Origin: an uncultured Roseibium sp.
GTDB taxonomy: Bacteria; Pseudomonadota; Alphaproteobacteria; Rhizobiales; Stappiaceae
Assembly: GCF_947499295.1 (NCBI RefSeq)
Contig: NZ_CANMNP010000009.1
Location: 1-64,000, forward strand
Length of the DNA stretch: 64,000 bases
Direction: 5' to 3'
The translations under genes were made by a program, and so were the position numbers. The notes beneath the pieces are model-generated. The model searched no databases, was not told the DNA's origin, and worked only from the letters and a program-made list of their open reading frames with translations. Shown here in pieces: positions 1-64,000 of the stretch; position 1 is the first letter of the stretch; each line of letters starts with the position of its first letter.

Positions 1-534
1 ACCATGATCTACGTCACCCATGACCAGATCGAAGCCATGACCCTGGCCGACCGGATCGCCATCATGCGCGGCGGGCGTATTCTGCAGCTGGCATCGCCCA
101 ACGAAATCTACAACCGGCCGGCCAGCAAATATGTCGCCGAGTTCATCGGATCCCCCACCATGAACTTCTTCGAGGGCGAGCTCAAAGCCGACGGCGGAAC
201 CTACAGCTTCACAAACGGCACACTCACCGTCCCCTTGAGCGACTATCAGTTCAAGGAAACAAGCCCAGAACCGGAACCAGCCTGGTTCGGCATCCGCCCC
301 GAACACATGACCTCAGGCGAGGCCGCACAAAACGCCACAGTCCGCATGACAGCATCCGTCGAACTCGTCGAACCCCTCGGATCCGACACCCTCGCACGCG
401 TCAATGCACAAAACCATACCCTTTGGGTCAGACTCGACGGACAGGCAAACATCAAAACAGGCGACAGAATCGACATCGGCTTCGATCCAATGCGCGCAAA
501 CATATTCAGCAAAAATAACGAAATCAGAATCTGA
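1..534 (+). CDS. Sugar ABC transporter ATP-binding protein, C-terminal part (5' end outside window)
   Basis: The gene is already open at base 1 and only its last 177 codons are present. The first residues, TMIYVTHDQIEAMTLADRIA, are the H-loop (switch histidine in VTHDQ) of an ABC ATPase. The segment IYNRPASKYVAEFIGSPTMNF is typical of the MalK/UgpC group that energises carbohydrate importers, and the remainder fits the TOBE-type regulatory domain of that group. Walker A, Q-loop and signature motif lie upstream of the window. The stop is 19 bases before the beta-mannosidase start on the same strand, so the two are probably one operon and the imported sugar is probably a mannoside. The substrate is an inference from this neighbour. 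Confidence 0.9.
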   Translation, partial: TMIYVTHDQIEAMTLADRIAIMRGGRILQLASPNEIYNRPASKYVAEFIGSPTMNFFEGELKADGGTYSFTNGTLTVPLSDYQFKETSPEPEPAWFGIRPEHMTSGEAAQNATVRMTASVELVEPLGSDTLARVNAQNHTLWVRLDGQANIKTGDRIDIGFDPMRANIFSKNNEIRI

Positions 535-553
535 GCCGCTCGGAGTTTCAAAA

Positions 554-3040
554 GTGAACTATCACGCCAACGCACAATCGGCAGACAGCCCATCCCCGCA
601 AAAAACTGCAACTCAATCCTTGAACGAAGGCTGGACGTTACGCTGTGCACGAACCGTTGCCGCTGCCCCGGTTACGCCGGACATGAGCTGGGAAGCAACC
701 GTTCCGGGCTGCGTTCATACCGACCTTATGGCGGCTCGTACCATTCCCGATCCATATCTGGACTGCAATGAACTGGCAGTCCAATGGGTCGGCGAATGCG
801 ACTGGACCTACGAAACCGAGTTTAATGCGGATCTTGAAGCCGGCACCCGGCACACACTCGTATTTCACGGACTGGATACTGTTGCGACGGTCTCCCTCAA
901 CGGCAACGTCATCCTTGAAAGCGAAAACATGCATCGAACCTATCGGGTCGATGTCACCGACAAGCTGAAAGCTGAAGGCAACTCACTGAAGGTGGGTTTC
1001 CTGTCGCCCTATCAGCACGAAAAGAAACTGCGTGAAGAACTGGAACCGCGCCCCAATTGTTATCCTGGGCCGGGCAATCTGATGCGCAAAATGGCCTGCA
1101 ATTTCGGCTGGGACTGGGGTCCCACACTCGTCACGGCCGGGATCTGGCGGAATGTGGACCTGGTCAGTTGGTCGACGGCCAAAATCGACAGTCTTCGAAC
1201 AGATGTGTCGATGACCGGAGCCGATGGCCGGGTCTGCATTCATGCCGGTATCGACGGGGTGTCCGAAAGCCTCGAACTGGAGGCCCGCATCGGTGACCAG
1301 TCCGCATCGACCTTCCTGTCGGACAGTGATGGCTATCTTGAACTCAACTACCCTGCTCCACACCTCTGGTGGCCGCATGGAATGGGTGGTCAACCTCTCT
1401 ACGATCTCGAAATTTCGTTGAAAAAAGACGGCGAATTGCTGGAGCGGCAAACCAGACGCATTGGGTTCCGGACTATCAGGCTGGACCTGTCCGGCGACGA
1501 CGACCAATCGGCGTTTACATTTATCGTCAACGGCAAGCCTGTCTTTGTCTTTGGTGCGAACTGGATACCCGATGACTGTTTCCCCGCGCGCATCACACGC
1601 GAAAGACTGGCCGAACGTATTGCGCAGGCAAAAGACGCCAACATGAACATGTTGCGCATCTGGGGTGGCGGCATCTACGAAAGTGACGATTTTTACGACC
1701 TGTGTGACGAAGCAGGCATCATGGTCTGGCAGGATTTTCTGTTTGCCTGTGCCGCTTATCCGGAAGAAGGCACGCTTCCGGCAGAAATTGAAGCTGAGGC
1801 CAAAGACAACATTTCACGCTTGATGTCGCATGCCTCGCTGGCGATCTGGAACGGCAACAACGAAAACATATGGGGCTTTCAGGCCTGGGGCTGGCAGAAA
1901 CCTCTGGCCGGAAGAACCTGGGGCGAAGGCTACTATCTGGATCTGCTTCCGCGCCTTGTCGGGGAATTGCATCCAAGCGGCACCTACTATCCGGGCAGTC
2001 CCTATTCCGGTTCAATGGAACGCTTCGCGAACGCGGACGAACATGGGTGCCGTCACATCTGGGATGTCTGGAACGAGGTCGGCTATGAAGTTTACGCCAA
2101 TTATGCGCCGCGCTTCGTTTCCGAGTTCGGCTGGCAGGCCCCTCCGACCATGGCAACGCTCACGCAATCGATCTCCGATGACCCACTGACACCGACATCA
2201 CCCGGGGTCATGCATCACCAGAAGGCGAGCGAGGGAAACGAAAAGCTTCTGCGCGGCTTGAAGGGCCATTTGCCGGAACCGGGCAATTTCGAAGACTGGC
2301 ACTTCACGACACAGCTTAATCAGGCACGCGCGATACATTTCGGCATCTCCCATTTCCGCGCACTTCAGCCGCACTGCATGGGGTCGATTGCCTGGCAGTT
2401 GAACGACTGCTGGCCGGTCACTTCCTGGGCTGCCATCGATGGGTATGGCCGAAAGAAGCCGCTGTGGTACGCACTCAAGAAAGCCTATGAACCGCATTTC
2501 CTCACGGTCCAGCCATCAGAAGGCGGTCTTGCACTCCACATCGTCAACGACGCAAATCTGGAATGGCGCACCCCAGTTTCAATCAAGCGCGTCAGCCTCG
2601 ATGGAAGGGAACTTGCCGAGCACACAGTCTGGCGCGTTTGTGTGGAAAGAAACAAACCAATCAGCGTGCAGCTGCCGGAGAGTATCATAACGCCAAACGA
2701 CAAATCAAACGAACTGATTGTCGTCACCGCGGATGGCTGCAAGACACATCATTATTTCCAGGAAGACATCAACCTCAAGCTGCCGGAACCGCGTCTCAGG
2801 CTCGACATCGAGGCTGGCGCATCCATCACCAGGGTCATCGTGACAGCGGAAACGTTCCTGAAGGATCTTTGCCTCTTTGCCGATCGCATTGGTCCGGACG
2901 TTACTGTCGATCGGATGCTCGACACGCTTTTGCCGGGTGAAACGCTGACCCTTGAATTGGAGAATGCGACAGACCTTTCGCTTGAGGATCTCACACCTCC
3001 AGGTGTAATCCGAACCGCCAACACATTGCTGGCGTCCTAA
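554..3040 (+). CDS. Beta-mannosidase, glycoside hydrolase family 2
   Basis: This 828-residue protein is the usual length for bacterial GH2 beta-mannosidases, which release terminal beta-linked mannose. An N-terminal sugar-binding domain (GWTLRCAR, TVPGCVHTDL) leads to an Ig-like domain and a TIM barrel. Glu437 in WNGNNENIWG fits the acid/base and Glu524 in FVSEFGW the nucleophile. I chose the GTG at 554 because CGGAG lies 8 bases upstream and because the ATG at 404 would overlap the ABC gene by 131 bases. There is no signal peptide, so it acts in the cytoplasm on imported oligosaccharides. The 3' end overlaps the convergent regulator gene by 4 bases. Confidence 0.93.
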   Translation: MNYHANAQSADSPSPQKTATQSLNEGWTLRCARTVAAAPVTPDMSWEATVPGCVHTDLMAARTIPDPYLDCNELAVQWVGECDWTYETEFNADLEAGTRHTLVFHGLDTVATVSLNGNVILESENMHRTYRVDVTDKLKAEGNSLKVGFLSPYQHEKKLREELEPRPNCYPGPGNLMRKMACNFGWDWGPTLVTAGIWRNVDLVSWSTAKIDSLRTDVSMTGADGRVCIHAGIDGVSESLELEARIGDQSASTFLSDSDGYLELNYPAPHLWWPHGMGGQPLYDLEISLKKDGELLERQTRRIGFRTIRLDLSGDDDQSAFTFIVNGKPVFVFGANWIPDDCFPARITRERLAERIAQAKDANMNMLRIWGGGIYESDDFYDLCDEAGIMVWQDFLFACAAYPEEGTLPAEIEAEAKDNISRLMSHASLAIWNGNNENIWGFQAWGWQKPLAGRTWGEGYYLDLLPRLVGELHPSGTYYPGSPYSGSMERFANADEHGCRHIWDVWNEVGYEVYANYAPRFVSEFGWQAPPTMATLTQSISDDPLTPTSPGVMHHQKASEGNEKLLRGLKGHLPEPGNFEDWHFTTQLNQARAIHFGISHFRALQPHCMGSIAWQLNDCWPVTSWAAIDGYGRKKPLWYALKKAYEPHFLTVQPSEGGLALHIVNDANLEWRTPVSIKRVSLDGRELAEHTVWRVCVERNKPISVQLPESIITPNDKSNELIVVTADGCKTHHYFQEDINLKLPEPRLRLDIEAGASITRVIVTAETFLKDLCLFADRIGPDVTVDRMLDTLLPGETLTLELENATDLSLEDLTPPGVIRTANTLLAS

Positions 3041-4047
3041 AGCAACTTCGTTTTCACGAGTTGCTGCAAGACGTTCGGAGCCTCACCCTCAATCTGGCGG
3101 ATCAACATATCCGCCAGGTTCCAGCCGGCGTCGAGCCTTGAAAAATACGAGGTGATTGGCCGCTTGGCGAGATAGTCACCGAGATTGGTGCCACTGCGTA
3201 CGGAAAAGTTGAAATCCTGAATTCGGTCCGCCGCAGCGTCGCGAACGCCTCTGCGTGCGCCCATCAGCACAATATCGTTGACGCAGACAAAACTGTCCGT
3301 ATCGGTTGTCCTGACCAGTTCGGCAGCTGCCTCCCGGGCAACATTCGCCTGTGGGTCAAGATTGCGCACAAGTGCCTCCCGATAGGAAAGTCCCTCTTCG
3401 GCAAGAGCTTTCTTGTAGCCAGCCATGCGCTGCAGAACGTATGTGAATTCGGCCGGACCGTCGAGCAGCGCAATGTTCTTGTGACCGAGTCGGACCAGTT
3501 CCTTCGTCCCCTGCCAGGCAGCAAACTCATTGTCGACGTCGAAATAGGCATGCTGCGAGAAGAGCTCGGTTCGCCCGAAGGTGACGAAAGGCAACTCCAT
3601 TTCCAAAAGATATTTGGCGCGTATGTCCTGCGGCGTCGTATGATCCATGATGACCCCGTCAGTGGCGCGGCCTCTGACGAGTTTTTCCAGTTCCCGGATA
3701 TCCTCACCGCCATTCGGCGCAATGATAGTTTGCACGGAATAGTCCGAGTTTGCGCATCGCTGATGAATGCCCTGCAATATTCCGAGGAGCGTTGGATCGC
3801 CGATTTCCGTATCGGTTGGAAAGTTGAGCAGCGCGGTCAGCACGAAGGTTCGGCCGGTACGAAGCTTCACACCTTCCATGTTGCGGACATAACCGAGCTC
3901 TTCCGCGACGCGGTTAACCTTCTCGGTCATTTCAACGCTGGTTTTAGGCGACCCATTCACGGCACGCGCAACGGTCGTCACGGACACACCCAGCCGTTCG
4001 GCAATCATCTTTAAGGTGACATTCTTGCTGGAAGATGGGCCGGGCAT
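3037..4047 (-). CDS. LacI-family transcriptional regulator
   Basis: The 336-residue protein starts with a LacI-type helix-turn-helix and hinge helix (residues about 8-60: VTLKMIAERLGVSVTTVARA, then SPKTSVEMTEKVNRVAEELGY). A periplasmic-binding-like sensor domain follows, with FGRTELF, YFDVDNEFAAWQGTKELVRLGH and VNDIVLMGARRGVRDA. It converges tail to tail on the beta-mannosidase gene, so it probably represses the mannoside operon and releases on a sugar ligand. The bases just upstream of its start (4055-4075) contain GAAACCGATTC, which vaguely resembles LacI-type operators, but the symmetry is poor and I do not call it a site. Confidence 0.9.
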   Translation of the reverse strand: MPGPSSSKNVTLKMIAERLGVSVTTVARAVNGSPKTSVEMTEKVNRVAEELGYVRNMEGVKLRTGRTFVLTALLNFPTDTEIGDPTLLGILQGIHQRCANSDYSVQTIIAPNGGEDIRELEKLVRGRATDGVIMDHTTPQDIRAKYLLEMELPFVTFGRTELFSQHAYFDVDNEFAAWQGTKELVRLGHKNIALLDGPAEFTYVLQRMAGYKKALAEEGLSYREALVRNLDPQANVAREAAAELVRTTDTDSFVCVNDIVLMGARRGVRDAAADRIQDFNFSVRSGTNLGDYLAKRPITSYFSRLDAGWNLADMLIRQIEGEAPNVLQQLVKTKLL

Positions 4048-4162
4048 GGACTGGTAGAAACCGATTCAGATGAAACAAATTTGAACGACCAGAATAGCCC
4101 GGCACATCCCCCGACTGCAAAGCAAACGTTGAACAGAATGATTTGTGGCTACAACGCCCCGC

Positions 4163-4663
4163 CTAGCCCGCCAGTAGCCTCTCAAAGGCGTCTTTCAGCT
4201 GATAGGAACCTTGCTGGCCCTGAACGATGTCCTGCAGTTCACCGGCCTCGTTAAAGAGCAGAAGAGTGACATGCTGCGCTCCGTATCGATTGGCAAATTC
4301 CCGGCCCTTCTGGGTTCTGATATTGGCGACCACATAGTCAATTTGCCGCCCCTCAAGCATGTCGAGCGCTTTGCGTGTCTCGCGCTGAAGCGCAAGACAC
4401 ATGGAACACTGCGGATCATGTATCTGCACGATGGTCGAGACCCCGTTGCCGACACGGTCAAGATCATGCTCATGCATGGTTGTCATCACGTTCTGGGCGA
4501 AAACGTAGCCCGTACCACCCAGGACCGCCGCGCCTATGGCAACGTTTCGGACCAGCCGAAGCATACCGCGTCTGTCCACGCCGGTTTCTGAAGCTGGTTG
4601 ATGGGAGACCATAGCTGACGTGCGTTTGGCCTTGTGATTGGTGTTTTTCCGTTGTTTCTTCAT
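4163..4663 (-). CDS. Thioredoxin-like protein with a CSMC motif and Tat-like N-terminus
   Basis: This 166-residue protein has a basic N-terminus, then RRGMLRLV followed by a hydrophobic stretch (AIGAAVLGGTGYVFA), which suggests export, possibly by the Tat route. The body has a thioredoxin-like pattern: VQIHDPQCSMCLALQRETRK carries the CxxC near the start of a helix, then DYVVANIRTQKGREFANRYG and HVTLLLFNEAGE. It is the last gene of a minus-strand cluster with two L,D-transpeptidases, 29 bases after the previous gene. Because those enzymes use a catalytic cysteine, a redox-maintenance role is a reasonable guess, but nothing in the sequence proves a partner. Confidence 0.7.
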   Translation of the reverse strand: MKKQRKNTNHKAKRTSAMVSHQPASETGVDRRGMLRLVRNVAIGAAVLGGTGYVFAQNVMTTMHEHDLDRVGNGVSTIVQIHDPQCSMCLALQRETRKALDMLEGRQIDYVVANIRTQKGREFANRYGAQHVTLLLFNEAGELQDIVQGQQGSYQLKDAFERLLAG

Positions 4664-4692
4664 CGGTCACCTGTTTGAAAATGTCTTCTGTC

Positions 4693-5367
4693 TCAGGTCA
4701 CGAGGATCCCGGCACCTGAGCGCACGCGATCGTAAAGATCGATCACATCCTGATTGACCAGCCTCACGCAGCCCGATGACACAGCACGGCCAATCGAGGC
4801 CGTTTCATTCGTGCCGTGCAATCGATAAAGCGTGTCGACATTGCCCTGGAAAATGTAGAGCGCTCTGGCCCCCAGCGGATTTTCCAGACTTGGCGCCATT
4901 CCACCGTTCCTGGCACTATATTTTGCAAGTTCTGGCTGGCGTGCGATCATCTCGTCCGGCGGTGTCCAGGTCGGCCACGGCCGTTTCCACGCGATCCTTG
5001 CCCGGCCCGACCATTCAAAGCCTTGCCGGCCAAGTCCGACGCCGTACCGCATGGCAGTCCCTTCCGGCTCGACAAGATAAAGGTAGAAGCGGCTGGTATC
5101 GACCACCACCGTGCCGGGCTTTTCCTGCGTCTGGTAAGGCACTCTTTGTCGCCTGTACTGAGGCTTCAAGACCTTCGGATCCACAGCAGGAAGCGGAAAT
5201 TCCTCATTGGGACGCGATCCGTAATTCAAGACGAATTCAGGATCGACGCGCGGTTGAACGGGCGCTGGTAAGGGAGCCTTGGCCGTCGGTGCGCAAGCTG
5301 CCAACGACAGTCCGGCGAGACCCAGCCCGCCCGACAACACCTGACGCCGTGTCACATATTTATTCAT
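4693..5367 (-). CDS. L,D-transpeptidase (YkuD domain), predicted lipoprotein
   Basis: The 224-residue protein starts TRRQVLSGGLGLAGLSLAAC, a twin-arginine motif, hydrophobic run and a lipobox-like LAAC, so it is probably exported and lipid-anchored. The YkuD catalytic region is intact: HGTNETASIGRAVSSGCVRL holds the conserved His and the nucleophilic Cys of the SxGCxR motif. This family forms 3-3 cross-links in peptidoglycan or attaches proteins to it. The gene lies 21 bases downstream of a paralogous L,D-transpeptidase and 29 bases upstream of the thioredoxin-like gene, all on the minus strand. Confidence 0.92.
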   Translation of the reverse strand: MNKYVTRRQVLSGGLGLAGLSLAACAPTAKAPLPAPVQPRVDPEFVLNYGSRPNEEFPLPAVDPKVLKPQYRRQRVPYQTQEKPGTVVVDTSRFYLYLVEPEGTAMRYGVGLGRQGFEWSGRARIAWKRPWPTWTPPDEMIARQPELAKYSARNGGMAPSLENPLGARALYIFQGNVDTLYRLHGTNETASIGRAVSSGCVRLVNQDVIDLYDRVRSGAGILVT

Positions 5368-5388
5368 GTATTTTGGTCCGAACGCCTC

Positions 5389-5967
5389 TTAAAGAACCAC
5401 AACACGAGTTCCCACAGGGACCCGGTTGTAGAGGTCGACCACATGATCATTGATCATGCGAATACAGCCGTTCGAGACGGACCTGCCGATTGAGGATGGC
5501 TGGGTGGTTCCGTGGATCCGGTAGTAGGTATCCCGGCCGTTCTTGTAAAGATACAGCGCTCGGGCACCGAGCGGATTGTTGACACCGCCGGGTACACCTT
5601 TGGCGTAACGCGCATATTTTTGCGGTTCACGGCGGATCATGTTCCGGGTCGGCGTCCAGCTCGGCCATTCAGCTTTGCGCTGGATGATTGCCGATCCCTG
5701 GAAGGCCAGGCCGGCCTTGCCAACGCCGACGCCGTAACGGCGTGCCCGGCCCCAGCGTTCCATCAGGTATAGAAAATGGTTTCGCGGATCCACGACAATG
5801 GTGCCAGGTGTGTAGTTCAGGGAATAAAAAACCCTTTGGGGCGCATATTCCGGATTGAGTTTGAATGTTTTTTTGAATTTGGCCGTATGATGGGCACTGG
5901 CCATATCTGCGTTTGCAACGACCAGTGCTGCAGCACCGCCGAGCAGCAGCTCTCTTCGGTTGAACAT
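5389..5967 (-). CDS. L,D-transpeptidase (YkuD domain), Tat-like signal
   Basis: This 192-residue enzyme begins FNRRELLLGGAAALVVANAD, a Tat-like twin-arginine signal ending near MASA-HH. The catalytic domain has the region HGTTQPSSIGRSVSNGCIRM with the conserved His and Cys, and PGTIVVDPRNHFLYLM at the start of the fold. It is a paralogue of the next gene (4693-5367): they share RYGVGxG and NPLGARALY. It lacks the lipobox of that neighbour, so it is probably free in the periplasm. Two tandem copies that differ in anchoring suggest different substrates or locations. Confidence 0.92.
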   Translation of the reverse strand: MFNRRELLLGGAAALVVANADMASAHHTAKFKKTFKLNPEYAPQRVFYSLNYTPGTIVVDPRNHFLYLMERWGRARRYGVGVGKAGLAFQGSAIIQRKAEWPSWTPTRNMIRREPQKYARYAKGVPGGVNNPLGARALYLYKNGRDTYYRIHGTTQPSSIGRSVSNGCIRMINDHVVDLYNRVPVGTRVVVL

Positions 5968-6031
5968 CTGAAGTCTCCTGAAAATCTGAAAATGCCGACC
6001 GGAAAACCGGTCAGGTGATCAAATCAAACTT

Positions 6032-6358
6032 TCAGGTATTGGGCGGACGGGGCTCGAGACGGCCAGAAACGGAACTGCGTCTGAGCGGCCGCGTCGTATC
6101 GAGCCGCTCACGCGTTTCAAAGGTCTCCAAAAGGCCTGAGCCCATGACCGCCTTGCAGTCCGAAGACTTGCAATAGGTCGGTTTGGTGTCCGCGACAGTC
6201 TTTTCTTCGCAGCATTCGTCTTCAAGCTGAGCAGCTTCTCCGACGACATAAACCGAGATTGCTTCGGGCGCTGCCTGATAAAGATCTACATTGCCGCGCG
6301 CAAGGCTTTGTTGCGCGCCTGCCAAAAGAAGGCCGACAATGAGCAGAATCCGAAACAT
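6032..6358 (-). CDS. Small secreted Cys-containing protein, function unknown
   Basis: The predicted product has 108 residues with a clear signal peptide (MFRILLIVGLLLAGAQQSLA). The mature part has four cysteines, in DECCEEK and YCKSSDCK, and a C-terminal Arg/Pro-rich tail. I do not recognise the family. The gene is first in the minus-strand cluster and its stop lies 64 bases before the L,D-transpeptidase start. There is no Shine-Dalgarno sequence before the ATG; on the contrary the bases just upstream read as its complement, so translation may be weak or the start may differ. Confidence 0.55.
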   Translation of the reverse strand: MFRILLIVGLLLAGAQQSLARGNVDLYQAAPEAISVYVVGEAAQLEDECCEEKTVADTKPTYCKSSDCKAVMGSGLLETFETRERLDTTRPLRRSSVSGRLEPRPPNT

Positions 6359-6879
6359 GACAGGAGGTTACCGGCGAATCCTGACAAAACCTATACAACC
6401 CACTTCACACTCCCGTGAGCAAGCACGCAGCTTGTCAGGCTGCCTCAGCCGCGGCTGAAAGGTTTGTTCTGTCAGAAAAGCTGGGGTCCGACACGCATGC
6501 ACCCCTCAGCATGAATGCCGGACCCCGAGCGCCCGGTCCGCCCCCGGAAAAACAATCTGTCCAGCTTAACAAGCTTGGCGCCAATTCCAAGCAGGAAACG
6601 CACCTCACCGCTTTGGCGTTGATCCCGGTCAAGGACAGGATTTTGTTTGTCGTGCAAGTAAACCAATAGGCCAAAGTGTCTGCAAGACGGATTGGGTTTG
6701 CTGGCGTGGAGGAAACAAAAATCAACTCAAGTCCCGTTCAGAGGATCTGGTTGCCGGGGATAACCCCGGAAAAAATCCATTTCAGACCGGGTGACGGCAA
6801 AACAGGAATTCGAAACATGACCATTGCCAACGATGAAAAGTGGATCGATAAAGAAACATCGGGTTTGTCGGAGGCAACC
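6359..6879. other. Gene-poor 520-base stretch with nested inverted repeats
   Basis: I see no convincing gene here. An open frame at 6415-6669 (+) lacks a ribosome site and family features. The notable content is structural. TCAGCCGCGGCTGA at 6445-6458 is a perfect 14-base palindrome. At 6483-6500 and 6509-6526 there are two 18-base arms (GGGGTCCGACACGCATGC on the left) that pair at 15 of 18 positions around the 8-base loop ACCCCTCA. The promoter of the following DUF3775 gene and that of the minus-strand wall-enzyme cluster should also lie in this stretch. Confidence 0.5.
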
Positions 6880-7290
6880 ATGGATATCGACCTCACCATT
6901 TCCGCGGATACGGTCCGCCTGTTCGCCCAGAAAGCGCGCGCAGTCGCTTCCTCAATACAGGATACGTTTGAAGACGGGCATGAAGGCGATGTAGAATTCG
7001 ACGCTGACACGCTGGAAGAAAGCCATAGCCACGATGGCCTTGCCGAGGAAGAAAGCGAAGACCTTTCGGACGAGGAACTTCGTGAACTGATAGAAGATCT
7101 CAACGTCGACGAGGCAGCGAACCTTGTGGCCATCACATGGATTGGCCGCGGTGACTTTGAAGCCGAGGATTTTGACCAGGCCGTCACTGAAGCCAAAGAA
7201 AGGGCAGTTGGATCCACAGCGAAGTATCTCCTAGGCATGCCACTTCTTGCTGACTATCTGGAAGCAGGCTTGGACGCACTTGATCTTTGA
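6880..7290 (+). CDS. DUF3775 domain-containing protein
   Basis: This 136-residue acidic protein has the DUF3775 layout as I know it: an N-terminal ISADTVRLFAQKARAV segment, an acidic middle (EESHSHDGLAEEESEDLSDE), then LRELIEDLNVDEAANLVAIT, WIGRGDFEAEDFDQAVTEA, and a C-terminal YLLGMPLLADYLEAGLDAL. The ATG at 6880 is preferred because GGAGG sits 5 bases upstream; a frame open from 6676 has no such site. No function is known for the family and no catalytic motif is visible. It stands alone on this strand. Confidence 0.8.
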   Translation: MDIDLTISADTVRLFAQKARAVASSIQDTFEDGHEGDVEFDADTLEESHSHDGLAEEESEDLSDEELRELIEDLNVDEAANLVAITWIGRGDFEAEDFDQAVTEAKERAVGSTAKYLLGMPLLADYLEAGLDALDL

Positions 7291-7476
7291 ATTTTTCATC
7301 GACCCCGAAAGACTTCCCTAAGGTCAATAGCGGAGCTGTGATTTCGCCCTCTACTCCACAATTAAACGGTTTCCTTGGGAAAACCGGTTTGAGGAGTGTT
7401 TCTTGTCTTTCCCCGAGCGTTCGATTGTCGCAGTCTCATTGATGGTGATGGTGATGGGAGCAGGGAGCTGAGTGAA

Positions 7477-7602
7477 ATGCTACAAGACCCGACGAACCGT
7501 GATGCTTTGACAGTTCATCGACCGTCTCCGTGGCCATATGTCGGAGGCATGATGGCAGCGACCGCTTTGATCACGACACTGGTCATCGCTTTCAGCAGCT
7601 AA
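7477..7602 (+). CDS. Small single-span membrane protein, tentative
   Basis: This frame gives a 41-residue product with a polar N-terminus (MLQDPTNRDALTVHRPSPW) followed by one hydrophobic span (YVGGMMAATALITTLVIAF). GGGAG lies 9 bases before the ATG. It sits between the DUF3775 gene and the DUF1624 gene on the same strand. Its size and lack of a recognised family make it uncertain, but the membrane span and ribosome site together make coding plausible. Confidence 0.4.
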   Translation: MLQDPTNRDALTVHRPSPWPYVGGMMAATALITTLVIAFSS

Positions 7603-7686
7603 ACGACCCCACGAAATCCGAACTGAATTGTCAGGCGTTCCCGGTTTTGCGAACCGGTTGATCAGGTTTCTGTCCGGAAAGTACAT

Positions 7687-8646
7687 ATGACCACGAAGCG
7701 ATTGGCCGTGCTTGATCTCGCCCGTGGCCTCGCAGTGGTCGCCATGGCGATCTATCATTTTTCCTGGGATCTATCCTGGTTCGCGTTCGTCGACTGGCCT
7801 GTGTCTCAGGGAACCGGCTGGCGAGTGTTCGCAGCTTCCATTGCTGGCAGCTTTCTGTTCCTTGCGGGCGTCAGTCTCGATCTCGCGCATAATGACGGCA
7901 TTCGCTGGCGGCCATTCTGGCGGCGGTTTGCGATGATCGCGGCAGCCGCCGCAGCTGTGTCACTTGTTACCTATTTCACATTTGGCGATAGTTTTGTGCG
8001 TTTCGGGATCTTGCATTCGATCGCACTGGCCAGCCTCATCGCCTTGCCTTTCGCCAGAGCGCCTCTCGCCCTCAGCGCTGCCGCATCCATAGTGTTTCTG
8101 ACACTTCCATTTTGGGCAAAATCGCAGATTTTGGATGGTCCGCTCTGGCTGTGGACCGGACTCGGAACCGTTGGTTATCCGAGCGTGGATTACGTTCCCA
8201 TGGCACCGTGGGCTGGGGTCACACTCGCAGGCCTCGCCGTTTCACGAACCTTTCGCAACTTGAAACTCTGGACCAGATTGTCGGCGTTTCGCCTGCGCAG
8301 TGCTTCTGCAAGTTTCATTCGTGCCATGGGACGCCATTCATTGGCAATATACCTGCTGCACCAACCGGTGCTTTACGGGCTCGTATGGACAGCAGCTGCA
8401 GTCGGGCCCGATTTGGATCGCTCAGGCAAAGCGTTCGTCCGCAATTGCTCGCTGGCCTGCGAGGACAGTCTTGGAACGCCCGGCATCTGCCGGTCCGCAT
8501 GCACCTGTACTCTTGAGCAACTGAAAGCGGACAACACCTGGGAGGCTCTCCAGAAGGAGCCGCAGAACCAGTCTTTGCGCAGCCGGATGAACACCAGCTA
8601 CGCCCAATGCCTTGCAGACGCAGAGCTTGCGCCTCAGGCCGACTGA
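7687..8646 (+). CDS. DUF1624/HGSNAT-type membrane protein
   Basis: The 319-residue protein begins RLAVLDLARGLAVVAMAIYH, the signature of the DUF1624 group related to heparan-alpha-glucosaminide N-acetyltransferase, acyltransferase-like multi-span membrane proteins. About seven hydrophobic segments follow, and MGRHSLAIYLLHQPVLYGL is the typical last span. After it comes a hydrophilic tail of about 80 residues with seven cysteines (NCSLAC, GICRSACTC, AQC), perhaps disulfide-bonded or metal-binding. The gene ends 13 bases inside the end of the convergent GMC gene. The substrate is unknown. Confidence 0.82.
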   Translation: MTTKRLAVLDLARGLAVVAMAIYHFSWDLSWFAFVDWPVSQGTGWRVFAASIAGSFLFLAGVSLDLAHNDGIRWRPFWRRFAMIAAAAAAVSLVTYFTFGDSFVRFGILHSIALASLIALPFARAPLALSAAASIVFLTLPFWAKSQILDGPLWLWTGLGTVGYPSVDYVPMAPWAGVTLAGLAVSRTFRNLKLWTRLSAFRLRSASASFIRAMGRHSLAIYLLHQPVLYGLVWTAAAVGPDLDRSGKAFVRNCSLACEDSLGTPGICRSACTCTLEQLKADNTWEALQKEPQNQSLRSRMNTSYAQCLADAELAPQAD

Positions 8647-10031
8647 AGCGCGTGATCGCACGACTTAAAGGCAAGCGCGAGAGCGGTCAATGTTGGGTTC
8701 ACCGCAACAGGTGCCGGAATGACGCCAGCGCCCGCCAGATAGAGATTGTCGAAACCGTGGACCTTCGCGTTGCAATCGGAGACCCCTGACGTTCCTTCGC
8801 AGTCCATTCGACACGTCCCGACCAGATGCGATGTGCCGGCAGGCACCCAGACGGGTTCTCCTCCCCTCCGCCACGGACCAAGCTTTTCACCAAGATGGCG
8901 AATATCGTCTTCCAAACGCTGCATCCCTTCGCGATCTCTCTCCGAAAAGGAATACGTCACCGAGATTTTGCCGTCATCATTGAAGGAAACGGAATTCGCT
9001 TGATTGAACTCGACAGGCAAAAAGGCTTGGAATTCCAACAAGCGGTTCGGATTGTCGACCGCTTCCACCACGGGAAGCGGACACGTATCCCGCAAAACCT
9101 GAATGTGCCAGGGCGCGTTCTGCGTCGGGGCAATCCAATATCTGGGCGGGACATCATCGCGGGCGGGTGTGGATGCCAGCTCGGGAGACAAGACAAGTTG
9201 CGCGAAATAGAGCGCGTGGAAAGAAAATCCGCGCCCAAGGGCTTCGGGTCTGATGCCTGACTTGTGGAGCAAGCGCGGAGTTCCAAGTGCACCACCTGCA
9301 ATCAGGAAGATACCTGCGCTCAAGACCTGATCGTTGGTGTCGCCGCTCTGGACTGCCACACCGGTTACCTTGCCGTTTTTGTACAGTATCTTGTGCGCAA
9401 GAGCCGGAGCATAAATCCTGATCCGTTCGCGAACGTCGCAATCGACTGCGGTCAGCAGGTCTGCAGTTCCAGCGAAATGCAACCCGTCCCCTTTTGCTCT
9501 GCCGCCCGAGAACGGCAGGCTTTGCAGTGTGCGCCCCTCCCCTCGAAGCCCGGGCAAAAGCCGTTCCTTGATGTTTGCGCCAACCCTGGATCCAGTAGCA
9601 GCATTGGTCGTAACCTGAAGGGCTGTTTCCGCTTCACCGTAATAGTCGTTCCATTGAGCATCACCAAGGGCATCAAAGCGCTCAAACACCGATGCTCGTA
9701 GACAATTATTGGTCCACAAGACACCTTGGCCGCCGATTGCCGCCGTGTCGGCAATTCCAGGCAGGACAGCATCTTGACCCGACGCCATGACCGGCTGCAA
9801 AAAGGGTTCCACGGCCCCAAAAAAGGCATCAGGATCGTGTTGGAACCCGGGTTGATTGCGAAGATGGGAACCGGCGGGATCCGTAATCGCTTCCCCCTGC
9901 TCAAGCACGGCGACGGTCAGCCCCTTTCTTGCGAAACGGATAGCACAAGAGACGCCTATCGGGCCGGACCCGACGATGACGACGTCGGTGTGCGTATCTG
10001 TCATCTGTTTGGGCAGATCTAGGATTTGCAT
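8634..10031 (-). CDS. GMC-family FAD-dependent oxidoreductase
   Basis: This 465-residue flavoprotein has an N-terminal FAD-binding fold (VVIVGSGPIGVSCAIRFARK, then VLEQG). The GMC C-terminal domain has SHLVGTCRMDCEGTSGVSD, with a probable active-site His, and PVAVNPTLTALALA, where Asn fits the second catalytic position. HLRNQPGFQHDPDAF is reminiscent of pyranose-2-oxidase-like members, so a sugar or polyol substrate is possible. The ATG at 10031 is preceded by GGAGG 10 bases upstream. It overlaps the convergent DUF1624 gene by 13 bases and follows the kinase-like gene by 80 bases. Confidence 0.87.
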   Translation of the reverse strand: MQILDLPKQMTDTHTDVVIVGSGPIGVSCAIRFARKGLTVAVLEQGEAITDPAGSHLRNQPGFQHDPDAFFGAVEPFLQPVMASGQDAVLPGIADTAAIGGQGVLWTNNCLRASVFERFDALGDAQWNDYYGEAETALQVTTNAATGSRVGANIKERLLPGLRGEGRTLQSLPFSGGRAKGDGLHFAGTADLLTAVDCDVRERIRIYAPALAHKILYKNGKVTGVAVQSGDTNDQVLSAGIFLIAGGALGTPRLLHKSGIRPEALGRGFSFHALYFAQLVLSPELASTPARDDVPPRYWIAPTQNAPWHIQVLRDTCPLPVVEAVDNPNRLLEFQAFLPVEFNQANSVSFNDDGKISVTYSFSERDREGMQRLEDDIRHLGEKLGPWRRGGEPVWVPAGTSHLVGTCRMDCEGTSGVSDCNAKVHGFDNLYLAGAGVIPAPVAVNPTLTALALAFKSCDHALQSA

Positions 10032-10111
10032 CAACCATTTTCCTCCGGCCCCCGGCAAGTCTGTGGCACCGGAATGGTAACATCATCTCTGTGCTGGGCA
10101 ATCCACCGGTG

Positions 10112-11029
10112 TCAGGCAAACGGTCGGCTTAACTGACCTATGTGCCGCACGGCACGCGAACATCGTTCGCTTGCGTAAGTATAAAGGTCTCGCGCGTTTT
10201 CGAGCGCCCAAAGTGCCGAAATGGCGTCGCAGCGGACTTTCATGAAGAGAAGGTCTTGCTGTGTCCAAGATGCTGGCTGAGATGTGGCGTCCCGATATGA
10301 CGTCAGAAAGATCTGCTCCTGGGACCGCGTGAAACTCATTTCCAATGCGGCATAGGCAACATCCCAAAGCGGATGCGCCATTGCAGAAAACTCCCAATCA
10401 ATAAAAAGGAGGGTCTCGGAGTTCGTGAGACAGTTTCCCGGTGAGACATCTCCATGACTGGGTACCAAAGTGTCAGTGTTCACTGGACCCATTGTGTTTT
10501 CCACAAACCTGAGCACTTCAGAAAGATCGGGAACTTTCGCCACGATATCACCGATGCTTCCAAGGCCCTTGATTTGCGCAGCAAGAACTCGATCGGGGTC
10601 CAGATGGCCCTGAAAGGCGAGCTTCGAGCCGTGCAGTGCGGCAAGTTGCGTTCCCAGCTCTTTTGCAAACGCTGACGGAGCGAGACTTTCTTGTTCCTGA
10701 GCGCGAGTGACAAGCACGCCGTTTTCAGGATTGCAATAAACGGCAGGCAAGGCGAGGCCGATCTCTGCCGCAAGCCCCATGTTGTGAGCTTCTGCGATCC
10801 GGTCCAAGGTTCCGGCCAATGACGGCCCAGGCACTCTTACAAAGAACCGCCCCTTAGAAGTCTCCGTCCGAAAAACCCTGTTGGTCAGCCCTGCTGCAGG
10901 CACAGATGAGATGATCTCGCCCAGCACTGCACGCAGTTCCGCATCCCGGGCCGAAAGCAGAAGGAGGTCGGATGCAATGGTGTCTGGTGTTTGAACGGAG
11001 GACTGTGGCACAAGCTCTAAAAAGATCAT
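10112..11029 (-). CDS. Aminoglycoside/choline kinase-like phosphotransferase (APH fold)
   Basis: The 305-residue protein has the APH/choline-kinase core: FVRVPGPS at the nucleotide-binding lobe, the catalytic loop PSHGDVSPGNCLTNS with the Asp-x4-Asn arrangement, and FIDWEFSAMAHPLWDVAYAA corresponding to the DFG-like Asp. Such proteins phosphorylate small hydroxyl compounds; the native substrate cannot be read from sequence and antibiotic resistance should not be assumed. It is divergent from the SelT/W/H gene (25-base gap) and may share a transcript with the GMC oxidoreductase downstream. Confidence 0.85.
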   Translation of the reverse strand: MIFLELVPQSSVQTPDTIASDLLLLSARDAELRAVLGEIISSVPAAGLTNRVFRTETSKGRFFVRVPGPSLAGTLDRIAEAHNMGLAAEIGLALPAVYCNPENGVLVTRAQEQESLAPSAFAKELGTQLAALHGSKLAFQGHLDPDRVLAAQIKGLGSIGDIVAKVPDLSEVLRFVENTMGPVNTDTLVPSHGDVSPGNCLTNSETLLFIDWEFSAMAHPLWDVAYAALEMSFTRSQEQIFLTSYRDATSQPASWTQQDLLFMKVRCDAISALWALENARDLYTYASERCSRAVRHIGQLSRPFA

Positions 11030-11054
11030 CCTGAGAGAAAGGTATCAGGACGCT

Positions 11055-11354
11055 ATGGCCAACGTCCCTTCACCCCATATCATCATCACCTATTGCCGCC
11101 AATGCAATTGGCTGTTGCGCTCAGCCTGGATGGCGCAGGAAATTCTGACAACATTCTCCGAAGAAACGGGAACGGTCTCGCTGGTACCGGGCACCGGAGG
11201 AACCTTTACGATAACCTGTGAGGAACAAACCATTTGGGATCGAGCGTCTGATGGCGGATTTCCGGAAGCCAAGATCCTGAAACAGCGATTACGTGACCAA
11301 CTCTGGCCCGAAAGAGACCTTGGTCATTCCGATAAACAGACAAGAACAGATTGA
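11055..11354 (+). CDS. SelT/SelW/SelH-family protein, Cys form
   Basis: This 99-residue protein matches the Rdx/SelW family: an early CxxC in IIITYCRQCNWLLRSAW, then the C-terminal hallmark IWDRASDGGFPEAKILKQR and LGHSD. The position that is selenocysteine in some homologues is an ordinary Cys here, so no selenium insertion is needed. The family has a thioredoxin-like fold and is considered a redox protein; the bacterial role is not established. AGGAC stands shortly upstream of the ATG. Confidence 0.88.
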   Translation: MANVPSPHIIITYCRQCNWLLRSAWMAQEILTTFSEETGTVSLVPGTGGTFTITCEEQTIWDRASDGGFPEAKILKQRLRDQLWPERDLGHSDKQTRTD

Positions 11355-11420
11355 TCGGTGGCAGACCGGTCATGCCCGGCATAGATAGTCCCATGCCAGG
11401 CACCTGCTTGAAACGCTGGC

Positions 11421-12653
11421 TCAGCGCAAATTGTCCTGGATCCAGCTTGCTGCCATCGCTTCCCGGGAATCTCGCTCAGGGCAATGGCCGGGCGTATCAT
11501 AGACAACTCGTTTGACCTGCGTCCCGCGTGACAGAAGTTCATCTACATCGGAGAGCGGTGCGACCGGATCATCGTTTGTCAAAATCGCAAAGATTGGCGT
11601 CTCCACTTTTGTCACGTCGTAGAGCCCTTGCTGCTTCAAGGACAGCGTTCTCGCAATTGCTGAAATGTCTTCAAATCCTGCCTCTGGTTCCAGTCCGAAG
11701 CGGGCGCGCACTCCATCCATGTTGTATTCCGGAAAATGCGCATAGGCCTGAGGCGGCGCCATGAGAGAACTGTGTATCGGACCGCACATATAGACGACGC
11801 CGGCCAGATCTAGTTCGGGACGGGCAATCCACGCGCGTGCGACCGGATGACCGCCAAAAGACGCTCCCTGAACGAAGAGGTTCCTGGCGTCGATTTCCGG
11901 CATGGTCTTCAAATGCTCGACGGCAGCGACATGCAATTTGTCGAGGTCCGGGCTGAACCGCCATGCCGCAGATTCCCCCATGCCCGGCAAGTCCAGCGAC
12001 AGCATGGCGATGCCACGAATGGAAAGCTGTTTTTCAAAATATGGTAGCAACTCTTCCTTGGCGACATCCGATCCCATGGAGACCACCACTGCGGGCGCCG
12101 GCTCATTGGTCGCAGGCAAGTGCAGCCAGGCTTTGAAGGAGCTTTCTTCGAATGGAACGTCGATTTCCCGAATGCGAAGCTCGTGGTTTTCTGCAAGCGC
12201 TCCGTAGCTTTCATGCGCAAGATCTAACGCTGCACGCTGCAGTGGATCATCTGTATGAGGTGAAGAGGCTCTCAAGAAATAGGTAACAGCAGCTCTGTAT
12301 CTTGCGACCGCATCGGCTGATTTGCCGTTTTTCGCAAAAACCTCGCCCTCGCGCATTGCCTGCTCACCGGCCGTGCGCCACTCTGCAAGCCAGCTTCCTT
12401 CACCCTGATAGGCCGGATCATCCGGAAGCTCCCGGTCGGCACCGGCTGCCGCGATGCGGCTCAGTACTGTTTCGATTTCCGCTCTGTCTCCGCCGATGTG
12501 CACCCAGCTGTCTGGCTCAACCGGATGATACCAGCTGCCTTCCTCGGGCGCTCGAAATCGTGTGCCGTCAATCTCCTGTGCCCCAACCTGACCACTGCCC
12601 AAAAACAACGCCGCACAAAAGAGCGCACCACAAATTTCATAGCCAAAACGCAT
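11421..12653 (-). CDS. Exported alpha/beta hydrolase, FrsA-like esterase
   Basis: The 410-residue protein has a signal peptide (MRFGYEICGALFCAALFLGS... ending near VGAQ) and an alpha/beta hydrolase domain. The nucleophile elbow is QGASFGGHP (Ser), the acid is likely in NDDPVAPLSD, and the base is His in TPGHCPERDS. PAVVVSMGSD and MLSLDLPGMGES are typical of the FrsA/DUF1100 group. The ATG at 12653 has AAGGAGG upstream; an adjacent ATG at 12656 is too close to it. It is divergent from a MarR gene across a symmetric operator, so the pair is probably co-regulated. Confidence 0.85.
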   Translation of the reverse strand: MRFGYEICGALFCAALFLGSGQVGAQEIDGTRFRAPEEGSWYHPVEPDSWVHIGGDRAEIETVLSRIAAAGADRELPDDPAYQGEGSWLAEWRTAGEQAMREGEVFAKNGKSADAVARYRAAVTYFLRASSPHTDDPLQRAALDLAHESYGALAENHELRIREIDVPFEESSFKAWLHLPATNEPAPAVVVSMGSDVAKEELLPYFEKQLSIRGIAMLSLDLPGMGESAAWRFSPDLDKLHVAAVEHLKTMPEIDARNLFVQGASFGGHPVARAWIARPELDLAGVVYMCGPIHSSLMAPPQAYAHFPEYNMDGVRARFGLEPEAGFEDISAIARTLSLKQQGLYDVTKVETPIFAILTNDDPVAPLSDVDELLSRGTQVKRVVYDTPGHCPERDSREAMAASWIQDNLR

Positions 12654-12665
12654 CATCGCCTCCTT

Positions 12666-12694
12666 ATTGTCAATCTTGGTTGACAATTGACAAT
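12666..12694. promoter_or_regulatory. Probable MarR operator between esterase and MarR genes
   Basis: ATTGTCAA (12666-12673) and TTGACAAT (12680-12687) form a perfect 8-base inverted repeat with a 6-base spacer. TTGACAAT then recurs directly at 12687-12694, sharing one base. The site lies between the divergent esterase and MarR-family genes, where an autoregulating MarR dimer would bind. TTGACA could also serve as a -35 element. Confidence 0.6.
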
Positions 12695-12722
12695 GTGGGG
12701 ACGGCTGCAGAAGCTGTCAAGC

Positions 12723-13181
12723 ATGAATGACAAAAAGCCGACTCAACCTCCGTTTGCCAGCATCCGCGGCCTGGTCTTCGACCTGGCCGAACAGCTGGAC
12801 AAACGCATGATTGAGTTGCGTCAGGGAACAGGATTGGATGCCGCCCGTCCCGCGGATGCAAATCTGTTCATGATGATCTGCCGCAACCCTCGGACAATCT
12901 CTGAATTGGCGCGGGACAAAGGCATCAGCCGCCAGGCCGTCCATTCAGCAGTATCCAGACTGGTGGACCTGGGTGCGCTCAGACTGGAGCCCGTCCCGGG
13001 CAGCAAGCGCGACAAGCTGCCTGTACCGACCGAACTCGGTCAGGAAGCTCGTGTAAAAGTGGTGGGATTGTTGAAGCAGATGGAAATCGAACTTGAGGAA
13101 GTCATGGGGACAGAAGACCTGGAAACACTGCGCGCGCTCTTGGTCAAGCTGGTCAGTGCACAGAAATCCAAGGACGTTTAA
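12723..13181 (+). CDS. MarR-family transcriptional regulator
   Basis: This is a winged-helix protein of about 152 residues. The recognition region is PRTISELARDKGISRQAVHSAVSRLVDLGALRLE, followed by the wing KRDKLPVPTELGQE and a C-terminal dimerisation helix (EIELEEVMGTEDLETLRALL). I place the start at the ATG at 12723 because an ATG at 12693 would lie inside the symmetric operator; neither has a strong ribosome site. MarR proteins usually repress themselves and a divergent neighbour and are released by a small ligand, here probably affecting the esterase gene. Confidence 0.85.
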   Translation: MNDKKPTQPPFASIRGLVFDLAEQLDKRMIELRQGTGLDAARPADANLFMMICRNPRTISELARDKGISRQAVHSAVSRLVDLGALRLEPVPGSKRDKLPVPTELGQEARVKVVGLLKQMEIELEEVMGTEDLETLRALLVKLVSAQKSKDV

Positions 13182-13338
13182 AGGCACCGTTTCCCAGTTG
13201 GCAAACCTTGCGCAATACGCGTCGCCGGTCGCTCCGCAATCAGAGAGTTGGAAAGACGACCAAGGCTTCCGATGGCCAGACCTCACACAAAGAGGATCGT
13301 AGACTCACCGGAGCGGAAAAGGGCCTATTTCAAGCCTT

Positions 13339-14370
13339 TCACGGCAGAGCACGTGCCTGAGAAAATGACAAAAGGCGCCTGGAGTCCTCGTCCCAAAGAC
13401 GAAGCCGCAAGCTGCTGAGGCTTTGCCGGATAGTCATGCGATTTCCCTCGGCAAAATAGTCGTGATCTCGAAGCACTTCCGGCAACCGGTAAAAGGGGAT
13501 CCGGCTGTTGAGGTGATGGACATGATGAATGCCCAGATTGGCGACCGCCCATTGCAGAACGGACGGCAGCACATAATAAGAACTGCCGTAAAGCGCAGCC
13601 TCGTGCAGCTGCCAGTCTGTCTCGGTGTCCCAATGAGTTGTTTCAAACTGGTGCTGAACATAGAACAACCAGACACCAACAGTTGCGGCAAGCAAAGTGG
13701 TTGGAAGAAAGATCAAAAGGAGCGGCGCCCAACCGCCAATCGCAAAAACAATCGCAAGACTTGCCAAAATGGCGGCATTTGTCGCCATTGCACTAAGCCA
13801 GAACTTGGTATTCGTCATGAAGCCGAAGGGCAACCGGTTTTCCAGGTAAAACGTATAGGCGGGCCCGAGGCCGAACAACACCAGGGGCGACCGATAGATC
13901 TTGTATTTCAGCTGATTGCCTGGCGTCATTGCTTTGTATTCGGCCACGGTCAGCGTGTGAATATCACCCATACCGCGCCGGCCGAGATTGCCTGATGCAC
14001 TATGGTGAATGGCGTGTGCCCGCCGCCAGACGTCGTAAGGCGTCAGCGTCAAGACACCAAGGACCCTGCCAAGCCAATCGCTGATGAAACGGCTTTTGAA
14101 GAACGATCCGTGCCCACAGTCGTGCTGGATCGCGAAGAGGCGCACAAGAAAAGCCGCATTGACAAGGGCGATCGCCACAGTGAGCCAGTAACTGACCCCC
14201 ATGGCCCACCAGGCCACCCCCCACAGGAGCACAAAGGCACCAAACGTGACGGCAATTTCAAAGGAACTGCGCAACGTGCTGGGTTCACGGTAACGCGCAA
14301 GAATGGTCACCCAATCCTTTGGCGCTCGCATTTCCGGCTCAGCGCCAGCAGCATCGGGTTTTTCGAACAT
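13339..14370 (-). CDS. Membrane fatty acid desaturase
   Basis: The 343-residue protein is a membrane di-iron desaturase: three histidine boxes are visible, HDCGHGSFF, HAIHHSASG and HHVHHLNSR, separated by hydrophobic pairs of spans (for example LLWGVAWWAMGVSYWLTVAI). The layout is that of acyl-lipid delta-12/omega-6 type desaturases (FA_desaturase family), which introduce a double bond into membrane acyl chains. It is a single-gene unit on the minus strand. Regiospecificity cannot be read from the sequence. Confidence 0.88.
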   Translation of the reverse strand: MFEKPDAAGAEPEMRAPKDWVTILARYREPSTLRSSFEIAVTFGAFVLLWGVAWWAMGVSYWLTVAIALVNAAFLVRLFAIQHDCGHGSFFKSRFISDWLGRVLGVLTLTPYDVWRRAHAIHHSASGNLGRRGMGDIHTLTVAEYKAMTPGNQLKYKIYRSPLVLFGLGPAYTFYLENRLPFGFMTNTKFWLSAMATNAAILASLAIVFAIGGWAPLLLIFLPTTLLAATVGVWLFYVQHQFETTHWDTETDWQLHEAALYGSSYYVLPSVLQWAVANLGIHHVHHLNSRIPFYRLPEVLRDHDYFAEGNRMTIRQSLSSLRLRLWDEDSRRLLSFSQARALP

Positions 14371-14670
14371 ATACCTGCTTCTTATGATTTCTCATTCTAC
14401 ATAGACAGATACTGGCCGCTTGCAATGCTACAATGTGATATCCGGCGACAATTCTTGGGCATTAAGCGGTTTCAGCAACCACACCTAGAGAGAATTAGTC
14501 GCTCAACTTGGTCCTTTCGCTTCAAATTGCAATCAGCAGAGCTGTCGACAATCATCATCGCTTCGGTCGATTGACGGCTCCAGATGGAGCCGCCTCTGCC
14601 AGGAAGTTGCCGAAAACCACGACCCGGGGGTCCAATGGCGTTCAAGTGGCAGGAGTGTTTCAGGAGGTTA
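14371..14670. other. 300-base intergenic stretch
   Basis: This is the upstream region of the desaturase and the downstream region of the CMD gene, both on the minus strand. The only structure I see is a short perfect hairpin, GGCTCC-AGAT-GGAGCC, at 14576-14591, without a T-run on either side. No gene is supported. Confidence 0.5.
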
Positions 14671-15066
14671 CTAAAGCTGAGGGGCGCTGACCCTGTCTTG
14701 CGCGTCGAACACCTCACGGGCGGCATTCAGACCGTTGATTGCAGCCGGCAGACCGCCATAGACAGCCATCTGCCAAATCGCTTCCACGATTTCACGACGC
14801 TCCGCGCCGGCGGCCAAAGTGTGTTCGATATTGACTTTCAACTGTGGCCCTGTCTGTCCACCGAGAGCTGTCAACGCAGCTATTGTACATAGCTGGCGGG
14901 TTTTCAGGTCAAGTCCGGGGCGCGCATAGTGACGTCCATAAGCCCACTCGATCAGACTTTCTGCAAAGTCGGGCAAGAGGTCGTCATACCGATCGCGCAG
15001 AACCTCTTCCAGATCAGGGTTGAGATTTTGCGTCAGCTGGCGCCCGCGTTGAAGTGCTGTGGTCAA
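14671..15066 (-). CDS. Carboxymuconolactone decarboxylase-family protein
   Basis: This 131-residue protein matches the CMD/AhpD-like family: [20 protein letters not shown], then [20 protein letters not shown] and [18 protein letters not shown]. The start is a TTG at 15066 with GAAGGA 8 bases upstream, inside the end of the MerR gene, giving a 53-base overlap in a different frame. Only one Cys is present in the core (RQLC), so the AhpD CxxC redox pair is absent. Pairing of a CMD gene with an AdhR/NmlR-type MerR regulator is known in other bacteria, where the system answers reactive aldehydes. Confidence 0.85.
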
Positions 15067-15496
15067 ATGACTGGTCCTTCACTACTGGCTGCGAGCCGTG
15101 TTCGGTCCGGGCACAGCTTTCGAAAGCCGGATCGACGGTCTCACCCGCTTCCATCTTTCGGTAGAGTTCAACTTTATCGTCCAGAACATCCAGCATGTCG
15201 GTCAACTTGGCGATATCGCCGGCCACTTTGCGGCGATGTGCTTCCAGCATTTCACGGCGCTCGGTCAACGAAGCTCCGCCTTTCGTGCGCAACTCCGCAT
15301 AACGCAATCGGTCCCTGATCCCCATGCCCGTCGCTTTCAGCCGATCCAGAAAGTCGATCCATCTGAGGATGGTTTCGTCATACACCCTCCGGCCTCCGGC
15401 ATCCCTGAGAGCGCGCGGTAGTAAACCGATCTTTTCGTAATAGCGCAGAGTATCAGTCGAAAGTCCCGACTTTTCTGCCAAGTCACCAATCCGCAT
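15014..15496 (-). CDS. MerR-family transcriptional regulator
   Basis: The 160-residue protein has a MerR winged helix at its N-terminus ([40 protein letters not shown]) and a long dimerisation helix to about residue 120. The C-terminal tail has one Cys (ESCARTEH) and no metal-binding cluster, so a metal ligand is unlikely; the closest style is the AdhR/NmlR group. The last 53 bases also encode the start of the CMD gene. A MerR-type promoter with a 19-base spacer lies directly upstream. Confidence 0.87.
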
Positions 15497-15524
15497 ATCC
15501 GTCTCCGAACAGAACGATTTCCTT

Positions 15525-15555
15525 CACCTACCGGTTGGAGTGCACTCCAGGTCAA
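15525..15555 (-). promoter_or_regulatory. MerR-type promoter with 19-base spacer
   Basis: Read on the minus strand, TTGACC (15555-15550) is followed after exactly 19 bases by TAGGTG (15530-15525). The spacer contains the perfect 14-base palindrome TGGAGTGCACTCCA (15549-15536). An overlong spacer filled by a dyad is the hallmark of MerR-activated promoters, and CTTGACC-TGGAGT...ACTCCA closely resembles sites of AdhR/NmlR-like regulators. It lies about 30 bases upstream of the MerR start. Confidence 0.75.
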
Positions 15556-15626
15556 GCTGTTTTTGAACTCTTGTTCTTTCGTCCAGCATTGCAGCGTCGG
15601 CCCCATGAGGTTTTGTGTCGATTTTA

Positions 15627-15640
15627 ATTGATCGATCAAT
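15627..15640. promoter_or_regulatory. Palindromic operator candidate upstream of betC
   Basis: ATTGATCGATCAAT is a perfect 14-base palindrome 61 bases before the choline-sulfatase start. Its TTGAT...ATCAA arms resemble the boxes bound by the TetR-family repressor BetI at bet genes in other bacteria. No betI gene lies in the window, so the regulator would act from elsewhere. Confidence 0.45.
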
Positions 15641-15701
15641 CAAAAAAAGCGCATCATCAATTTGTTCGAAACACTCCCTGGCAGCGGCGAAAGAAGAGAA
15701 A

Positions 15702-17222
15702 ATGGGCATGAGCGGCAAGAACATCCTGATCCTGATGGTTGACCAACTGAATGGGACGCTTTTCCCGGACGGGCCTGCCGATTTCCTTCATGCTCCAAAT
15801 CTTAAAAAGCTGGCAGAAAGATCCGTCCGGTTCGAAAACGCTTATACTGCTTCGCCGCTATGCGCGCCGGGACGCGCAAGTTTCATGTCCGGTCAGTTGC
15901 CGCGCCGAACCAGGGTTTATGACAATGCAGCCGAATTCGCATCCGACATTCCAACTTACGCCCATCACCTGCGCAGGGCCGGATACACCACCTGCCTTTC
16001 GGGTAAAATGCACTTTGTCGGTCCGGATCAGATGCATGGTTTTGAAGAACGTCTGACCACCGACATCTATCCGGCGGATTTCGGCTGGACGCCGGACTAT
16101 CGCAAACCGGGAGAACGCATCGACTGGTGGTACCACAATATGGGCTCGGTCACCGGTGCAGGGATCGCGGAAATCTCGAACCAGATGGAATACGACGATG
16201 ACGTCGCGTTTCAGGCCGTTCGCAAGATCTACGACTATGGCCGAGGAAAATATGACCGGCCCTTCTGCCTGACGGCCAGCTTCACCCATCCACACGATCC
16301 TTATGTCGCCCGCAAAAAATACTGGGACCTTTACGAAGACTGTGAGCATCTCCATCCACCGGTTCCTGCGATGAACTACGAGGATCACGACCCGCATTCC
16401 AAACGCATTTTCGACGCCAATGACTGGCGCAGCTTCACCATCACCGAAGACGATATCCGTAGATCGCGGCGCGCTTATTTCGCAAATATTTCCTATCTGG
16501 ACGACAAGATCGGCGAAATCCTGCATGCACTGGAAGCGATGGATCTTGCACAAGACACTACCATCCTTTTCGTCTCCGACCACGGCGACATGCTTGGCGA
16601 GCGGGGCCTCTGGTTCAAGATGTCCTTCTTTGAAGGGTCATCACGCGTTCCGCTGATGATCGCCGACAAGGACCTTGCTGCCGCCTATATCAAGACACCC
16701 GTCAGCACACTTGACGTGCTGCCAACAGTCTGTGACCTCGGCGGCATCGACATGGCCGAAATCATGCCCTGGACCGACGGCGAGAGCCTGGTACCACTGG
16801 CAAGCGGCACAGAGCGCACATCACCGGTGTTGATGGAATACGCGGCGGAAGCCTCCTATGCGCCGCTTGTCGGCATTCGTGAAGGCGACTGGAAATACAT
16901 CCATTGCGAACTCGATCCGCCGCTGCTTTTCAACCTGTCGAACGATCCGCACGAGCTCGAAAATCTCGCCGCGGATCCGGACCATGCGGATATCAGTGCC
17001 CGCTTCGCTCAATCCATCAGAACGGGTTGGAACATGGCAACCTTCGATGCTGAAATTCGCCAATCCCAGGCCAGACGCTGGATCGTCTACGAAGCTCTTC
17101 GGAACGGCGCCTATTTCCCTTGGGACTACCAGCCCCTTCAAAAAGCCTCAGAGCGCTACATGCGCAACCACATGGATCTCAACGACGTTGAAGACACCCA
17201 GAGATATCCGCGCGGCGAGTGA
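15702..17222 (+). CDS. betC: Choline-sulfatase
   Basis: This 506-residue type I sulfatase follows rhizobial BetC closely along its whole length. The metal-binding start is NILILMVDQLNG. CAPGRASFMSGQ holds the Cys converted to formylglycine (C-x-P-x-R). Other marks are LSGKMHFVGPDQMHGFEERL, FTHPHDPYVARKKYW, FVSDHGDMLGERGLWFKMSF, and the family's C-terminal end ERYMRNHMDLNDVEDTQRYP. It hydrolyses choline-O-sulfate to choline and sulfate in the cytoplasm, feeding glycine-betaine synthesis or sulfur supply. I chose the ATG at 15702, after an AGAAGAG site. Unlike in Sinorhizobium, no betI, betB or betA is adjacent. Confidence 0.93.
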   Translation: MGMSGKNILILMVDQLNGTLFPDGPADFLHAPNLKKLAERSVRFENAYTASPLCAPGRASFMSGQLPRRTRVYDNAAEFASDIPTYAHHLRRAGYTTCLSGKMHFVGPDQMHGFEERLTTDIYPADFGWTPDYRKPGERIDWWYHNMGSVTGAGIAEISNQMEYDDDVAFQAVRKIYDYGRGKYDRPFCLTASFTHPHDPYVARKKYWDLYEDCEHLHPPVPAMNYEDHDPHSKRIFDANDWRSFTITEDDIRRSRRAYFANISYLDDKIGEILHALEAMDLAQDTTILFVSDHGDMLGERGLWFKMSFFEGSSRVPLMIADKDLAAAYIKTPVSTLDVLPTVCDLGGIDMAEIMPWTDGESLVPLASGTERTSPVLMEYAAEASYAPLVGIREGDWKYIHCELDPPLLFNLSNDPHELENLAADPDHADISARFAQSIRTGWNMATFDAEIRQSQARRWIVYEALRNGAYFPWDYQPLQKASERYMRNHMDLNDVEDTQRYPRGE

Positions 17223-17250
17223 TGGAATTTCGGATTGTTGACGTCCTGCC

Positions 17251-18141
17251 CTACCGCGCGGCAAAAATCTCATAGCCTTTGGGCAATGGCTTGCCGTCGC
17301 GTTCGGCTTCCGCTTTCAGGCAGTCGAGCAGGTCCTGCCGGCTGTCCTCAAAACTGGGCATGACACTGGTTGCAGCAAAAGCCAGCCGTTCCAGACCGAT
17401 GCCGCCGAGTTCCAGTGCGCTTTCCGGCTGCTCGGGCGGCGTGATCCCGATATCTGCGATTTCAAGATGCCCTGCGAGAGGATAGACAAGTTCATCGCTT
17501 GTCCTCGCAGCCAGAGGATAGTGAATGCTCACAGAGTGATATCCGGGTCCCGCCGGATGATCCTTAGGCGCGAAAAAACCGGAACCGTCTCCGGCTGCTT
17601 TCGCCTCGTTCATCGGTCGCAAAAGGGTACGACCAGCCCGAACCATGTCATTTGTCTCCGCATATGGAGAGAAGGCCTCAGTGGACACGAACACCAGGCG
17701 CGCCGGATCAAGCTTGGCCTTTTCAACCAGGAAATTCAGCATGTTGGCAAAGAGGCTGCGATGCTCAATCGGCTCGGATTGCCGGAGACCACAAATCGTG
17801 AAAAGGGCCAGAACTCCGGCTTCTTGGTGACGCGCAGCATCGTCAATTCTGGCAGCTGGCTGGACGACCAGGCTGTTGCCGGAAACAGGAATTTCCAAAG
17901 TTTCATCATATCGCAGACCGCCATTGAAGCGATCGCCTGTCAGCAGTCCGAGTGGTTCTGTCGTTTTGTAGCCCAACTGGCCGAAATGTGACCGAAACTC
18001 CGTTTCAAGCGAGACAGCCGCTTCCGTGGCACCGAACGCCAATCCGGTTCCTGCAGTCAGGCCGGCAGCTCCGGCAAGCGACAGCTCCAGAACGGTTCTA
18101 CGGGAAATCTGCTTGGTCTTGCTTTTCGTCATTTCGCTCAA
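17251..18141 (-). CDS. Tat-exported protein resembling an alanyl-tRNA synthetase catalytic core
   Basis: The 296-residue protein begins with a Tat signal (ISRRTVLELSLAGAAGLTAG). The rest follows the order of class II AlaRS core segments, at low identity: FRSHFGQLGYKTTEPLGLL (like the start of AlaRS), LALFTICGLRQSE, then PARLVFVSTE, PKDHPAGPGYHSVSIHY (where AlaRS has its GPCGPCxEI region), HLEIADIGI (where AlaRS has LEIWNLVF), and finally GGIGLERLAF, matching motif 3 (GxGLER). There is no anticodon, editing or C-Ala domain. Export makes tRNA charging unlikely; a repurposed adenylating or binding protein is possible. It faces the betC gene tail to tail. Confidence 0.55.
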   Translation of the reverse strand: MSEMTKSKTKQISRRTVLELSLAGAAGLTAGTGLAFGATEAAVSLETEFRSHFGQLGYKTTEPLGLLTGDRFNGGLRYDETLEIPVSGNSLVVQPAARIDDAARHQEAGVLALFTICGLRQSEPIEHRSLFANMLNFLVEKAKLDPARLVFVSTEAFSPYAETNDMVRAGRTLLRPMNEAKAAGDGSGFFAPKDHPAGPGYHSVSIHYPLAARTSDELVYPLAGHLEIADIGITPPEQPESALELGGIGLERLAFAATSVMPSFEDSRQDLLDCLKAEAERDGKPLPKGYEIFAAR

Positions 18142-18310
18142 TCGCTCTCGCCGGGTCTACCCTGAAACACTCTTTTGACTGCCTGATCCATTTTGCCAGA
18201 CCACACACTGGTCCTCAGAATACGTACAGAAAGAGTTTTGGCCAGATCCAGCTCCATTACAAATTCTCAAGAAAGTCTGCTTTCGATGCTTCATCTAACA
18301 GAAGGCTGGA

Positions 18311-19912
18311 TCAGCGCTGGTCCCAATTGGCGCGCGTCCCGCGCACATCGATGTGTACAAAGCTTCGGTAAATTCCAACCCCGCCTTCAAACAGCCCATT
18401 TGAGCGAAGTGATTTCATGCGGCTGGCCCAGTCGCCGGTGACGCCAGCACCGCCGCCGACAACCTTAAAGTCTGCCGCGGTAAAGGCCATGTGCTGGCTG
18501 CGTGTGGCCCCGCCGATGCTGGAATTGTATTTCGGGCTTCGGTAGACGCTGGTCAGAACCACCGGAACGCCAACCTGTTCGCGAAACGCGTCTAAAGCTC
18601 TGGCAAGAGGAAGAACATTTTCCCAGAGTTCACGGGGTGGGTCGGTGTTGAGGCCGTTGGCCCCGTGGGAGCCGCCTTTGATCAGAAATTCATGCCATTT
18701 GAAATGACGGACCTCGGGCAAACGTTCTTCAAAAAATGCCTGAAAGGGGTGTGCCGGTGGCACGACACCATCGATGTTGGGCTTGTTGTCTGCAACGACA
18801 GCATCCGCATTGGCATCGGAATCCGGTTGTCCTTGTTCGTTTTCTCCGACCACATCCAGCTTCAGGTCCACATGCCCGTGGTCATGGAGAAATTTCAGGA
18901 AGGTCGCACAACCGCATTGTTTGGAAACCGCCGATTTGTTGAAGACCCCGTCTCCGACATACTTGCCTTTCGTATAGATGGACGAAAAGCTCCAGAGATA
19001 GGGCGACGGCAGCCTCTTCTTGCGATAGCCCCAGCCATTGTACCGCTCCCATCGCCACAGTGCTCTTGGCAATGACCAGTCGGAGAGACCCGCAAGCTTC
19101 TGGTGCGTAAGTGCGTCCCTTGCGCTCTCCTCCCAGGAGTTTGGCGGCAGCCAGGCGGCGGGACGTCCGGACGGCACACGAAAGGTACGGTTCGACAAGG
19201 GGTCGCCATTGTGAAGATGTGTTGAAAAATTATAGGACGATTCCAGCAGGTGGATCGCTGCGACGAACCACCAGGGGATCCCAAGCGGGTTCCCGACAGC
19301 CTCATAGCGCGATTTCTCGGCCACCGCCTTCAGAGCGTATTTTTTGACCAGCGCTTCACGGTCGTTCTTGAAACCGGAAGAAACAAAGAAACGGATATAT
19401 TCGTCCGCAATTTCCTCATACTTGCGGCTTGTCGATGTCTTGGGTCCGGTCAGAATTCCGGAGTTGGCGATATCATCGGGTATCTTCACGGGATCAAGGA
19501 CCGGTGCGATCATGTCCTCGTCGTTGTTCAGATCCTCGACCTCCTGGTCGGAATTGTGTGTCTTGCGCATGCCTTCGTCATCATGAAAAAGGCGAAGCGC
19601 TTCACCCAGACGCCCGATAATCGATGACAGTGCCGGAGCCTGAATAGGATTGCGAACCGGAGAAATTGCAACAAACGTCCGGTCCAGATCGGTCATGGCT
19701 TCCAGCATTTTCTCGGTGACATTCAAAAAGCGCCGTGTGCCGGACCGAAAGCCTTCCACGCTTTCCAGAAGACGACGCTCAAGCAGCTCATTGCCGAAGG
19801 CGCGGATCGCATTCACTTCTTCAATCGTTTGCGCCTTGTCGAGCAGGTCGAACAGATTGGCCAAAGACAGATCGTCGTTGAGTTTAGCGAGTACTTCTTC
19901 AGACGAATCCAC
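18311..19912 (-). CDS. Two-domain wall hydrolase: lysozyme-like plus M15 (YcbK-like) peptidase
   Basis: The 533-residue protein has three parts. Residues 1 to about 200 are helical and unfamiliar. Next is a lysozyme-like domain recognisable by WFVAAIHLLESSYNFSTHLH, with a likely catalytic Glu, and by RWERYNGWGYR and YLWSFSSIYTKGKY. After a linker rich in Asp/Asn comes an M15 domain of the YcbK kind: SVYRSPKYNSSIGGATRSQH, then AADFKV and FVHIDVRG carry the Zn ligands. The start is the GTG at 19912, five bases after AAGGAGG. There is no signal peptide. It follows a lipoprotein gene by 25 bases. Together the domains could cut both glycan and peptide of peptidoglycan. Confidence 0.75.
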   Translation of the reverse strand: MDSSEEVLAKLNDDLSLANLFDLLDKAQTIEEVNAIRAFGNELLERRLLESVEGFRSGTRRFLNVTEKMLEAMTDLDRTFVAISPVRNPIQAPALSSIIGRLGEALRLFHDDEGMRKTHNSDQEVEDLNNDEDMIAPVLDPVKIPDDIANSGILTGPKTSTSRKYEEIADEYIRFFVSSGFKNDREALVKKYALKAVAEKSRYEAVGNPLGIPWWFVAAIHLLESSYNFSTHLHNGDPLSNRTFRVPSGRPAAWLPPNSWEESARDALTHQKLAGLSDWSLPRALWRWERYNGWGYRKKRLPSPYLWSFSSIYTKGKYVGDGVFNKSAVSKQCGCATFLKFLHDHGHVDLKLDVVGENEQGQPDSDANADAVVADNKPNIDGVVPPAHPFQAFFEERLPEVRHFKWHEFLIKGGSHGANGLNTDPPRELWENVLPLARALDAFREQVGVPVVLTSVYRSPKYNSSIGGATRSQHMAFTAADFKVVGGGAGVTGDWASRMKSLRSNGLFEGGVGIYRSFVHIDVRGTRANWDQR

Positions 19913-19937
19913 AACACCCTCCTTGGTGCCAGACGCC

Positions 19938-20945
19938 TTATTGGCTCCCGGCAGCTGCGAGACGGACTTTTCGGATAGACACCCAGAATGCGTTTGACCG
20001 GCGCCGTATTTCCTCGGCCTCAACCGCGACCTCGGTGAGGTTGGCGACGGTTACCTGGGGTGTTTCAGCGGCCGCGACCAGGACGTCCAGTGCCTCCGAA
20101 GTCTGGTCAAGCAGGTTCACGTAAGCTGTCAGGCTTTCATGAAAGCGTTTGATACTGAGCGAGATGGCACTGAAGCGTTTGTTAGCCGCGGCGACAGCTT
20201 TTGTATCGCCGGACAGTTCCGCGATCCTTCGGTCCGCCCGTATATTGAAAAGATCGATCTCTCGTGCCTTGCGAAAAATGTTGTAGATCGGCGTCGTGTC
20301 GTCCGCGAGCGCCTGGATCAGCTCCTGAATGTCATCTTTGCTTCTGAGGATCGATTGCCGGACGGTCGCATTCGCGCGTGCCTGTCCAAGCCGGTTGGCA
20401 AGATCTTTGGCGTAAGAAGCCGAAGGCGGGATCAAGGCCGACATGCCGCCGCTTGGCACCACGCCGATCGCCGCGACCGAATTTGCCAGCCGCACCAACT
20501 CGTCGATCCGGTTGCCGAATTCTTCGGAGCGTTTGCCCTCGGCGATATCAACGAGCATGTTGTTGTAGAGTGTGATTGCCTCCAGGGCATTACGGCGGGC
20601 AACGATGGACGGATCCTCGTCGATGCGTGCATTGTCCTGACTACGGGCGGTGTCCGGATCGAAACACAAAGGGTATCCGAGACGGGATGTTCCACATCTG
20701 GCATCGCCTGCTGTCGACGTTTTGGCCGAGACGATAGGCGAAATCTCGTCCAGAAGCAGATCTCCTGCATCTCTCGCCTGCGCGAAGGCGTCCGCGTAGG
20801 TTGTCAGTGTCTCGACAGGTATTCCTGCACATCCTGTCAGCAAAAGAAAAAGTGTTGCCCAAAGCCCTTGCAAGGACTGCTTTATCTGAAGCAGTGGTTT
20901 CACTTCACTGAAAATGACCAAAAACTCCCCCGAATCGGATTGCAC
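19938..20945 (-). CDS. Predicted lipoprotein, function unknown, paired with wall hydrolase
   Basis: The product (up to 335 residues) has a hydrophobic stretch ending in a lipobox (LFLLLTGCAG) and a long, mostly helical mature part without catalytic motifs; Cys pairs occur only in ARCGTSRLGYPLCF. The start is not settled: the GTG at 20945 gives the longest frame, while a GTG at 20903 would give a signal peptide of more normal length. It directly precedes the lysozyme/M15 gene on the same strand, so it may anchor, assist or inhibit that enzyme. I do not recognise the family. Confidence 0.65.
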   Translation of the reverse strand: MQSDSGEFLVIFSEVKPLLQIKQSLQGLWATLFLLLTGCAGIPVETLTTYADAFAQARDAGDLLLDEISPIVSAKTSTAGDARCGTSRLGYPLCFDPDTARSQDNARIDEDPSIVARRNALEAITLYNNMLVDIAEGKRSEEFGNRIDELVRLANSVAAIGVVPSGGMSALIPPSASYAKDLANRLGQARANATVRQSILRSKDDIQELIQALADDTTPIYNIFRKAREIDLFNIRADRRIAELSGDTKAVAAANKRFSAISLSIKRFHESLTAYVNLLDQTSEALDVLVAAAETPQVTVANLTEVAVEAEEIRRRSNAFWVSIRKVRLAAAGSQ

Positions 20946-21223
20946 CTACGGCACCTATCCGCAAGAAAAGTAAACTACAGGCAGATAAAGTTAGCAACCT
21001 TAAGAAGTGTTGGAACTATGCAACCACCTGTAGTAACGAGGTTGTGGAGCCAGCAAACCTTCTTGGATCTGCGCTTGCCGCAAAAACGACAGATGCTCCA
21101 AGGGCAACTTTGAAAGCCTCCTGACACCATTCTGTCAGGAGAGTGGCAGGAAGTTTGAATTTGCGGAACAAAACCGCAACGGCCCTCTTCCCTCGCACGC
21201 GCAACCGGACCATATTGGCCGGT

Positions 21224-24241
<3,018 letters not shown>

Positions 24242-24330
24242 GTCTCGGTCAACGCTTGGGATTTAGTTGGACCATGGATCATGTTCGGGGAGACATTTTA
24301 TTCGATGCAATGCCTTGCCCTCCCTCAAAT

Positions 24331-24363
24331 GTCATCCCCGACTTGATCGGGGATCCGATCCAC
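24331..24363 (+). repeat. Palindromic repeat copy 1, 5' of the GIY-YIG gene
   Basis: The 26-base core at 24331-24356 starts GTCATCCCCGACTTGATCGG and is self-complementary as CCCCGA-CTTGA-TCGGGG. Similarity to copy 2 extends through ATCCAC, giving 33 bases with one difference. It ends 13 bases before the GIY-YIG start codon. Confidence 0.9.
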
Positions 24364-24376
24364 GCAACAAAACAAC

Positions 24377-24664
24377 ATGGCCTTCTTCGTCTATGTTCTG
24401 GCAAGCCGACAGCGCGGAACACTTTACACTGGCATTACAAACGACCTTGGGAGGCGGGTCCATGAGCACCTGCAGAAGACCGGAAGCAAGTTCACACGGC
24501 GATATGGTGTGACGCGGCTGGTTTATTACGAAGTCTTTGAAGATCCGAACACGGCGATCACGCGGGAGAAACGTCTCAAGCGCTGGCCACGTGAATGGAA
24601 AATCCAGGCAATCGAGGAATTCAATCCAGACTGGCGAGACCTCTATGAGGAGCTAAACCGTTAG
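24377..24664 (+). CDS. Small GIY-YIG nuclease-family protein
   Basis: This 95-residue protein is a stand-alone GIY-YIG domain of the YhbQ/UPF0213 style: FVYVLASRQRGTLYTGITND has the two Tyr-containing strands (VYV...YTG), LGRRVHEHL holds the catalytic Arg, and the end has TREKRLKRWPREWKIQAIEE with the conserved Glu region. Such proteins have a nuclease fold; their cellular roles are mostly unknown. The gene is framed by inverted copies of a 33-base palindromic repeat, with a third copy downstream. It has no obvious operon partner and lies after uvrB; the 5' repeat sits where its promoter or leader would be. Confidence 0.88.
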   Translation: MAFFVYVLASRQRGTLYTGITNDLGRRVHEHLQKTGSKFTRRYGVTRLVYYEVFEDPNTAITREKRLKRWPREWKIQAIEEFNPDWRDLYEELNR

Positions 24665-24683
24665 GAACCGGGCTGGCTGATAA

Positions 24684-24716
24684 GTGGATTGGATCCCCGA
24701 TCAAGTCGGGGATGAC
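24684..24716 (-). repeat. Palindromic repeat copy 2, inverted, 3' of the GIY-YIG gene
   Basis: The 26-base core (24691-24716) is the exact reverse complement of copy 1, and the flanking bases to 24684 extend the match to 33 bases with one difference. It begins 20 bases after the stop of the GIY-YIG gene, so the gene sits between two inverted copies about 320 bases apart. Confidence 0.9.
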
Positions 24717-24932
24717 CTGATTTTGTCTGAGGGACTAACGAGCTTATGATTTAGCGGTGGTACGTTGCTGAACCGGTACACGCTTTAAATCTTGCGAGAA
24801 CTTGATCGTCAGCTAGACGGCAATAGTTCGGCAACACGTTGCCTCTACCAACTGTTCTGGAAATGATTGAACCAAGGATCGCGCCTTAGGCGACACCCAT
24901 TGTCTGACGCATAAGTTCGCCCTGCCTTCAGC

Positions 24933-24958
24933 GTCATCCCCGACTTGATCGGGGATCC
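24933..24958 (+). repeat. Palindromic repeat copy 3
   Basis: This is an exact third copy of the 26-base core, in the orientation of copy 1. The preceding bases (GCCCT-CCT-CA pattern) also resemble those before copy 1. It lies in the non-coding stretch before the caspase-like gene, which is transcribed towards it. Confidence 0.9.
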
Positions 24959-25017
24959 AAGTCACCTCACGTGACCAGGCGCGGTCAGTCATGAGACACA
25001 GTTGTTCTACCAACCTC

Positions 25018-26169
25018 TTACAGCACCCACCCGGTCGTGATCCACGACCGTTCCTTGCCGTCAACGTAGAGACCGATCTCGACAGTCGCATCGGCGTTTG
25101 CCGGATCGGCGTAGAACCAAAGATGTGCGTCGTGGCCGTCCCCGGTCTTGAAATAGTAACCAGCGCCTCCGTCGTCGGGATTTCGAAGGTCTGCCGGAGA
25201 GTATGTCTGGCCGAAGCCACCGGACACCAAAAGCGCTCCGTTCAGAACACAGACTTCCAGAAACCTGTTGCCTCGGTCGGTCAGCACCAGGCTTTGCAGA
25301 TCATCGTCAGTTTCCAGGTAACGCTCCGGCGCATCAAGCGAGATGGTCTCGCCGCCTGCGGGGCAGGTGCCTTCGTCCAAATGCGTCGCTGCCTTAAGAG
25401 GATGCTCGAGGGTCAAGCGGAGATGAACCGACAGTGTGCCTTCAGTATAGGGCAGCTGCTTGTCACCCGTCCGGGTGCGCACAAAATTGGTGATGTCGAT
25501 CAGGGCTTCGGTCAGTTTCACTTCTTCCTGAGCAGTCAGAACAGAAGAAAAGGCTTCCATGAACGGGCTGTTCTGCCCATCGCCGTCATAAGCCAGATGA
25601 TTGGGCTGGGCGGAATAGATCACCATCAGATCAGAGAGCTGATGATTGACCCTGGACAGGCCGGAAGCGTCCGGATTGAAGAGTTTTTCCAGGGACCGTG
25701 TTGTGGCGAAGGGATTGTCCCGGCAGGCGTCCACGATCAGCAGCTTGACACCGGACGATGCCGCAAGTGCCTCCAGGAATTCTTCCATCCGGACGGCGGT
25801 TTCTTCAAAGACAGCCCGCGTGGCAGCGCCCGTATCGGTCGCAAGCAGGTAATTGACGTTGTCAGCCTGGACGCCATGACCTGCAAAGAAGATCGCCGCC
25901 ACCTCGGCATCAACGGCATCTTGCCGGAATGCGGCAAGCGCAGTGCGCATCTCCGAAGCATCCGCATTCAGCACCAGCCGGGTCTCGAACCCGAGCGCGG
26001 TGAAGGTTCTGGATGCAAGATCCGCATCACGCGGCGGGTTGTCCAGCGGCAAGACATTGTCATAGGCGGCGTTGCCGATGATCAGAGCCAGTTTGCCCTC
26101 TGCCGCAGCAGTAAGTGGCACCAAGCACAGGACAGTTCCGGCAATCGCCGCGGCGGCATTTCTGATCAT
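25018..26169 (-). CDS. Exported caspase-like peptidase (C14 family)
   Basis: The 383-residue protein has a signal peptide (MIRNAAAAIAGTVLCLVPLTAAA) directly followed by a p20-like caspase domain. KLALIIGNAAYDNVLPLDNP is the family start, His98 in FFAGHGVQ and Cys149 in LLIVDACRDNPF form the expected dyad, and VIYSAQPNHLAYDG follows. The C-terminal third (after about residue 250) is not caspase-like and has paired cysteines, perhaps a binding domain. Bacterial caspase homologues usually prefer basic residues at P1 and some act in regulated cell death or signalling; the role here is unknown. It is on the same strand as the downstream-lying cyclase gene. Confidence 0.85.
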   Translation of the reverse strand: MIRNAAAAIAGTVLCLVPLTAAAEGKLALIIGNAAYDNVLPLDNPPRDADLASRTFTALGFETRLVLNADASEMRTALAAFRQDAVDAEVAAIFFAGHGVQADNVNYLLATDTGAATRAVFEETAVRMEEFLEALAASSGVKLLIVDACRDNPFATTRSLEKLFNPDASGLSRVNHQLSDLMVIYSAQPNHLAYDGDGQNSPFMEAFSSVLTAQEEVKLTEALIDITNFVRTRTGDKQLPYTEGTLSVHLRLTLEHPLKAATHLDEGTCPAGGETISLDAPERYLETDDDLQSLVLTDRGNRFLEVCVLNGALLVSGGFGQTYSPADLRNPDDGGAGYYFKTGDGHDAHLWFYADPANADATVEIGLYVDGKERSWITTGWVL

Positions 26170-26300
26170 CGACTTCCCCCTCGGTATGGACTGAACCGCA
26201 TGTTGCCCGCTGGCTCATCAATTTCCGAACGCACCCACACTTGCAGACTATACCAGCCTTGGCCGGTTCGCTGCACATATTGACGCAGCGGAACTCAATC

Positions 26301-27608
26301 TCAAACCTTCAAGGGCAGCGTGAAAACCGGGACAGGATCGGCAAGTCCACGCAGCTGCTGCAGTCCAAGCAGCTGGGGTGTTTCCCCCGCAAGTTTCCCG
26401 GAAACACCGGCATCCATCAGAACGGACTGCCCGAGAACCTTGGCATGTGCTTCCAGTCGGGCCGCGCGGTTGACCGTGTCACCATAAACGGTGAAGGCCT
26501 GCCGATCTGATGAACCGATGCTGCCCGCCGCAACCGGTCCAGCCGCAAGCCCGATACGGATCGAGAAACCGGCCTGTTTAGCGCACAGCAGCAAATCGCG
26601 GCCTGCGGCAACCGCATCCTGCTCAGGATGATCGCTGTCAATCGGCGCGCCAAAAGAGGCCATCAGACCGTCGCCGGTGAACTGAATGACGACCCCGTCG
26701 TGCCGGCTGACCTCTTCGGCACATCCGGACAGGAAGTCGTTCAGGTTTTCAATCACTTCTGTTGGAGGCCGACCGGCCGAGTAAGCCGTGAAACCGGCGA
26801 TATCCATGACAAGGATTGCCGCATGACGTTCCTGCGGGACAAGAGCGGACGGATCGTCGATCAGGCGCTGGGCAATGGCTTCAGGCACATAACGGCCGAG
26901 TGTCGCCGCAATCTGCTCGCGCTCCGCCTGGGCAGCGACCTGTGCCATGAAAACCCGGCGGGCACGCAGCACGGCAAGCGCCAGGATGAGCGTTGCTATC
27001 ATCAAAAAACCGGTCTCTTCGATCCGGTTGCCGCGCCCGATGAAATTGGCTGACAGAAACAGCGCCTCATAGTCTGCCTTGGTGGCTCCGGGCGTCAGGT
27101 CCGACCAGGAAAGCGTGGTCTCCAGGTCCGAGATCGCGATGAAAAAAGCTGCGAACCAACCCGCCACGGCGACACCGCCGGCCCAGAGCACCAGTTTCGG
27201 CGACAAGGACAGCGTCGCCATGGCAATCAGCGGAAACAGGTAGTAGATGCCATAGGCCCTGAATGCGAGGATCTGCGGCACCGTTTCACCCTGGACAAGC
27301 GGCAGAAATGCAAAGACCGCACAGATGCCCAGAATGTCGACCGTATAGATCGCGTATTTCATCCACCAGCGGTCGAAGCGCGTTCCGATCACAGCAGCAT
27401 GAGCGATTCCGACCGCGGTGAATATCCCCAACACGCCGAAGACCAGAGGATTGGGATAAAAGCCGAAGGCAACCCATGAGGAGCCAACCCAGAGGAACGC
27501 AGCGCCGACCACAAGCGTCCGGCAGACGATGGCAAGCCTCAGGCCACGCTGCTCGGTCCGCAAAAGACGGGAAGTATCGGGCAACTCACTGGCAGGGCTT
27601 TGGCTCAT
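26301..27608 (-). CDS. Membrane-bound class III adenylate/guanylate cyclase
   Basis: The 435-residue protein has six hydrophobic segments in its first half (for example TLVVGAAFLWVGSSWVAF, MATLSLSPKLVLWAGGVAVA, TGFLMIATLILALAVL), then a short helical linker and a class III catalytic domain: AAILVMDIAGFTAYSAG (metal-binding Asp), VVIQFTGDGLMASFGAP, and FTVYGDTVNRAARLEAHA (transition-state residues). It should make cAMP or cGMP in response to a membrane signal. I chose the ATG at 27608, which has GGAG 8 bases upstream, over longer frames that start with unconserved sequence. Confidence 0.88.
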   Translation of the reverse strand: MSQSPASELPDTSRLLRTEQRGLRLAIVCRTLVVGAAFLWVGSSWVAFGFYPNPLVFGVLGIFTAVGIAHAAVIGTRFDRWWMKYAIYTVDILGICAVFAFLPLVQGETVPQILAFRAYGIYYLFPLIAMATLSLSPKLVLWAGGVAVAGWFAAFFIAISDLETTLSWSDLTPGATKADYEALFLSANFIGRGNRIEETGFLMIATLILALAVLRARRVFMAQVAAQAEREQIAATLGRYVPEAIAQRLIDDPSALVPQERHAAILVMDIAGFTAYSAGRPPTEVIENLNDFLSGCAEEVSRHDGVVIQFTGDGLMASFGAPIDSDHPEQDAVAAGRDLLLCAKQAGFSIRIGLAAGPVAAGSIGSSDRQAFTVYGDTVNRAARLEAHAKVLGQSVLMDAGVSGKLAGETPQLLGLQQLRGLADPVPVFTLPLKV

Positions 27609-27840
27609 CTTGCGCGCTCCATCGGCGAAGACATAGGACCGCACGCTGAAATTGTAAGGCTTCCGATCCAGGTGCATTGCCGTCGACAAGAACCCGGCGG
27701 GCGATGACAGCAAGTCGTTGTGATCCAGCGTCCGTGCCGGTTGTCGAGCTTGTTTCCCACACGTTGCTGCCCGAATGATCGATTGACAACGCACGCAACC
27801 TCGTCATCTTCAAAGCATGATCTGGTCAGAGGGGGCTGAC

Positions 27841-29058
27841 ATGGCGTTTAGATTTTTTCTTTCTCTGAGCGTATTGCTCTTGGGCACGGGCGGTGCCTTC
27901 GCGGAGTTGGCCAAAACCGGCTACGGCAAATGGTCGGTATCCTGCGATGAAAACAACTACTGTATTGCCGTGACCAGCGGTGAAGGTTCGAATGGCGAAG
28001 CTTTCCGCATGAAGGTTGAGCGCGGCGCCAAACCTGCCAGCCAGGTCTATGTCACCTTCGATCCGACAACGGAGCTGCAAGTTGGCCTGCCGGCCCGCAT
28101 CGAGATCGAAAGCCTTGAAGAAGACAATTACGGCTATTTCGGCAAGGTCGACAAAGTCTACAAGGGCAACGAAATGACCTTTGGCGGCGCATCTGATCGT
28201 GACCTCATCGAGAAGCTGCGCTTGGGTGAAGATGCCGCCATCCAGATCGAATTCGGAGGCTCCACCGGAACACTCACCTACTGGGTGTCGATGAACGGCA
28301 TCACCCATTCCCTCCTGAAAATGGACGAGGCGCAGGGCCGTGTCGGCCGACTGGACGCCATTGTCGCCTGGGGCGGTCTGCCGTCGGACAAAGCGACGGG
28401 CATCGCTGCAGCGCCTTCAACCACGAGCCAACCTGCTGCCCGTGACAATGCTGCCGCAGCAACAGACACGGCCTCGGCAGCATCGAACGCGGCATCCGCT
28501 GCCCCTGCCGACGATTTGCCGCCTCCCGTGATGCCCTCGCAAGATCAGACTGCGGGCCTCAGCGGACCCGTCGGCCAGGTCTATAACCTGAATGAAGTGC
28601 CGGATTCGGTTCAGATGACCGGTTATCGAGTGCTTGACTGCGCTCTTGAAGAAACTGTTCCCGCCTTCGGCGCGCAGTATTACGCCGAGGGCGACGTAGA
28701 AACCTGGGTTGTCCCCTGCACGATGGCCGATGCCAATGTGCCTTTCTACATGATGGTTCATATTCCCTTTAACCCGTCACTTGACGAGCTGAAAGAATTC
28801 GAGACACCGCCGGACTTCAACCAGCCAAACCATGCGCTCGTCAACAACCTGTTCTTCGACCCCGGCACCGGTCAGGTGACAGGCACCACATATTACTCTC
28901 CGAACTATGACTGCGGTGCCTTCGAGCGCCATGAGATAGAAGCCGAGTCGGGCAACTACACGCTGATGGAATATCAGGAAAAATCCAACTGCGACGGTGT
29001 CTCGGGACCGCCGGAAGGCTGGCCACTGAGCTGGACGATCGACGAAATGGGGGGCTGA
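27841..29058 (+). CDS. DUF1176-type secreted protein
   Basis: This 405-residue protein has a signal peptide (FFLSLSVLLLGTGGAFA) and an N-terminal part with KWSVSCDENNYCIAVTSG, a small Cys-pair domain recalling the invasion-locus-B style. A low-complexity Ala/Thr/Asp/Pro linker (residues about 190-235) joins it to a C-terminal half with YYSPNYDCGAFERHEI and CDGVSGPPEGWPLSW, the DUF1176 ending. GAGGGGG precedes the ATG at 27841. Its layout is shared with the protein at 45124-46221. The function is unknown; location is the periplasm or outside. Confidence 0.75.
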   Translation: MAFRFFLSLSVLLLGTGGAFAELAKTGYGKWSVSCDENNYCIAVTSGEGSNGEAFRMKVERGAKPASQVYVTFDPTTELQVGLPARIEIESLEEDNYGYFGKVDKVYKGNEMTFGGASDRDLIEKLRLGEDAAIQIEFGGSTGTLTYWVSMNGITHSLLKMDEAQGRVGRLDAIVAWGGLPSDKATGIAAAPSTTSQPAARDNAAAATDTASAASNAASAAPADDLPPPVMPSQDQTAGLSGPVGQVYNLNEVPDSVQMTGYRVLDCALEETVPAFGAQYYAEGDVETWVVPCTMADANVPFYMMVHIPFNPSLDELKEFETPPDFNQPNHALVNNLFFDPGTGQVTGTTYYSPNYDCGAFERHEIEAESGNYTLMEYQEKSNCDGVSGPPEGWPLSWTIDEMGG

Positions 29059-29117
29059 AAAGAGGCCTGAACATCAGGTTTCAGGAACCTTCCAGGGGCC
29101 GCATTCGGACTGCGGCC

Positions 29118-29501
29118 TCATTGCGCTGAAGTGAAAAGGCCCTGAAAGGTCGCGCACTGGATCACAAGAACCCCGTTCATGGTCGGAGCGTTCATGTCGA
29201 TGACAATCTCGATGTAATCGCTCGTTGACCCTTTCACATACTCAAGCTGCTGCTTGCATTCGTCGAGGCCGCCATCGGATTCGATGAGGATTTCATTGCC
29301 CATGCCTCCGGAAGGAACGACAGTCAGCGTGAGTGCCCAGGGATCTTCATCGACATGGTCACCTTCCGTAATCGCCAGAATGTCCTGCCCCGCGATACGG
29401 TATGTGAGCAGTTGCTGATATGCAGCAGCGGGCACGAGCGGCAACGCCACTGCACTCACAAAAGCAACAGCAAGGAAAACCCGGTTCAGCAATCGTATCA
29501 T
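29118..29501 (-). CDS. Small secreted protein, function unknown
   Basis: This 127-residue product has a signal peptide (IRLLNRVFLAVAFVSAVALP...PAAA) and a mature part rich in beta pattern (LTYRIAGQDILAITEGDHVD, ALTLTVVPSGGM) with two cysteines (DECKQQ, IQCATF). The ATG at 29501 has GGGG upstream at a normal distance. It faces the DUF1176 gene tail to tail; a GGCCGCA...TGCGGCC hairpin (29097-29117) lies between them and may serve both as a weak terminator. I do not recognise the family. Confidence 0.6.
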   Translation of the reverse strand: MIRLLNRVFLAVAFVSAVALPLVPAAAYQQLLTYRIAGQDILAITEGDHVDEDPWALTLTVVPSGGMGNEILIESDGGLDECKQQLEYVKGSTSDYIEIVIDMNAPTMNGVLVIQCATFQGLFTSAQ

Positions 29502-29832
29502 TCGGTGTCCCCCCAAAAAAACATCCCTCACAGGACGCCACGCACACAGCGCCGCGTCAACAAAATTGCCTTCGGCGGCGGCAAGCCGGTGAGGATCGAC
29601 GACTGGTAAACATGACAGGTTCGACAGTGCAGCCAGCAATCTGTTTGTTAACCAAAAGGTAAACTCCGTTAAAATGCCGGGGATATCTGTCTTTTAGGGG
29701 TAACACTTTGCAATGTATTGTGGCGTTCAGACCTCGTGAGTCGTTGAAACGCCCACGACAAATGAGTTAATAAAGAGTTAAGGTATGCGTATCTCGCCGG
29801 TGCGGCGCCGGCGCGGAAGTCAGGAGACAGGA
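29502..29832. other. 331-base divergent intergenic region with CtrA-type sequence
   Basis: The region separates the divergent small secreted protein gene and the coiled-coil gene. It contains a full TTAA-N7-TTAA box (see the separate entry) and, at 29648-29662, TTAACCAAAAGGTAA, which is one exact half plus a near half at the same spacing. No gene is supported inside it. Confidence 0.6.
29767..29781 (+). promoter_or_regulatory. CtrA-type box upstream of the coiled-coil gene
   Basis: TTAATAAAGAGTTAA fits TTAA-N7-TTAA, the core of the site bound by the alphaproteobacterial cell-cycle regulator CtrA (consensus ends TTAAC; here TTAAG). It lies 51 bases upstream of the coiled-coil start, a normal promoter position. 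Confidence 0.5.
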
Positions 29833-31326
29833 ATGGGCATTTTCTCGAAAACCACGCGCCCTGGTAGTGACCAGGAGCAGCGGGTCGAGACATCAAGCAC
29901 GAGCCAGCAGGTAGAAGAGGCAACACCGGCTCCGGGTCAAAGCGGCAACGTTGAGCAGCTCTCACCTTTTGCGCTCAAGATGCAGGAGAAAATGAACCTG
30001 CTTGATGGCCTGAAAACACGGGTTGGCGGCCTTAACCAGACTTTCGATCAGATGGCCGCCTTCGCGGCGGAAAGCCAGACATCGATCCGCATGATGGCGG
30101 ATTATCTGGAAGCCTCGCGCACAAGCGTCGAAACTGAAGTTCGTCTGAAATCCGAAAACGCCAAGATTTCGACCGATCTCCTGGACGCCGAACACAAAAT
30201 CAAGACCCTGACAACGCAATTGGAAGACGCTCAGGCAGAAGTGCACTCTCTCAGGAAGCGTTCAACTGAAACCCGCACGGCCCTGGAAACCGCGCGCAAT
30301 GACATCGTCTCCATTCGCGACAACAACAAAAAGGTCAATGAAGACTACCGCCAGCAAAGCGCAAAGCTGGTGGATGCCAACGCGCAAGTCGCAGACCTGT
30401 CCGGTCAGCTGAACGATTTACACGCCAAGCACGACACGCTTGAAAAGCATTCCGAGAGCCTTGGAAGCGACCTTGAGGCGTTCAAACTGCGTGAAAAGGA
30501 ACTTCAGCAGAACCTGTCGGAAAGCGCGAAGCTGCTAGAAGACGAGATCCGCAAGAACAATCAGGCCTCAAGTGAACTGGAATCCGCCAAGCGCGAGCTT
30601 GTGGAGTTCCGCAACAACAACATCGACCTGAAGTCGCATCTCGATGTTGCCAATCAGGAACTGGTCTATGCCAAGTCCCGGCTAGAGGAAGAACAGCGCA
30701 AGCACGACAACGAGGTTTACGCGCTCAACGCAGAAATCGAGAACCTGTCCTCTCAACGTCGGATCGGCGCCCAGTCCCTGCAGGAAATGGCGCGCGAGAA
30801 CACTCAGCTGAAAGACCGCAGCCGTGATCTCCTGAAACGGATGCAGGAAATCGAACACCTCCTCGACAGTGCGCAGAAGAACCACGAGAAGGACCGCAAC
30901 GAGCTGATGGCAACCACCGCCAAGCTGCGTGAACTCAATCTGCGTTATAATTCTGCGCTGACAGACCTGAACCACCAGCGGAATCAGAACCAGAAATTCG
31001 CAGACAATCTGGAAGACCTCGTCGAAGAAAACAAACGCCTGCAGCGCTACAAGATCCAGGTGGATACGGCCAACGAACAGATTGTTCAGCTCAAGTCCGT
31101 GATCACCAACTATCAGATGGCGATGGAGGGCAAAGGCCCGGCAGAAGAACTCGGCATCACAGAGGGTTTTGATCCTGCAGCCGAACTCGGCATCACCGAG
31201 CCCGCCTCAGGCGATCTGAAACCAATGGATTTGGATACGACGAGTGACGCCGCCGACGATCTGACCAACCCCGATGACGACAGGCCAGGTGGTGGCAACG
31301 ACAAGATCGTTAAGCTCCGCGACTAG
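29833..31326 (+). CDS. Long coiled-coil protein, filament candidate
   Basis: This 497-residue protein is heptad-rich from about residue 45 to 435 (KTRVGGLNQTFDQMAAFAAE, LDAEHKIKTLTTQLEDAQAE, LEELNs-type patterns such as KRELVEFRNNNIDLKSHLDV), with a short basic head (MGIFSKTTRPG) and an acidic Pro/Asp-rich tail ending GGGNDKIVKLRD. The tail repeats ELGITE twice. Head, rod and tail recall bacterial intermediate-filament-like proteins such as crescentin (head MRLLSK...), but coiled coils look alike, so homology is not claimed. AGGAGACAGG precedes the ATG. A CtrA-type box upstream suggests cell-cycle control. Confidence 0.75.
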   Translation: MGIFSKTTRPGSDQEQRVETSSTSQQVEEATPAPGQSGNVEQLSPFALKMQEKMNLLDGLKTRVGGLNQTFDQMAAFAAESQTSIRMMADYLEASRTSVETEVRLKSENAKISTDLLDAEHKIKTLTTQLEDAQAEVHSLRKRSTETRTALETARNDIVSIRDNNKKVNEDYRQQSAKLVDANAQVADLSGQLNDLHAKHDTLEKHSESLGSDLEAFKLREKELQQNLSESAKLLEDEIRKNNQASSELESAKRELVEFRNNNIDLKSHLDVANQELVYAKSRLEEEQRKHDNEVYALNAEIENLSSQRRIGAQSLQEMARENTQLKDRSRDLLKRMQEIEHLLDSAQKNHEKDRNELMATTAKLRELNLRYNSALTDLNHQRNQNQKFADNLEDLVEENKRLQRYKIQVDTANEQIVQLKSVITNYQMAMEGKGPAEELGITEGFDPAAELGITEPASGDLKPMDLDTTSDAADDLTNPDDDRPGGGNDKIVKLRD

Positions 31327-31361
31327 GCCATCGGCTGGGCGAACGTGAATACATGAAAATC

Positions 31362-31400
31362 AAAGCGGTCTTGAGTTTCATTCAAGGCCGCTTTTGTTTG
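31362..31400 (+). terminator. Intrinsic terminator after the coiled-coil gene
   Basis: AAAGCGG-T-CTTGA (31362-31374) pairs with TCAAG-G-CCGCTTT (31382-31394) around a 7-base loop, and TTTTGTTTG follows. It sits 36 bases after the stop. Confidence 0.8.
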
Positions 31401-31450
31401 ACCCGGTTGGGCGCCCCTCATCCCCTTGGCTCGAGCACTCGCAAGCGGAC

Positions 31451-31466
31451 GGGCGGGCGGGCGGGC
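31451..31466. repeat. Four tandem GGGC units (G-quadruplex motif)
   Basis: GGGCGGGCGGGCGGGC is four exact copies of a tetranucleotide, which also meets the G3-N-G3-N-G3-N-G3 quadruplex pattern on the plus strand. It ends one base before the stop codon of the minus-strand epimerase gene, between two convergent genes. Confidence 0.85.
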
Positions 31467-31467
31467 A

Positions 31468-32466
31468 TCAACTTGCCTGCAACAATCGATCTGCCCGTGA
31501 CAGGTAAGCGCCGTAAAGAGCCCTGAGTTCTTCATCGAAAAAACCGTTTTGCCGATATCCAAGCGCTCGGATGGCTTTGTCATTCAGACAAGCGGCCGGT
31601 TCACCGCTGCCCTGTTCCTTCACAAAACGCAAGCCGGTTCGAGCTCCCGCCAGGTCATAAATCCTCTTTGCCACCCGCAGATCGGATAAGCGCTCTTCAC
31701 CGCCAAGGTTATAGACCGAAAGATTTTCGGAGGACGGCAGACAAAGCAATTGGCAGATGGCAGCCGACAGATCACCGACAGGCAGGTAGGAACGTTCGGT
31801 CCGGCCATCTGCTTCAAGCGAAAGTCGTTGCCGTCTGAGTGCCTCGATGACCAGTCGCGGGATCCTCTTTTCCGAATGCTGACCTGCCCCAACCGTTGTC
31901 ACCGGACGCAGAATCGTTGCATTCAACCCGGTCTGTGCTGCCTGTATTACGGCTTCTTCGGCCATTGCCTTCGACGTTGCATAGGGTGTTTCAGGCCGCA
32001 ATGGTGCGGTTTCCTTGAGCGCGCCCCTACCCGAACCATAAACCTGATGTGTGCTGACATGGATGAATTTCTTGACGCCGAGATCGCGGGCGGCATTCAA
32101 AAGGGTCTCCGTTCCGACCACGTTGACGTCGAAAAAGAGTTCGGGATTGACAATCGATCGTGGCACATGCGTTTCCGCTGCCAGATGAATGACTGCATCA
32201 CTTCCCTCAAGTGCTCTGGAAACGTCCGACACCGAGCGTATATCACCACGCAGAATCGGCAGACTTTTCCCCGAAAACGGATATCCGAGCCGTCGGAAGT
32301 CCGCTGCATAGGTAACACGGTCGAAAATCACGAGTTCTTCAACATTTTCCATCGATGCCAACCGGGAAGCTACCCGGGCTCCGACAAAGCCTAATCCCCC
32401 TGTGACGACAACTTTGCGAAAGGAAGTGTTTTGTTCCGGTGCAAACGGTTTCGCATCGCGTTTCAT
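31468..32466 (-). CDS. NAD-dependent epimerase/dehydratase (extended SDR)
   Basis: The 332-residue protein has the extended SDR Rossmann start (KVVVTGGLGFVGARVASRLA, then FDRVTYA), the HLAAETHVPRSI segment characteristic of nucleotide-sugar 4,6-dehydratases and epimerases, and the catalytic region STHQVYG...YATSKAMAEEA (Ser/Thr, Tyr-x3-Lys). SYLPVGDLSAAICQLL and VYNLGGEERLSDLRV follow the family order. The usual 4,6-dehydratase DE pair is not evident after STHQVYG, so epimerase or reductase activity is as likely. It probably acts on a sugar nucleotide for surface polysaccharide. Confidence 0.82.
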   Translation of the reverse strand: MKRDAKPFAPEQNTSFRKVVVTGGLGFVGARVASRLASMENVEELVIFDRVTYAADFRRLGYPFSGKSLPILRGDIRSVSDVSRALEGSDAVIHLAAETHVPRSIVNPELFFDVNVVGTETLLNAARDLGVKKFIHVSTHQVYGSGRGALKETAPLRPETPYATSKAMAEEAVIQAAQTGLNATILRPVTTVGAGQHSEKRIPRLVIEALRRQRLSLEADGRTERSYLPVGDLSAAICQLLCLPSSENLSVYNLGGEERLSDLRVAKRIYDLAGARTGLRFVKEQGSGEPAACLNDKAIRALGYRQNGFFDEELRALYGAYLSRADRLLQAS

Positions 32467-32518
32467 AGTGGGACGGATCCTGTTCCTAGCCTTGTCTATT
32501 AGCTTGGAACAGCAGATT

Positions 32519-32851
32519 TCATGCCAGAAACCAGGCCTGTCCGCTCACCGTTTGGCCGAAAGCTGTTTCGCACCCATCCTCATCGGCATGCAGCTTCAAA
32601 GACCATTTTGTTGCAGGCACATTGATTTCATTGAAAATGCTTTGCAAACCGCTGATCAGCCCTTCTTCTTCGGCGTCAATCTCGTCTTCGAAAATGACAA
32701 GCAACTCAGCCGAAGCCCCGTCCGACAGATCGACAACAATCTCGCAGCGCTCGCCCGGCGACATTTCCATCATTGTCATGGAGACCGGTTCCACCAACAG
32801 ACCACCGTCGCTGCCGATCTTGAAGAAGGTTCGATCCTCGATAATTGCGGG
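32519..32851 (-). pseudogene. Fragment of a multicopper oxidase-like gene
   Basis: The frame encodes about 110 residues. Its first part (FFKIGSDGGLLVEPVSM, MEMSPGERCEIVVDLSDG) is the pattern of the second cupredoxin domain of CueO/SufI-type multicopper oxidases. The first domain and all copper-binding His motifs of the last domain are missing, so no working enzyme can be made. The 5' break falls within 20 bases of the start of the decayed LuxR gene on the other strand, suggesting a deletion junction. The later residues are less clearly related, so the identification is moderate. Confidence 0.5.
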
Positions 32852-32869
32852 CAAATCATCGACGCCACA

Positions 32870-33384
32870 ATGAGAGGGCAAATCGATTGCATCGCTGTCT
32901 TCGTGGTCATTGTTTTTGGCACCAGCCTTGTTGAAATCGTCTCAAAATTCATGAGTGGAGAAACCTTGCACTCAATGGCCGACCATGTTGCAAGGCTGGC
33001 CCTGAGCGCACTGGTGCTGGCGGGATTTGTTTTTGAACGCCGCGCTCAGCAAAATGCTCTGAAGGATCTTGGCGGTCAGCTCCAAAACGCGCGCGGTCAA
33101 CTTGCCCGGATTGATTCCAGATCCCCTGGACTGCAGGGCAATACAGCGCAATGATGCAAAAACAGTTTGACGCCTGGAACCTCACCGGCAGCGAGCAGGA
33201 TGTTGTCATCGGCATGTTGAAGGGATTGTCCTTCCGGGAAATAGCAGGACTTCGACAGACATGAGAAAAGACTGTTCGCCAACAGGCCTCATCTGTTTAC
33301 CGGAAGGCGGGTGTTTCCAGCCGAAACGAACTCACAGCCTGGTTCTTTGAGGACATGCTTGATCCGCCGGCGTCGGGCGATTGA
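32870..33384 (+). pseudogene. LuxR-type regulator gene with a frameshift and a stop codon
   Basis: The first part encodes a membrane-helix N-terminus (IAVFVVIVFGTSLVEIVSKF), HSMADHVARLALSALVLAGF, and a coil (LQNARGQLARIDSRS), ending at a stop at 33152-33154. The continuing homology, AGQYSAMMQKQFDAW, is in the next frame, so a base was lost or gained at about 33118-33131. The HTH continues as LTGSEQDVVIGMLKGLSFRE but meets TGA at 33262-33264, where the family has an Arg (CGA to TGA would explain it), and then resumes EKTVRQQASSVYRKAGVSSR to the natural stop at 33384. Two independent lesions make it non-functional. Confidence 0.75.
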
Positions 33385-33483
33385 CGACCAGACCTGTCTC
33401 CGGCGATCTCACTCGCATTCCAGTCGGTTCGGCAGAAATCGCGTTTTGGGTCATGAGAGACCAGAGGCTGAGAAAGCTAAAAA

Positions 33484-33780
33484 TTATTCGGGTTCGACCG
33501 TGAACTGCAGCGGATAGCCAAGTTGCCCTGCTGCATCAATCGCGCGCGTCGCCTTCGTCTCAGCCACATCTTTCGGATAGACCGAAACAACACAGGCCCC
33601 TTTTTGATGGGCCGTGATCATGACCACCTCAGCCTGCGCCATGTCCAGCCGAAATTCGGCCTTCAAAATCAGAACCACAAATTCACGCGGTGTGTAGTCG
33701 TCATTCACCAGCACGACCTTATAAAGCTTTGGCCGCTGAACTTTGGTCTTTTGTTTCGGTTTTAGGTCAATCTCACTCAT
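33484..33780 (-). CDS. clpS: ATP-dependent Clp protease adaptor ClpS
   Basis: This 98-residue protein matches ClpS: a charged flexible N-terminus (EIDLKPKQKTKVQRPKL), then YKVVLVNDDYTPREFVVLIL with the conserved NDDYTP motif, HQKGACVVSVYPKDVAETKA, and a C-terminal QLGYPLQFTVEPE. ClpS delivers N-degron substrates to ClpAP by binding the ClpA N-domain. clpA is not in the window (often it is adjacent), which fits the second-paralogue ClpS2 situation of many alphaproteobacteria, though I cannot tell which paralogue this is. Confidence 0.93.
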   Translation of the reverse strand: MSEIDLKPKQKTKVQRPKLYKVVLVNDDYTPREFVVLILKAEFRLDMAQAEVVMITAHQKGACVVSVYPKDVAETKATRAIDAAGQLGYPLQFTVEPE

Positions 33781-34159
33781 CGCACTGGCCTAAGCTGCCG
33801 CCGTCATCTCCGGACGCATTGTTTTGACTGTCTCTTTGGAAGTACCGCCGAAATATTCATGTCGGCGTATCGTCGACTTGCTAATATTTCCTTGCCGACA
33901 ACCCCAGCATTCACCGCAGGTTCCCGAAAGGAAGCAGACTGTCTCTGAAAGACAGTATAGTGCATCGCGAAATCGAAGAAAACATGACAGGCGAATATTT
34001 GTACCAAATCCGCAGAATGCGGAACGCCAAAACCGGCCGTTGAGCACCGATTTCACGAACGCGTGAAGTCTGCGGTTCATTTTTTGAAAATCTAGCAGCC
34101 GTTCTCGCTCGTAGGCAGAGCAGTCGCTCAAGACAGAACTGCCGTCCGGAGGAATGAAC
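33781..34159. other. 379-base divergent intergenic region
   Basis: It holds the promoters of clpS and of the chalcone-isomerase-like gene. Small inverted repeats are present: CGCCGA/TCGGCG (33846-33851 and 33862-33867) and ACTGTCT-CTGAA-AGACAGT (33938-33956). A minus-strand open frame covering it (33790-34338) lacks any family feature and overlaps a better gene, so I do not call it. Confidence 0.5.
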
Positions 34160-34723
34160 ATGATCCAGCGCCTCATCACAAAAGTTTCACGCTGGCCCGC
34201 AACGGCGCTGTTCAGCCTGCTGCTCACGTTTGCCCTGGTCATGCCAGATACTGCTCGGGCCGACCTCGGAGCGGCCGCAAGATCCGTTCCATCCGCCGAG
34301 CTGGTGGGCAAGGGTCGAATGACATATCTGGGTTTCAAGGTCTTTGATGCAGAACTTTACGCCCCCGGCGGCAGTTATCGCCCTTCGACCCCCTTCGCCC
34401 TGAAACTCACATATCTCCGGAATTTCAAGGGCAAAGACATCACATCAAGCTCCGTGAAGGAAATCAAACGTCAGGGCGGTGTGTCCCAACAGCAATTGGA
34501 CAGCTGGACCAAGCAGATGCAGTCCATTTTCCCGAATGTCTCCTCCGGTCAATCGATCATTGGTGTCCGCACGGCGAAGGGAAGCACCATCTTTTACCTC
34601 GGCAACCGCAAACTGGGCTCGATCAACGACGCAGCCTTCACAAACAAATTCTTCTCGATTTGGCTCGGTAACAGCACACGCAATCCACAATTGCGCGCCA
34701 AGCTTGTCGGCGGCGGTTCGTGA
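34160..34723 (+). CDS. Secreted chalcone-isomerase-like (CHAP/CHI-like) protein
   Basis: This 187-residue protein has a signal peptide (FSLLLTFALVMPDTARA) and the chalcone-isomerase-like pattern GKGRMTYLGFKVFDAELYAP, LKLTYLRNFKGKDITSSSVK, FPNVSSGQSIIGVRTAKG and FFSIWLGNSTRNPQLRAKLV. Bacterial members are periplasmic and not known to isomerise chalcones. I chose the ATG at 34160, seven bases after GGAGG, over an ATG six bases earlier that almost touches the site. Its stop overlaps the GTG start of the next gene, so the two are translationally coupled. Confidence 0.82.
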   Translation: MIQRLITKVSRWPATALFSLLLTFALVMPDTARADLGAAARSVPSAELVGKGRMTYLGFKVFDAELYAPGGSYRPSTPFALKLTYLRNFKGKDITSSSVKEIKRQGGVSQQQLDSWTKQMQSIFPNVSSGQSIIGVRTAKGSTIFYLGNRKLGSINDAAFTNKFFSIWLGNSTRNPQLRAKLVGGGS

Positions 34724-36108
34724 CATCAGACACCGACGACCCACACACTTCGCCGATGAAAACTGCAATTTCGCCTGAACCCGCCCCTCAGCCCAAAGGG
34801 GCGCGAGGCACACCAACATCTTCCTTTCAGTCCAGAACTGTCCCTGTTTCAATCTCAGGACTGGCTGCCTATAGCGCAATGGCCTTTCCCCTGGCCTTCG
34901 CCGGGCTGCCAATCTACCTTCATGCTCCTGATTTTTATGCTGTAACGCTCGGGCAACCTCTGGCCGCTCTAGGGGCTGTCCTGCTCGGTCTGCGTTTGTT
35001 CGATGCCGTCCAGGACCCTTTGATCGGCAGCCTCAGCGACAGGTTTCATCATCGGCGCGGAATGATCCTTGGAGCCGGCGCCGTCCTGCTGGGTGCGGGT
35101 TTCTGGATGCTGTTTCATCCCATGGAACAGATTCCTTTGCTGTGGTTTGCCATTTCAGTATTGCTTTGCACCACCGGCTTCTCCGTCGTGTCGATAAATT
35201 TCCAGACGCTTGGCGGCCTATGGCGAACCCATAGCCGGGACCGCACAAGAATAACCGCGAGCCGTGAAGCGGTCGGTCTGCTCGGTTTGCTGGCCGCGTC
35301 CGTTGCCCCTCCGCTTTTGGCCGGTCTTAGTGGCAAGGAAGCTGCCTTTCACTGGCTGTCGCTGGCTTACCTGCCGTTCCTGGCAATAGCCCTTTGGCTG
35401 CTGTTGCGTTGGATGCGGCAGACCCCCGTCAACGAGCCACCGGCAAATGTTCGTGGAACCGGATGGTTGAAGTTGATCGGTGATCGCTGGCGGGCGCTGT
35501 TCTTTGGCATGGTCTTCCTGAACACGTTCGCCAGTGCTATTCCGGCTGTTCTGGTGCTGTTTTTCATCCGGGATCGTCTGGAAGCGGAATCATTGACCGG
35601 TTTGTTTCTGCTTATTTACTTTCTTGCCGGTGCGCTTTCCATGCCAATTTGGACATGGTTTGCAGCCCGCCTAGGGAAAATGCGCGCCTGGCAATGTTCA
35701 CTCGGGGCTGCAATCCTGACATTCTGCTGGGCCGCACTTTTGCAGCCAGGGGACATTACGGCCTACGCACTGGTATGCGCGTTGTCGGGACTGGCGCTCG
35801 GCGCTGATCTGGCTCTTCCACCAGCAATTCTTGCAGACCACATCGATGAAGACCACCGGCAGGCTGATGCCTCCAGGCTGTTCTCTGTCATGGCCTTTCA
35901 ATCAAAGGGCGCGCTTGCGGTCGCGACCGGTCTGGCGCTGCCCCTGCTGGGCCTGGCGGGATACCAGCCGGGCGGTACGATGACACCTGAACTCGGCTTT
36001 CTGCTCAGCATCACCTATGCCGGCATTCCTTGCGTTTTGAAACTTCTTGCCCTCATCGGACTTCTCTGGTTCGAAAAAGATCTTGCCCTGAACAAATCCC
36101 CCGTGTGA
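34720..36108 (+). CDS. MFS transporter of the GPH/MelB type
   Basis: The 462-residue protein has about 12 membrane spans. LFDAVQDPLIGSLSDRFHHR fits the GPH (melibiose-carrier-like) loop 2-3, where an Asp and RxxR-type basic residues are conserved, and SIAWs-style later spans follow (LIYFLAGALSMPIWTWFAAR, ALGADLALPPAILADHIDED). GPH carriers are cation-coupled sugar or organic-ion symporters; the substrate is unknown. Its GTG start at 34720 overlaps the previous stop by 4 bases (GTGA), indicating coupled expression with the chalcone-isomerase-like protein, a pairing I cannot explain. Confidence 0.83.
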   Translation: MTSDTDDPHTSPMKTAISPEPAPQPKGARGTPTSSFQSRTVPVSISGLAAYSAMAFPLAFAGLPIYLHAPDFYAVTLGQPLAALGAVLLGLRLFDAVQDPLIGSLSDRFHHRRGMILGAGAVLLGAGFWMLFHPMEQIPLLWFAISVLLCTTGFSVVSINFQTLGGLWRTHSRDRTRITASREAVGLLGLLAASVAPPLLAGLSGKEAAFHWLSLAYLPFLAIALWLLLRWMRQTPVNEPPANVRGTGWLKLIGDRWRALFFGMVFLNTFASAIPAVLVLFFIRDRLEAESLTGLFLLIYFLAGALSMPIWTWFAARLGKMRAWQCSLGAAILTFCWAALLQPGDITAYALVCALSGLALGADLALPPAILADHIDEDHRQADASRLFSVMAFQSKGALAVATGLALPLLGLAGYQPGGTMTPELGFLLSITYAGIPCVLKLLALIGLLWFEKDLALNKSPV

Positions 36109-36145
36109 CCTTCGCGAAAGAAGACTTGCAGACGGAACAAGCAAG

Positions 36146-36496
36146 ATGAGTGTTCGACCGCCTAGACAGACATCAATGTCCGACAAGGACCCATTGGCAG
36201 CTGCACTTGAGCAGGAGATCCTAAACGAAAAGGCATCGACACTCTCCCGCCTGAACAAGAAGCTGGAGGCGGCTCTCGATAGGTTGAAGAAGGCCGAGGC
36301 AGATCTGGATCGTTCGCCAGAAGAAAGGCACGCAAGACTTGCCGACGCAAGCGAAGCGCTCTGGCACGTCACCATTCAAAGAGAACTCTGTGGCCTTCGG
36401 CAGCACCGCGCTTTCTATGATTTTCTCGGCGTTCCTAAGGCGGTGCGGCTACACATGGGGCCGGCCAGCAGCGTCAGAACAATGAAAGCAAAATAA
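36146..36496 (+). CDS. DUF6665-like small helical protein
   Basis: This 116-residue protein has a helical N-terminal half (LEQEILNEKASTLSRLNKKL, EAALDRLKKAEADL) and a conserved-looking end, ALWHVTIQRELCGLRQHRAF then YDFLGVPKAVRLHMGP. I believe this matches the DUF6665 family, from memory. No function is known. It has no strong ribosome site; an alternative ATG lies at 36176. The stop is 37 bases after the transporter's operon end plus its own length, so it may be a separate small unit or the third gene of that operon. Confidence 0.6.
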   Translation: MSVRPPRQTSMSDKDPLAAALEQEILNEKASTLSRLNKKLEAALDRLKKAEADLDRSPEERHARLADASEALWHVTIQRELCGLRQHRAFYDFLGVPKAVRLHMGPASSVRTMKAK

Positions 36497-36801
36497 TAAA
36501 CTAGACCTGCTTTATATAGTTGCCAGCACGCTAGCCTCATCTGGATACAATTTGTCCGTCGATTTGAGCCAGTGATTTCCTCCCAAATTCGCGCCTGTCG
36601 AAAAGTATCATTTGTATCAAATGTAAAACAGCTGCTGATACGTGGCTTACAATTAAGACGTTTCTTCCTTCATCCAAACATCCAGCAGATACATCCGGCG
36701 CTGAAGATAGCTGCTCCGCTATCGAATTCAACGCGGAACTGGGCAGGACAGTTTGAACCCAAAGTAGCAACAGGGCTGCATACACTTGAAGGAATATTGA
36801 A
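36497..36801. other. 305-base AT-richer leader of the RTX gene with a palindrome
   Basis: No gene is supported. The stretch is visibly richer in A+T than its surroundings. CATTTG-TAT-CAAATG (36609-36623) is a perfect 6-base inverted repeat overlapping a direct repeat of GTATCA, and is a possible operator about 180 bases before the RTX start. AAGGA precedes the RTX ATG. Confidence 0.45.
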
Positions 36802-38820
36802 ATGTCTACCAGGCTAACTGGCCGAGCAAACACATCTCCTGCCAACACCGGTAAATTTGAACAACTGCGACCTTCCGAGCCCCTCAGAAAGGGCGACATT
36901 GAGGAAATCATCTCAGAAACACAAGGGCGCGAGACTATTTTCAATGATTACAATGGCAGACGCGCAGAGCGTGAAGGCCCAAGCCTCGGCATCGAGTTCG
37001 AGAGTGAAGGTGGTCTAGAACCAATCGCAATGCGTGGCCGTTCGCTCAACAATCTCAAACAGATTGGGTTGGCAAATGCTGAAGCTGATGACCAGGCATC
37101 TGCAAACTGGAACGTCATTGCCGAACTAGAATCGGATTTTGCCAGCGCAGTGTCTCGCCTCCAGTCAAATCTAAGTTCAAATCTTAAAAAATTGGGCGCT
37201 GCCAACCGGTTTGAGCCTTTTCCATCGAACCTCAGTTTTGAAGCTGGAAATTTCCAACCGTTGGATCAAACCATTTGGATCGACTGGTATGATGACGATT
37301 TTTATGCCGGTGGCGATGGCATCGACATTGCCTATGGTCTCGGTGGCGTCGACAATCTCTGGCTCAACGGCGGCAACGATGTTGCCTATGGTGGCAGCGA
37401 CAACGACTACATTTATGGCGGAAACGGCGCAGACCGACTTAACGGCGATAGCGGCGACGACAAACTTTACGGTCATGATGGCAACGACATCCTCAATGGC
37501 GGCACCGGTGATGACTACCTATCAGGTTGGCGCGGCGATGATGAACTTCTCGGCGGAACCGGCAACGACACTCTGGAAGGTGACGGCGGAAACGACCTTT
37601 TGAGCGGTGGCCACGGTGACGATTATCTCTATGGCGGAAACGAAGATGATCTCCTTTATGGCGGTCATGGGAACGATCGCCTCTATGGAAACCGGCACAA
37701 TGACCGCGTCTATGGTCAGGACGGCGATGACTTAATCAGCGGTGGCACGGGTGACGACAGGCTTTACGGCGGCAACGGCGAAGATCTGATCTATGGCGAC
37801 TTTGGAGACGACATTCTCTACGGTGGTAGTGACAACGACACCCTCCACGGTGGCCGGGACGACGACACCCTCTATGGCGAATCCGGAAACGATACCCTTT
37901 TCGGCGAAGAAGGAAACGACACCCTTTTCGGCGGCAGCGGCATCGACCGGCTTTATGGTGAAGATGGCGATGACAATCTGAACGGTGGTTCCGGCAATGA
38001 TCTGATGTGGGGCGGCGACGGCGCCGACACCATGTATGGCGGAATTGGCGCTGATGCCATGCAGGGCGGGAATGGCGATGACGTGATGTCGGGCGCCAAC
38101 GGCAACGACATCCTGTGGGGTCAGAATGGCGCCGACGTCCTGAACGGCGGTTGGGGCAATGACTCCCTCTACGGTGGCGAAGGCGACGACGAAGTCAATG
38201 GCGACGGCGGCAACGACTTCCTCTATGGGCAGCAAGGAGAAGATACAATAAATGGCGGGTCAGGAGCCGATCAGATGTTCGGCGGTGAAGACCGGGACAA
38301 ATTGTATGGCGGGATCGGCAACGATACGCAATATGGCGGCGACGGCAACGACCTGGTTTATGGCGAGGATGGAGCTGACAGTCTTTACGGTGGAGCCGGC
38401 ATTGACCTCATAAATGGCGGTGAAGGCAACGACTTCATCAGTGGTGGAACCAACAGCCAGGGGTTCAACTTTGGCGATGGCCTTTTCGGAGGCGCGGGCT
38501 GGGACACATTCCATTTCCAGTCAGGTGACAGCGGTGGTTCTGGCGGCAATCCGATGGACATCATCTTCGATTTCGGTGATGGCGGTGACATGCTCTTTTT
38601 CGAGGGTTTTGGCGGTGCGAACTTCCTCGGAGAACAGTCGAGCTTCTCAAACGGCCTGGGTGCCGAAGCCTATTTCGAGCACACGTTTTTCGACGTAGAC
38701 GGTATCGGAGATGCAACGGTGGTTCACATTCGTGACAATGCCGGTCAAAACGCAGATGTCTCCGTCATCTTGCTTGGGCATCTTGATCTCGATGCCCAGT
38801 CGGACGTGTTCATCATTTAA
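36802..38820 (+). CDS. RTX-type calcium-binding protein with 39 unbroken repeats
   Basis: The 672-residue acidic protein has an N-terminal region of about 196 residues without known domains (and no Sec signal), then 39 consecutive nonapeptides of the GGxGxDxLx type from residue 197 to 547 (bases 37390-38442), for example GGTGNDTLE and GGSGNDTLF. These form a Ca2+-filled beta-roll after export. The C-terminal part (DVSVILLGHLDLDAQSDVFI) ends in the small hydrophobic pattern of type I secretion signals. No T1SS genes are adjacent. A strong terminator follows. Role unknown: adhesion, S-layer or matrix are options. Confidence 0.88.
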   Translation: MSTRLTGRANTSPANTGKFEQLRPSEPLRKGDIEEIISETQGRETIFNDYNGRRAEREGPSLGIEFESEGGLEPIAMRGRSLNNLKQIGLANAEADDQASANWNVIAELESDFASAVSRLQSNLSSNLKKLGAANRFEPFPSNLSFEAGNFQPLDQTIWIDWYDDDFYAGGDGIDIAYGLGGVDNLWLNGGNDVAYGGSDNDYIYGGNGADRLNGDSGDDKLYGHDGNDILNGGTGDDYLSGWRGDDELLGGTGNDTLEGDGGNDLLSGGHGDDYLYGGNEDDLLYGGHGNDRLYGNRHNDRVYGQDGDDLISGGTGDDRLYGGNGEDLIYGDFGDDILYGGSDNDTLHGGRDDDTLYGESGNDTLFGEEGNDTLFGGSGIDRLYGEDGDDNLNGGSGNDLMWGGDGADTMYGGIGADAMQGGNGDDVMSGANGNDILWGQNGADVLNGGWGNDSLYGGEGDDEVNGDGGNDFLYGQQGEDTINGGSGADQMFGGEDRDKLYGGIGNDTQYGGDGNDLVYGEDGADSLYGGAGIDLINGGEGNDFISGGTNSQGFNFGDGLFGGAGWDTFHFQSGDSGGSGGNPMDIIFDFGDGGDMLFFEGFGGANFLGEQSSFSNGLGAEAYFEHTFFDVDGIGDATVVHIRDNAGQNADVSVILLGHLDLDAQSDVFII

Positions 38821-38841
38821 CTTTCGGTACTGCGAGATGTC

Positions 38842-38872
38842 AGGCGGCGGGAAAATCCGCCGCCTTTCTTGC
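38842..38872 (+). terminator. Strong intrinsic terminator after the RTX gene
   Basis: AGGCGGCGG (38842-38850) and CCGCCGCCT (38857-38865) form a perfect 9-base stem with a 6-base loop (GAAAAT), followed by TTCTTGCTTT. It lies 21 bases after the RTX stop and insulates the kinase gene. Confidence 0.88.
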
Positions 38873-38987
38873 TTTATCGGGGTTAAACCTATGCAAACAA
38901 AAACAATGTCCTAGAGTGATCCGAAGCTTCGAGCAGCACCATGACAGCTGCATCAAATGCCAGACGAAATCAAACGAGGTGCCGCAC

Positions 38988-41900
38988 ATGGCTGCAGACA
39001 GTTCAAGCGATATCGTTGAAAGTGAGCCTGTTTCGGATCTGGGGTCACACACACCTTCCATTGAGGAGACGGGCAGCGACCAGCCGTCGTCCAGCATTCT
39101 TTTGGACGGTTTCGAGGCCCTTTCAGAAGGTGCCGCGCTCTGGGACCACACCTGGCGTCTGATTTCCTCCAACGCAGTTTTTCGCGAACTCGTCTTTGAA
39201 AACGACACAAGACTGTTTTCGGTCCACAGAGGTTTCCAAGAGATTTTCGCAGACCTGGTCGATCATAATTGCTTCGACATCCTAGCCGACGCTGATCCAG
39301 GTCAGTTTGCCAATGATCTGCAAGAAAAAATGGCAAGCCATGGAAATGCCTACCTGCATCACCGAGACGGCCGTGTTTTGCGGGCAACCTCCAGTAAAAC
39401 CAAGCAGGGCAATTTCCTGACCGAATTGCGGGAAGTTGCCCGACCTCACTCGCAGGACAAGATCGGCGAACATGTTTTGCTCGAAGCAATTGAGGCTTTC
39501 GGTGAAGGCTTTGTGCTTTATGACAGGGACCGGCGCTTGGTATACGCAAACAACCAGTATGCGAACATGCTTGGACCACATAAGGATGTCTTGAAGCCGG
39601 GCACTCCGATGACAGAAGTCATCCAGCGCGCTATGAGCGACGGCCACGTCACCATCATTCGAGGGCCAGCCGGCGGACCAAAGGAAATTTTCCGGACCCT
39701 CGACGAACTCGGCACCCTCAAAATCGACATTAAGGTAGCTGACGGCACGTACAGAGTTATCACGCTTACCCGCCTCAAGGGCGGAGGAGTCGTCGCAACC
39801 GTGCTCGACATCACTGAGCGTTTCAAAGCCGAACGTCTGTTTACGGACGTGGTCGCTCGCCTGCCGGTGGGGGTTGCCATTGAAAGCGCAGATGGTCGTT
39901 TCACACATTGCAATGAGGCCTTCGCGGCCCCTTTCCAACTAAGTGTCGACGAAATTCTCGCGCTGTCGGATGAGCAACGGATCGAAATCCTCGCCTGCCA
40001 CATCGCCACCGTGAAGGGACAGCCAGTTGGAAACGATGCTGCTGCCGACTTCAGCAGGGCCGCTCAGGAACAGCGTCAAACGCTCGCGTCCATGGAAGTC
40101 AGTTTTAAAGACGGCCGCCACTTTTTTGTAGAACGGGCCGTCACTCAGGACGACGGCAGAGTGATCGTGGTTACCGACACGACTGCCTTGATTGAAGCGG
40201 AGGAGCTCAGTCTCTCTGTTCTAAATGATGCCATCCAGTCTCTGGATGAGGGCTTGGTGCTCTACGACGCAAACCTCAACTTCTCGATGGCAAACCGCGA
40301 ATGGCACCGCATGTTTTTCAGCAACATTCCCGCACCCGAAATTGGCGAGAATGTCGTCTCAATAATGCGGCGGCTTTTCAATGCCGATGTGATGTGTATT
40401 CCAGAAGGCCTCGAAGAGGCTGCTTATGTGGAAGAGCTCGAAAACACCATCCGCACCTATGAGAAAAAGATAACCCTGAAACTCGCAAACGGAGCAACAC
40501 TGCTTGCCTCGGCGCACAAGACCGAACTGAACGGCTATCTGGTCTCCTTTATGGATGTCACCGAGCAGCTTCGTGCGGAGGAAGAGCAACGCGAAGCCGA
40601 CATGCTGCTGCGAAAGATTGTGGAAGCCTGTCCGGCGAATTTTCTGGTCTCACGGGTCGACGACGGGAAAATTATCTATTGTCCACCTGCATCCAGGGAA
40701 CGCTTCGGCAGTATCGAGACGACACTCAGTTTCTTTATGAAGCCGGAAGATCGCGAGGCATACCTGGAGGCGCTTTTGCCGACAGGTCAGCTTGACGACT
40801 ATCGCGTGCAATTCCGCAGAGCCGACGGTTCTATCATGGAAGGTCTGACAGCAGCCAGGGTCACCGACTACAAGGGCGAAGATGTCATCGTCTCCTCCAC
40901 CCGGGATATTTCCGATCAACTTGCCATGCAGGCAGAGCTGGAGCGTCAACGCGAGCTAGTCCACCAAAACGAAAAACTCTCCGCACTCGGTGAACTTCTT
41001 GCAGGTGTCGCACATGAACTCAACAATCCGCTTTCTGTAATTTCTGGCTACGCCCAGATGCTTCAGGGCAAAATCTCCGACCCGGTTCAGGCGGGACGCG
41101 TCGACTTGATCTGCCAGTCCTCAGAACGGGCAACAAAAATCGTTCGAACGTTCTTGTCCATGGCGCGTCGCAGACCAGCGAGGGTGGAGCTCTGTTCCGT
41201 CAACGACGTGCTGGCGACCGTCCTCGAAGTCTCTAACTACGGACTAACGTCCAGCGGCACTATCCTTACCAGCACACTCGACAAAAGCGTGCCGCTGGTT
41301 TCTGGCGACTTCGATCAACTGACGCAGGTTTTCAGCAATCTCATCACGAACGCAAAGCAAGCCGTTCAACCTCTTGGACAAGCGGGCAAGCTTTCCGTTC
41401 GGACACGATTCGAGGGTGGGTCTCGGCGGGTGGTTGTTGACGTGGAGGACAATGGGCCGGGTATTCCATTGCATCTGCAAAAACGAATTTTCGAGCCCTT
41501 CTTCACGACCAAGGATGTCGGCAAGGGCACGGGCGTCGGCCTTGCATTCAGTCATCGCATCGTCGCCAACCATGACGGAAAACTTGTATTGAAATCAGCT
41601 CCGGGAAAAGGAACCCGTTTTTCCGTCAAATTGCCCGCTGCGGCGGACAAAGCGGAAATCATCAAGACGCGCGTCAATGAGGAAGTTGCTCCTGGAAATA
41701 TCTCGGTTCTCATTGTTGATGACGATGTTGGCGTTGCTCAGCTTCTCTACGATATTCTGAATGAAGCAGGATACAACGCAACGAAGGGCGTCTCCCCAAG
41801 AGAGGCGCTACGAAAGGTAGAAGCTCAATCTTACGATGCCATCCTGTGCGATTACAAAATGCCTGGCATCAATGGCGCAGAATTCTTCTACGCGCTGGAA

Positions 41901-42077
41901 GTCATCGCACCGGAAGCAGCCCAACGGGTGGGTTTTGTCACAGGAGACACTTTGAGTGACAAAATTCAACGCTTTTTCAGCTCGACCGGATGTCCACATA
42001 TCGAAAAGCCCATCGCAAAAGATGAGCTTCTTCTGCTGTTAAAACAGATTGTTGAACAAAGTGAGAAAACTGCATGA
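38988..42077 (+). CDS. Multi-PAS hybrid sensor histidine kinase with C-terminal receiver
   Basis: This 1029-residue soluble kinase has no membrane span. At least four to five PAS-type modules precede the core, seen as repeated patterns such as [40 protein letters not shown] and [20 protein letters not shown], each near 130 residues. His676 in [20 protein letters not shown] is the phospho-acceptor. The ATPase domain has [38 protein letters not shown] receiver follows with Asp955 in [15 protein letters not shown] lies 6 bases before the ATG at 38988. It overlaps the response regulator gene by 4 bases. The repeated PAS modules point to sensing of an internal redox, oxygen or small-molecule cue. 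Confidence 0.92.
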
Positions 42078-42784
42078 GCGAGGACTGTCACGAAATCATA
42101 ATCTGTGATGACGAAGCGCCACTGAGAAGAATGTTGAGTGATCATCTGAGTGAGTGTGGCTATCTGATCCGGGAAGCTGAAGACGCTACGTCCTTGTTTG
42201 TTTTGATGAATGAGCGGGAACCGGATCTCGTGTTGCTCGATGTCAGAATGCCAGGAAAAGACGGCCAGACAGCTCTGCGGGAATTGAGAAAAACTTCTGT
42301 TGTGCCCGTTCTCATGCTGACGGCAGCGGGTGAATTGGTCGACAAGATTCTCGGCTTGGAATTTGGCGCAGATGACTATCTTGTAAAGCCGGTCGATCTT
42401 CGAGAGCTTCAAGCGCGGATCAAGGCGACGATCCGGCGAAATGAAATTGGCCAGGGAACGAGGGACAGGGCCAAAGCACCGGAAGGTGCGGTGCAATTCG
42501 GACCCAGTCGACTTGACGTTGATAGCGGTCGGCTCTTTGGGCCTGATGGCAATGAAGTTACCATTACAGCCATGGAGTTCCGTCTACTACGCGTATTTGC
42601 GGCCAACCGCGGACGGATACTCATTCGGGACCAACTGCTTGAACAGGCGCATGACAAGGCTTGGGAGCCCTTTGACAGATCCATCGACCTACGCATTTCC
42701 CGCATCCGGCGAAAAATCGAACCTAATCCGGATAAGCCGGAAATCATTCGAACCGTTCGAGGTGTCGGCTATATTTTCGACTGA
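42074..42784 (+). CDS. OmpR/PhoB-family response regulator
   Basis: The 236-residue protein has a receiver domain (IIICDDEAPLRRMLSDHL, phospho-acceptor Asp56 in LVLLDVRMPG, MLTAAGE, YLVKPVD with the conserved Lys) and a C-terminal winged helix (ITAMEFRLLRVFAANRGRIL, SIDLRISRIRRKIE, IIRTVRGVGYIF). The ATGA overlap with the kinase stop couples translation, so they are a cognate pair. The kinase's own receiver may act as an intermediate or as a sink. The DNA target is unknown; three CCTGTGAT half-sites lie 180-250 bases downstream. Confidence 0.95.
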   Translation: MSEDCHEIIICDDEAPLRRMLSDHLSECGYLIREAEDATSLFVLMNEREPDLVLLDVRMPGKDGQTALRELRKTSVVPVLMLTAAGELVDKILGLEFGADDYLVKPVDLRELQARIKATIRRNEIGQGTRDRAKAPEGAVQFGPSRLDVDSGRLFGPDGNEVTITAMEFRLLRVFAANRGRILIRDQLLEQAHDKAWEPFDRSIDLRISRIRRKIEPNPDKPEIIRTVRGVGYIFD

Positions 42785-42966
42785 AATGTCAACGAATGCA
42801 GATGATCCATCGAGGTGGCGACGGCCTATGTGGGCATGAATTCAGATCATCCCTCGTGACGAACCGAAAGAAAGAGAACTCATCGGCCGATCCAGCAATG
42901 GCCTCGACCAAGAACAGATTTTGGGACGAGTACGTCAATTCTTCAAAGAAGCGTGTTCGTAACTCA

Positions 42967-43034
42967 CCTGTGATGCCATCTCTCCGGCGAGGTACACTAA
43001 TATGGTTGATCACAGGATTCCGAAACCCTGTGAT
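42967..43034. promoter_or_regulatory. Cluster of three CCTGTGAT half-sites
   Basis: CCTGTGAT occurs at 42967-42974 (+), as its complement ATCACAGG at 43009-43016, and again at 43027-43034 (+); the last two form a perfect inverted repeat with a 10-base spacer. The cluster lies in the 458-base stretch (42785-43242) between the response regulator and the DUF1402 gene, which otherwise holds only a terminator-like hairpin and no supported gene. Confidence 0.4.
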
Positions 43035-43068
43035 AGTCATCACTTCTTTGTTGATGTCCCCGACTTAG

Positions 43069-43110
43069 AAAAGCGTACCGCTTGCATCTTGTATGTGGCG
43101 GTGCTTTTTT
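43069..43110 (+). terminator. Terminator-like hairpin upstream of the DUF1402 gene
   Basis: AAAAGC-GTA-CCGC (43069-43081) pairs with GCGG-T-GCTTTT (43098-43108) across a 16-base loop, with an internal bulge, and ends in a run of six T. It would end transcription from the two-component operon or act as an attenuator for the following gene. Confidence 0.55.
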
Positions 43111-43242
43111 CTGGGGGCAATCTGAAAAATGAGTTATTTACAGTCGCGCTCAGCGAACTATGTGAAACCGTTATGGTTCGAGGCGCTGCCGGGTTCTGTT
43201 CGGCGAAACATTAACAACAACGTCAATCGCAGAGCGATCACA

Positions 43243-44244
43243 ATGTGCAGGAAGACCGGCCCGCTTAGGTTCTCATCCAGACTGGCGACAGGATGCCTTG
43301 CATTGGCGTTGCTAATCAACCCGGTGTCGACACACCTGATGCCGGTTACCGAAGCGCAGGCGCAGTCCGTGCGCGCGGTCCCTGAAGGCAACAGATACAA
43401 GTCCCAACCCAAGATCCCATTTGCTTCCTCCCGCCGCACCAATGCGTCCAAATCCAGCTACGATGCCAAGTTCAACAAGGTTTTGTCGGTTCTCAAGCGT
43501 GACCGCCGGCTGCTAGGCTCCATAAAGCGGGTGTCCAAGCGCTACGGTATAGACCCGATCCACCTCATCGGCGCGATTGTCGGCGAACACACCTACAATT
43601 ACGACACACTCGACAGCGCTCAGTCATACTACGTCAAGGCGCTTGCCTATGCCGGCATCAGGTTCGAATTCGAATTGAATGGCGAGCATGTCGACACTTT
43701 TGTTGAACGTCCACAGTTTGAGCGCTGCAACAAAGACCACATTCAAAAGAGCAGCGACCGGCGCTGGTCCTGCTATGAGAATGTCTGGAACAGCAAGTTT
43801 CGTGGCCGCAGGGTTGATGGCGTTCGGTATCCGAAGAAGAACTTCAATGAAGCATTTTTTCAGCCGCTGTTCTCAGGTCAGAGTTTCGGACTGGGTCAAT
43901 TGAGCCCGCTCACCGTCCTCAAGATGACCGACCGAGTTGCCCGTCAAAGCAATTATCGCAAGCTCGAGGCTTCCAAGCCGAAGGAAGTCTATAAGGCAAC
44001 CATGGATCCGAATATCTCGCTCCACTACATGGCGGCGATCATTCAGGACGCGATTGCAGCTTATAAGTCCGTAGGCAAAGTCGACATCTCAAACAATCCG
44101 GGTCTGACGGCAACCCTCTACAATCTCGGCGACCCCTGGAGTCGAGCTGCCAAGTTCCGCAGAACCGGTAGATCCTGGCCCCGCGAGAACTATTATGGCT
44201 GGCTGGTCAACGATCGCATCGATGACCTTCGGGCTTTGCTCTGA
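43243..44244 (+). CDS. DUF1402-family exported protein
   Basis: This 333-residue protein has a hydrophobic export signal near its start (RLATGCLALALLINPV... then VTEAQAQS) and matches the DUF1402 family as I know it: RYGIDPIHLIGAIVGEHTYN, SYYVKALAYAG, FFQPLFSGQSFGLGQLSPLT, MDPNISLHYMAAIIQDAIAA, and GLTATLYNLGD near the end. The HLIGAIVGEHTYN...GLGQLSP...LYNLGD order recalls lytic-transglycosylase-like folds, which is only an impression. I chose the ATG at 43243; a longer frame from 43129 would bury the signal peptide. Confidence 0.75.
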   Translation: MCRKTGPLRFSSRLATGCLALALLINPVSTHLMPVTEAQAQSVRAVPEGNRYKSQPKIPFASSRRTNASKSSYDAKFNKVLSVLKRDRRLLGSIKRVSKRYGIDPIHLIGAIVGEHTYNYDTLDSAQSYYVKALAYAGIRFEFELNGEHVDTFVERPQFERCNKDHIQKSSDRRWSCYENVWNSKFRGRRVDGVRYPKKNFNEAFFQPLFSGQSFGLGQLSPLTVLKMTDRVARQSNYRKLEASKPKEVYKATMDPNISLHYMAAIIQDAIAAYKSVGKVDISNNPGLTATLYNLGDPWSRAAKFRRTGRSWPRENYYGWLVNDRIDDLRALL

Positions 44245-44271
44245 CAACCCGGTTTTGGGCAGCGTAGCCCT

Positions 44272-44910
44272 TTAGGTCAGAAACGGATTTGTTTCCCGTT
44301 CCTGTCCCAGTGTCGATGCCTGGCCGTGACCGGGCAAGAACGAGACATCATCACCAAGCGGCAGCAGTTTTTCCTGAATGGATTTGATCAAAGTCGCGTG
44401 ATCGCCTCCAGGTAGATCGGTTCTGCCGATCGATCCTGCAAACAGTACGTCGCCGGAGATGGCAAACCGCAGTTCCTTGTCAAAGAAAACCAGGTGACCG
44501 GGCGAATGACCCGGACAATGCAGTACATCGAATGTTCGCCCGGCAATGTCGATCTGATCCCCCTCGACCATCCATCGATCCGGCATAACCGGTTTGACGC
44601 CATCCACACCGAATTGCACGGCCTGATCGGAGATCCTGTCGATCAGTGGCTGGTCGGCTTCGTGAGGGCCTTCAACGGGCACTTTCAACGCAGCAGCAAG
44701 ATCGGCTGCGCCACCCACATGATCGATGTGGCCGTGAGTAAGCACAATTTTTTCGACGCTGACACCCTGCTTTTCAATTGCAGCCTGAATGCGCTCGACA
44801 TCGCCACCAGGGTCCACCACAGCACCCTTCATTGTCGCCGGATCCCAGATCAGCGAGCAGTTCTGCTGAAACTGTGTAACGACGATTACCATGACCTGGA
44901 TCGGCGGCAT
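44272..44910 (-). CDS. MBL-fold metallo-hydrolase, YcbL/glyoxalase-II-like
   Basis: The 212-residue protein has the metallo-beta-lactamase fold with the metal motif THGHIDHVGGAADL, later His ligands in HCPGHSPGHLVFFD, and SGDVLFAGSIGRTDLPGGDH with its metal-bridging Asp. Length and motifs fit the YcbL-type small glyoxalase-II-like group, which hydrolyses thioesters such as S-lactoylglutathione. Two start codons are possible, at 44910 and 44892; I use the first. It converges with the DUF1402 gene across 27 bases. Confidence 0.88.
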   Translation of the reverse strand: MPPIQVMVIVVTQFQQNCSLIWDPATMKGAVVDPGGDVERIQAAIEKQGVSVEKIVLTHGHIDHVGGAADLAAALKVPVEGPHEADQPLIDRISDQAVQFGVDGVKPVMPDRWMVEGDQIDIAGRTFDVLHCPGHSPGHLVFFDKELRFAISGDVLFAGSIGRTDLPGGDHATLIKSIQEKLLPLGDDVSFLPGHGQASTLGQERETNPFLT

Positions 44911-45123
44911 CTCGTCACCGTCCTGGCCGTCGGGTCCATTTTCTTCTTGCGACAAAACCGCCTCCTCTCGTGAAACCCAAGCTCCGGCATTATAACTAAT
45001 ACGGGACAACACAGGCCGTTATTAGGAATATGATCACAAGCGGCTTCACCTTGCCGCAAGCATTTCGTACAAGAAGACAAGACCGCTGAGAAGACGGCAG
45101 CCACAATCGGGTATCCGAACCAT

Positions 45124-46221
45124 ATGAAGCGAAGACTATTAACACTGCTGATAACAACGGCGGCAGCCCTTGTCCCCGCCTCGGCGGGAATGGCGCAGCC
45201 CGGCAGAACGCCCCCCAGCTTTGAAGGCTGGACCGTTGACTGCGGCAATACCGGTGTGTGTTTTGCGTCTTCCTTTACCAGGTCTCAGTCCGTCTGGGTG
45301 GATGTTCGGATCGTTCGCGATTGGCAGGCCGAGGCACAGCCATTGGTGCGTCTGACAACCAATACCGAGCTTCCTCAGGACGGAACATTGCAGTTTGAAG
45401 TTGATGGCGGCGTTATCGAGGCTCTGCCGATCGAGCAACTGCGCGAGATGCAAACCGCGGTGACCCCACCTGCGGGCTTCCGCCCGCTAGGCGGTGAAGG
45501 CTTCTGGTATCCGACAGGCCCTGCCACCGTGACCTTGCTGGAGGCCATGCGTTCCGGCCGCGAATTGAAAATTCAGTTACCCCCCGTGGGAGATGCAGAG
45601 CCGGTTGCCGTTCCAGTTCCCCTGCAAGGCCTGAAGGCAAGCTTGCTCTGGCTCGACAATCGGCAGGACCGTACCGGTACCGTTGCCGCAATCATCTCAA
45701 AGGGCGATGAACCCGCCAAGGACGCACCGCATGCTGTCCCTGTCGTCAGCGCGGATCAATTGCCGCCGGAAGTCGCCGCCGTTTGGTCTGCCAACAGGCT
45801 CTGCTCTGAAATTGACCCGACAATCTTCGCCAGCCTAAACGCCGTTCGTGTGCCTCTTGAAGACACGGCATCGCTTTACATCATTCCTTGCGGCGCACCC
45901 ACCGCCATCAACAGTCCCTATGTTGCCGTCCTTTCCGGCAAGGACGGAGCCGCGCGCCAGGTACATGTTGCCCGCATGTCTGAAAAGGGGCCCATTGCGT
46001 CGGATCTGATTTACAATGCCAGGTGGATCCCGGCAGATCAGCAACTTGTGAGCTACTTTAAAGGCTCCGGTGTCGGCGAATGCGGGCTCTGGAATCGGTG
46101 GAGCTGGAATGGAACAGGGCTGGTACTGCTGGAAGAAGCGACACGAAAAACCTGCGACGGAACCCCCCCGGACTTGTCCAATTGGTCAAACACCTGGCCG
46201 GCCAAAAACGCCCCAAATTAG
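45124..46221 (+). CDS. DUF1176-family secreted protein
   Basis: This 365-residue protein has a signal peptide (LLTLLITTAAALVPASAGMA) and the DUF1176 pattern: GWTVDCGNTGVCFASSF with paired Cys, GLKASLLWLDNRQDRTGT, CSEIDPT, SLYIIPCGA, and the ending GVGECGLWNRWSWNGTGLVL with CDGTPPDLSNWSNTWP. It is a distant paralogue of the protein at 27841-29058; both start with a W-x-V-x-C-x4-x-C domain. It is divergent from the MBL hydrolase. The function is unknown, with the periplasm the likely site. Confidence 0.83.
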   Translation: MKRRLLTLLITTAAALVPASAGMAQPGRTPPSFEGWTVDCGNTGVCFASSFTRSQSVWVDVRIVRDWQAEAQPLVRLTTNTELPQDGTLQFEVDGGVIEALPIEQLREMQTAVTPPAGFRPLGGEGFWYPTGPATVTLLEAMRSGRELKIQLPPVGDAEPVAVPVPLQGLKASLLWLDNRQDRTGTVAAIISKGDEPAKDAPHAVPVVSADQLPPEVAAVWSANRLCSEIDPTIFASLNAVRVPLEDTASLYIIPCGAPTAINSPYVAVLSGKDGAARQVHVARMSEKGPIASDLIYNARWIPADQQLVSYFKGSGVGECGLWNRWSWNGTGLVLLEEATRKTCDGTPPDLSNWSNTWPAKNAPN

Positions 46222-46435
46222 GCCGTGGACCAAGGAATTTCTTGCGATTTTGCCTCTCTCGCCCTTATTATGATGACGCAGCGGCTGGAGAGGGATGTGG
46301 CAGGTGTGTTTCAGCCCTATCCCAGAATGTTGAACAGACGTACCGGGTGCGTCTTGGCGAAGTGACTCGACTGTGAAGGCGGGTGAGATTGGGTGTGATG
46401 TGTCAGTGCGGCACAGAGATTAAGGTGATTTAGTA

Positions 46436-47317
46436 ATGCACGATGGCGATTCGGACCGGCGGTCGCGTGGTCGACGCGGCGGCAAGCGCGAGTTTGGCGG
46501 TCCGCAAGACTTCGGCAGTGATTTTGGCGGAAGCGACTTCGGTGGCGACTATGGCGGCGGCCGCAGTGGAGGTTACCGGGGCGGACGCGACAATGATTCA
46601 GGTGGCGGCTACGGCCGCGACAACAGGGATGGCGGATATGGCGGCGGCCGCGGCGGATACGGCGGCGGCGACCGGGACGGTGGTTATGGCGGCGGAGGCC
46701 GAGGTGGCTACGGCGGCGGTGGCGGAGAACGCGAAGGCGGCGGTTACGGCGGCGGACGTGGCGGTTTCGGCGACCGTGACGGCGGCGGTGGTCGTGGTGG
46801 CTACGGCGGCGGCGGCGCTGGCGGTGGCCGCGGCGGATATGGCGGCGGCGGCGGCCGTGGTGGTTATGGCGGTGGCGGTGGCGGTCGCGAAGGCGGCGGT
46901 TACGGCGGTGGTGGTCGTGAGGGCGGCGGTTACGGCGGCGGCCGGGACGGCGGCTATGGCGGTGGTCGCGGCGGATACGGCAATCGCGAAGGTGGTGACG
47001 GCGACGGCTTCCGTCAACAGCGTCCTCGCAGGGACGACGCCCCTGTTGAACGCGGTCCACGCCAATCCGGTACGGTGAAGTTCTTCAAGACGGACAAGGG
47101 TTTCGGTTTCATCACACCTGATGAAGGCGACGCGGATGTGTTCGTCCATATTTCAGCTGTGGAGCGTTCCGGTATGGCCTCGCTGGACAGCGGGCAACGG
47201 ATTTCCTTTGAAACCGAGCCCGACCGGCGCGGCAAGGGACCGAAAGCGGTGGACTTGCAGGTCGTGGAAGAAGACGGCGGTCCCTCGGAAGAAGACAGCA
47301 CACCTGTCGAGGAGTAA
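46436..47317 (+). CDS. Cold-shock-domain protein with long Gly/Arg/Tyr-rich N-terminal arm
   Basis: Residues 1 to about 195 of this 293-residue protein are almost wholly Gly, Arg, Tyr, Asp and Ser in GGY/RGG-like units (GGGRGGYGGGDRDGGYGGGG). A basic linker (QRPRRDD) leads to a cold-shock domain at about 210-277 with the RNP1 and RNP2 motifs KGFGFITP and VFVHIS. The last residues are acidic. Ordinary CSPs are about 70 residues. Gly-rich arms with RGG and GGY bind RNA and promote condensation in eukaryotic proteins; that this one does so is inferred. AAGGTGA precedes the ATG and an intrinsic terminator follows. Confidence 0.9.
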   Translation: MHDGDSDRRSRGRRGGKREFGGPQDFGSDFGGSDFGGDYGGGRSGGYRGGRDNDSGGGYGRDNRDGGYGGGRGGYGGGDRDGGYGGGGRGGYGGGGGEREGGGYGGGRGGFGDRDGGGGRGGYGGGGAGGGRGGYGGGGGRGGYGGGGGGREGGGYGGGGREGGGYGGGRDGGYGGGRGGYGNREGGDGDGFRQQRPRRDDAPVERGPRQSGTVKFFKTDKGFGFITPDEGDADVFVHISAVERSGMASLDSGQRISFETEPDRRGKGPKAVDLQVVEEDGGPSEEDSTPVEE

Positions 47318-47359
47318 GCCTCCAATCACGGTGTGACTGCACTGGTGAGAACGGTTTCT

Positions 47360-47391
47360 AGGGCGCAGCCTTGCTGCGCCCTTATCGTTTT
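47360..47391 (+). terminator. Intrinsic terminator after the cold-shock gene
   Basis: AGGGCGCAG (47360-47368) and CTGCGCCCT (47374-47382) form a perfect 9-base stem with loop CCTTG, followed by TATCGTTTT, 43 bases after the stop. Confidence 0.88.
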
Positions 47392-47477
47392 CCAGCATCA
47401 CGATGCGCGTCTTCAATGATTGCAGGTGTCACTCCTCGAAAGCGCACCCCTGGCAACTCATGTGACAAGAACCAAGA

Positions 47478-48002
47478 ATGAACAATGAGAACAATACGGT
47501 CCGGGTTCGTCCATTTCTTCCCGGAGATCTGGCAACACTGCTGCCACTGAACAATGCTGCGGCGCCGGGTGTCAGCGCGCTGAGCGCAGAAGCGATGCTG
47601 GACCTGATCAACAGCGCATTGATCAATATCGTCGCGGAAATCGACAACGTGCCAGTCGGCCTGCTTTTATGCCTGGCGGATGGTGCTGACTACGGCAGCC
47701 CAAACTATATCTGGGTAAGCGAACGCTATTCCAATTTTGCTTATGTAGACCGCATCTTTGTTGACGAGACGCTGCGAGGCCGAAGAATCGGAGACGCGCT
47801 TTACGCGGAGCTCTTCCGCCACTTCGCCGGGACGGGCCGTTCGTTCCTGTGCGAAGTCAATGAACGCCCACCGAACCCCGGTTCCCTGAGGTTTCACGGG
47901 CGCCTCGGTTTTCAGGAAGTCGGGAAGGCAGATCACGGAGGCACTGCTGTTATCTACATGAAACGAGATCCGGAGCCTTCTCCCGGGGAAGGTGCTCAAT
48001 GA
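47478..48002 (+). CDS. GNAT-family N-acetyltransferase
   Basis: The 174-residue protein has the GNAT fold: VRVRPFLPGDLATLLPLNNA at the start, VPVGLLLCLADG, YVDRIFVDETLRGRRIGDAL with the acetyl-CoA P-loop (RGRRIGDA), and CEVNERPPNPGSLRFHGRLG (motif B). The substrate is unknown. The stop overlaps the rlmJ start by 4 bases (ATGA), so the two are translationally coupled. Confidence 0.88.
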   Translation: MNNENNTVRVRPFLPGDLATLLPLNNAAAPGVSALSAEAMLDLINSALINIVAEIDNVPVGLLLCLADGADYGSPNYIWVSERYSNFAYVDRIFVDETLRGRRIGDALYAELFRHFAGTGRSFLCEVNERPPNPGSLRFHGRLGFQEVGKADHGGTAVIYMKRDPEPSPGEGAQ

Positions 48003-48847
48003 ACTACCGTCACGCCTATCACGCCGGAAACATCGGAGATGTGCTCAAACACATCGTTTTGACCAGGTTGATCGTCTATTTCCAGCGCAAGGACAAACCT
48101 TTCCGGGTTCTGGACACGCATGCCGGCATTGGCCAATACGACCTGAAATCTACAGAAACTCTCAAAACAGGCGAGTGGCAGCAAGGGATCGGGAAAGTTC
48201 TCGCTGCCGATGCTCCTGCTTCGGTCGCACCCCTTATCGCTCCCTGGCTCGACGTAATCCGCCACCTCAACCCAAGTGGTGACCTGACGGTCTATCCCGG
48301 GTCACCCAGCCTCACGCGGCAAATGTTGCGAAAGACTGACCGGCTAAGCCTGACCGAGCTGCATCCGGCCGATTTCAAAACACTTTCTGCGCACTTTGAA
48401 GGGGACTATCAGGTCAAGACCATTCACCTGGACGGCTGGATGGCCATGGGCAGTTTTCTTCCGCCAAAAGAAAAACGGGGCTTTGTGCTGGTCGACCCGG
48501 CATATGAAGAGACCGATGAATTCGATCGTATGACCCAAGCGGTTAGCAAGGCCTATCGGAAATGGGCCAGTGGGACCTATGCGCTCTGGTATCCAATGAA
48601 GGATGCAAAGGCGATCAACCGAATGCACGAAGCTTTTGAATTGTCCGGTATCAGGGATGTGCTCGCAATTGAACTGAATGTCGGGAAAAGTGGCCCTGAT
48701 ACCCGGATGCTCGGATCCGGAATGACTTTGATCAACCCGCCATTCACTCTTGCGGATGAAATGCGCACTGTGCTGCCGTGGCTGTGTGACATTCTGCATC
48801 AGGGGCCCGGCACAAGTTGGCAGGTCAATCAGTTGATCGCCGAATAA
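47999..48847 (+). CDS. rlmJ: 23S rRNA (adenine(2030)-N6)-methyltransferase RlmJ
   Basis: This 282-residue protein matches RlmJ (YhiR): MNYRHAYHAGNIGDVLKHIV at the start, FRVLDTHAGIGQYDL (SAM-binding), FPGSPs-type segment VYPGSPSLTRQMLR, and GFVLVDPAYEE, the DPxY catalytic motif (here DPAY), followed by YALWYPMKD and GSGMTLINPPF. It methylates A2030 of 23S rRNA during ribosome assembly. It overlaps the GNAT gene by 4 bases. Confidence 0.95.
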   Translation: MNYRHAYHAGNIGDVLKHIVLTRLIVYFQRKDKPFRVLDTHAGIGQYDLKSTETLKTGEWQQGIGKVLAADAPASVAPLIAPWLDVIRHLNPSGDLTVYPGSPSLTRQMLRKTDRLSLTELHPADFKTLSAHFEGDYQVKTIHLDGWMAMGSFLPPKEKRGFVLVDPAYEETDEFDRMTQAVSKAYRKWASGTYALWYPMKDAKAINRMHEAFELSGIRDVLAIELNVGKSGPDTRMLGSGMTLINPPFTLADEMRTVLPWLCDILHQGPGTSWQVNQLIAE

Positions 48848-48941
48848 TTGCACCGCAGGGCACTTTTGCTCCGATCGACGCTTGACGTTGAACGTCTGCT
48901 CGCCCATCGTCTCCACTCAGTTTGCCTTCGGAGTTATTGCC

Positions 48942-49388
48942 GTGCGTATTGCCCGTTCCGCCCGTTTGATCCTGTCCGTCCTGACCGCCTGTGCAAGCCT
49001 GGCCACGCCTGTGATTGCCGACGAACACCGCGCCTACTTTTCCTTTGGCGGTGAACCTCGCCTGCCGGATTGCACGGCTGGTTCCGTTCAAAGCGCAGTT
49101 GCCGGTTCCGTTGCAAAGGCACGGAAAGACTATTATGGCGGCCGCACCATTCTCAGCATCGAGGAAATCACGGAAGTGGCCTACCGGGCCAACGATGTCA
49201 GCCCTCTTGCACGCCGTTTCTGCCGCGGCAAGGCAAGCCTATCTGACGGCAGCTATCAGTCCGTCCATTACATGGTCGAAGAGCATGCCGGCTTCGTCGG
49301 CGTAAGCTGGAACGTGGAAGCTTGCCTCGCACCATTGGACAAATGGCGCGTCTACGGAGCATATTGCAGCACCGCGCGTCCACACTGA
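48942..49388 (+). CDS. Small secreted protein, function unknown
   Basis: With the GTG start at 48942 (GGAG 8 bases upstream) the product has 148 residues and a signal peptide (LILSVLTACASLATPVIA). The mature part has Cys in PDCTAG, RRFCRG, EACLAP and AYCSTA, probably two disulfides, and the pattern VHYMVEEHAGFVGVSWNVEA. I do not recognise the family. It is followed after 28 bases by the secreted RNase T2 gene, so the two may be co-expressed. Confidence 0.65.
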   Translation: MRIARSARLILSVLTACASLATPVIADEHRAYFSFGGEPRLPDCTAGSVQSAVAGSVAKARKDYYGGRTILSIEEITEVAYRANDVSPLARRFCRGKASLSDGSYQSVHYMVEEHAGFVGVSWNVEACLAPLDKWRVYGAYCSTARPH

Positions 49389-49416
49389 CGCAAAATCCCG
49401 CGGCAAAGGACAATCC

Positions 49417-50070
49417 ATGGCGCTGATCAGCCGCGCATTGAGCTTTTGTGCATGTCTGATGGCAGCGAGCCTACAGTCGGTCTCTTCGCTCGCCGATCAG
49501 CCGGGCGACTTCGACTTCTATGTCCTTGCGCTGTCCTGGTCGCCCACCTACTGCAAACAGGAAGGTGAAGACGCGAACCCTCATCAATGTGATGTCCGCA
49601 ACCCCTTCCGTTTCGTCGTGCATGGCCTATGGCCTCAATACGAAAACGGTTATCCGTCCTCCTGCCCGGGCGTACGCCAAAGGATAGATCGGCAAATCGC
49701 TGTTGAAATGGAAGATATCATGCCCAGCCATGGGCTTGTTTTCCACCAGTGGCGCAAGCACGGCACATGCTCGGGTCTGGAGCCAGGGGACTATTTCGGC
49801 CTGACCCGTGAAGCCTATGAAAAAATCACTATTCCGGGCGCATTTGAGAAGCTGAACAAGCGCGGCAAGGCAGCACCGGCAACGGTTGAGAAGGCTTTCA
49901 GACTTGCCAACCCGGGCCTCAAGGAAGACGGCATGGCCGTCACCTGCTCAAGGGGCGAGTTTGAAGAAATCCGCATATGCCTGACCAAAGATCTCGCATT
50001 CAGGTCCTGCGCCGCTGTCGACCGCAGAGGTTGTCGCTCCGGTAACCTCTCTGTTCCGGCGCCGCGCTAA
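49417..50070 (+). CDS. Secreted ribonuclease T2
   Basis: This 217-residue protein has a signal peptide (SFCACLMAASLQSVSSLA) and both RNase T2 active-site segments: FVVHGLWPQYENGYPSSC (CAS I, catalytic His) and FHQWRKHGTCSG (CAS II, His, Lys, His). Further cysteines fit the family disulfides (ICLTKDLAFRSC). The enzyme cleaves RNA with little base preference through a 2',3'-cyclic intermediate in the periplasm or outside, plausibly for phosphate and nucleotide scavenging. AAGGAC precedes the ATG. Confidence 0.93.
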   Translation: MALISRALSFCACLMAASLQSVSSLADQPGDFDFYVLALSWSPTYCKQEGEDANPHQCDVRNPFRFVVHGLWPQYENGYPSSCPGVRQRIDRQIAVEMEDIMPSHGLVFHQWRKHGTCSGLEPGDYFGLTREAYEKITIPGAFEKLNKRGKAAPATVEKAFRLANPGLKEDGMAVTCSRGEFEEIRICLTKDLAFRSCAAVDRRGCRSGNLSVPAPR

Positions 50071-50117
50071 CCGCACCCGAAAACGCGCCACCTGTCCAAT
50101 TCTAAGGAAACATCGTC

Positions 50118-50765
50118 ATGAAATTGCGTTCTTCACCGCCTTCACCGTTTGGCCGGAAGGTGAAACTGGCTGCGGCAATCCTAGGATTGAAGGACAGGAT
50201 CGAGATGGAAGACGCGAACACCGCAGACCCATCCGACAGTCTTCGCAGCCAAAACCCGCTCGGCAAGATCCCGGCACTGATCCTGGACAATGGCGATGTT
50301 CTATATGACAGCGCCGTTATCGTGGAGTATCTGGACCATCTGGCTGGTGGCGGTAAACTGCTGCCCCAGGGCGATACCCGTTTCACCGTTCTTCGCGACC
50401 AGACACTGGCTGACGGCATTATGGATGCAGCCCTGCTCAGGGTTTATGAAAAGCGCTTCAAGGATCCAAAGTACCGGGATCCTGCCTGGGACGCCTATCA
50501 GGGGGCAAAGGTCGAGCGTGGCCTGGCGCATTTTGAAGCCAAAACGCCCCCTGCCCCATCTGCTGCAAACGATGTCACTGTAGCGTCCTTGACGCTCGCC
50601 TGCGCGCTTGGATATCTCGACATGCGCTTTAATGGCGATTGGCGGTCAAATTATCCGAACCTGGTTGCCTGGCTAAGCGCCTTTGAAAACGCTGTCCCCG
50701 CATTCGCTGATACGAAGCAACCCGCTTCGCCGGTTCCCGACAACGCTCCGGCCCTTCTGCAATAA
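50118..50765 (+). CDS. Glutathione S-transferase-family protein
   Basis: The 215-residue protein has the GST N-terminal thioredoxin-like domain (MKLRSSPPSPFGRKVKLAAA; NPLGKIPALILDNGDVLYDS with the cis-Pro and Ser that bind glutathione; VIVEYLDHLAGGGKLLP) and a helical C-terminal domain with VASLTLACALGYLDMRF. SPPSPFGRKV gives a Ser in the usual catalytic position. It follows the RNase T2 gene by 47 bases on the same strand; a functional link is not obvious. Confidence 0.9.
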   Translation: MKLRSSPPSPFGRKVKLAAAILGLKDRIEMEDANTADPSDSLRSQNPLGKIPALILDNGDVLYDSAVIVEYLDHLAGGGKLLPQGDTRFTVLRDQTLADGIMDAALLRVYEKRFKDPKYRDPAWDAYQGAKVERGLAHFEAKTPPAPSAANDVTVASLTLACALGYLDMRFNGDWRSNYPNLVAWLSAFENAVPAFADTKQPASPVPDNAPALLQ

Positions 50766-50874
50766 AAGGCTGTCAGACTGGAAGCAAACCAGGTTCGGTG
50801 CCTGATGCAAATCGGCACAACGGACCGGAGGTCGGCGGGTAGATCGAACGCTGCCCACCAACGCACCGACGGAA

Positions 50875-53800
50875 CTATGTTCCTCTGCCGGACAAAGGGC
50901 GCCGGCCCCGGATTTTCAAAAGCCGGCGCCCGCTTGAAACAGATTGTCCGAAATCGCTTTGCAACGCCAGAAGCGTGGGCACCAGCAGGATCACGAGGAA
51001 AAGGCCGACCCCAAGCCCATAAGCCAGGGTAATAACGGTCGGCTTCAGGAAGAGCGCCTGACGACTCGTTTCAAACAGCAGCGGCGCAAGTCCGAAAACG
51101 GTCGTTGCCGTCGTCAACACGACTGCCCGCAAACGATCGCAGACCCCTTGCACCAAAGCCTGACGGAACGGATGGTTTTTGGCGTATTCGTCGATTGTCG
51201 TGACAAGCACGATACTGTCGTTGATGATGATACCGGACATGCCGATGAAGCCGACCACGGAGAACATCGACAGCGGCAGTCCGTGCAGGTAGTGACCCCA
51301 GAGCATACCGATCGCACCGAACGGGATGATGATCATGATCATCAGCGGACGTGTCCAGCTTTCAAAAATCCAGCAAAGCGTCAGATAAATCCCTGCCAGG
51401 CAGAGCGCAAATCCCAGCATGGCATCCGACAGGAAGGACCGTTCCTGTTCCGCCAGACCGCTCATCTCGCTTTCAACATCGAAATCCGATGAGAGTTGCG
51501 GCAACAATTCGCTTTCCAGAATGCTTGTGACCCGCGCCGCTGCCTCCGGATCGTCTTCCGAAACATCGCCGGTCACCCTCAAAGTGCGAAGACCATCGCT
51601 GCGCCGGACAGACGCAAATCCGTAACTGCTCTCCACATTGACGATTTCACTGAGTGAGACATAAGTGCCCGAATTGGTGCGAATGCGAGTGCTGGAAAGA
51701 AACGATGCGTCGGTTTCGTCATCGGGCATCAGGACCTTGACCTTGGCAGTCCGGCGACCGACGGGGAATTCCGCAACTTCAATACCTTCCAGCCTGTTGC
51801 GAAGCATCTGAGCAACGTCATCGGTGGTGAAACCCAGTGCTTCCCCACGTGGCGTCAGCGTCAGGCTAAGTTCGGGCTTGTCATAGGCGAGCGTATCTTC
51901 AAGTGCACTCACCCCTTCCATCGGGGCAAGCGCCTGTTTCAGGAACTCAGCCGCCGCTTTGAGGTTTTCAGTGGAAGATCCATAAAGCTTGACGTCAATG
52001 GCGTCCCCGCCGGGTCCGGACCGCTCCCCGCGCAGGGCCAGGGTTTCAAGAAGCGGCGGCCGCCGGATTTCTTCACGCCAGTCTCCAATGAACTGAAACG
52101 CGGAGTATGGCCGCAGGTCCGGATCCAGAAGTTCGATGGAAATGCCACCGAGCTGGTCGACGTCCTTGGAATCGGCACCGCTCAAACCGCGCCCCGCAGT
52201 TCCTCCCACCGTCGAAAGTGCGAAGCTAACCGGCTCCGTACCATACTCCTCTTGATACCGCGTATTCACGACATCAAGTGCTCGCTCCAATTCAGCAATC
52301 ATCGCTTTGGTGTCTTCGCGTTCCGACCCAGGCATCATGGCGATGCTTGCAGACACAACTGCCCTTTCCGGCGCGTTGAAGAAGCGCCACCTGACACTGC
52401 CATCGACAAACAGCGTCAGCGACAGCAACAGAACCATCACTGCAAAACCGATGACGGGGTAGCGAACCGTAATCAACCAATCGACAAACCGTCGGAACAG
52501 GTTCTCGCGAAACCAGACAAAGCCGCGGTTGAACAACCGGTTCGGCAGATCGTACCAATGAGTTTTTTTGCTCGCTGACAAGGCGTGGTTCATATGAGCA
52601 GGCAGGATCAGGAAGCTCTCGACGAGACTGGCAACCAGTACAACTGCGACGGTAAACGGGATGTCCGCAATCAGCGTCCCGAACCTGCCGCCGATCGCGA
52701 TCAGTCCGACAAAAGCAATCAGGGTGGTGATTGACGCACTGAAGACCGGAGCAGTCATCCGGCGCGCTGCAAGACTGGCAGCTTCTACGGGCGGGTACCC
52801 GCGCCTGTGCAGGGAATCTGCGTGTTCACCAACCACGATCGCATCATCCACGACAATGCCGAGACAAATGATCAGCGCAAAGACAGAAACCATATTGAGC
52901 GTCAGGCCAAACGCATACATCAACCCGATAGTTGCCGCCATGGCAACCGGTATGCCAGCAGCGACCCAGAACGCCGTTCGCGAAGACAGGAAAAGAAACA
53001 GAAACGCAAGCACCAGCGACAAGCCGAAAGCACCGTTCTCGATCAGGATATTCATCCTGTCGATAATGTTTTGCGAACGGGTCCGGGTCAGTTGAACCTT
53101 GACGCCTTCCGGAAGGGTTTCCTGAAATTCTGCGGTGATCCGTTCAACATCCCGCTGAATGGAGATGGTGTCGCCCTGAGCGCTTCTGTCGACCCGCAGC
53201 ACAGCTGCCGGCATGCCTTTGTGATAGTAGGCACGTCCGCTTTCCACGCCTTCCGTCACGATTTCCGCAACGGAACGCAGTTGCAGCTTTTCACCCTGAG
53301 AAGGTGCCTTGAGGACAATTTCGCCAAGGTCCTGCTCGCTTCGCCGCGTCTGGCCCGTCCGGAGCCGCGCACCGCCTCCGCTCACGTCACCTGCAGGCGT
53401 GGTTTCCATTTCCGCTTCAACGACATCGGCGATCTCGCGCAGGGTCATATCGTGGCGGACCAGCATGTCCTCGCCGACATTGACCCTGATAATCGGATTG
53501 GCCAGTCCCTGAATGGACACCCGCGTAACACCCTGGCGGAATAGGGTGGTCTGCAAGTCTTCCGCGAACCGGGCCAGCTGGTCGATATCCACCGGCCCGA
53601 AAATCACGACGTCTGTCACCCTGTCGCGATAAACCCCACGCGTGACCACCGGCTCCTCGATACCCTCAGGCAAGCTGGAACGGGCCTGGTCGACGGCGGC
53701 CTTAACATCGTCGGTCGCCTGCCCCATGTTCCAGTCGTCTTCGAATTCCAACTCGATGCTGACAGTACCTTCACGGGCAACGGACGTTGCCTCATCCACG

Positions 53801-54054
53801 CCATTGATGGCGAGAAGCTGAGGGCCGAGTATTTCCACGACGGATTGATCGAGATCTTCCGGCCCGGCACCAGGCCAGTTGATCTCCACGTCGACTTCTT
53901 CGCGTACAAAATCGGGAAAGAACTGGGTTCTGATCTGCGTACTGGCTGCTATTCCGGCCAAAAGCATGAGGAGCAGCAACAGGTTTGCTGCCGTCCGGTG
54001 GCGCACCATGTAATCCAGAAACGACGCAAATCTAGGTCCACCGGGTGAACGCAT
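50875..54054 (-). CDS. RND-family efflux permease (HAE1-like)
   Basis: The 1059-residue protein is a full-length RND pump: TM1 near the start (TAANLLLLLMLLAGIAA), porter-domain signatures (VEINWPGAGPEDLDQSVVEI), then the central block GIVVDDAIVVGEHADSLHRR in TM4 carrying the proton-relay Asp pair, and a repeat-half FIGMSGIIINDSIVLVTTID. The motif order is that of AcrB/MexF-type drug/lipophile pumps rather than metal pumps. Its gene follows the adaptor by 43 bases on the minus strand. No outer-membrane TolC-type gene is adjacent, so the pump must share one. The last codons contain a 10-base inverted repeat. Confidence 0.94.
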   Translation of the reverse strand: MRSPGGPRFASFLDYMVRHRTAANLLLLLMLLAGIAASTQIRTQFFPDFVREEVDVEINWPGAGPEDLDQSVVEILGPQLLAINGVDEATSVAREGTVSIELEFEDDWNMGQATDDVKAAVDQARSSLPEGIEEPVVTRGVYRDRVTDVVIFGPVDIDQLARFAEDLQTTLFRQGVTRVSIQGLANPIIRVNVGEDMLVRHDMTLREIADVVEAEMETTPAGDVSGGGARLRTGQTRRSEQDLGEIVLKAPSQGEKLQLRSVAEIVTEGVESGRAYYHKGMPAAVLRVDRSAQGDTISIQRDVERITAEFQETLPEGVKVQLTRTRSQNIIDRMNILIENGAFGLSLVLAFLFLFLSSRTAFWVAAGIPVAMAATIGLMYAFGLTLNMVSVFALIICLGIVVDDAIVVGEHADSLHRRGYPPVEAASLAARRMTAPVFSASITTLIAFVGLIAIGGRFGTLIADIPFTVAVVLVASLVESFLILPAHMNHALSASKKTHWYDLPNRLFNRGFVWFRENLFRRFVDWLITVRYPVIGFAVMVLLLSLTLFVDGSVRWRFFNAPERAVVSASIAMMPGSEREDTKAMIAELERALDVVNTRYQEEYGTEPVSFALSTVGGTAGRGLSGADSKDVDQLGGISIELLDPDLRPYSAFQFIGDWREEIRRPPLLETLALRGERSGPGGDAIDVKLYGSSTENLKAAAEFLKQALAPMEGVSALEDTLAYDKPELSLTLTPRGEALGFTTDDVAQMLRNRLEGIEVAEFPVGRRTAKVKVLMPDDETDASFLSSTRIRTNSGTYVSLSEIVNVESSYGFASVRRSDGLRTLRVTGDVSEDDPEAAARVTSILESELLPQLSSDFDVESEMSGLAEQERSFLSDAMLGFALCLAGIYLTLCWIFESWTRPLMIMIIIPFGAIGMLWGHYLHGLPLSMFSVVGFIGMSGIIINDSIVLVTTIDEYAKNHPFRQALVQGVCDRLRAVVLTTATTVFGLAPLLFETSRQALFLKPTVITLAYGLGVGLFLVILLVPTLLALQSDFGQSVSSGRRLLKIRGRRPLSGRGT
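50897..50931. repeat. 10-base GC inverted repeat at the 3' end of the RND gene
   Basis: GGGCGCCGGC (50897-50906) and GCCGGCGCCC (50922-50931) are perfect arms around 15 bases. The hairpin lies in the final coding codons of the permease gene and downstream of the convergent GST gene, so it may fold in both transcripts. Confidence 0.75.
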
Positions 54055-54097
54055 TTCAGATCACTCCACTCAAGTCATCAGCTCCGAAGCCACGCCT

Positions 54098-55603
54098 CTA
54101 TCCGCTGCGCCCACGCCTTTGCTCCAACCGGTCGACAAGATCTTTTGGCACCATCGGTTTATTCAAAAGCGCCAACAGACGGGCCTTGCGGTTCTCCGGC
54201 ATGTTGGAGTCGTTCAGCTGAGCAATCAGCGCTGCGCGCCGCTCCGGATCCAGGGCAACCAGATCTCCCGAGTTTCGCTCATCATTTGCCGGCGACGCAT
54301 TGGCAACAGCAGGGCCTTCAGGCTGGTCTGTGCTGCCATCCGTGTCCCTCGGCGAGACCTTCAATCCGGTCCCCAATTGCGGAAGCCGCTCCGTTACGTA
54401 CTTTTCGCCAAATGGAACATTTGCCAGCACAACATCCTCGCGCATGCGACGAAGGACCTTGGCCTGGATTTCTTCAATCCTGTCGCCCTCACCGATAATC
54501 AACAGTCTACCGTCTTCGGTCACCGCACCAGCCGGCACTACTGCGACAAGGTTCAGTTCTGGTTCCTGGATCTCGACTTTCACAAAATCGCCCGGACGCA
54601 GCACGGCGCCTGGTTCAATTTCAAGCGTTGCAAACAACGTCCGTCCGGCTTCCCCTTCCGCGACGACTGCCGCCGCGCGGTCGATATTGCCCGGAACGAC
54701 GATTGAGCGCCCGCCGAGTTGCAACGTCACGGAGACAGGCGCTTTGATCAGCTTGCCGCGATCATCCAGAAGTCTGGCAAATTCGCTGGTGGAAAGGGAA
54801 AATTTCACTTCCAAAGCAGTTGGATCGATCAAAACAGCAAGGGTTTCCGACTGGCTGACTCGGCGCCCCAGGGTCGCGTCGACTTCCGACAAATAGCCAT
54901 AGAAGGGCGCTGTGAGCGTCGTTTCATCCAGAACACGCTGCGCATCATTGAGCGCGATCTGAGCCCGCTTCACAGTCAAGTCCATGCGTTCGATACGTTT
55001 GCGCGCGGTAATAACGGACTGCAGACGGTTGCTCAGAGACTGTTCAAGAGAGGCAACACCCAGCTCTTCTGTCTCAACTTGAACGGCCGTCGAATAGCCC
55101 TTGTCCTTGAGTTGCTGTTGACGTTCCAGTGCCTGTCTGCGCAGTGCGAGCTGGCGGCGAGCTGCTTCCAGCTCCTGTTCAGCACCGACAATTGCTTCCT
55201 CGGCCTCGGCCTTCTGCGCCTCTGCGTCAGCCAGCGCGGCCTCTGCGTCCAGGAATAGAAATTCGGCATTTGCCGGATCAATCTTGAGAAGCAACTCACC
55301 TTCGGCGACAGCAGCGCCATCCCGGAACTTGCTCGCAACGTTTACCAGACGGCCTTCAGAACTTGCCCTGAGCTGCAGACTGCGCCAGCTTTCAACCTGG
55401 CCAAATGCAGTTGTCAACGGCGTGACGGTTTGTGGTGCAAGCTCACTTACATTGACGGAATAGGTGCGCTCTCGAGCAGGTCTCTGACGCGTGGTTTCTT
55501 CTGCCGTCAGGGCATCATAAAACTGATAGGCGCCGTATCCGGCAAACCCGACCATGATCGCCATCAATGCCAGACCCAATAGTCCGCGCATCAAAAACCG
55601 CAT
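54098..55603 (-). CDS. RND efflux periplasmic adaptor subunit
   Basis: The 501-residue protein begins with a membrane anchor or signal (LLGLALMAIMVGFAGYGAYQ), then the adaptor order: barrel-sandwich hybrid start (LQLRASSEGRLVNVASKFRD), long coiled-coil hairpin (LADAEAQKAEAEEAIVGAEQ), lipoyl return (LNDAQRVLDETTLTAPFYGY), beta-barrel and membrane-proximal domains (VVPGNIDRAA, VVPAGAVTED). It links the RND permease to an outer-membrane channel. The last 80 residues are an extra Asp/Pro/Ala-rich stretch ending with ALDPERRAALIAQLNDSNMP, then MVPKDLVDRLEQRRGR, which adaptors normally lack. Confidence 0.93.
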   Translation of the reverse strand: MRFLMRGLLGLALMAIMVGFAGYGAYQFYDALTAEETTRQRPARERTYSVNVSELAPQTVTPLTTAFGQVESWRSLQLRASSEGRLVNVASKFRDGAAVAEGELLLKIDPANAEFLFLDAEAALADAEAQKAEAEEAIVGAEQELEAARRQLALRRQALERQQQLKDKGYSTAVQVETEELGVASLEQSLSNRLQSVITARKRIERMDLTVKRAQIALNDAQRVLDETTLTAPFYGYLSEVDATLGRRVSQSETLAVLIDPTALEVKFSLSTSEFARLLDDRGKLIKAPVSVTLQLGGRSIVVPGNIDRAAAVVAEGEAGRTLFATLEIEPGAVLRPGDFVKVEIQEPELNLVAVVPAGAVTEDGRLLIIGEGDRIEEIQAKVLRRMREDVVLANVPFGEKYVTERLPQLGTGLKVSPRDTDGSTDQPEGPAVANASPANDERNSGDLVALDPERRAALIAQLNDSNMPENRKARLLALLNKPMVPKDLVDRLEQRRGRSG

Positions 55604-55748
55604 TCACCTCTCCACCAAAAACATCGCCCCTGCCATGATTGCAGGCACGGACATTGCCGCAGCATTTAGTACAATATCAGTCTAATACCATGGTTGTGGG
55701 GCTAAATTCTGAAAAGCTTGTAACCACTTGTAACCGCTTGTAACAAAG

Positions 55749-55774
55749 AACCCGGCACCTTCCGGCACCGGGTT
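55749..55774 (-). terminator. Terminator-like hairpin after the outer-membrane barrel gene
   Basis: AACCCGG (55749-55755) pairs with CCGGGTT (55768-55774) with an inner partly paired loop; read on the minus strand it is followed by CTTTGTTAC. It lies 27 bases after the stop of the barrel gene. The T-run is short, so efficiency may be modest. Confidence 0.55.
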
Positions 55775-55800
55775 GAATGCTGTCAATTCTGAAACGGGGC

Positions 55801-56472
55801 TTAGAACTTGTAGCCCAGTCCGAGGCGAACCTGTGAATTGCTGAAATCCGAGCTCACGCCGGTGCCGTTCAGGTTGAAATCCTGGCTGCCGAAATCTTGA
55901 TAGGAATAGTCAAGGCGTGCGCTAACATTGTTGGTAATGGCTGCTTCACCACCCGCGCCCAAGGTCCAGCCGAGAGCCGTCTTGTTATCGCTGTCACCAT
56001 TTCCGGAGAGTTCCAGATCGGCAATTGCCAGACCACCGGCGCCGTAAACCAGATAACGGTCGAAGGCATAACCGACACGACCGCGGATGTTGGAATTCCA
56101 GCTGGACTTGGATTCCAGGGTCAGGCCGCCATTCGTGCGTGAATCTTCAAGACTTGTGAGACTGAAGTCAGCTTCTGCACCGACGACCACATTTGGCGTG
56201 ATCTGATAGTTGTAACCGGTGTAAAGACCACCGCTGATGCCATTCGCACTGGTGTCCAGGCTGGCGCTACCGCTGGTGTTGTTGTCGAAGTTTCCGAAAG
56301 CCCAGCCGAGATTGCCACCGACGTAAAGCCCGGTCCAGTCGATGCTCTGCTGTGGGGCAGGAACCGCCTCGTAGGCTGGTGCCGGCGATTGCGGCAGATC
56401 CGCAGCCCAGACCGGGGCGGTTCCAGCCGTTGCGGCAGTCAGGGCCAAGCCTGCAATTGCAAGACGTTTCAT
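55801..56472 (-). CDS. Outer-membrane beta-barrel protein (Omp25/Omp31-like)
   Basis: The 223-residue protein has a signal peptide (AIAGLALTAATAGTAPVWAA), then the marks of the rhizobial/Brucella Omp25 group: DWTGLYVGGNLGWAFGNF, GGLYTGYNYQITPNVVVGAE, RGRVGYAFDRYLVYGAGGLA and LDYSYQDFG, ending in RLGLGYKF with the C-terminal aromatic needed for barrel insertion. It is expected to be an abundant 8-stranded barrel in the outer membrane. It is transcribed alone, away from the antiporter gene. Confidence 0.92.
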   Translation of the reverse strand: MKRLAIAGLALTAATAGTAPVWAADLPQSPAPAYEAVPAPQQSIDWTGLYVGGNLGWAFGNFDNNTSGSASLDTSANGISGGLYTGYNYQITPNVVVGAEADFSLTSLEDSRTNGGLTLESKSSWNSNIRGRVGYAFDRYLVYGAGGLAIADLELSGNGDSDNKTALGWTLGAGGEAAITNNVSARLDYSYQDFGSQDFNLNGTGVSSDFSNSQVRLGLGYKF

Positions 56473-56848
56473 TGATGGTACTCCAGATCCACATATTCAT
56501 ATTTGGTGGTCAAAAACAGTCGACCACACGGAACAGAACGAGGTATTACCGCGTCCATACTCGCCCCCTGCGGTGAGATATGGAGAGCGTTTGTGGCGGA
56601 TCAGGATTGAGAATTGGGAGTTTTGATGACAAATGGAGGCAACAATCTGGCACAATGAAAGTGCGGTTAACCGACTCGCAAATTGCAAGAGGGTGCCGGT
56701 AAAAATGACCTATCAGTCTGTTCAAAGATCCTTGTCCACGGCTTTCCCCGCCCCAATCTATTGCGTATAAGGCGCTCAACTGTAATTGAGCGCTCCTTCC
56801 CATTTGCCGCTCTCCGATGGCACGACCGACCCGAACCGGAACCTTTAG
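56473..56848. other. 376-base divergent intergenic region with an inverted repeat
   Basis: The region should contain the promoters of the barrel gene and the antiporter. GCGCTCAA-CTGTAA-TTGAGCGC (56772-56793) is a perfect 8-base inverted repeat 55 bases before the antiporter start and may be an operator or a leader hairpin. No gene is supported. Confidence 0.5.
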
Positions 56849-57865
56849 ATGCTGTTTGACTACATAAGCCTTGCAGGCGGACTTGTTGTGCTGATTATCG
56901 CCGGCGATGTCCTGGTCAGGGGGTCCGTAGGTATTGCCCAGCGGCTTGGCATCCCAAATCTGGTCATCGGCTTGACGATTGTGGCGTTCGGCACCTCTGC
57001 TCCTGAATTGGTAATTTCGCTCAAGGCGGCACTCGAAGGAGCCGGCGGTATTTCCATTGGTAACGTCGTCGGGTCAAACATAGCCAACGTGCTGCTGGTG
57101 CTCGGCATGCCTGCCCTGATTGCGGCAACCCCATGCGGCGAGTCAGGAGCAACGAGAAACGCGCTCTTCATGGTCGCTGTGACCATCGTGTTCATCACAT
57201 TTTGCTTCTTCACACCGATCGGTTTGCCAGAAGGTTTCATTCTCCTCATCTTGCTGGGTGCCTTTCTGGCTGCCTCGACGATGGTCGCCCAGCGACATCG
57301 CAAAGAACAGAAAGCCATTGCCGCCGCCGCGGCCGGCGCTGCCGTTGCAACGGGTCAACCCGACGAAGAAGACGATGCTCTGGACGATGTCGACGATGTG
57401 CCGGACTCGGTCTGGATCGCCGTTATCTACATTGTCCTTGGCCTGGTTGGATTGCCCTTGGGAGCGCATTTCACCATCGGCGGTGCCACCAGTATTGCAA
57501 GCGCCTGGGGCGTCAGCGAAGCCGTGATCGGTCTTACGATCATCGCACTTGGGACCTCACTGCCGGAACTGGCAACAACCGTCATGGCCGCGATCCGGCA
57601 GCACGGCGCAGTCGCCATCGGCAATGTCATCGGCTCGAACATCTTCAATCTACTGGCCATCATAGGCATCACGGCCGTTGTCGTGCCGATTGACGTTCCA
57701 CCTGAAGTGCTCAAGCTCGATATCTGGGTCATGCTGGCCTGTGCGCTTCTCCTGACCGCTCTTGCCGGATTTCGGATTTGCCTCGGGAGAATCTCCGGCC
57801 TCGCCATGACGGCTGCCTATGTCTTCTATATTGCGACCGTCTATATGCTGGGCCACACCGCCTGA
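56849..57865 (+). CDS. Calcium/sodium-type antiporter (CaCA family, YrbG-like)
   Basis: The 338-residue protein has two homologous halves of about five spans each with alpha-repeats: GTSAPELVISLKAALEG...GNVVGSNIANVLLVLG and ALGTSLPELATTVMAAIRQH...GNVIGSNIFNLLAI. These Glu- and Ser/Thr-rich re-entrant segments bind the cations. The halves are joined by an acidic cytoplasmic loop (PDEEDDALDDVDDVPD), which could sense Ca2+. It probably exports Ca2+ or another cation in exchange for Na+ or H+. The next gene, uvrC, begins 79 bases downstream and seems unrelated in function. Confidence 0.93.
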   Translation: MLFDYISLAGGLVVLIIAGDVLVRGSVGIAQRLGIPNLVIGLTIVAFGTSAPELVISLKAALEGAGGISIGNVVGSNIANVLLVLGMPALIAATPCGESGATRNALFMVAVTIVFITFCFFTPIGLPEGFILLILLGAFLAASTMVAQRHRKEQKAIAAAAAGAAVATGQPDEEDDALDDVDDVPDSVWIAVIYIVLGLVGLPLGAHFTIGGATSIASAWGVSEAVIGLTIIALGTSLPELATTVMAAIRQHGAVAIGNVIGSNIFNLLAIIGITAVVVPIDVPPEVLKLDIWVMLACALLLTALAGFRICLGRISGLAMTAAYVFYIATVYMLGHTA

Positions 57866-57944
57866 TCTTTGCACGGCAAGTTTTCCAACCGAGCACAGCG
57901 CTGCGCCCCTTTCCCCGGGGCGGCAAGACGCATAAATATCTGAC

Positions 57945-59906
57945 ATGCAGCAAAAACCTGATTCTCAATTGCCGGATGAGATAGCCGAACCCGTGAAGAA
58001 GGGGGTCGACGTCATCGCAGATGAGGTAAAGCGCCTGCCCAATGGCCCAGGTGTTTACCGCATGCTGGATGAAGATGGTGAGGTTCTTTATGTCGGCAAG
58101 GCACGCAGCCTGAAGAAGCGTGTCACCAGCTACACACGCCTACAAGGTCAATCCAACCGGATCATGCGCATGATCTTGTCGACCGCGTCGATGGAATTTG
58201 TCGTCACGGAGACAGAGCCAGAAGCCCTTCTGCTGGAAGCCAATCTCATCAAGCGGCTTCGGCCGCGCTTCAACGTGCTGCTGCGCGACGACAAGTCCTT
58301 TCCCTATATCCTGGTGACCGGTGATCACGAATCCGCGGCAATCGTCAAGCACCGCGGTGCACGCAAACGCAAGGGCGACTATTTCGGTCCGTTCGCGTCC
58401 GCCGGTGCCGTCGACCGAACCATCAATGCGCTGCAGAAGGCCTTTCTGATCCGGACCTGTTCCGACAGTTACTATGAGAATCGGACCAGGCCCTGCCTGC
58501 AGTATCAGATCAAGCGCTGCGCTGGACCCTGCACTGGCGAAATCGATCAGGAAGACTATGCGGGTCTGGTTTCTGAAGCCAAGGCCTTCCTGTCCGGACG
58601 CAGCCAGCTGATCAAGAAACAGCTCGCGGAACAGATGGAAACCGCGTCGGCGGAACTGGAATTCGAAAGAGCCGCCATCTATCGGGACCGCCTGTCGGCG
58701 CTGTCCCATATCCAGGCGCATCAGGGCATCAATCCGCAATCCGTGGAGGAAGCTGATGTCTTCGCCATCCACCAGGAAGGCGGCCAGAACTGCGTTCAGG
58801 TTTTCTTCTTTCGCACCGGACAGAACTGGGGCAACAGGGCCTATTTCCCAAAAGCAGACAAGTCTCTGGAAGAAGCCGACATCCTGGAGAGCTTTCTTGC
58901 CCAGTTTTACGACGACAAGCCGGCACCGAAACAGATCCTGCTGTCACACAGGCTGACGGAACAGGAACTCCTGTCTGAAGCCCTGTCGGAGCGCACCGGT
59001 CGCAAGGTTGATGTCGCAACGCCCCAGCGCGGCGAAAAAAGGGAGCTTGTGGATCATGCGTTGACCAATGCACGCGAAGCGCTCGGGCGTCGCCTCGCGG
59101 AAACCTCAAGCCAGGCCCGGCTTTTGAAGGGCGTGGCGGAAGCGTTCGACCTGAAAGCACCACCACGTCGCATCGAAGTCTATGACAATTCTCACATCAT
59201 GGGCACAAACGCGGTTGGTGGCATGATCGTTGCCGGTCTTGAAGGTTTCACAAAAGGCCAATACCGCAAATTCAACATCAAGTCCGAAGACCTGGTTCCA
59301 GGCGATGACTACGGCATGATGCGTGAGGTTCTGATGCGCCGCTTCTCGCGTCTTCTCAAGGAACATGCCCGCGAAAGTGCCAAAGACGTGCACGACACGG
59401 TGCAGAATGGCGATACCAACGACGACGACATCGATGCTCCCGCCGCTTCCGAAATGCCCGCCTGGCCTGACCTGGTGTTGATTGATGGTGGTCAGGGTCA
59501 ACTGACGGCCGCCAGGGAAACGCTGGAAGAACTCGGTATTAGCGACGTTCCGCTTGTTGGCATCGCAAAGGGTCCTGACCGGGACGCGGGACGCGAGAAG
59601 TTTTTCATCCCCGGCAGGCAGTCCTTCATGCTGCCAGAAAGGGATCCGGTGCTTTATTTCGTTCAGCGTTTGCGTGACGAAGCGCACCGCTTTGCGATCG
59701 GCAGTCACCGGGCACGGCGCAAGAAAGATATCGTGAAGAACCCGCTTGATGAGATCGCCGGTATCGGCCCAACCCGAAAGAAGGCCCTTCTGACCCACTT
59801 TGGAACCGCAAAGGCCGTCTCCAAAGCCGGACTTGATGATCTGGCAGCCGTTCCAGGAATTTCCGAAGCGATGGCCCGTCTGGTTTATGACCATTTTCAC
59901 GAATAG
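57945..59906 (+). CDS. uvrC: Excinuclease ABC subunit C
   Basis: The 653-residue protein has the full UvrC layout: an N-terminal GIY-YIG nuclease ([30 protein letters not shown]), the Cys-rich stretch ([15 protein letters not shown]), a UVR motif that binds UvrB ([20 protein letters not shown]), the RNase H-like 5' nuclease ([39 protein letters not shown]), and a C-terminal helix-hairpin-helix pair ([29 protein letters not shown]). It makes both incisions around damage found by UvrAB. uvrB lies 34 kb away in the same window. Confidence 0.96.
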
Positions 59907-60076
59907 CGGTGACTCAAGCCACCGCTCTCGTCTTGCCGCCTTCTTCGCCCGGCGCGTTTCGGGCATTTTATTCCGTAAACTCAGCTGCTAGAAGCGGCTG
60001 ACTTCCAAACCCGGGAAATCCGGCCCCCAACATTCCCGTAACTGCGCAGCTATACGCGCCAAGCCCAGAAACGAAG

Positions 60077-61624
60077 ATGTCTCAATATACGATCGACCGC
60101 GCTTTCAAGCTGATAGACAGCCAAAAATTTGCCGAAGCGATGCCCTTGTTGATCGATCTTCATGATCAGGATCCAACAAATGCCAGGGTCAATTATGGCC
60201 TTGGCCTGGCTTACCTGTTCTTCGGGCAACCAGGACGCGCCGTGCCACACCTTGCGTCCGCTGCCAAGGCCGCCAAAAAAGAAGCTGCCGTTCATACGAC
60301 CCTAGCCAGTGCGCTGAACCTGAATGCGCAAAGTGAGGAAGCCCTGGCTCCAGCCCGCAAGGGTGTCGCGCTCGACGGCAAGTCGGAATACACGCAACGG
60401 GTCCTTGGACAGGTCTACGCCGACCTGCGCAAGCCGGTCATGGCCAAGCAGGCATTTGAGCGGGCTTTGAGCGCGGAACCAAAATCCGCCAGATCACAAC
60501 TCGGCCTCTACGAAGTTGAAAAAAGCCTCGGCCACTCTGAAACGGCCGAAGACTGTCTCCATGCTGCTTTCGGTCTGTCCCCAGACGACCCGCTTGTGCT
60601 TGTGTCTGCAGCCAATTCGTCTGACGAAACCCTTAGAGAAAATGTCCTGACAAGGATCGAACGCATCTTGAGCACTGTGCCGGAAGGTGCCGCTCATCCC
60701 GAGATAGCAAAACTCTCATTCGCTGCCGGCAAAATCTTGGACGACCGCCAGGACCTCGAAAAAGCATTTCACTATTTCGACAATTACCGTGCGGGTCTTT
60801 ACCGAGGCTATCAGCCGGAACGCTACGAATGGTTCGTCCAAACCTGCAAAACGGTTTTCACCGGCGATTTCTTCAAAAGCCGCGAAAACTTTGCTCTTTC
60901 CAGTGCGCGACCTGTCTTTGTCGTCGGCATGCCGCAATCCGGCTCGCCTTTGATAGAGAAGATGGTTTCCAGCCATCCTGATGCAGCAGCTGCCGGCGAG
61001 GTTCCCGTATTTCTGCAAGCCATTGGAGAGTTTACCAAGGGACAACCTCACGGACCTGCCCTGTTCGATCATGCTCTCGCACTCGACAAGCGAACCGTGC
61101 AGCGCATTGGCCGAAAGTATCTAGCTAGCCTGGACAAGCTCGACAGAAGGTCCCGTCTGATGGTCGATGCCACACCGCTCAGCTTTGAGTATCTTTGGCT
61201 GCTTGCCCTGCTCTTTCCCAATGCTTCCTTCGTTCACACAACAAGATCAGCAGCCGACACCTGCCTTGATCTGTATAGGACGCCCCTACCTGCAGAGCAC
61301 ACCTACAATACCGATCAGACGTCACTCGGGCACTACCACGGTCAACAACTTGACTTGATGGATCATTGGCAGAACGTGCTGCCTGTTAAGCTTCTTGAAC
61401 AGTCTTTTGAGGCTCTTGTGGCCGATCCAAGATCCGAAGGCCAGGCCCTTATCGGTCACCTGGGCCTGACATGGCATGACGACTGCCTCGCACCTTTTGG
61501 CAAAGACGGTCGGGAGGGGTCCGTGAAAACTAGCGAGAACAAGCTGCCGACGCCAGCCAAATGGGAAGACTATAGGTCTCAAATTCAGCCATTGTTGAAA
61601 GCGCTTGAGCGTTCTTCAGCTTGA
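60077..61624 (+). CDS. TPR-repeat protein with sulfotransferase-like domain
   Basis: The 515-residue protein starts with about six TPR-type helical repeats (KLIDSQKFAEAMPLLIDLHD, VNYGLGLAYLFFGQPGRAVP, LASALNLNAQSEEALAPARK) to about residue 230. The second half fits a P-loop sulfotransferase (Sulfotransfer family): the PAPS 5'-phosphosulfate loop is VFVVGMPQSGSPLIEKMVSS, then DATPLSFEYLWLL and FVHTTRSAADTCLDLYRTPL (3'-phosphate site). The loop normally reads P-R-S-G-T; here it is P-Q-S-G-S, so binding may be altered. The acceptor is unknown. Confidence 0.82.
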   Translation: MSQYTIDRAFKLIDSQKFAEAMPLLIDLHDQDPTNARVNYGLGLAYLFFGQPGRAVPHLASAAKAAKKEAAVHTTLASALNLNAQSEEALAPARKGVALDGKSEYTQRVLGQVYADLRKPVMAKQAFERALSAEPKSARSQLGLYEVEKSLGHSETAEDCLHAAFGLSPDDPLVLVSAANSSDETLRENVLTRIERILSTVPEGAAHPEIAKLSFAAGKILDDRQDLEKAFHYFDNYRAGLYRGYQPERYEWFVQTCKTVFTGDFFKSRENFALSSARPVFVVGMPQSGSPLIEKMVSSHPDAAAAGEVPVFLQAIGEFTKGQPHGPALFDHALALDKRTVQRIGRKYLASLDKLDRRSRLMVDATPLSFEYLWLLALLFPNASFVHTTRSAADTCLDLYRTPLPAEHTYNTDQTSLGHYHGQQLDLMDHWQNVLPVKLLEQSFEALVADPRSEGQALIGHLGLTWHDDCLAPFGKDGREGSVKTSENKLPTPAKWEDYRSQIQPLLKALERSSA

Positions 61625-61702
61625 AGGGTGACAATCAGCAATCCATAGACAGATGCCGTGCGGTCTCTAGTATCGCCGGATGAACGCCGGACATTTACCC
61701 TG

Positions 61703-62812
61703 ATGCAGCAACAAGAACCAGAAACGCGCAGATCGCTGACTCGAGCGGCCATATCGCTGATCGGTTGGTGCGGCCTGCTTGGAGCCTTGACCGTCTGCTT
61801 CATGGGACTATCCACATTCGTCGCGCCTGATTTCTGGTTTGCCGACAACATGAGCTTTTTCCTCACGCAATACCTCATGGCAGGTCTCGCCGGCGTGATC
61901 GGCGGGCTGCTTGGATTGTTTGTCAGCCATCGCTTCAAGCTGCTCTATAGGTTTTTCTGGCTCCTATCATTGGCCGCCTTCGCAGCACTTGTAGCACTGA
62001 CCTCCTCTCGCACTCAGGCAAACACGGTCTCACCAACGCCATTGGCAGATGGCAGACAGCCGCTCAAGATAATCTCCATCAACATCGAGCATCTCTTTTT
62101 GGGCGATGAGGTTCTCACTTCATTTCTCGAAAGGGAAAACGCCGACATCGTCGTCATGCAGGAAGTTCTCTGGTGGCTGCAGGAGCGCAGATGGGAGCGG
62201 CTCGGTCTTACGGTAGGCAGCACAGGCCAAAACGGATTTCCGGAACACTTGCAAATCGGAGAGCTTGGCGGATTGGCGGTCTACTCGCGTTTCCCGATCC
62301 TGAAGGCCGTAACGAAAGTCATACAAGGAAAACTGCCGGCAGGCGCAAACGTCTACTACGACGCGGATCGTGAATTGCTTTCATTGACGCTGGATACAGG
62401 CGACACCCCCCTGCAGCTGGTGGTCATTCATCCTGATAGCCCGCGGACCGAACCCCGGTGGCAGAACAAGCGGGACTATCTCGATGAGTTGGACGAGGTC
62501 ATAGAACGCCTACGCAATGAAAACTCCGGACACATCCTGGCAATCGGAGACTGGAACAGCTCGCCCTGGTCGGGCCGTTTCCAGGAAACGCTCATCGCCA
62601 ACAAATTGGCGACAGCCTATCCAGGCGGCTGGCCACGAAATACGCGTTTCTTTTTCGACTATCGCCTTCACAAGATCCTGGGAGCCCCGGTTGATCAGTT
62701 TGGCGCATCTTCTGATCTCCAGGTCGTCGACGTAACGCTTGGGCCTGACATCGGATCCGACCACCTTCCGCTGATTGTCGAACTCGGCCTTGTCGAACCA
62801 GGCCCTGATTGA
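61703..62812 (+). CDS. Endonuclease/exonuclease/phosphatase-family membrane protein (YafD-like)
   Basis: The 369-residue protein has three N-terminal membrane spans (LIGWCGLLGALTVCFMGLST, FLTQYLMAGLAGVIGGLLGL, FWLLSLAAFAALVALT) and then an EEP domain: SINIEHLFLGDE (Asn), ADIVVMQEVLWW (metal-binding Glu), GGLAVYSRFPIL, HPDSPRTEPRWQNKRDYL, AIGDWNSSPWSG (catalytic Asp-x-Asn) and GSDHLPLIVEL (Asp-His). The catalytic domain should lie outside the cytoplasmic membrane. Whether it cleaves nucleic acid or a phosphoester lipid is unknown. I prefer the ATG at 61703 over a GTG at 61658. Confidence 0.85.
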   Translation: MQQQEPETRRSLTRAAISLIGWCGLLGALTVCFMGLSTFVAPDFWFADNMSFFLTQYLMAGLAGVIGGLLGLFVSHRFKLLYRFFWLLSLAAFAALVALTSSRTQANTVSPTPLADGRQPLKIISINIEHLFLGDEVLTSFLERENADIVVMQEVLWWLQERRWERLGLTVGSTGQNGFPEHLQIGELGGLAVYSRFPILKAVTKVIQGKLPAGANVYYDADRELLSLTLDTGDTPLQLVVIHPDSPRTEPRWQNKRDYLDELDEVIERLRNENSGHILAIGDWNSSPWSGRFQETLIANKLATAYPGGWPRNTRFFFDYRLHKILGAPVDQFGASSDLQVVDVTLGPDIGSDHLPLIVELGLVEPGPD

Positions 62813-62909
62813 GCGATAAGCTGTGACCTAATCCTGAAAGTATTTGAGGCTTTGCCTCCGATTGGGAACACTGCGAACGACAATCAACCCGATTCCCGAT
62901 CTTTGGCTC

Positions 62910-63488
62910 ATGGCAAAACTCTATTTCAACTATTCCTCGATGAATGCTGGCAAGTCGACAGTGCTGCTGCAGGCTGCCTACAATTACGAGGAACGCGGCA
63001 TGAACACTCTCCTACTGATAGCTGCCTTCGACGATCGTGGCGGCAAGGGCAAGATTGCCTCGCGTATCGGACTTGCGGCAGAGGCTGACGTTTTCTCTTC
63101 GGCTGACGATGTTTTCTTCCATATTTCCAAGGCGCGTGAGGCAGGCAAGCTGGATGCGGTTCTGGTAGATGAAGCCCAGTTTCTGACCGAAGAACAGGTC
63201 TGGCAACTGGCCAGGGTCGCAGATCAGCTCCGCGTTCCGGTCATGTGTTTCGGTCTGCGCACGGATTTTCAGGGCAAACTCTTTCCAGGAAGCGCAGCGC
63301 TTTTGGCGCTCGCGGACAATCTGAAGGAAATCAAGACAATCTGCTGGTGCGGCCGCAAGGCGACGATGGTCGCGCGGCTTGATGAAAACGGCAAAATTCT
63401 CGAAGAAGGTGATCAGGTCGTCATTGGCGGAAACGAAACCTATGTCTCCCTTTGCCGGCACCACTGGACGCAAAGGGCACTTGGCTAG
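62910..63488 (+). CDS. tdk: Thymidine kinase
   Basis: The 192-residue protein matches type II thymidine kinase: MAKLYFNYSSMNAGKSTVLL with the P-loop, AVLVDEAQFLTEEQV (Walker B), the lasso and zinc site ICWCGRKATMVARL and VSLCRHHW, and the thymidine-binding FGLRTDFQGKLFPGS. It phosphorylates thymidine to dTMP in the salvage pathway. I chose the ATG at 62910 because the protein then starts as in other Tdk enzymes; the longer frame from 62844 has no homology. The length agrees with the ~200-residue norm. Confidence 0.95.
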   Translation: MAKLYFNYSSMNAGKSTVLLQAAYNYEERGMNTLLLIAAFDDRGGKGKIASRIGLAAEADVFSSADDVFFHISKAREAGKLDAVLVDEAQFLTEEQVWQLARVADQLRVPVMCFGLRTDFQGKLFPGSAALLALADNLKEIKTICWCGRKATMVARLDENGKILEEGDQVVIGGNETYVSLCRHHWTQRALG

Positions 63489-63609
63489 TTTAGATTAAGC
63501 CTCATGAAGCTACGCAGTCATCGAACCGGGCCCAACAACCAATAGAGCCCTTGCACCCCATTCCAGCCCCTCGTAAAAGGGAAGAAAGCAAGTCAGGAGT
63601 GGGCCCAAG

Positions 63610-63903
63610 ATGCTTGGCAAGATGTTCAAATCGCTGTTCTCGTCGTCCGGCGAAGGTAAGGCGAAAAGCAGTTCGAAAGCCACCACTGTGCAGCACGATG
63701 CCTTTCGGATCGTCGCTACGCCGCAATCGAACAACGGTCAATGGCAGGTGTCCGGCCGGATTGAAAAAGACTTCGGCGAGACCACCAAAGTGCATACCTT
63801 TATCCGGGCAGACACGATGCCCGACGAGGAGGGCGCTGCCAGAGAGATGGTGCGCAAAGCCAAAATGATGATTGACCAACTAGGCGATAGCATATTCGAT
63901 TGA
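63610..63903 (+). CDS. HlyU-family protein
   Basis: The 97-residue protein fits the HlyU family: a short basic start (MLGKMFKSLFSSSG), then GYx-type strand HDAFRIVATPQSNNGQWQVS, GRIEKDFGETTKVHTFIRAD and AAREMVRKAKMMIDQLGDSI. AGGAG lies 10 bases before the ATG. HlyU in Vibrio is a transcriptional activator, but this alphaproteobacterial family shares only the name and may not bind DNA. Nothing else is visible in the last 97 bases of the window. Confidence 0.85.
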   Translation: MLGKMFKSLFSSSGEGKAKSSSKATTVQHDAFRIVATPQSNNGQWQVSGRIEKDFGETTKVHTFIRADTMPDEEGAAREMVRKAKMMIDQLGDSIFD

Positions 63904-64000
63904 AACCGGTAGAAGGTTTCCCGAGGCACTCGCGTTAGAGTAATTATTGGGGCGCTGAGCTGAATGTCCGGAGAAGAAAGACGACACGCGTCTTCCTATC

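Follow-up and report, generated by a model that had tools for sequence, protein, structure and literature searches.

The active site of alanyl-tRNA synthetase (AlaRS) has been described for the Methylomonas enzyme, in which the adenine is sandwiched between Phe89 and Arg232, the alpha-phosphate is held by Arg68 and the amino group is bound by Asp225, equivalent to Asp235 of Escherichia coli (PMC12143591). For E. coli AlaRS, the residues listed in the consulted part of another study are M43, R69, W170, N212, D235 and G237, with human AARS1 R77Q given as the counterpart of E. coli R69 (PMC12467997); this human variant has been reported to show raised lactyltransferase activity (PMC11093599). Synthetase cores that act outside translation are already known. 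In the consulted text of a review of synthetase paralogues, carrier-protein ligases are placed under AlaRS, and HisZ is said to have no adenylation activity (PMC9437257). In the accessible sections of a survey of the Tat pathway in alphaproteobacteria, AlaRS occurs as a tree marker only (PMC3305326). In addition, a search of titles and beginnings of abstracts in the open-licence literature, which is weak as evidence of absence, returned no exported, Tat-borne protein derived from AlaRS of the kind considered below; an exported synthetase core would be new in the literature searched.

Here, we examined one open reading frame (ORF) of the window (the whole stretch of 64,000 nucleotides that was analysed, from an uncultured Roseibium sp.). 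Computation gave the fold, the architecture, the residue conservation and the presence of a leader in its product, hereafter the window protein. The features used below are as follows.

15615 to 17222, plus strand: choline-sulfatase (BetC)-type gene, a convergent neighbour (Pfam Sulfatase, 3.5e-40; Choline_sulf_C, 7.6e-21).
17251 to 18141, minus strand: the whole ORF, 296 aa from TTG, encoding a Tat-type leader and a stand-alone AlaRS-like class II core.
18028 to 18141, minus strand: predicted twin-arginine leader, residues 1-38, with RR in 15 of 15 members and low model confidence.
18097 to 18102, minus strand: the twin arginines Arg14-Arg15, invariant in the alignment (coordinates verified).
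17917 to 17925, minus strand: N73-G74-G75, opposite N39-A40-G41 of AlaRS (TNAGM), with N73 and G75 in 15 of 15.
17779 to 17877, minus strand: motif 2 hairpin, residues 89-121, with Q94, R98, D101 and F114 and model strands at 89-96 and 114-121.
17578 to 17592, minus strand: G184-D-G-S-G188, nearly invariant.
17368 to 17469, minus strand: motif 3 region, residues 225-258, with LEIAD (E227, D230) and GGIGLERLA (L245, R252).

The in-frame ATG at residue 4 (position 18132, bases verified) agreed better than the TTG with the starts of the relatives and is the likelier true start. The promoter and terminator scan at the gene gave nothing above chance. Searches of the window protein against Pfam and NCBIfam returned no model above cut-off; the only matches were to Tat-signal models, below threshold, and to CbtA, at chance level. 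This is in line with a statement of the first-pass annotation, made from the sequence alone, that no characterized family of this type was known, and none was described in the open-licence literature searched.

Fourteen full-length relatives, scattered in Alphaproteobacteria, were identified. Together with the window protein they form a 15-member alignment (A3), in which identity to the window protein ranges from 80% down to 28% and the columns of R14, R15, N73, G75, Q94, D101, L111, F114, T154, R175, G186, G188, Y208, G249, R252 and A256 are invariant. Six additional loci (L002, L012, L058, L059, L060 and L069) were repeats of rows already present. A named relative from the contig scan, Labrenzia sp. 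THAF82 (L001; Alphaproteobacteria, Hyphomicrobiales, Stappiaceae), differed from L003 at 3 positions and was left out of A3, as was a 92-residue partial sequence in genome G1052 (L061). The latter is a C-terminal match to the family (G1052:C75:4751-5029) with 54% identity to member L016 and an open frame of 96 aa, and could be either a truncated copy or the effect of a contig edge.

The occurrence of the gene was then examined at several taxonomic levels, with the window gene counted in each tally. It was present in 10 of 61 related genomes by whole-genome search, in 6 of 397 genomes of an order-wide draw and in 2 of 385 genomes of a class-wide draw (queried with the 9-row alignment A1 and with the most divergent member). 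Of the 30 genomes searched from the family to which G737 belongs, three matched, including one with a 92-residue partial sequence. Among 299 genomes drawn from the phylum two matched, namely the window's own genome and one genome with a true AlaRS (E 8.5e-4 per genome, which is near chance over 299), and the same AlaRS was the only match among 78 genomes from the class of the latter organism. It should be noted that in the class and phylum draws with alignments scoring was limited to the first 6-8 candidates of each genome, so that absence there is soft. Spread of the gene by plasmids or viruses was considered and rejected: no match was found among 72,556 plasmid records, and none in viral contigs scanned with two peptide patterns only.

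Within the genus of the window the distribution was patchy (9 of 37 genomes carried the gene, and one further genome, G787, did not), as might be expected if the gene were a decaying AlaRS fragment without function. However, the open frame was intact in all 15 aligned members, in which 16 columns were invariant. Furthermore, dN/dS was below 1 in each of the seven pairs tested (range 0.11-0.48), with 0.24 for the comparison with the nearest aligned relative (dS was >1.5 in five of the seven). Decay is largely refuted by this selection test and appears scarcely credible.

With regard to gene neighbourhood, the gene lay between uvrB and betC in all nine carriers of the window's genus, with BetC within ∼4 kb (UvrB was identified by Pfam in the two loci scanned, and BetC by Pfam in the window). 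A functional link to choline sulfatase was considered and rejected, as BetC was found with or without the gene. All six non-carriers that were fetched had kept the two flanking genes, with betC and uvrB lying no more than ∼5 kb apart and the gene absent. BetC at ≥83% identity was present in 20 of the 28 non-carriers of the genus that were searched (one of them, G001, partial). The six carriers outside the genus comprised two with no BetC match at E≤1e-30, two whose copy (65-72% identity) was on a different contig and two with only a 30% identical sulfatase. BetC is read as a positional neighbour and not as a required partner. The possibility that the gene forms an operon with that of the M15 peptidase (18311-20023) was also rejected: the same order was seen in L067, an extra gene lay between the two in L051, and they were not found adjacent in the remaining carrier loci. 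Outside the genus, the neighbours included DsbB and DoxX in L055 (DsbB: family also L056) and DUF72 in L047 (family also L053). No neighbour family was common to all carriers, and none was kept outside the genus among the loci compared.

Several other observations were made at these loci. The gene at 18311-20023 (minus strand) specifies a product of 570 aa, at the C-terminus of which Pfam recognizes Peptidase_M15_3 (E 2.2e-17). The long region preceding this domain matches no Pfam model, and part of it resembles a muramidase on visual inspection. In L051 and L067 this gene is accompanied by 19938-20945, whose product has a lipoprotein-like start by eye and no Pfam match. A CHASE4-GGDEF protein (Pfam) is next on the uvrB side in three carriers of the genus (L046, 8249-9778; L049, 8197-9771; L051, 8244-9776). 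The most divergent member, in L057 (G139, 1-10678), has as neighbours a DHDPS-family gene (E 3.2e-55), an ABC ATPase with TOBE_2 and two mutually related proteins (326 and 309 aa) for which Pfam gave no match.

The first-pass annotation had proposed a class II synthetase fold nearest to that of AlaRS, and a structure search was run to see whether the fold falls outside class II synthetases. An AlphaFold model of the window protein built on A3 (pLDDT 81.3, pTM 0.80) was compared by Foldseek (E≤10) with 350,542 PDB chains, and the best 50 of 559 matches were examined. Ranks 1-19 were all AlaRS (E 7.7e-11 to 4.5e-7), rank 6 among them being an integrative model labelled SYA, and PheRS followed at 3.2e-5. 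For a model of L016, which is 35% identical to the window protein (pLDDT 81.2, pTM 0.81), the best 50 of 653 matches were examined; ranks 1-20 were AlaRS (best E 1.3e-11, TM ≤0.65 on the query), and HisRS came next at 1.9e-5. The two models were built on the same 15 sequences and are not fully independent. Over gapped whole-chain alignments, the rmsd of the AlaRS matches was 6.7-8.5 Å for the window model (ranks 1-19) and 3.7-7.5 Å for the L016 model (ranks 1-20). In a viral library, both matches at E≤0.001 were named alanine--tRNA ligase, with no others at that threshold. Thus, AlaRS was first in the PDB for both models and also came up in the viral library, as proposed, and on the basis of these predicted structures the assignment of the window protein to the AlaRS branch of the class II synthetase fold is well supported.

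We also measured kinship at the level of sequence. A scan of 26 AlaRS loci found the literal string GMGLER in 19, and 18 of these entered the alignment (L032 was omitted); the genome's own alaS (L018) had no literal GMGLER in the scan and is not part of this alignment. When the 15-row family was aligned with the 18 AlaRS cores by hhalign, residues 41-265 were placed onto AlaRS residues 2-245 (local E 9.8e-4, HH probability 21.8). With the leader trimmed, the local E was 9.1e-4 and the global E 2.1e-6 (probability 78). None of 200 column-shuffled AlaRS alignments reached the observed score of 32.4 (best 25.3), and the reversed AlaRS alignment scored 18.6. The same residue was held in 10 of 19 column pairs conserved in both families, compared with 0-4 after the register was slid by 1-12 columns, although this control is biased toward register 0, where the alignment was optimized. 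The AlaRS-like order of segments noticed initially was borne out by an alignment that runs end to end and that no shuffle equalled, and GGIGLERLAF, which had been assigned to motif 3, fell on DTGMGLERIA of AlaRS, with HLEIADI on FVEIWNL. On the other hand, the AlaRS Pfam model (PF01411) matched none of the 15 members at E≤10, and the NCBIfam archaeal AlaRS model TIGR03683 matched one of 15 (E 0.098). Sequence search of the PDB gave nothing convincing, with phosphoseryl-tRNA synthetase at E ∼1 ranked under better-scoring unrelated chains. The sequence profiles agree with an AlaRS fold but alone are weak.

The C-terminus lies only ∼44 residues beyond motif 3, with no further Pfam domain. This is the point at which AlaRS enters its tRNA-recognition domain, and the window protein is therefore no ordinary tRNA-charging enzyme. 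A full alaS is present on another contig of the window's genome. The earlier suggestion of a place outside translation agrees with both observations, as there is no room for a tRNA-recognition domain after motif 3 and a separate full alaS exists.

The suggested twin-arginine signal, SRRTVL, occupies residues 13-18 of the window protein. The RR pair was retained in all 15 aligned members, the rest of the leader being variable, and a hydrophobic stretch followed it in 15 of 15 leaders (mean hydropathy 0.36-1.46). The Pfam TAT_signal model (PF10518) matched 7 of 15 members at E≤10 (best E 3.7e-5) and NCBIfam TIGR01409 matched 6 of 15 (best 0.012). TatC was encoded in 15 of 15 host genomes. The AlphaFold model had pLDDT <50 at residues 1-14 and 16-35 of the window protein. 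It might be argued that the leader does not function as a Tat signal and that the protein is cytoplasmic or membrane-anchored, given that the window leader scored 14.5 bits against the TAT_signal cut-off of 22.7 and was also below the TIGR01409 cut-off, and that an AxA motif was found in the scanned stretch of 12 of 15 leaders, with the window protein among the three lacking it. However, conservation of RR down to 28% identity, the positive mean hydropathy behind it in every member and the TAT_signal matches speak against a non-working leader, which we consider very improbable. Export of the window protein via Tat is fairly supported by these features of the leader.

Further inspection of the active site was based on AlaRS numbering, as the first row of the AlaRS alignment has Phe89, Arg232, Arg68 and Asp225 at those positions. 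By hhalign, F114 was placed on the adenine-stacking Phe89 and R252 on the adenine-sandwiching Arg232, each in 15 of 15 members; by MAFFT, F114 was one residue off, on Phe88. In GxGLER of motif 3, R252 and G249 were present in all members and E251 in 14 of 15. Nucleotide binding is conceivable because both residues of the adenine sandwich, the arginine of motif 3 and the phenylalanine of motif 2, are kept in 15 of 15. The column opposite Asp225 (L245 in the window protein) contained G in six members, A in four, V in two and L, Y and S in one each, and D or E in none of 15. Opposite Asn202 (D230 in the window protein), E was found in 14 members and D in the window protein only. It appears that nucleotide-type binding may have been kept while recognition of alanine has gone. 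The G184-D-G-S-G188 segment resembles GDTGPCGP of AlaRS by eye, and the aligners do not pair the two.

In motif 2, both hhalign and MAFFT gave an ungapped register with Q94 (15 of 15) on Arg68, R98 on K72 and D101 on D75. An alternative register with a loop four residues shorter puts Q94 on Q64 and R98 (R in 14 members, K in one) on Arg68, and the strand ends of the model (89-96 and 114-121) are compatible with either. The ungapped register is favoured, in which the position of the motif-2 arginine is probably taken by the invariant Gln94; R98 on Arg68 would restore an ATP-type site. Glutamine at this position is no proof of inactivity, because human AARS1 R77Q was reported with raised lactyltransferase activity. 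The first-pass annotation had raised the possibility that products are made by adenylation. With Gln94 on the motif-2 arginine, Asp225 lost in 15 of 15 and Asn202 replaced by E or D in 15 of 15, this is doubtful only, and adenylation has likely been lost.

An ATP-using adenylating enzyme, which would transfer an acyl- or aminoacyl-adenylate to a protein or small molecule and act either before export or with extracellular ATP, is the corresponding alternative. It would explain why the adenine pair F114/R252 occurs in every member and E251 in all but one, as well as the R or K at R98 in all members, a candidate for the motif-2 arginine in the shorter-loop register. A parallel is found in the consulted text of two studies: lactate is activated by AlaRS for use in lysine lactylation, and the R77Q form of the human enzyme was reported to be active (PMC12467997, PMC11093599). 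However, both aligners placed Q94 rather than R98 on Arg68, and Asp225 was lost throughout. To our knowledge, there is also no ATP supply in the periplasm, which counts against such an enzyme. We regard this alternative as unlikely.

Our preferred explanation is an exported core derived from AlaRS that would bind or process a nucleotide-like ligand outside the cytoplasm without adenylation. We give it about an even chance of being correct, and export, the class of ligand and the loss of adenylation are the parts that we infer. A stand-alone catalytic core, either descended from AlaRS or sharing an ancestor with it, would fold, leave the cytoplasm in folded form through Tat and charge no tRNA. 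Its cleft would have been rebuilt, with the adenine sandwich F114/R252 kept, Asp225 gone, an acid at the position of Asn202 and probably Gln94 as the motif-2 residue. Outside the cytoplasm, it could serve as a binding protein or catalyse hydrolysis or transfer without ATP, and the ligand might be purine-, adenylate- or other nucleotide-like, perhaps with a cationic group. A more specific scheme is that the core is loaded inside the cell with an acyl- or aminoacyl-adenylate or other nucleotide-like ligand, is carried by Tat and captures, hydrolyses or transfers this ligand in the envelope with no local ATP; we propose it as a tentative, rather improbable variant.

Alternatively, the window protein might be a non-catalytic regulatory or structural protein in the manner of HisZ, with its fold serving to sense a ligand or to bind a partner within the envelope. 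According to the consulted text of the review, HisZ belongs to the class II paralogues and lacks adenylation activity (PMC9437257), and the loss of substrate-binding residues from a conserved cleft fits a binding role. However, among the loci compared, no neighbour gene was conserved beyond the genus, and the invariant polar residues N73, Q94, D101, T154, R175 and Y208 suggest a working site over a scaffold. A purely non-catalytic role appears to be a minor possibility.

If the preferred explanation of an exported, non-adenylating core is true, a folded synthetase core with a rebuilt amino-acid pocket would be sent through Tat, and an old fold would be at work where an ATP supply is not known. 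The changed pocket residues open the way to simple binding tests, and A3 provides an alignment of a protein family that was reached by no Pfam or NCBIfam model here.

Compared with known systems, the window protein has the same fold and motif order as the catalytic core of AlaRS (the N-terminal part of PF01411; PDB 9jc7, 3hxu and 1riq). The two share identical residues at F53/F14, N73/N39, G75/G41, D101/D75, F114/F89, L144/L119, E227/E199, G249/G229, E251/E231 and R252/R232 (window protein/AlaRS). It differs from AlaRS in that a twin-arginine leader has been added and the tRNA-recognition, editing and C-Ala domains are absent. The family as a whole differs in the loss of Asp225, the change of Asn202 to E or D, the change of Arg68 to Gln (in the preferred register) and the failure of PF01411 to match any of 15 members. 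The mini-AlaRS of Tupanvirus is likewise a shortened AlaRS, but according to the consulted part of its description it charges tRNA and has retained the tRNA-recognition domain (461 aa), whereas the window protein stops after the core (PMC10036535). Amino acid:carrier-protein ligases, HisZ, AS-A and other paralogues resemble the window protein in reusing a synthetase core outside translation (PMC9437257). The main text of the same review does not contain 'signal peptide', 'secret' or 'periplasm', and by this description only, those families are set apart from the window protein with its predicted Tat leader (PMC9437257).
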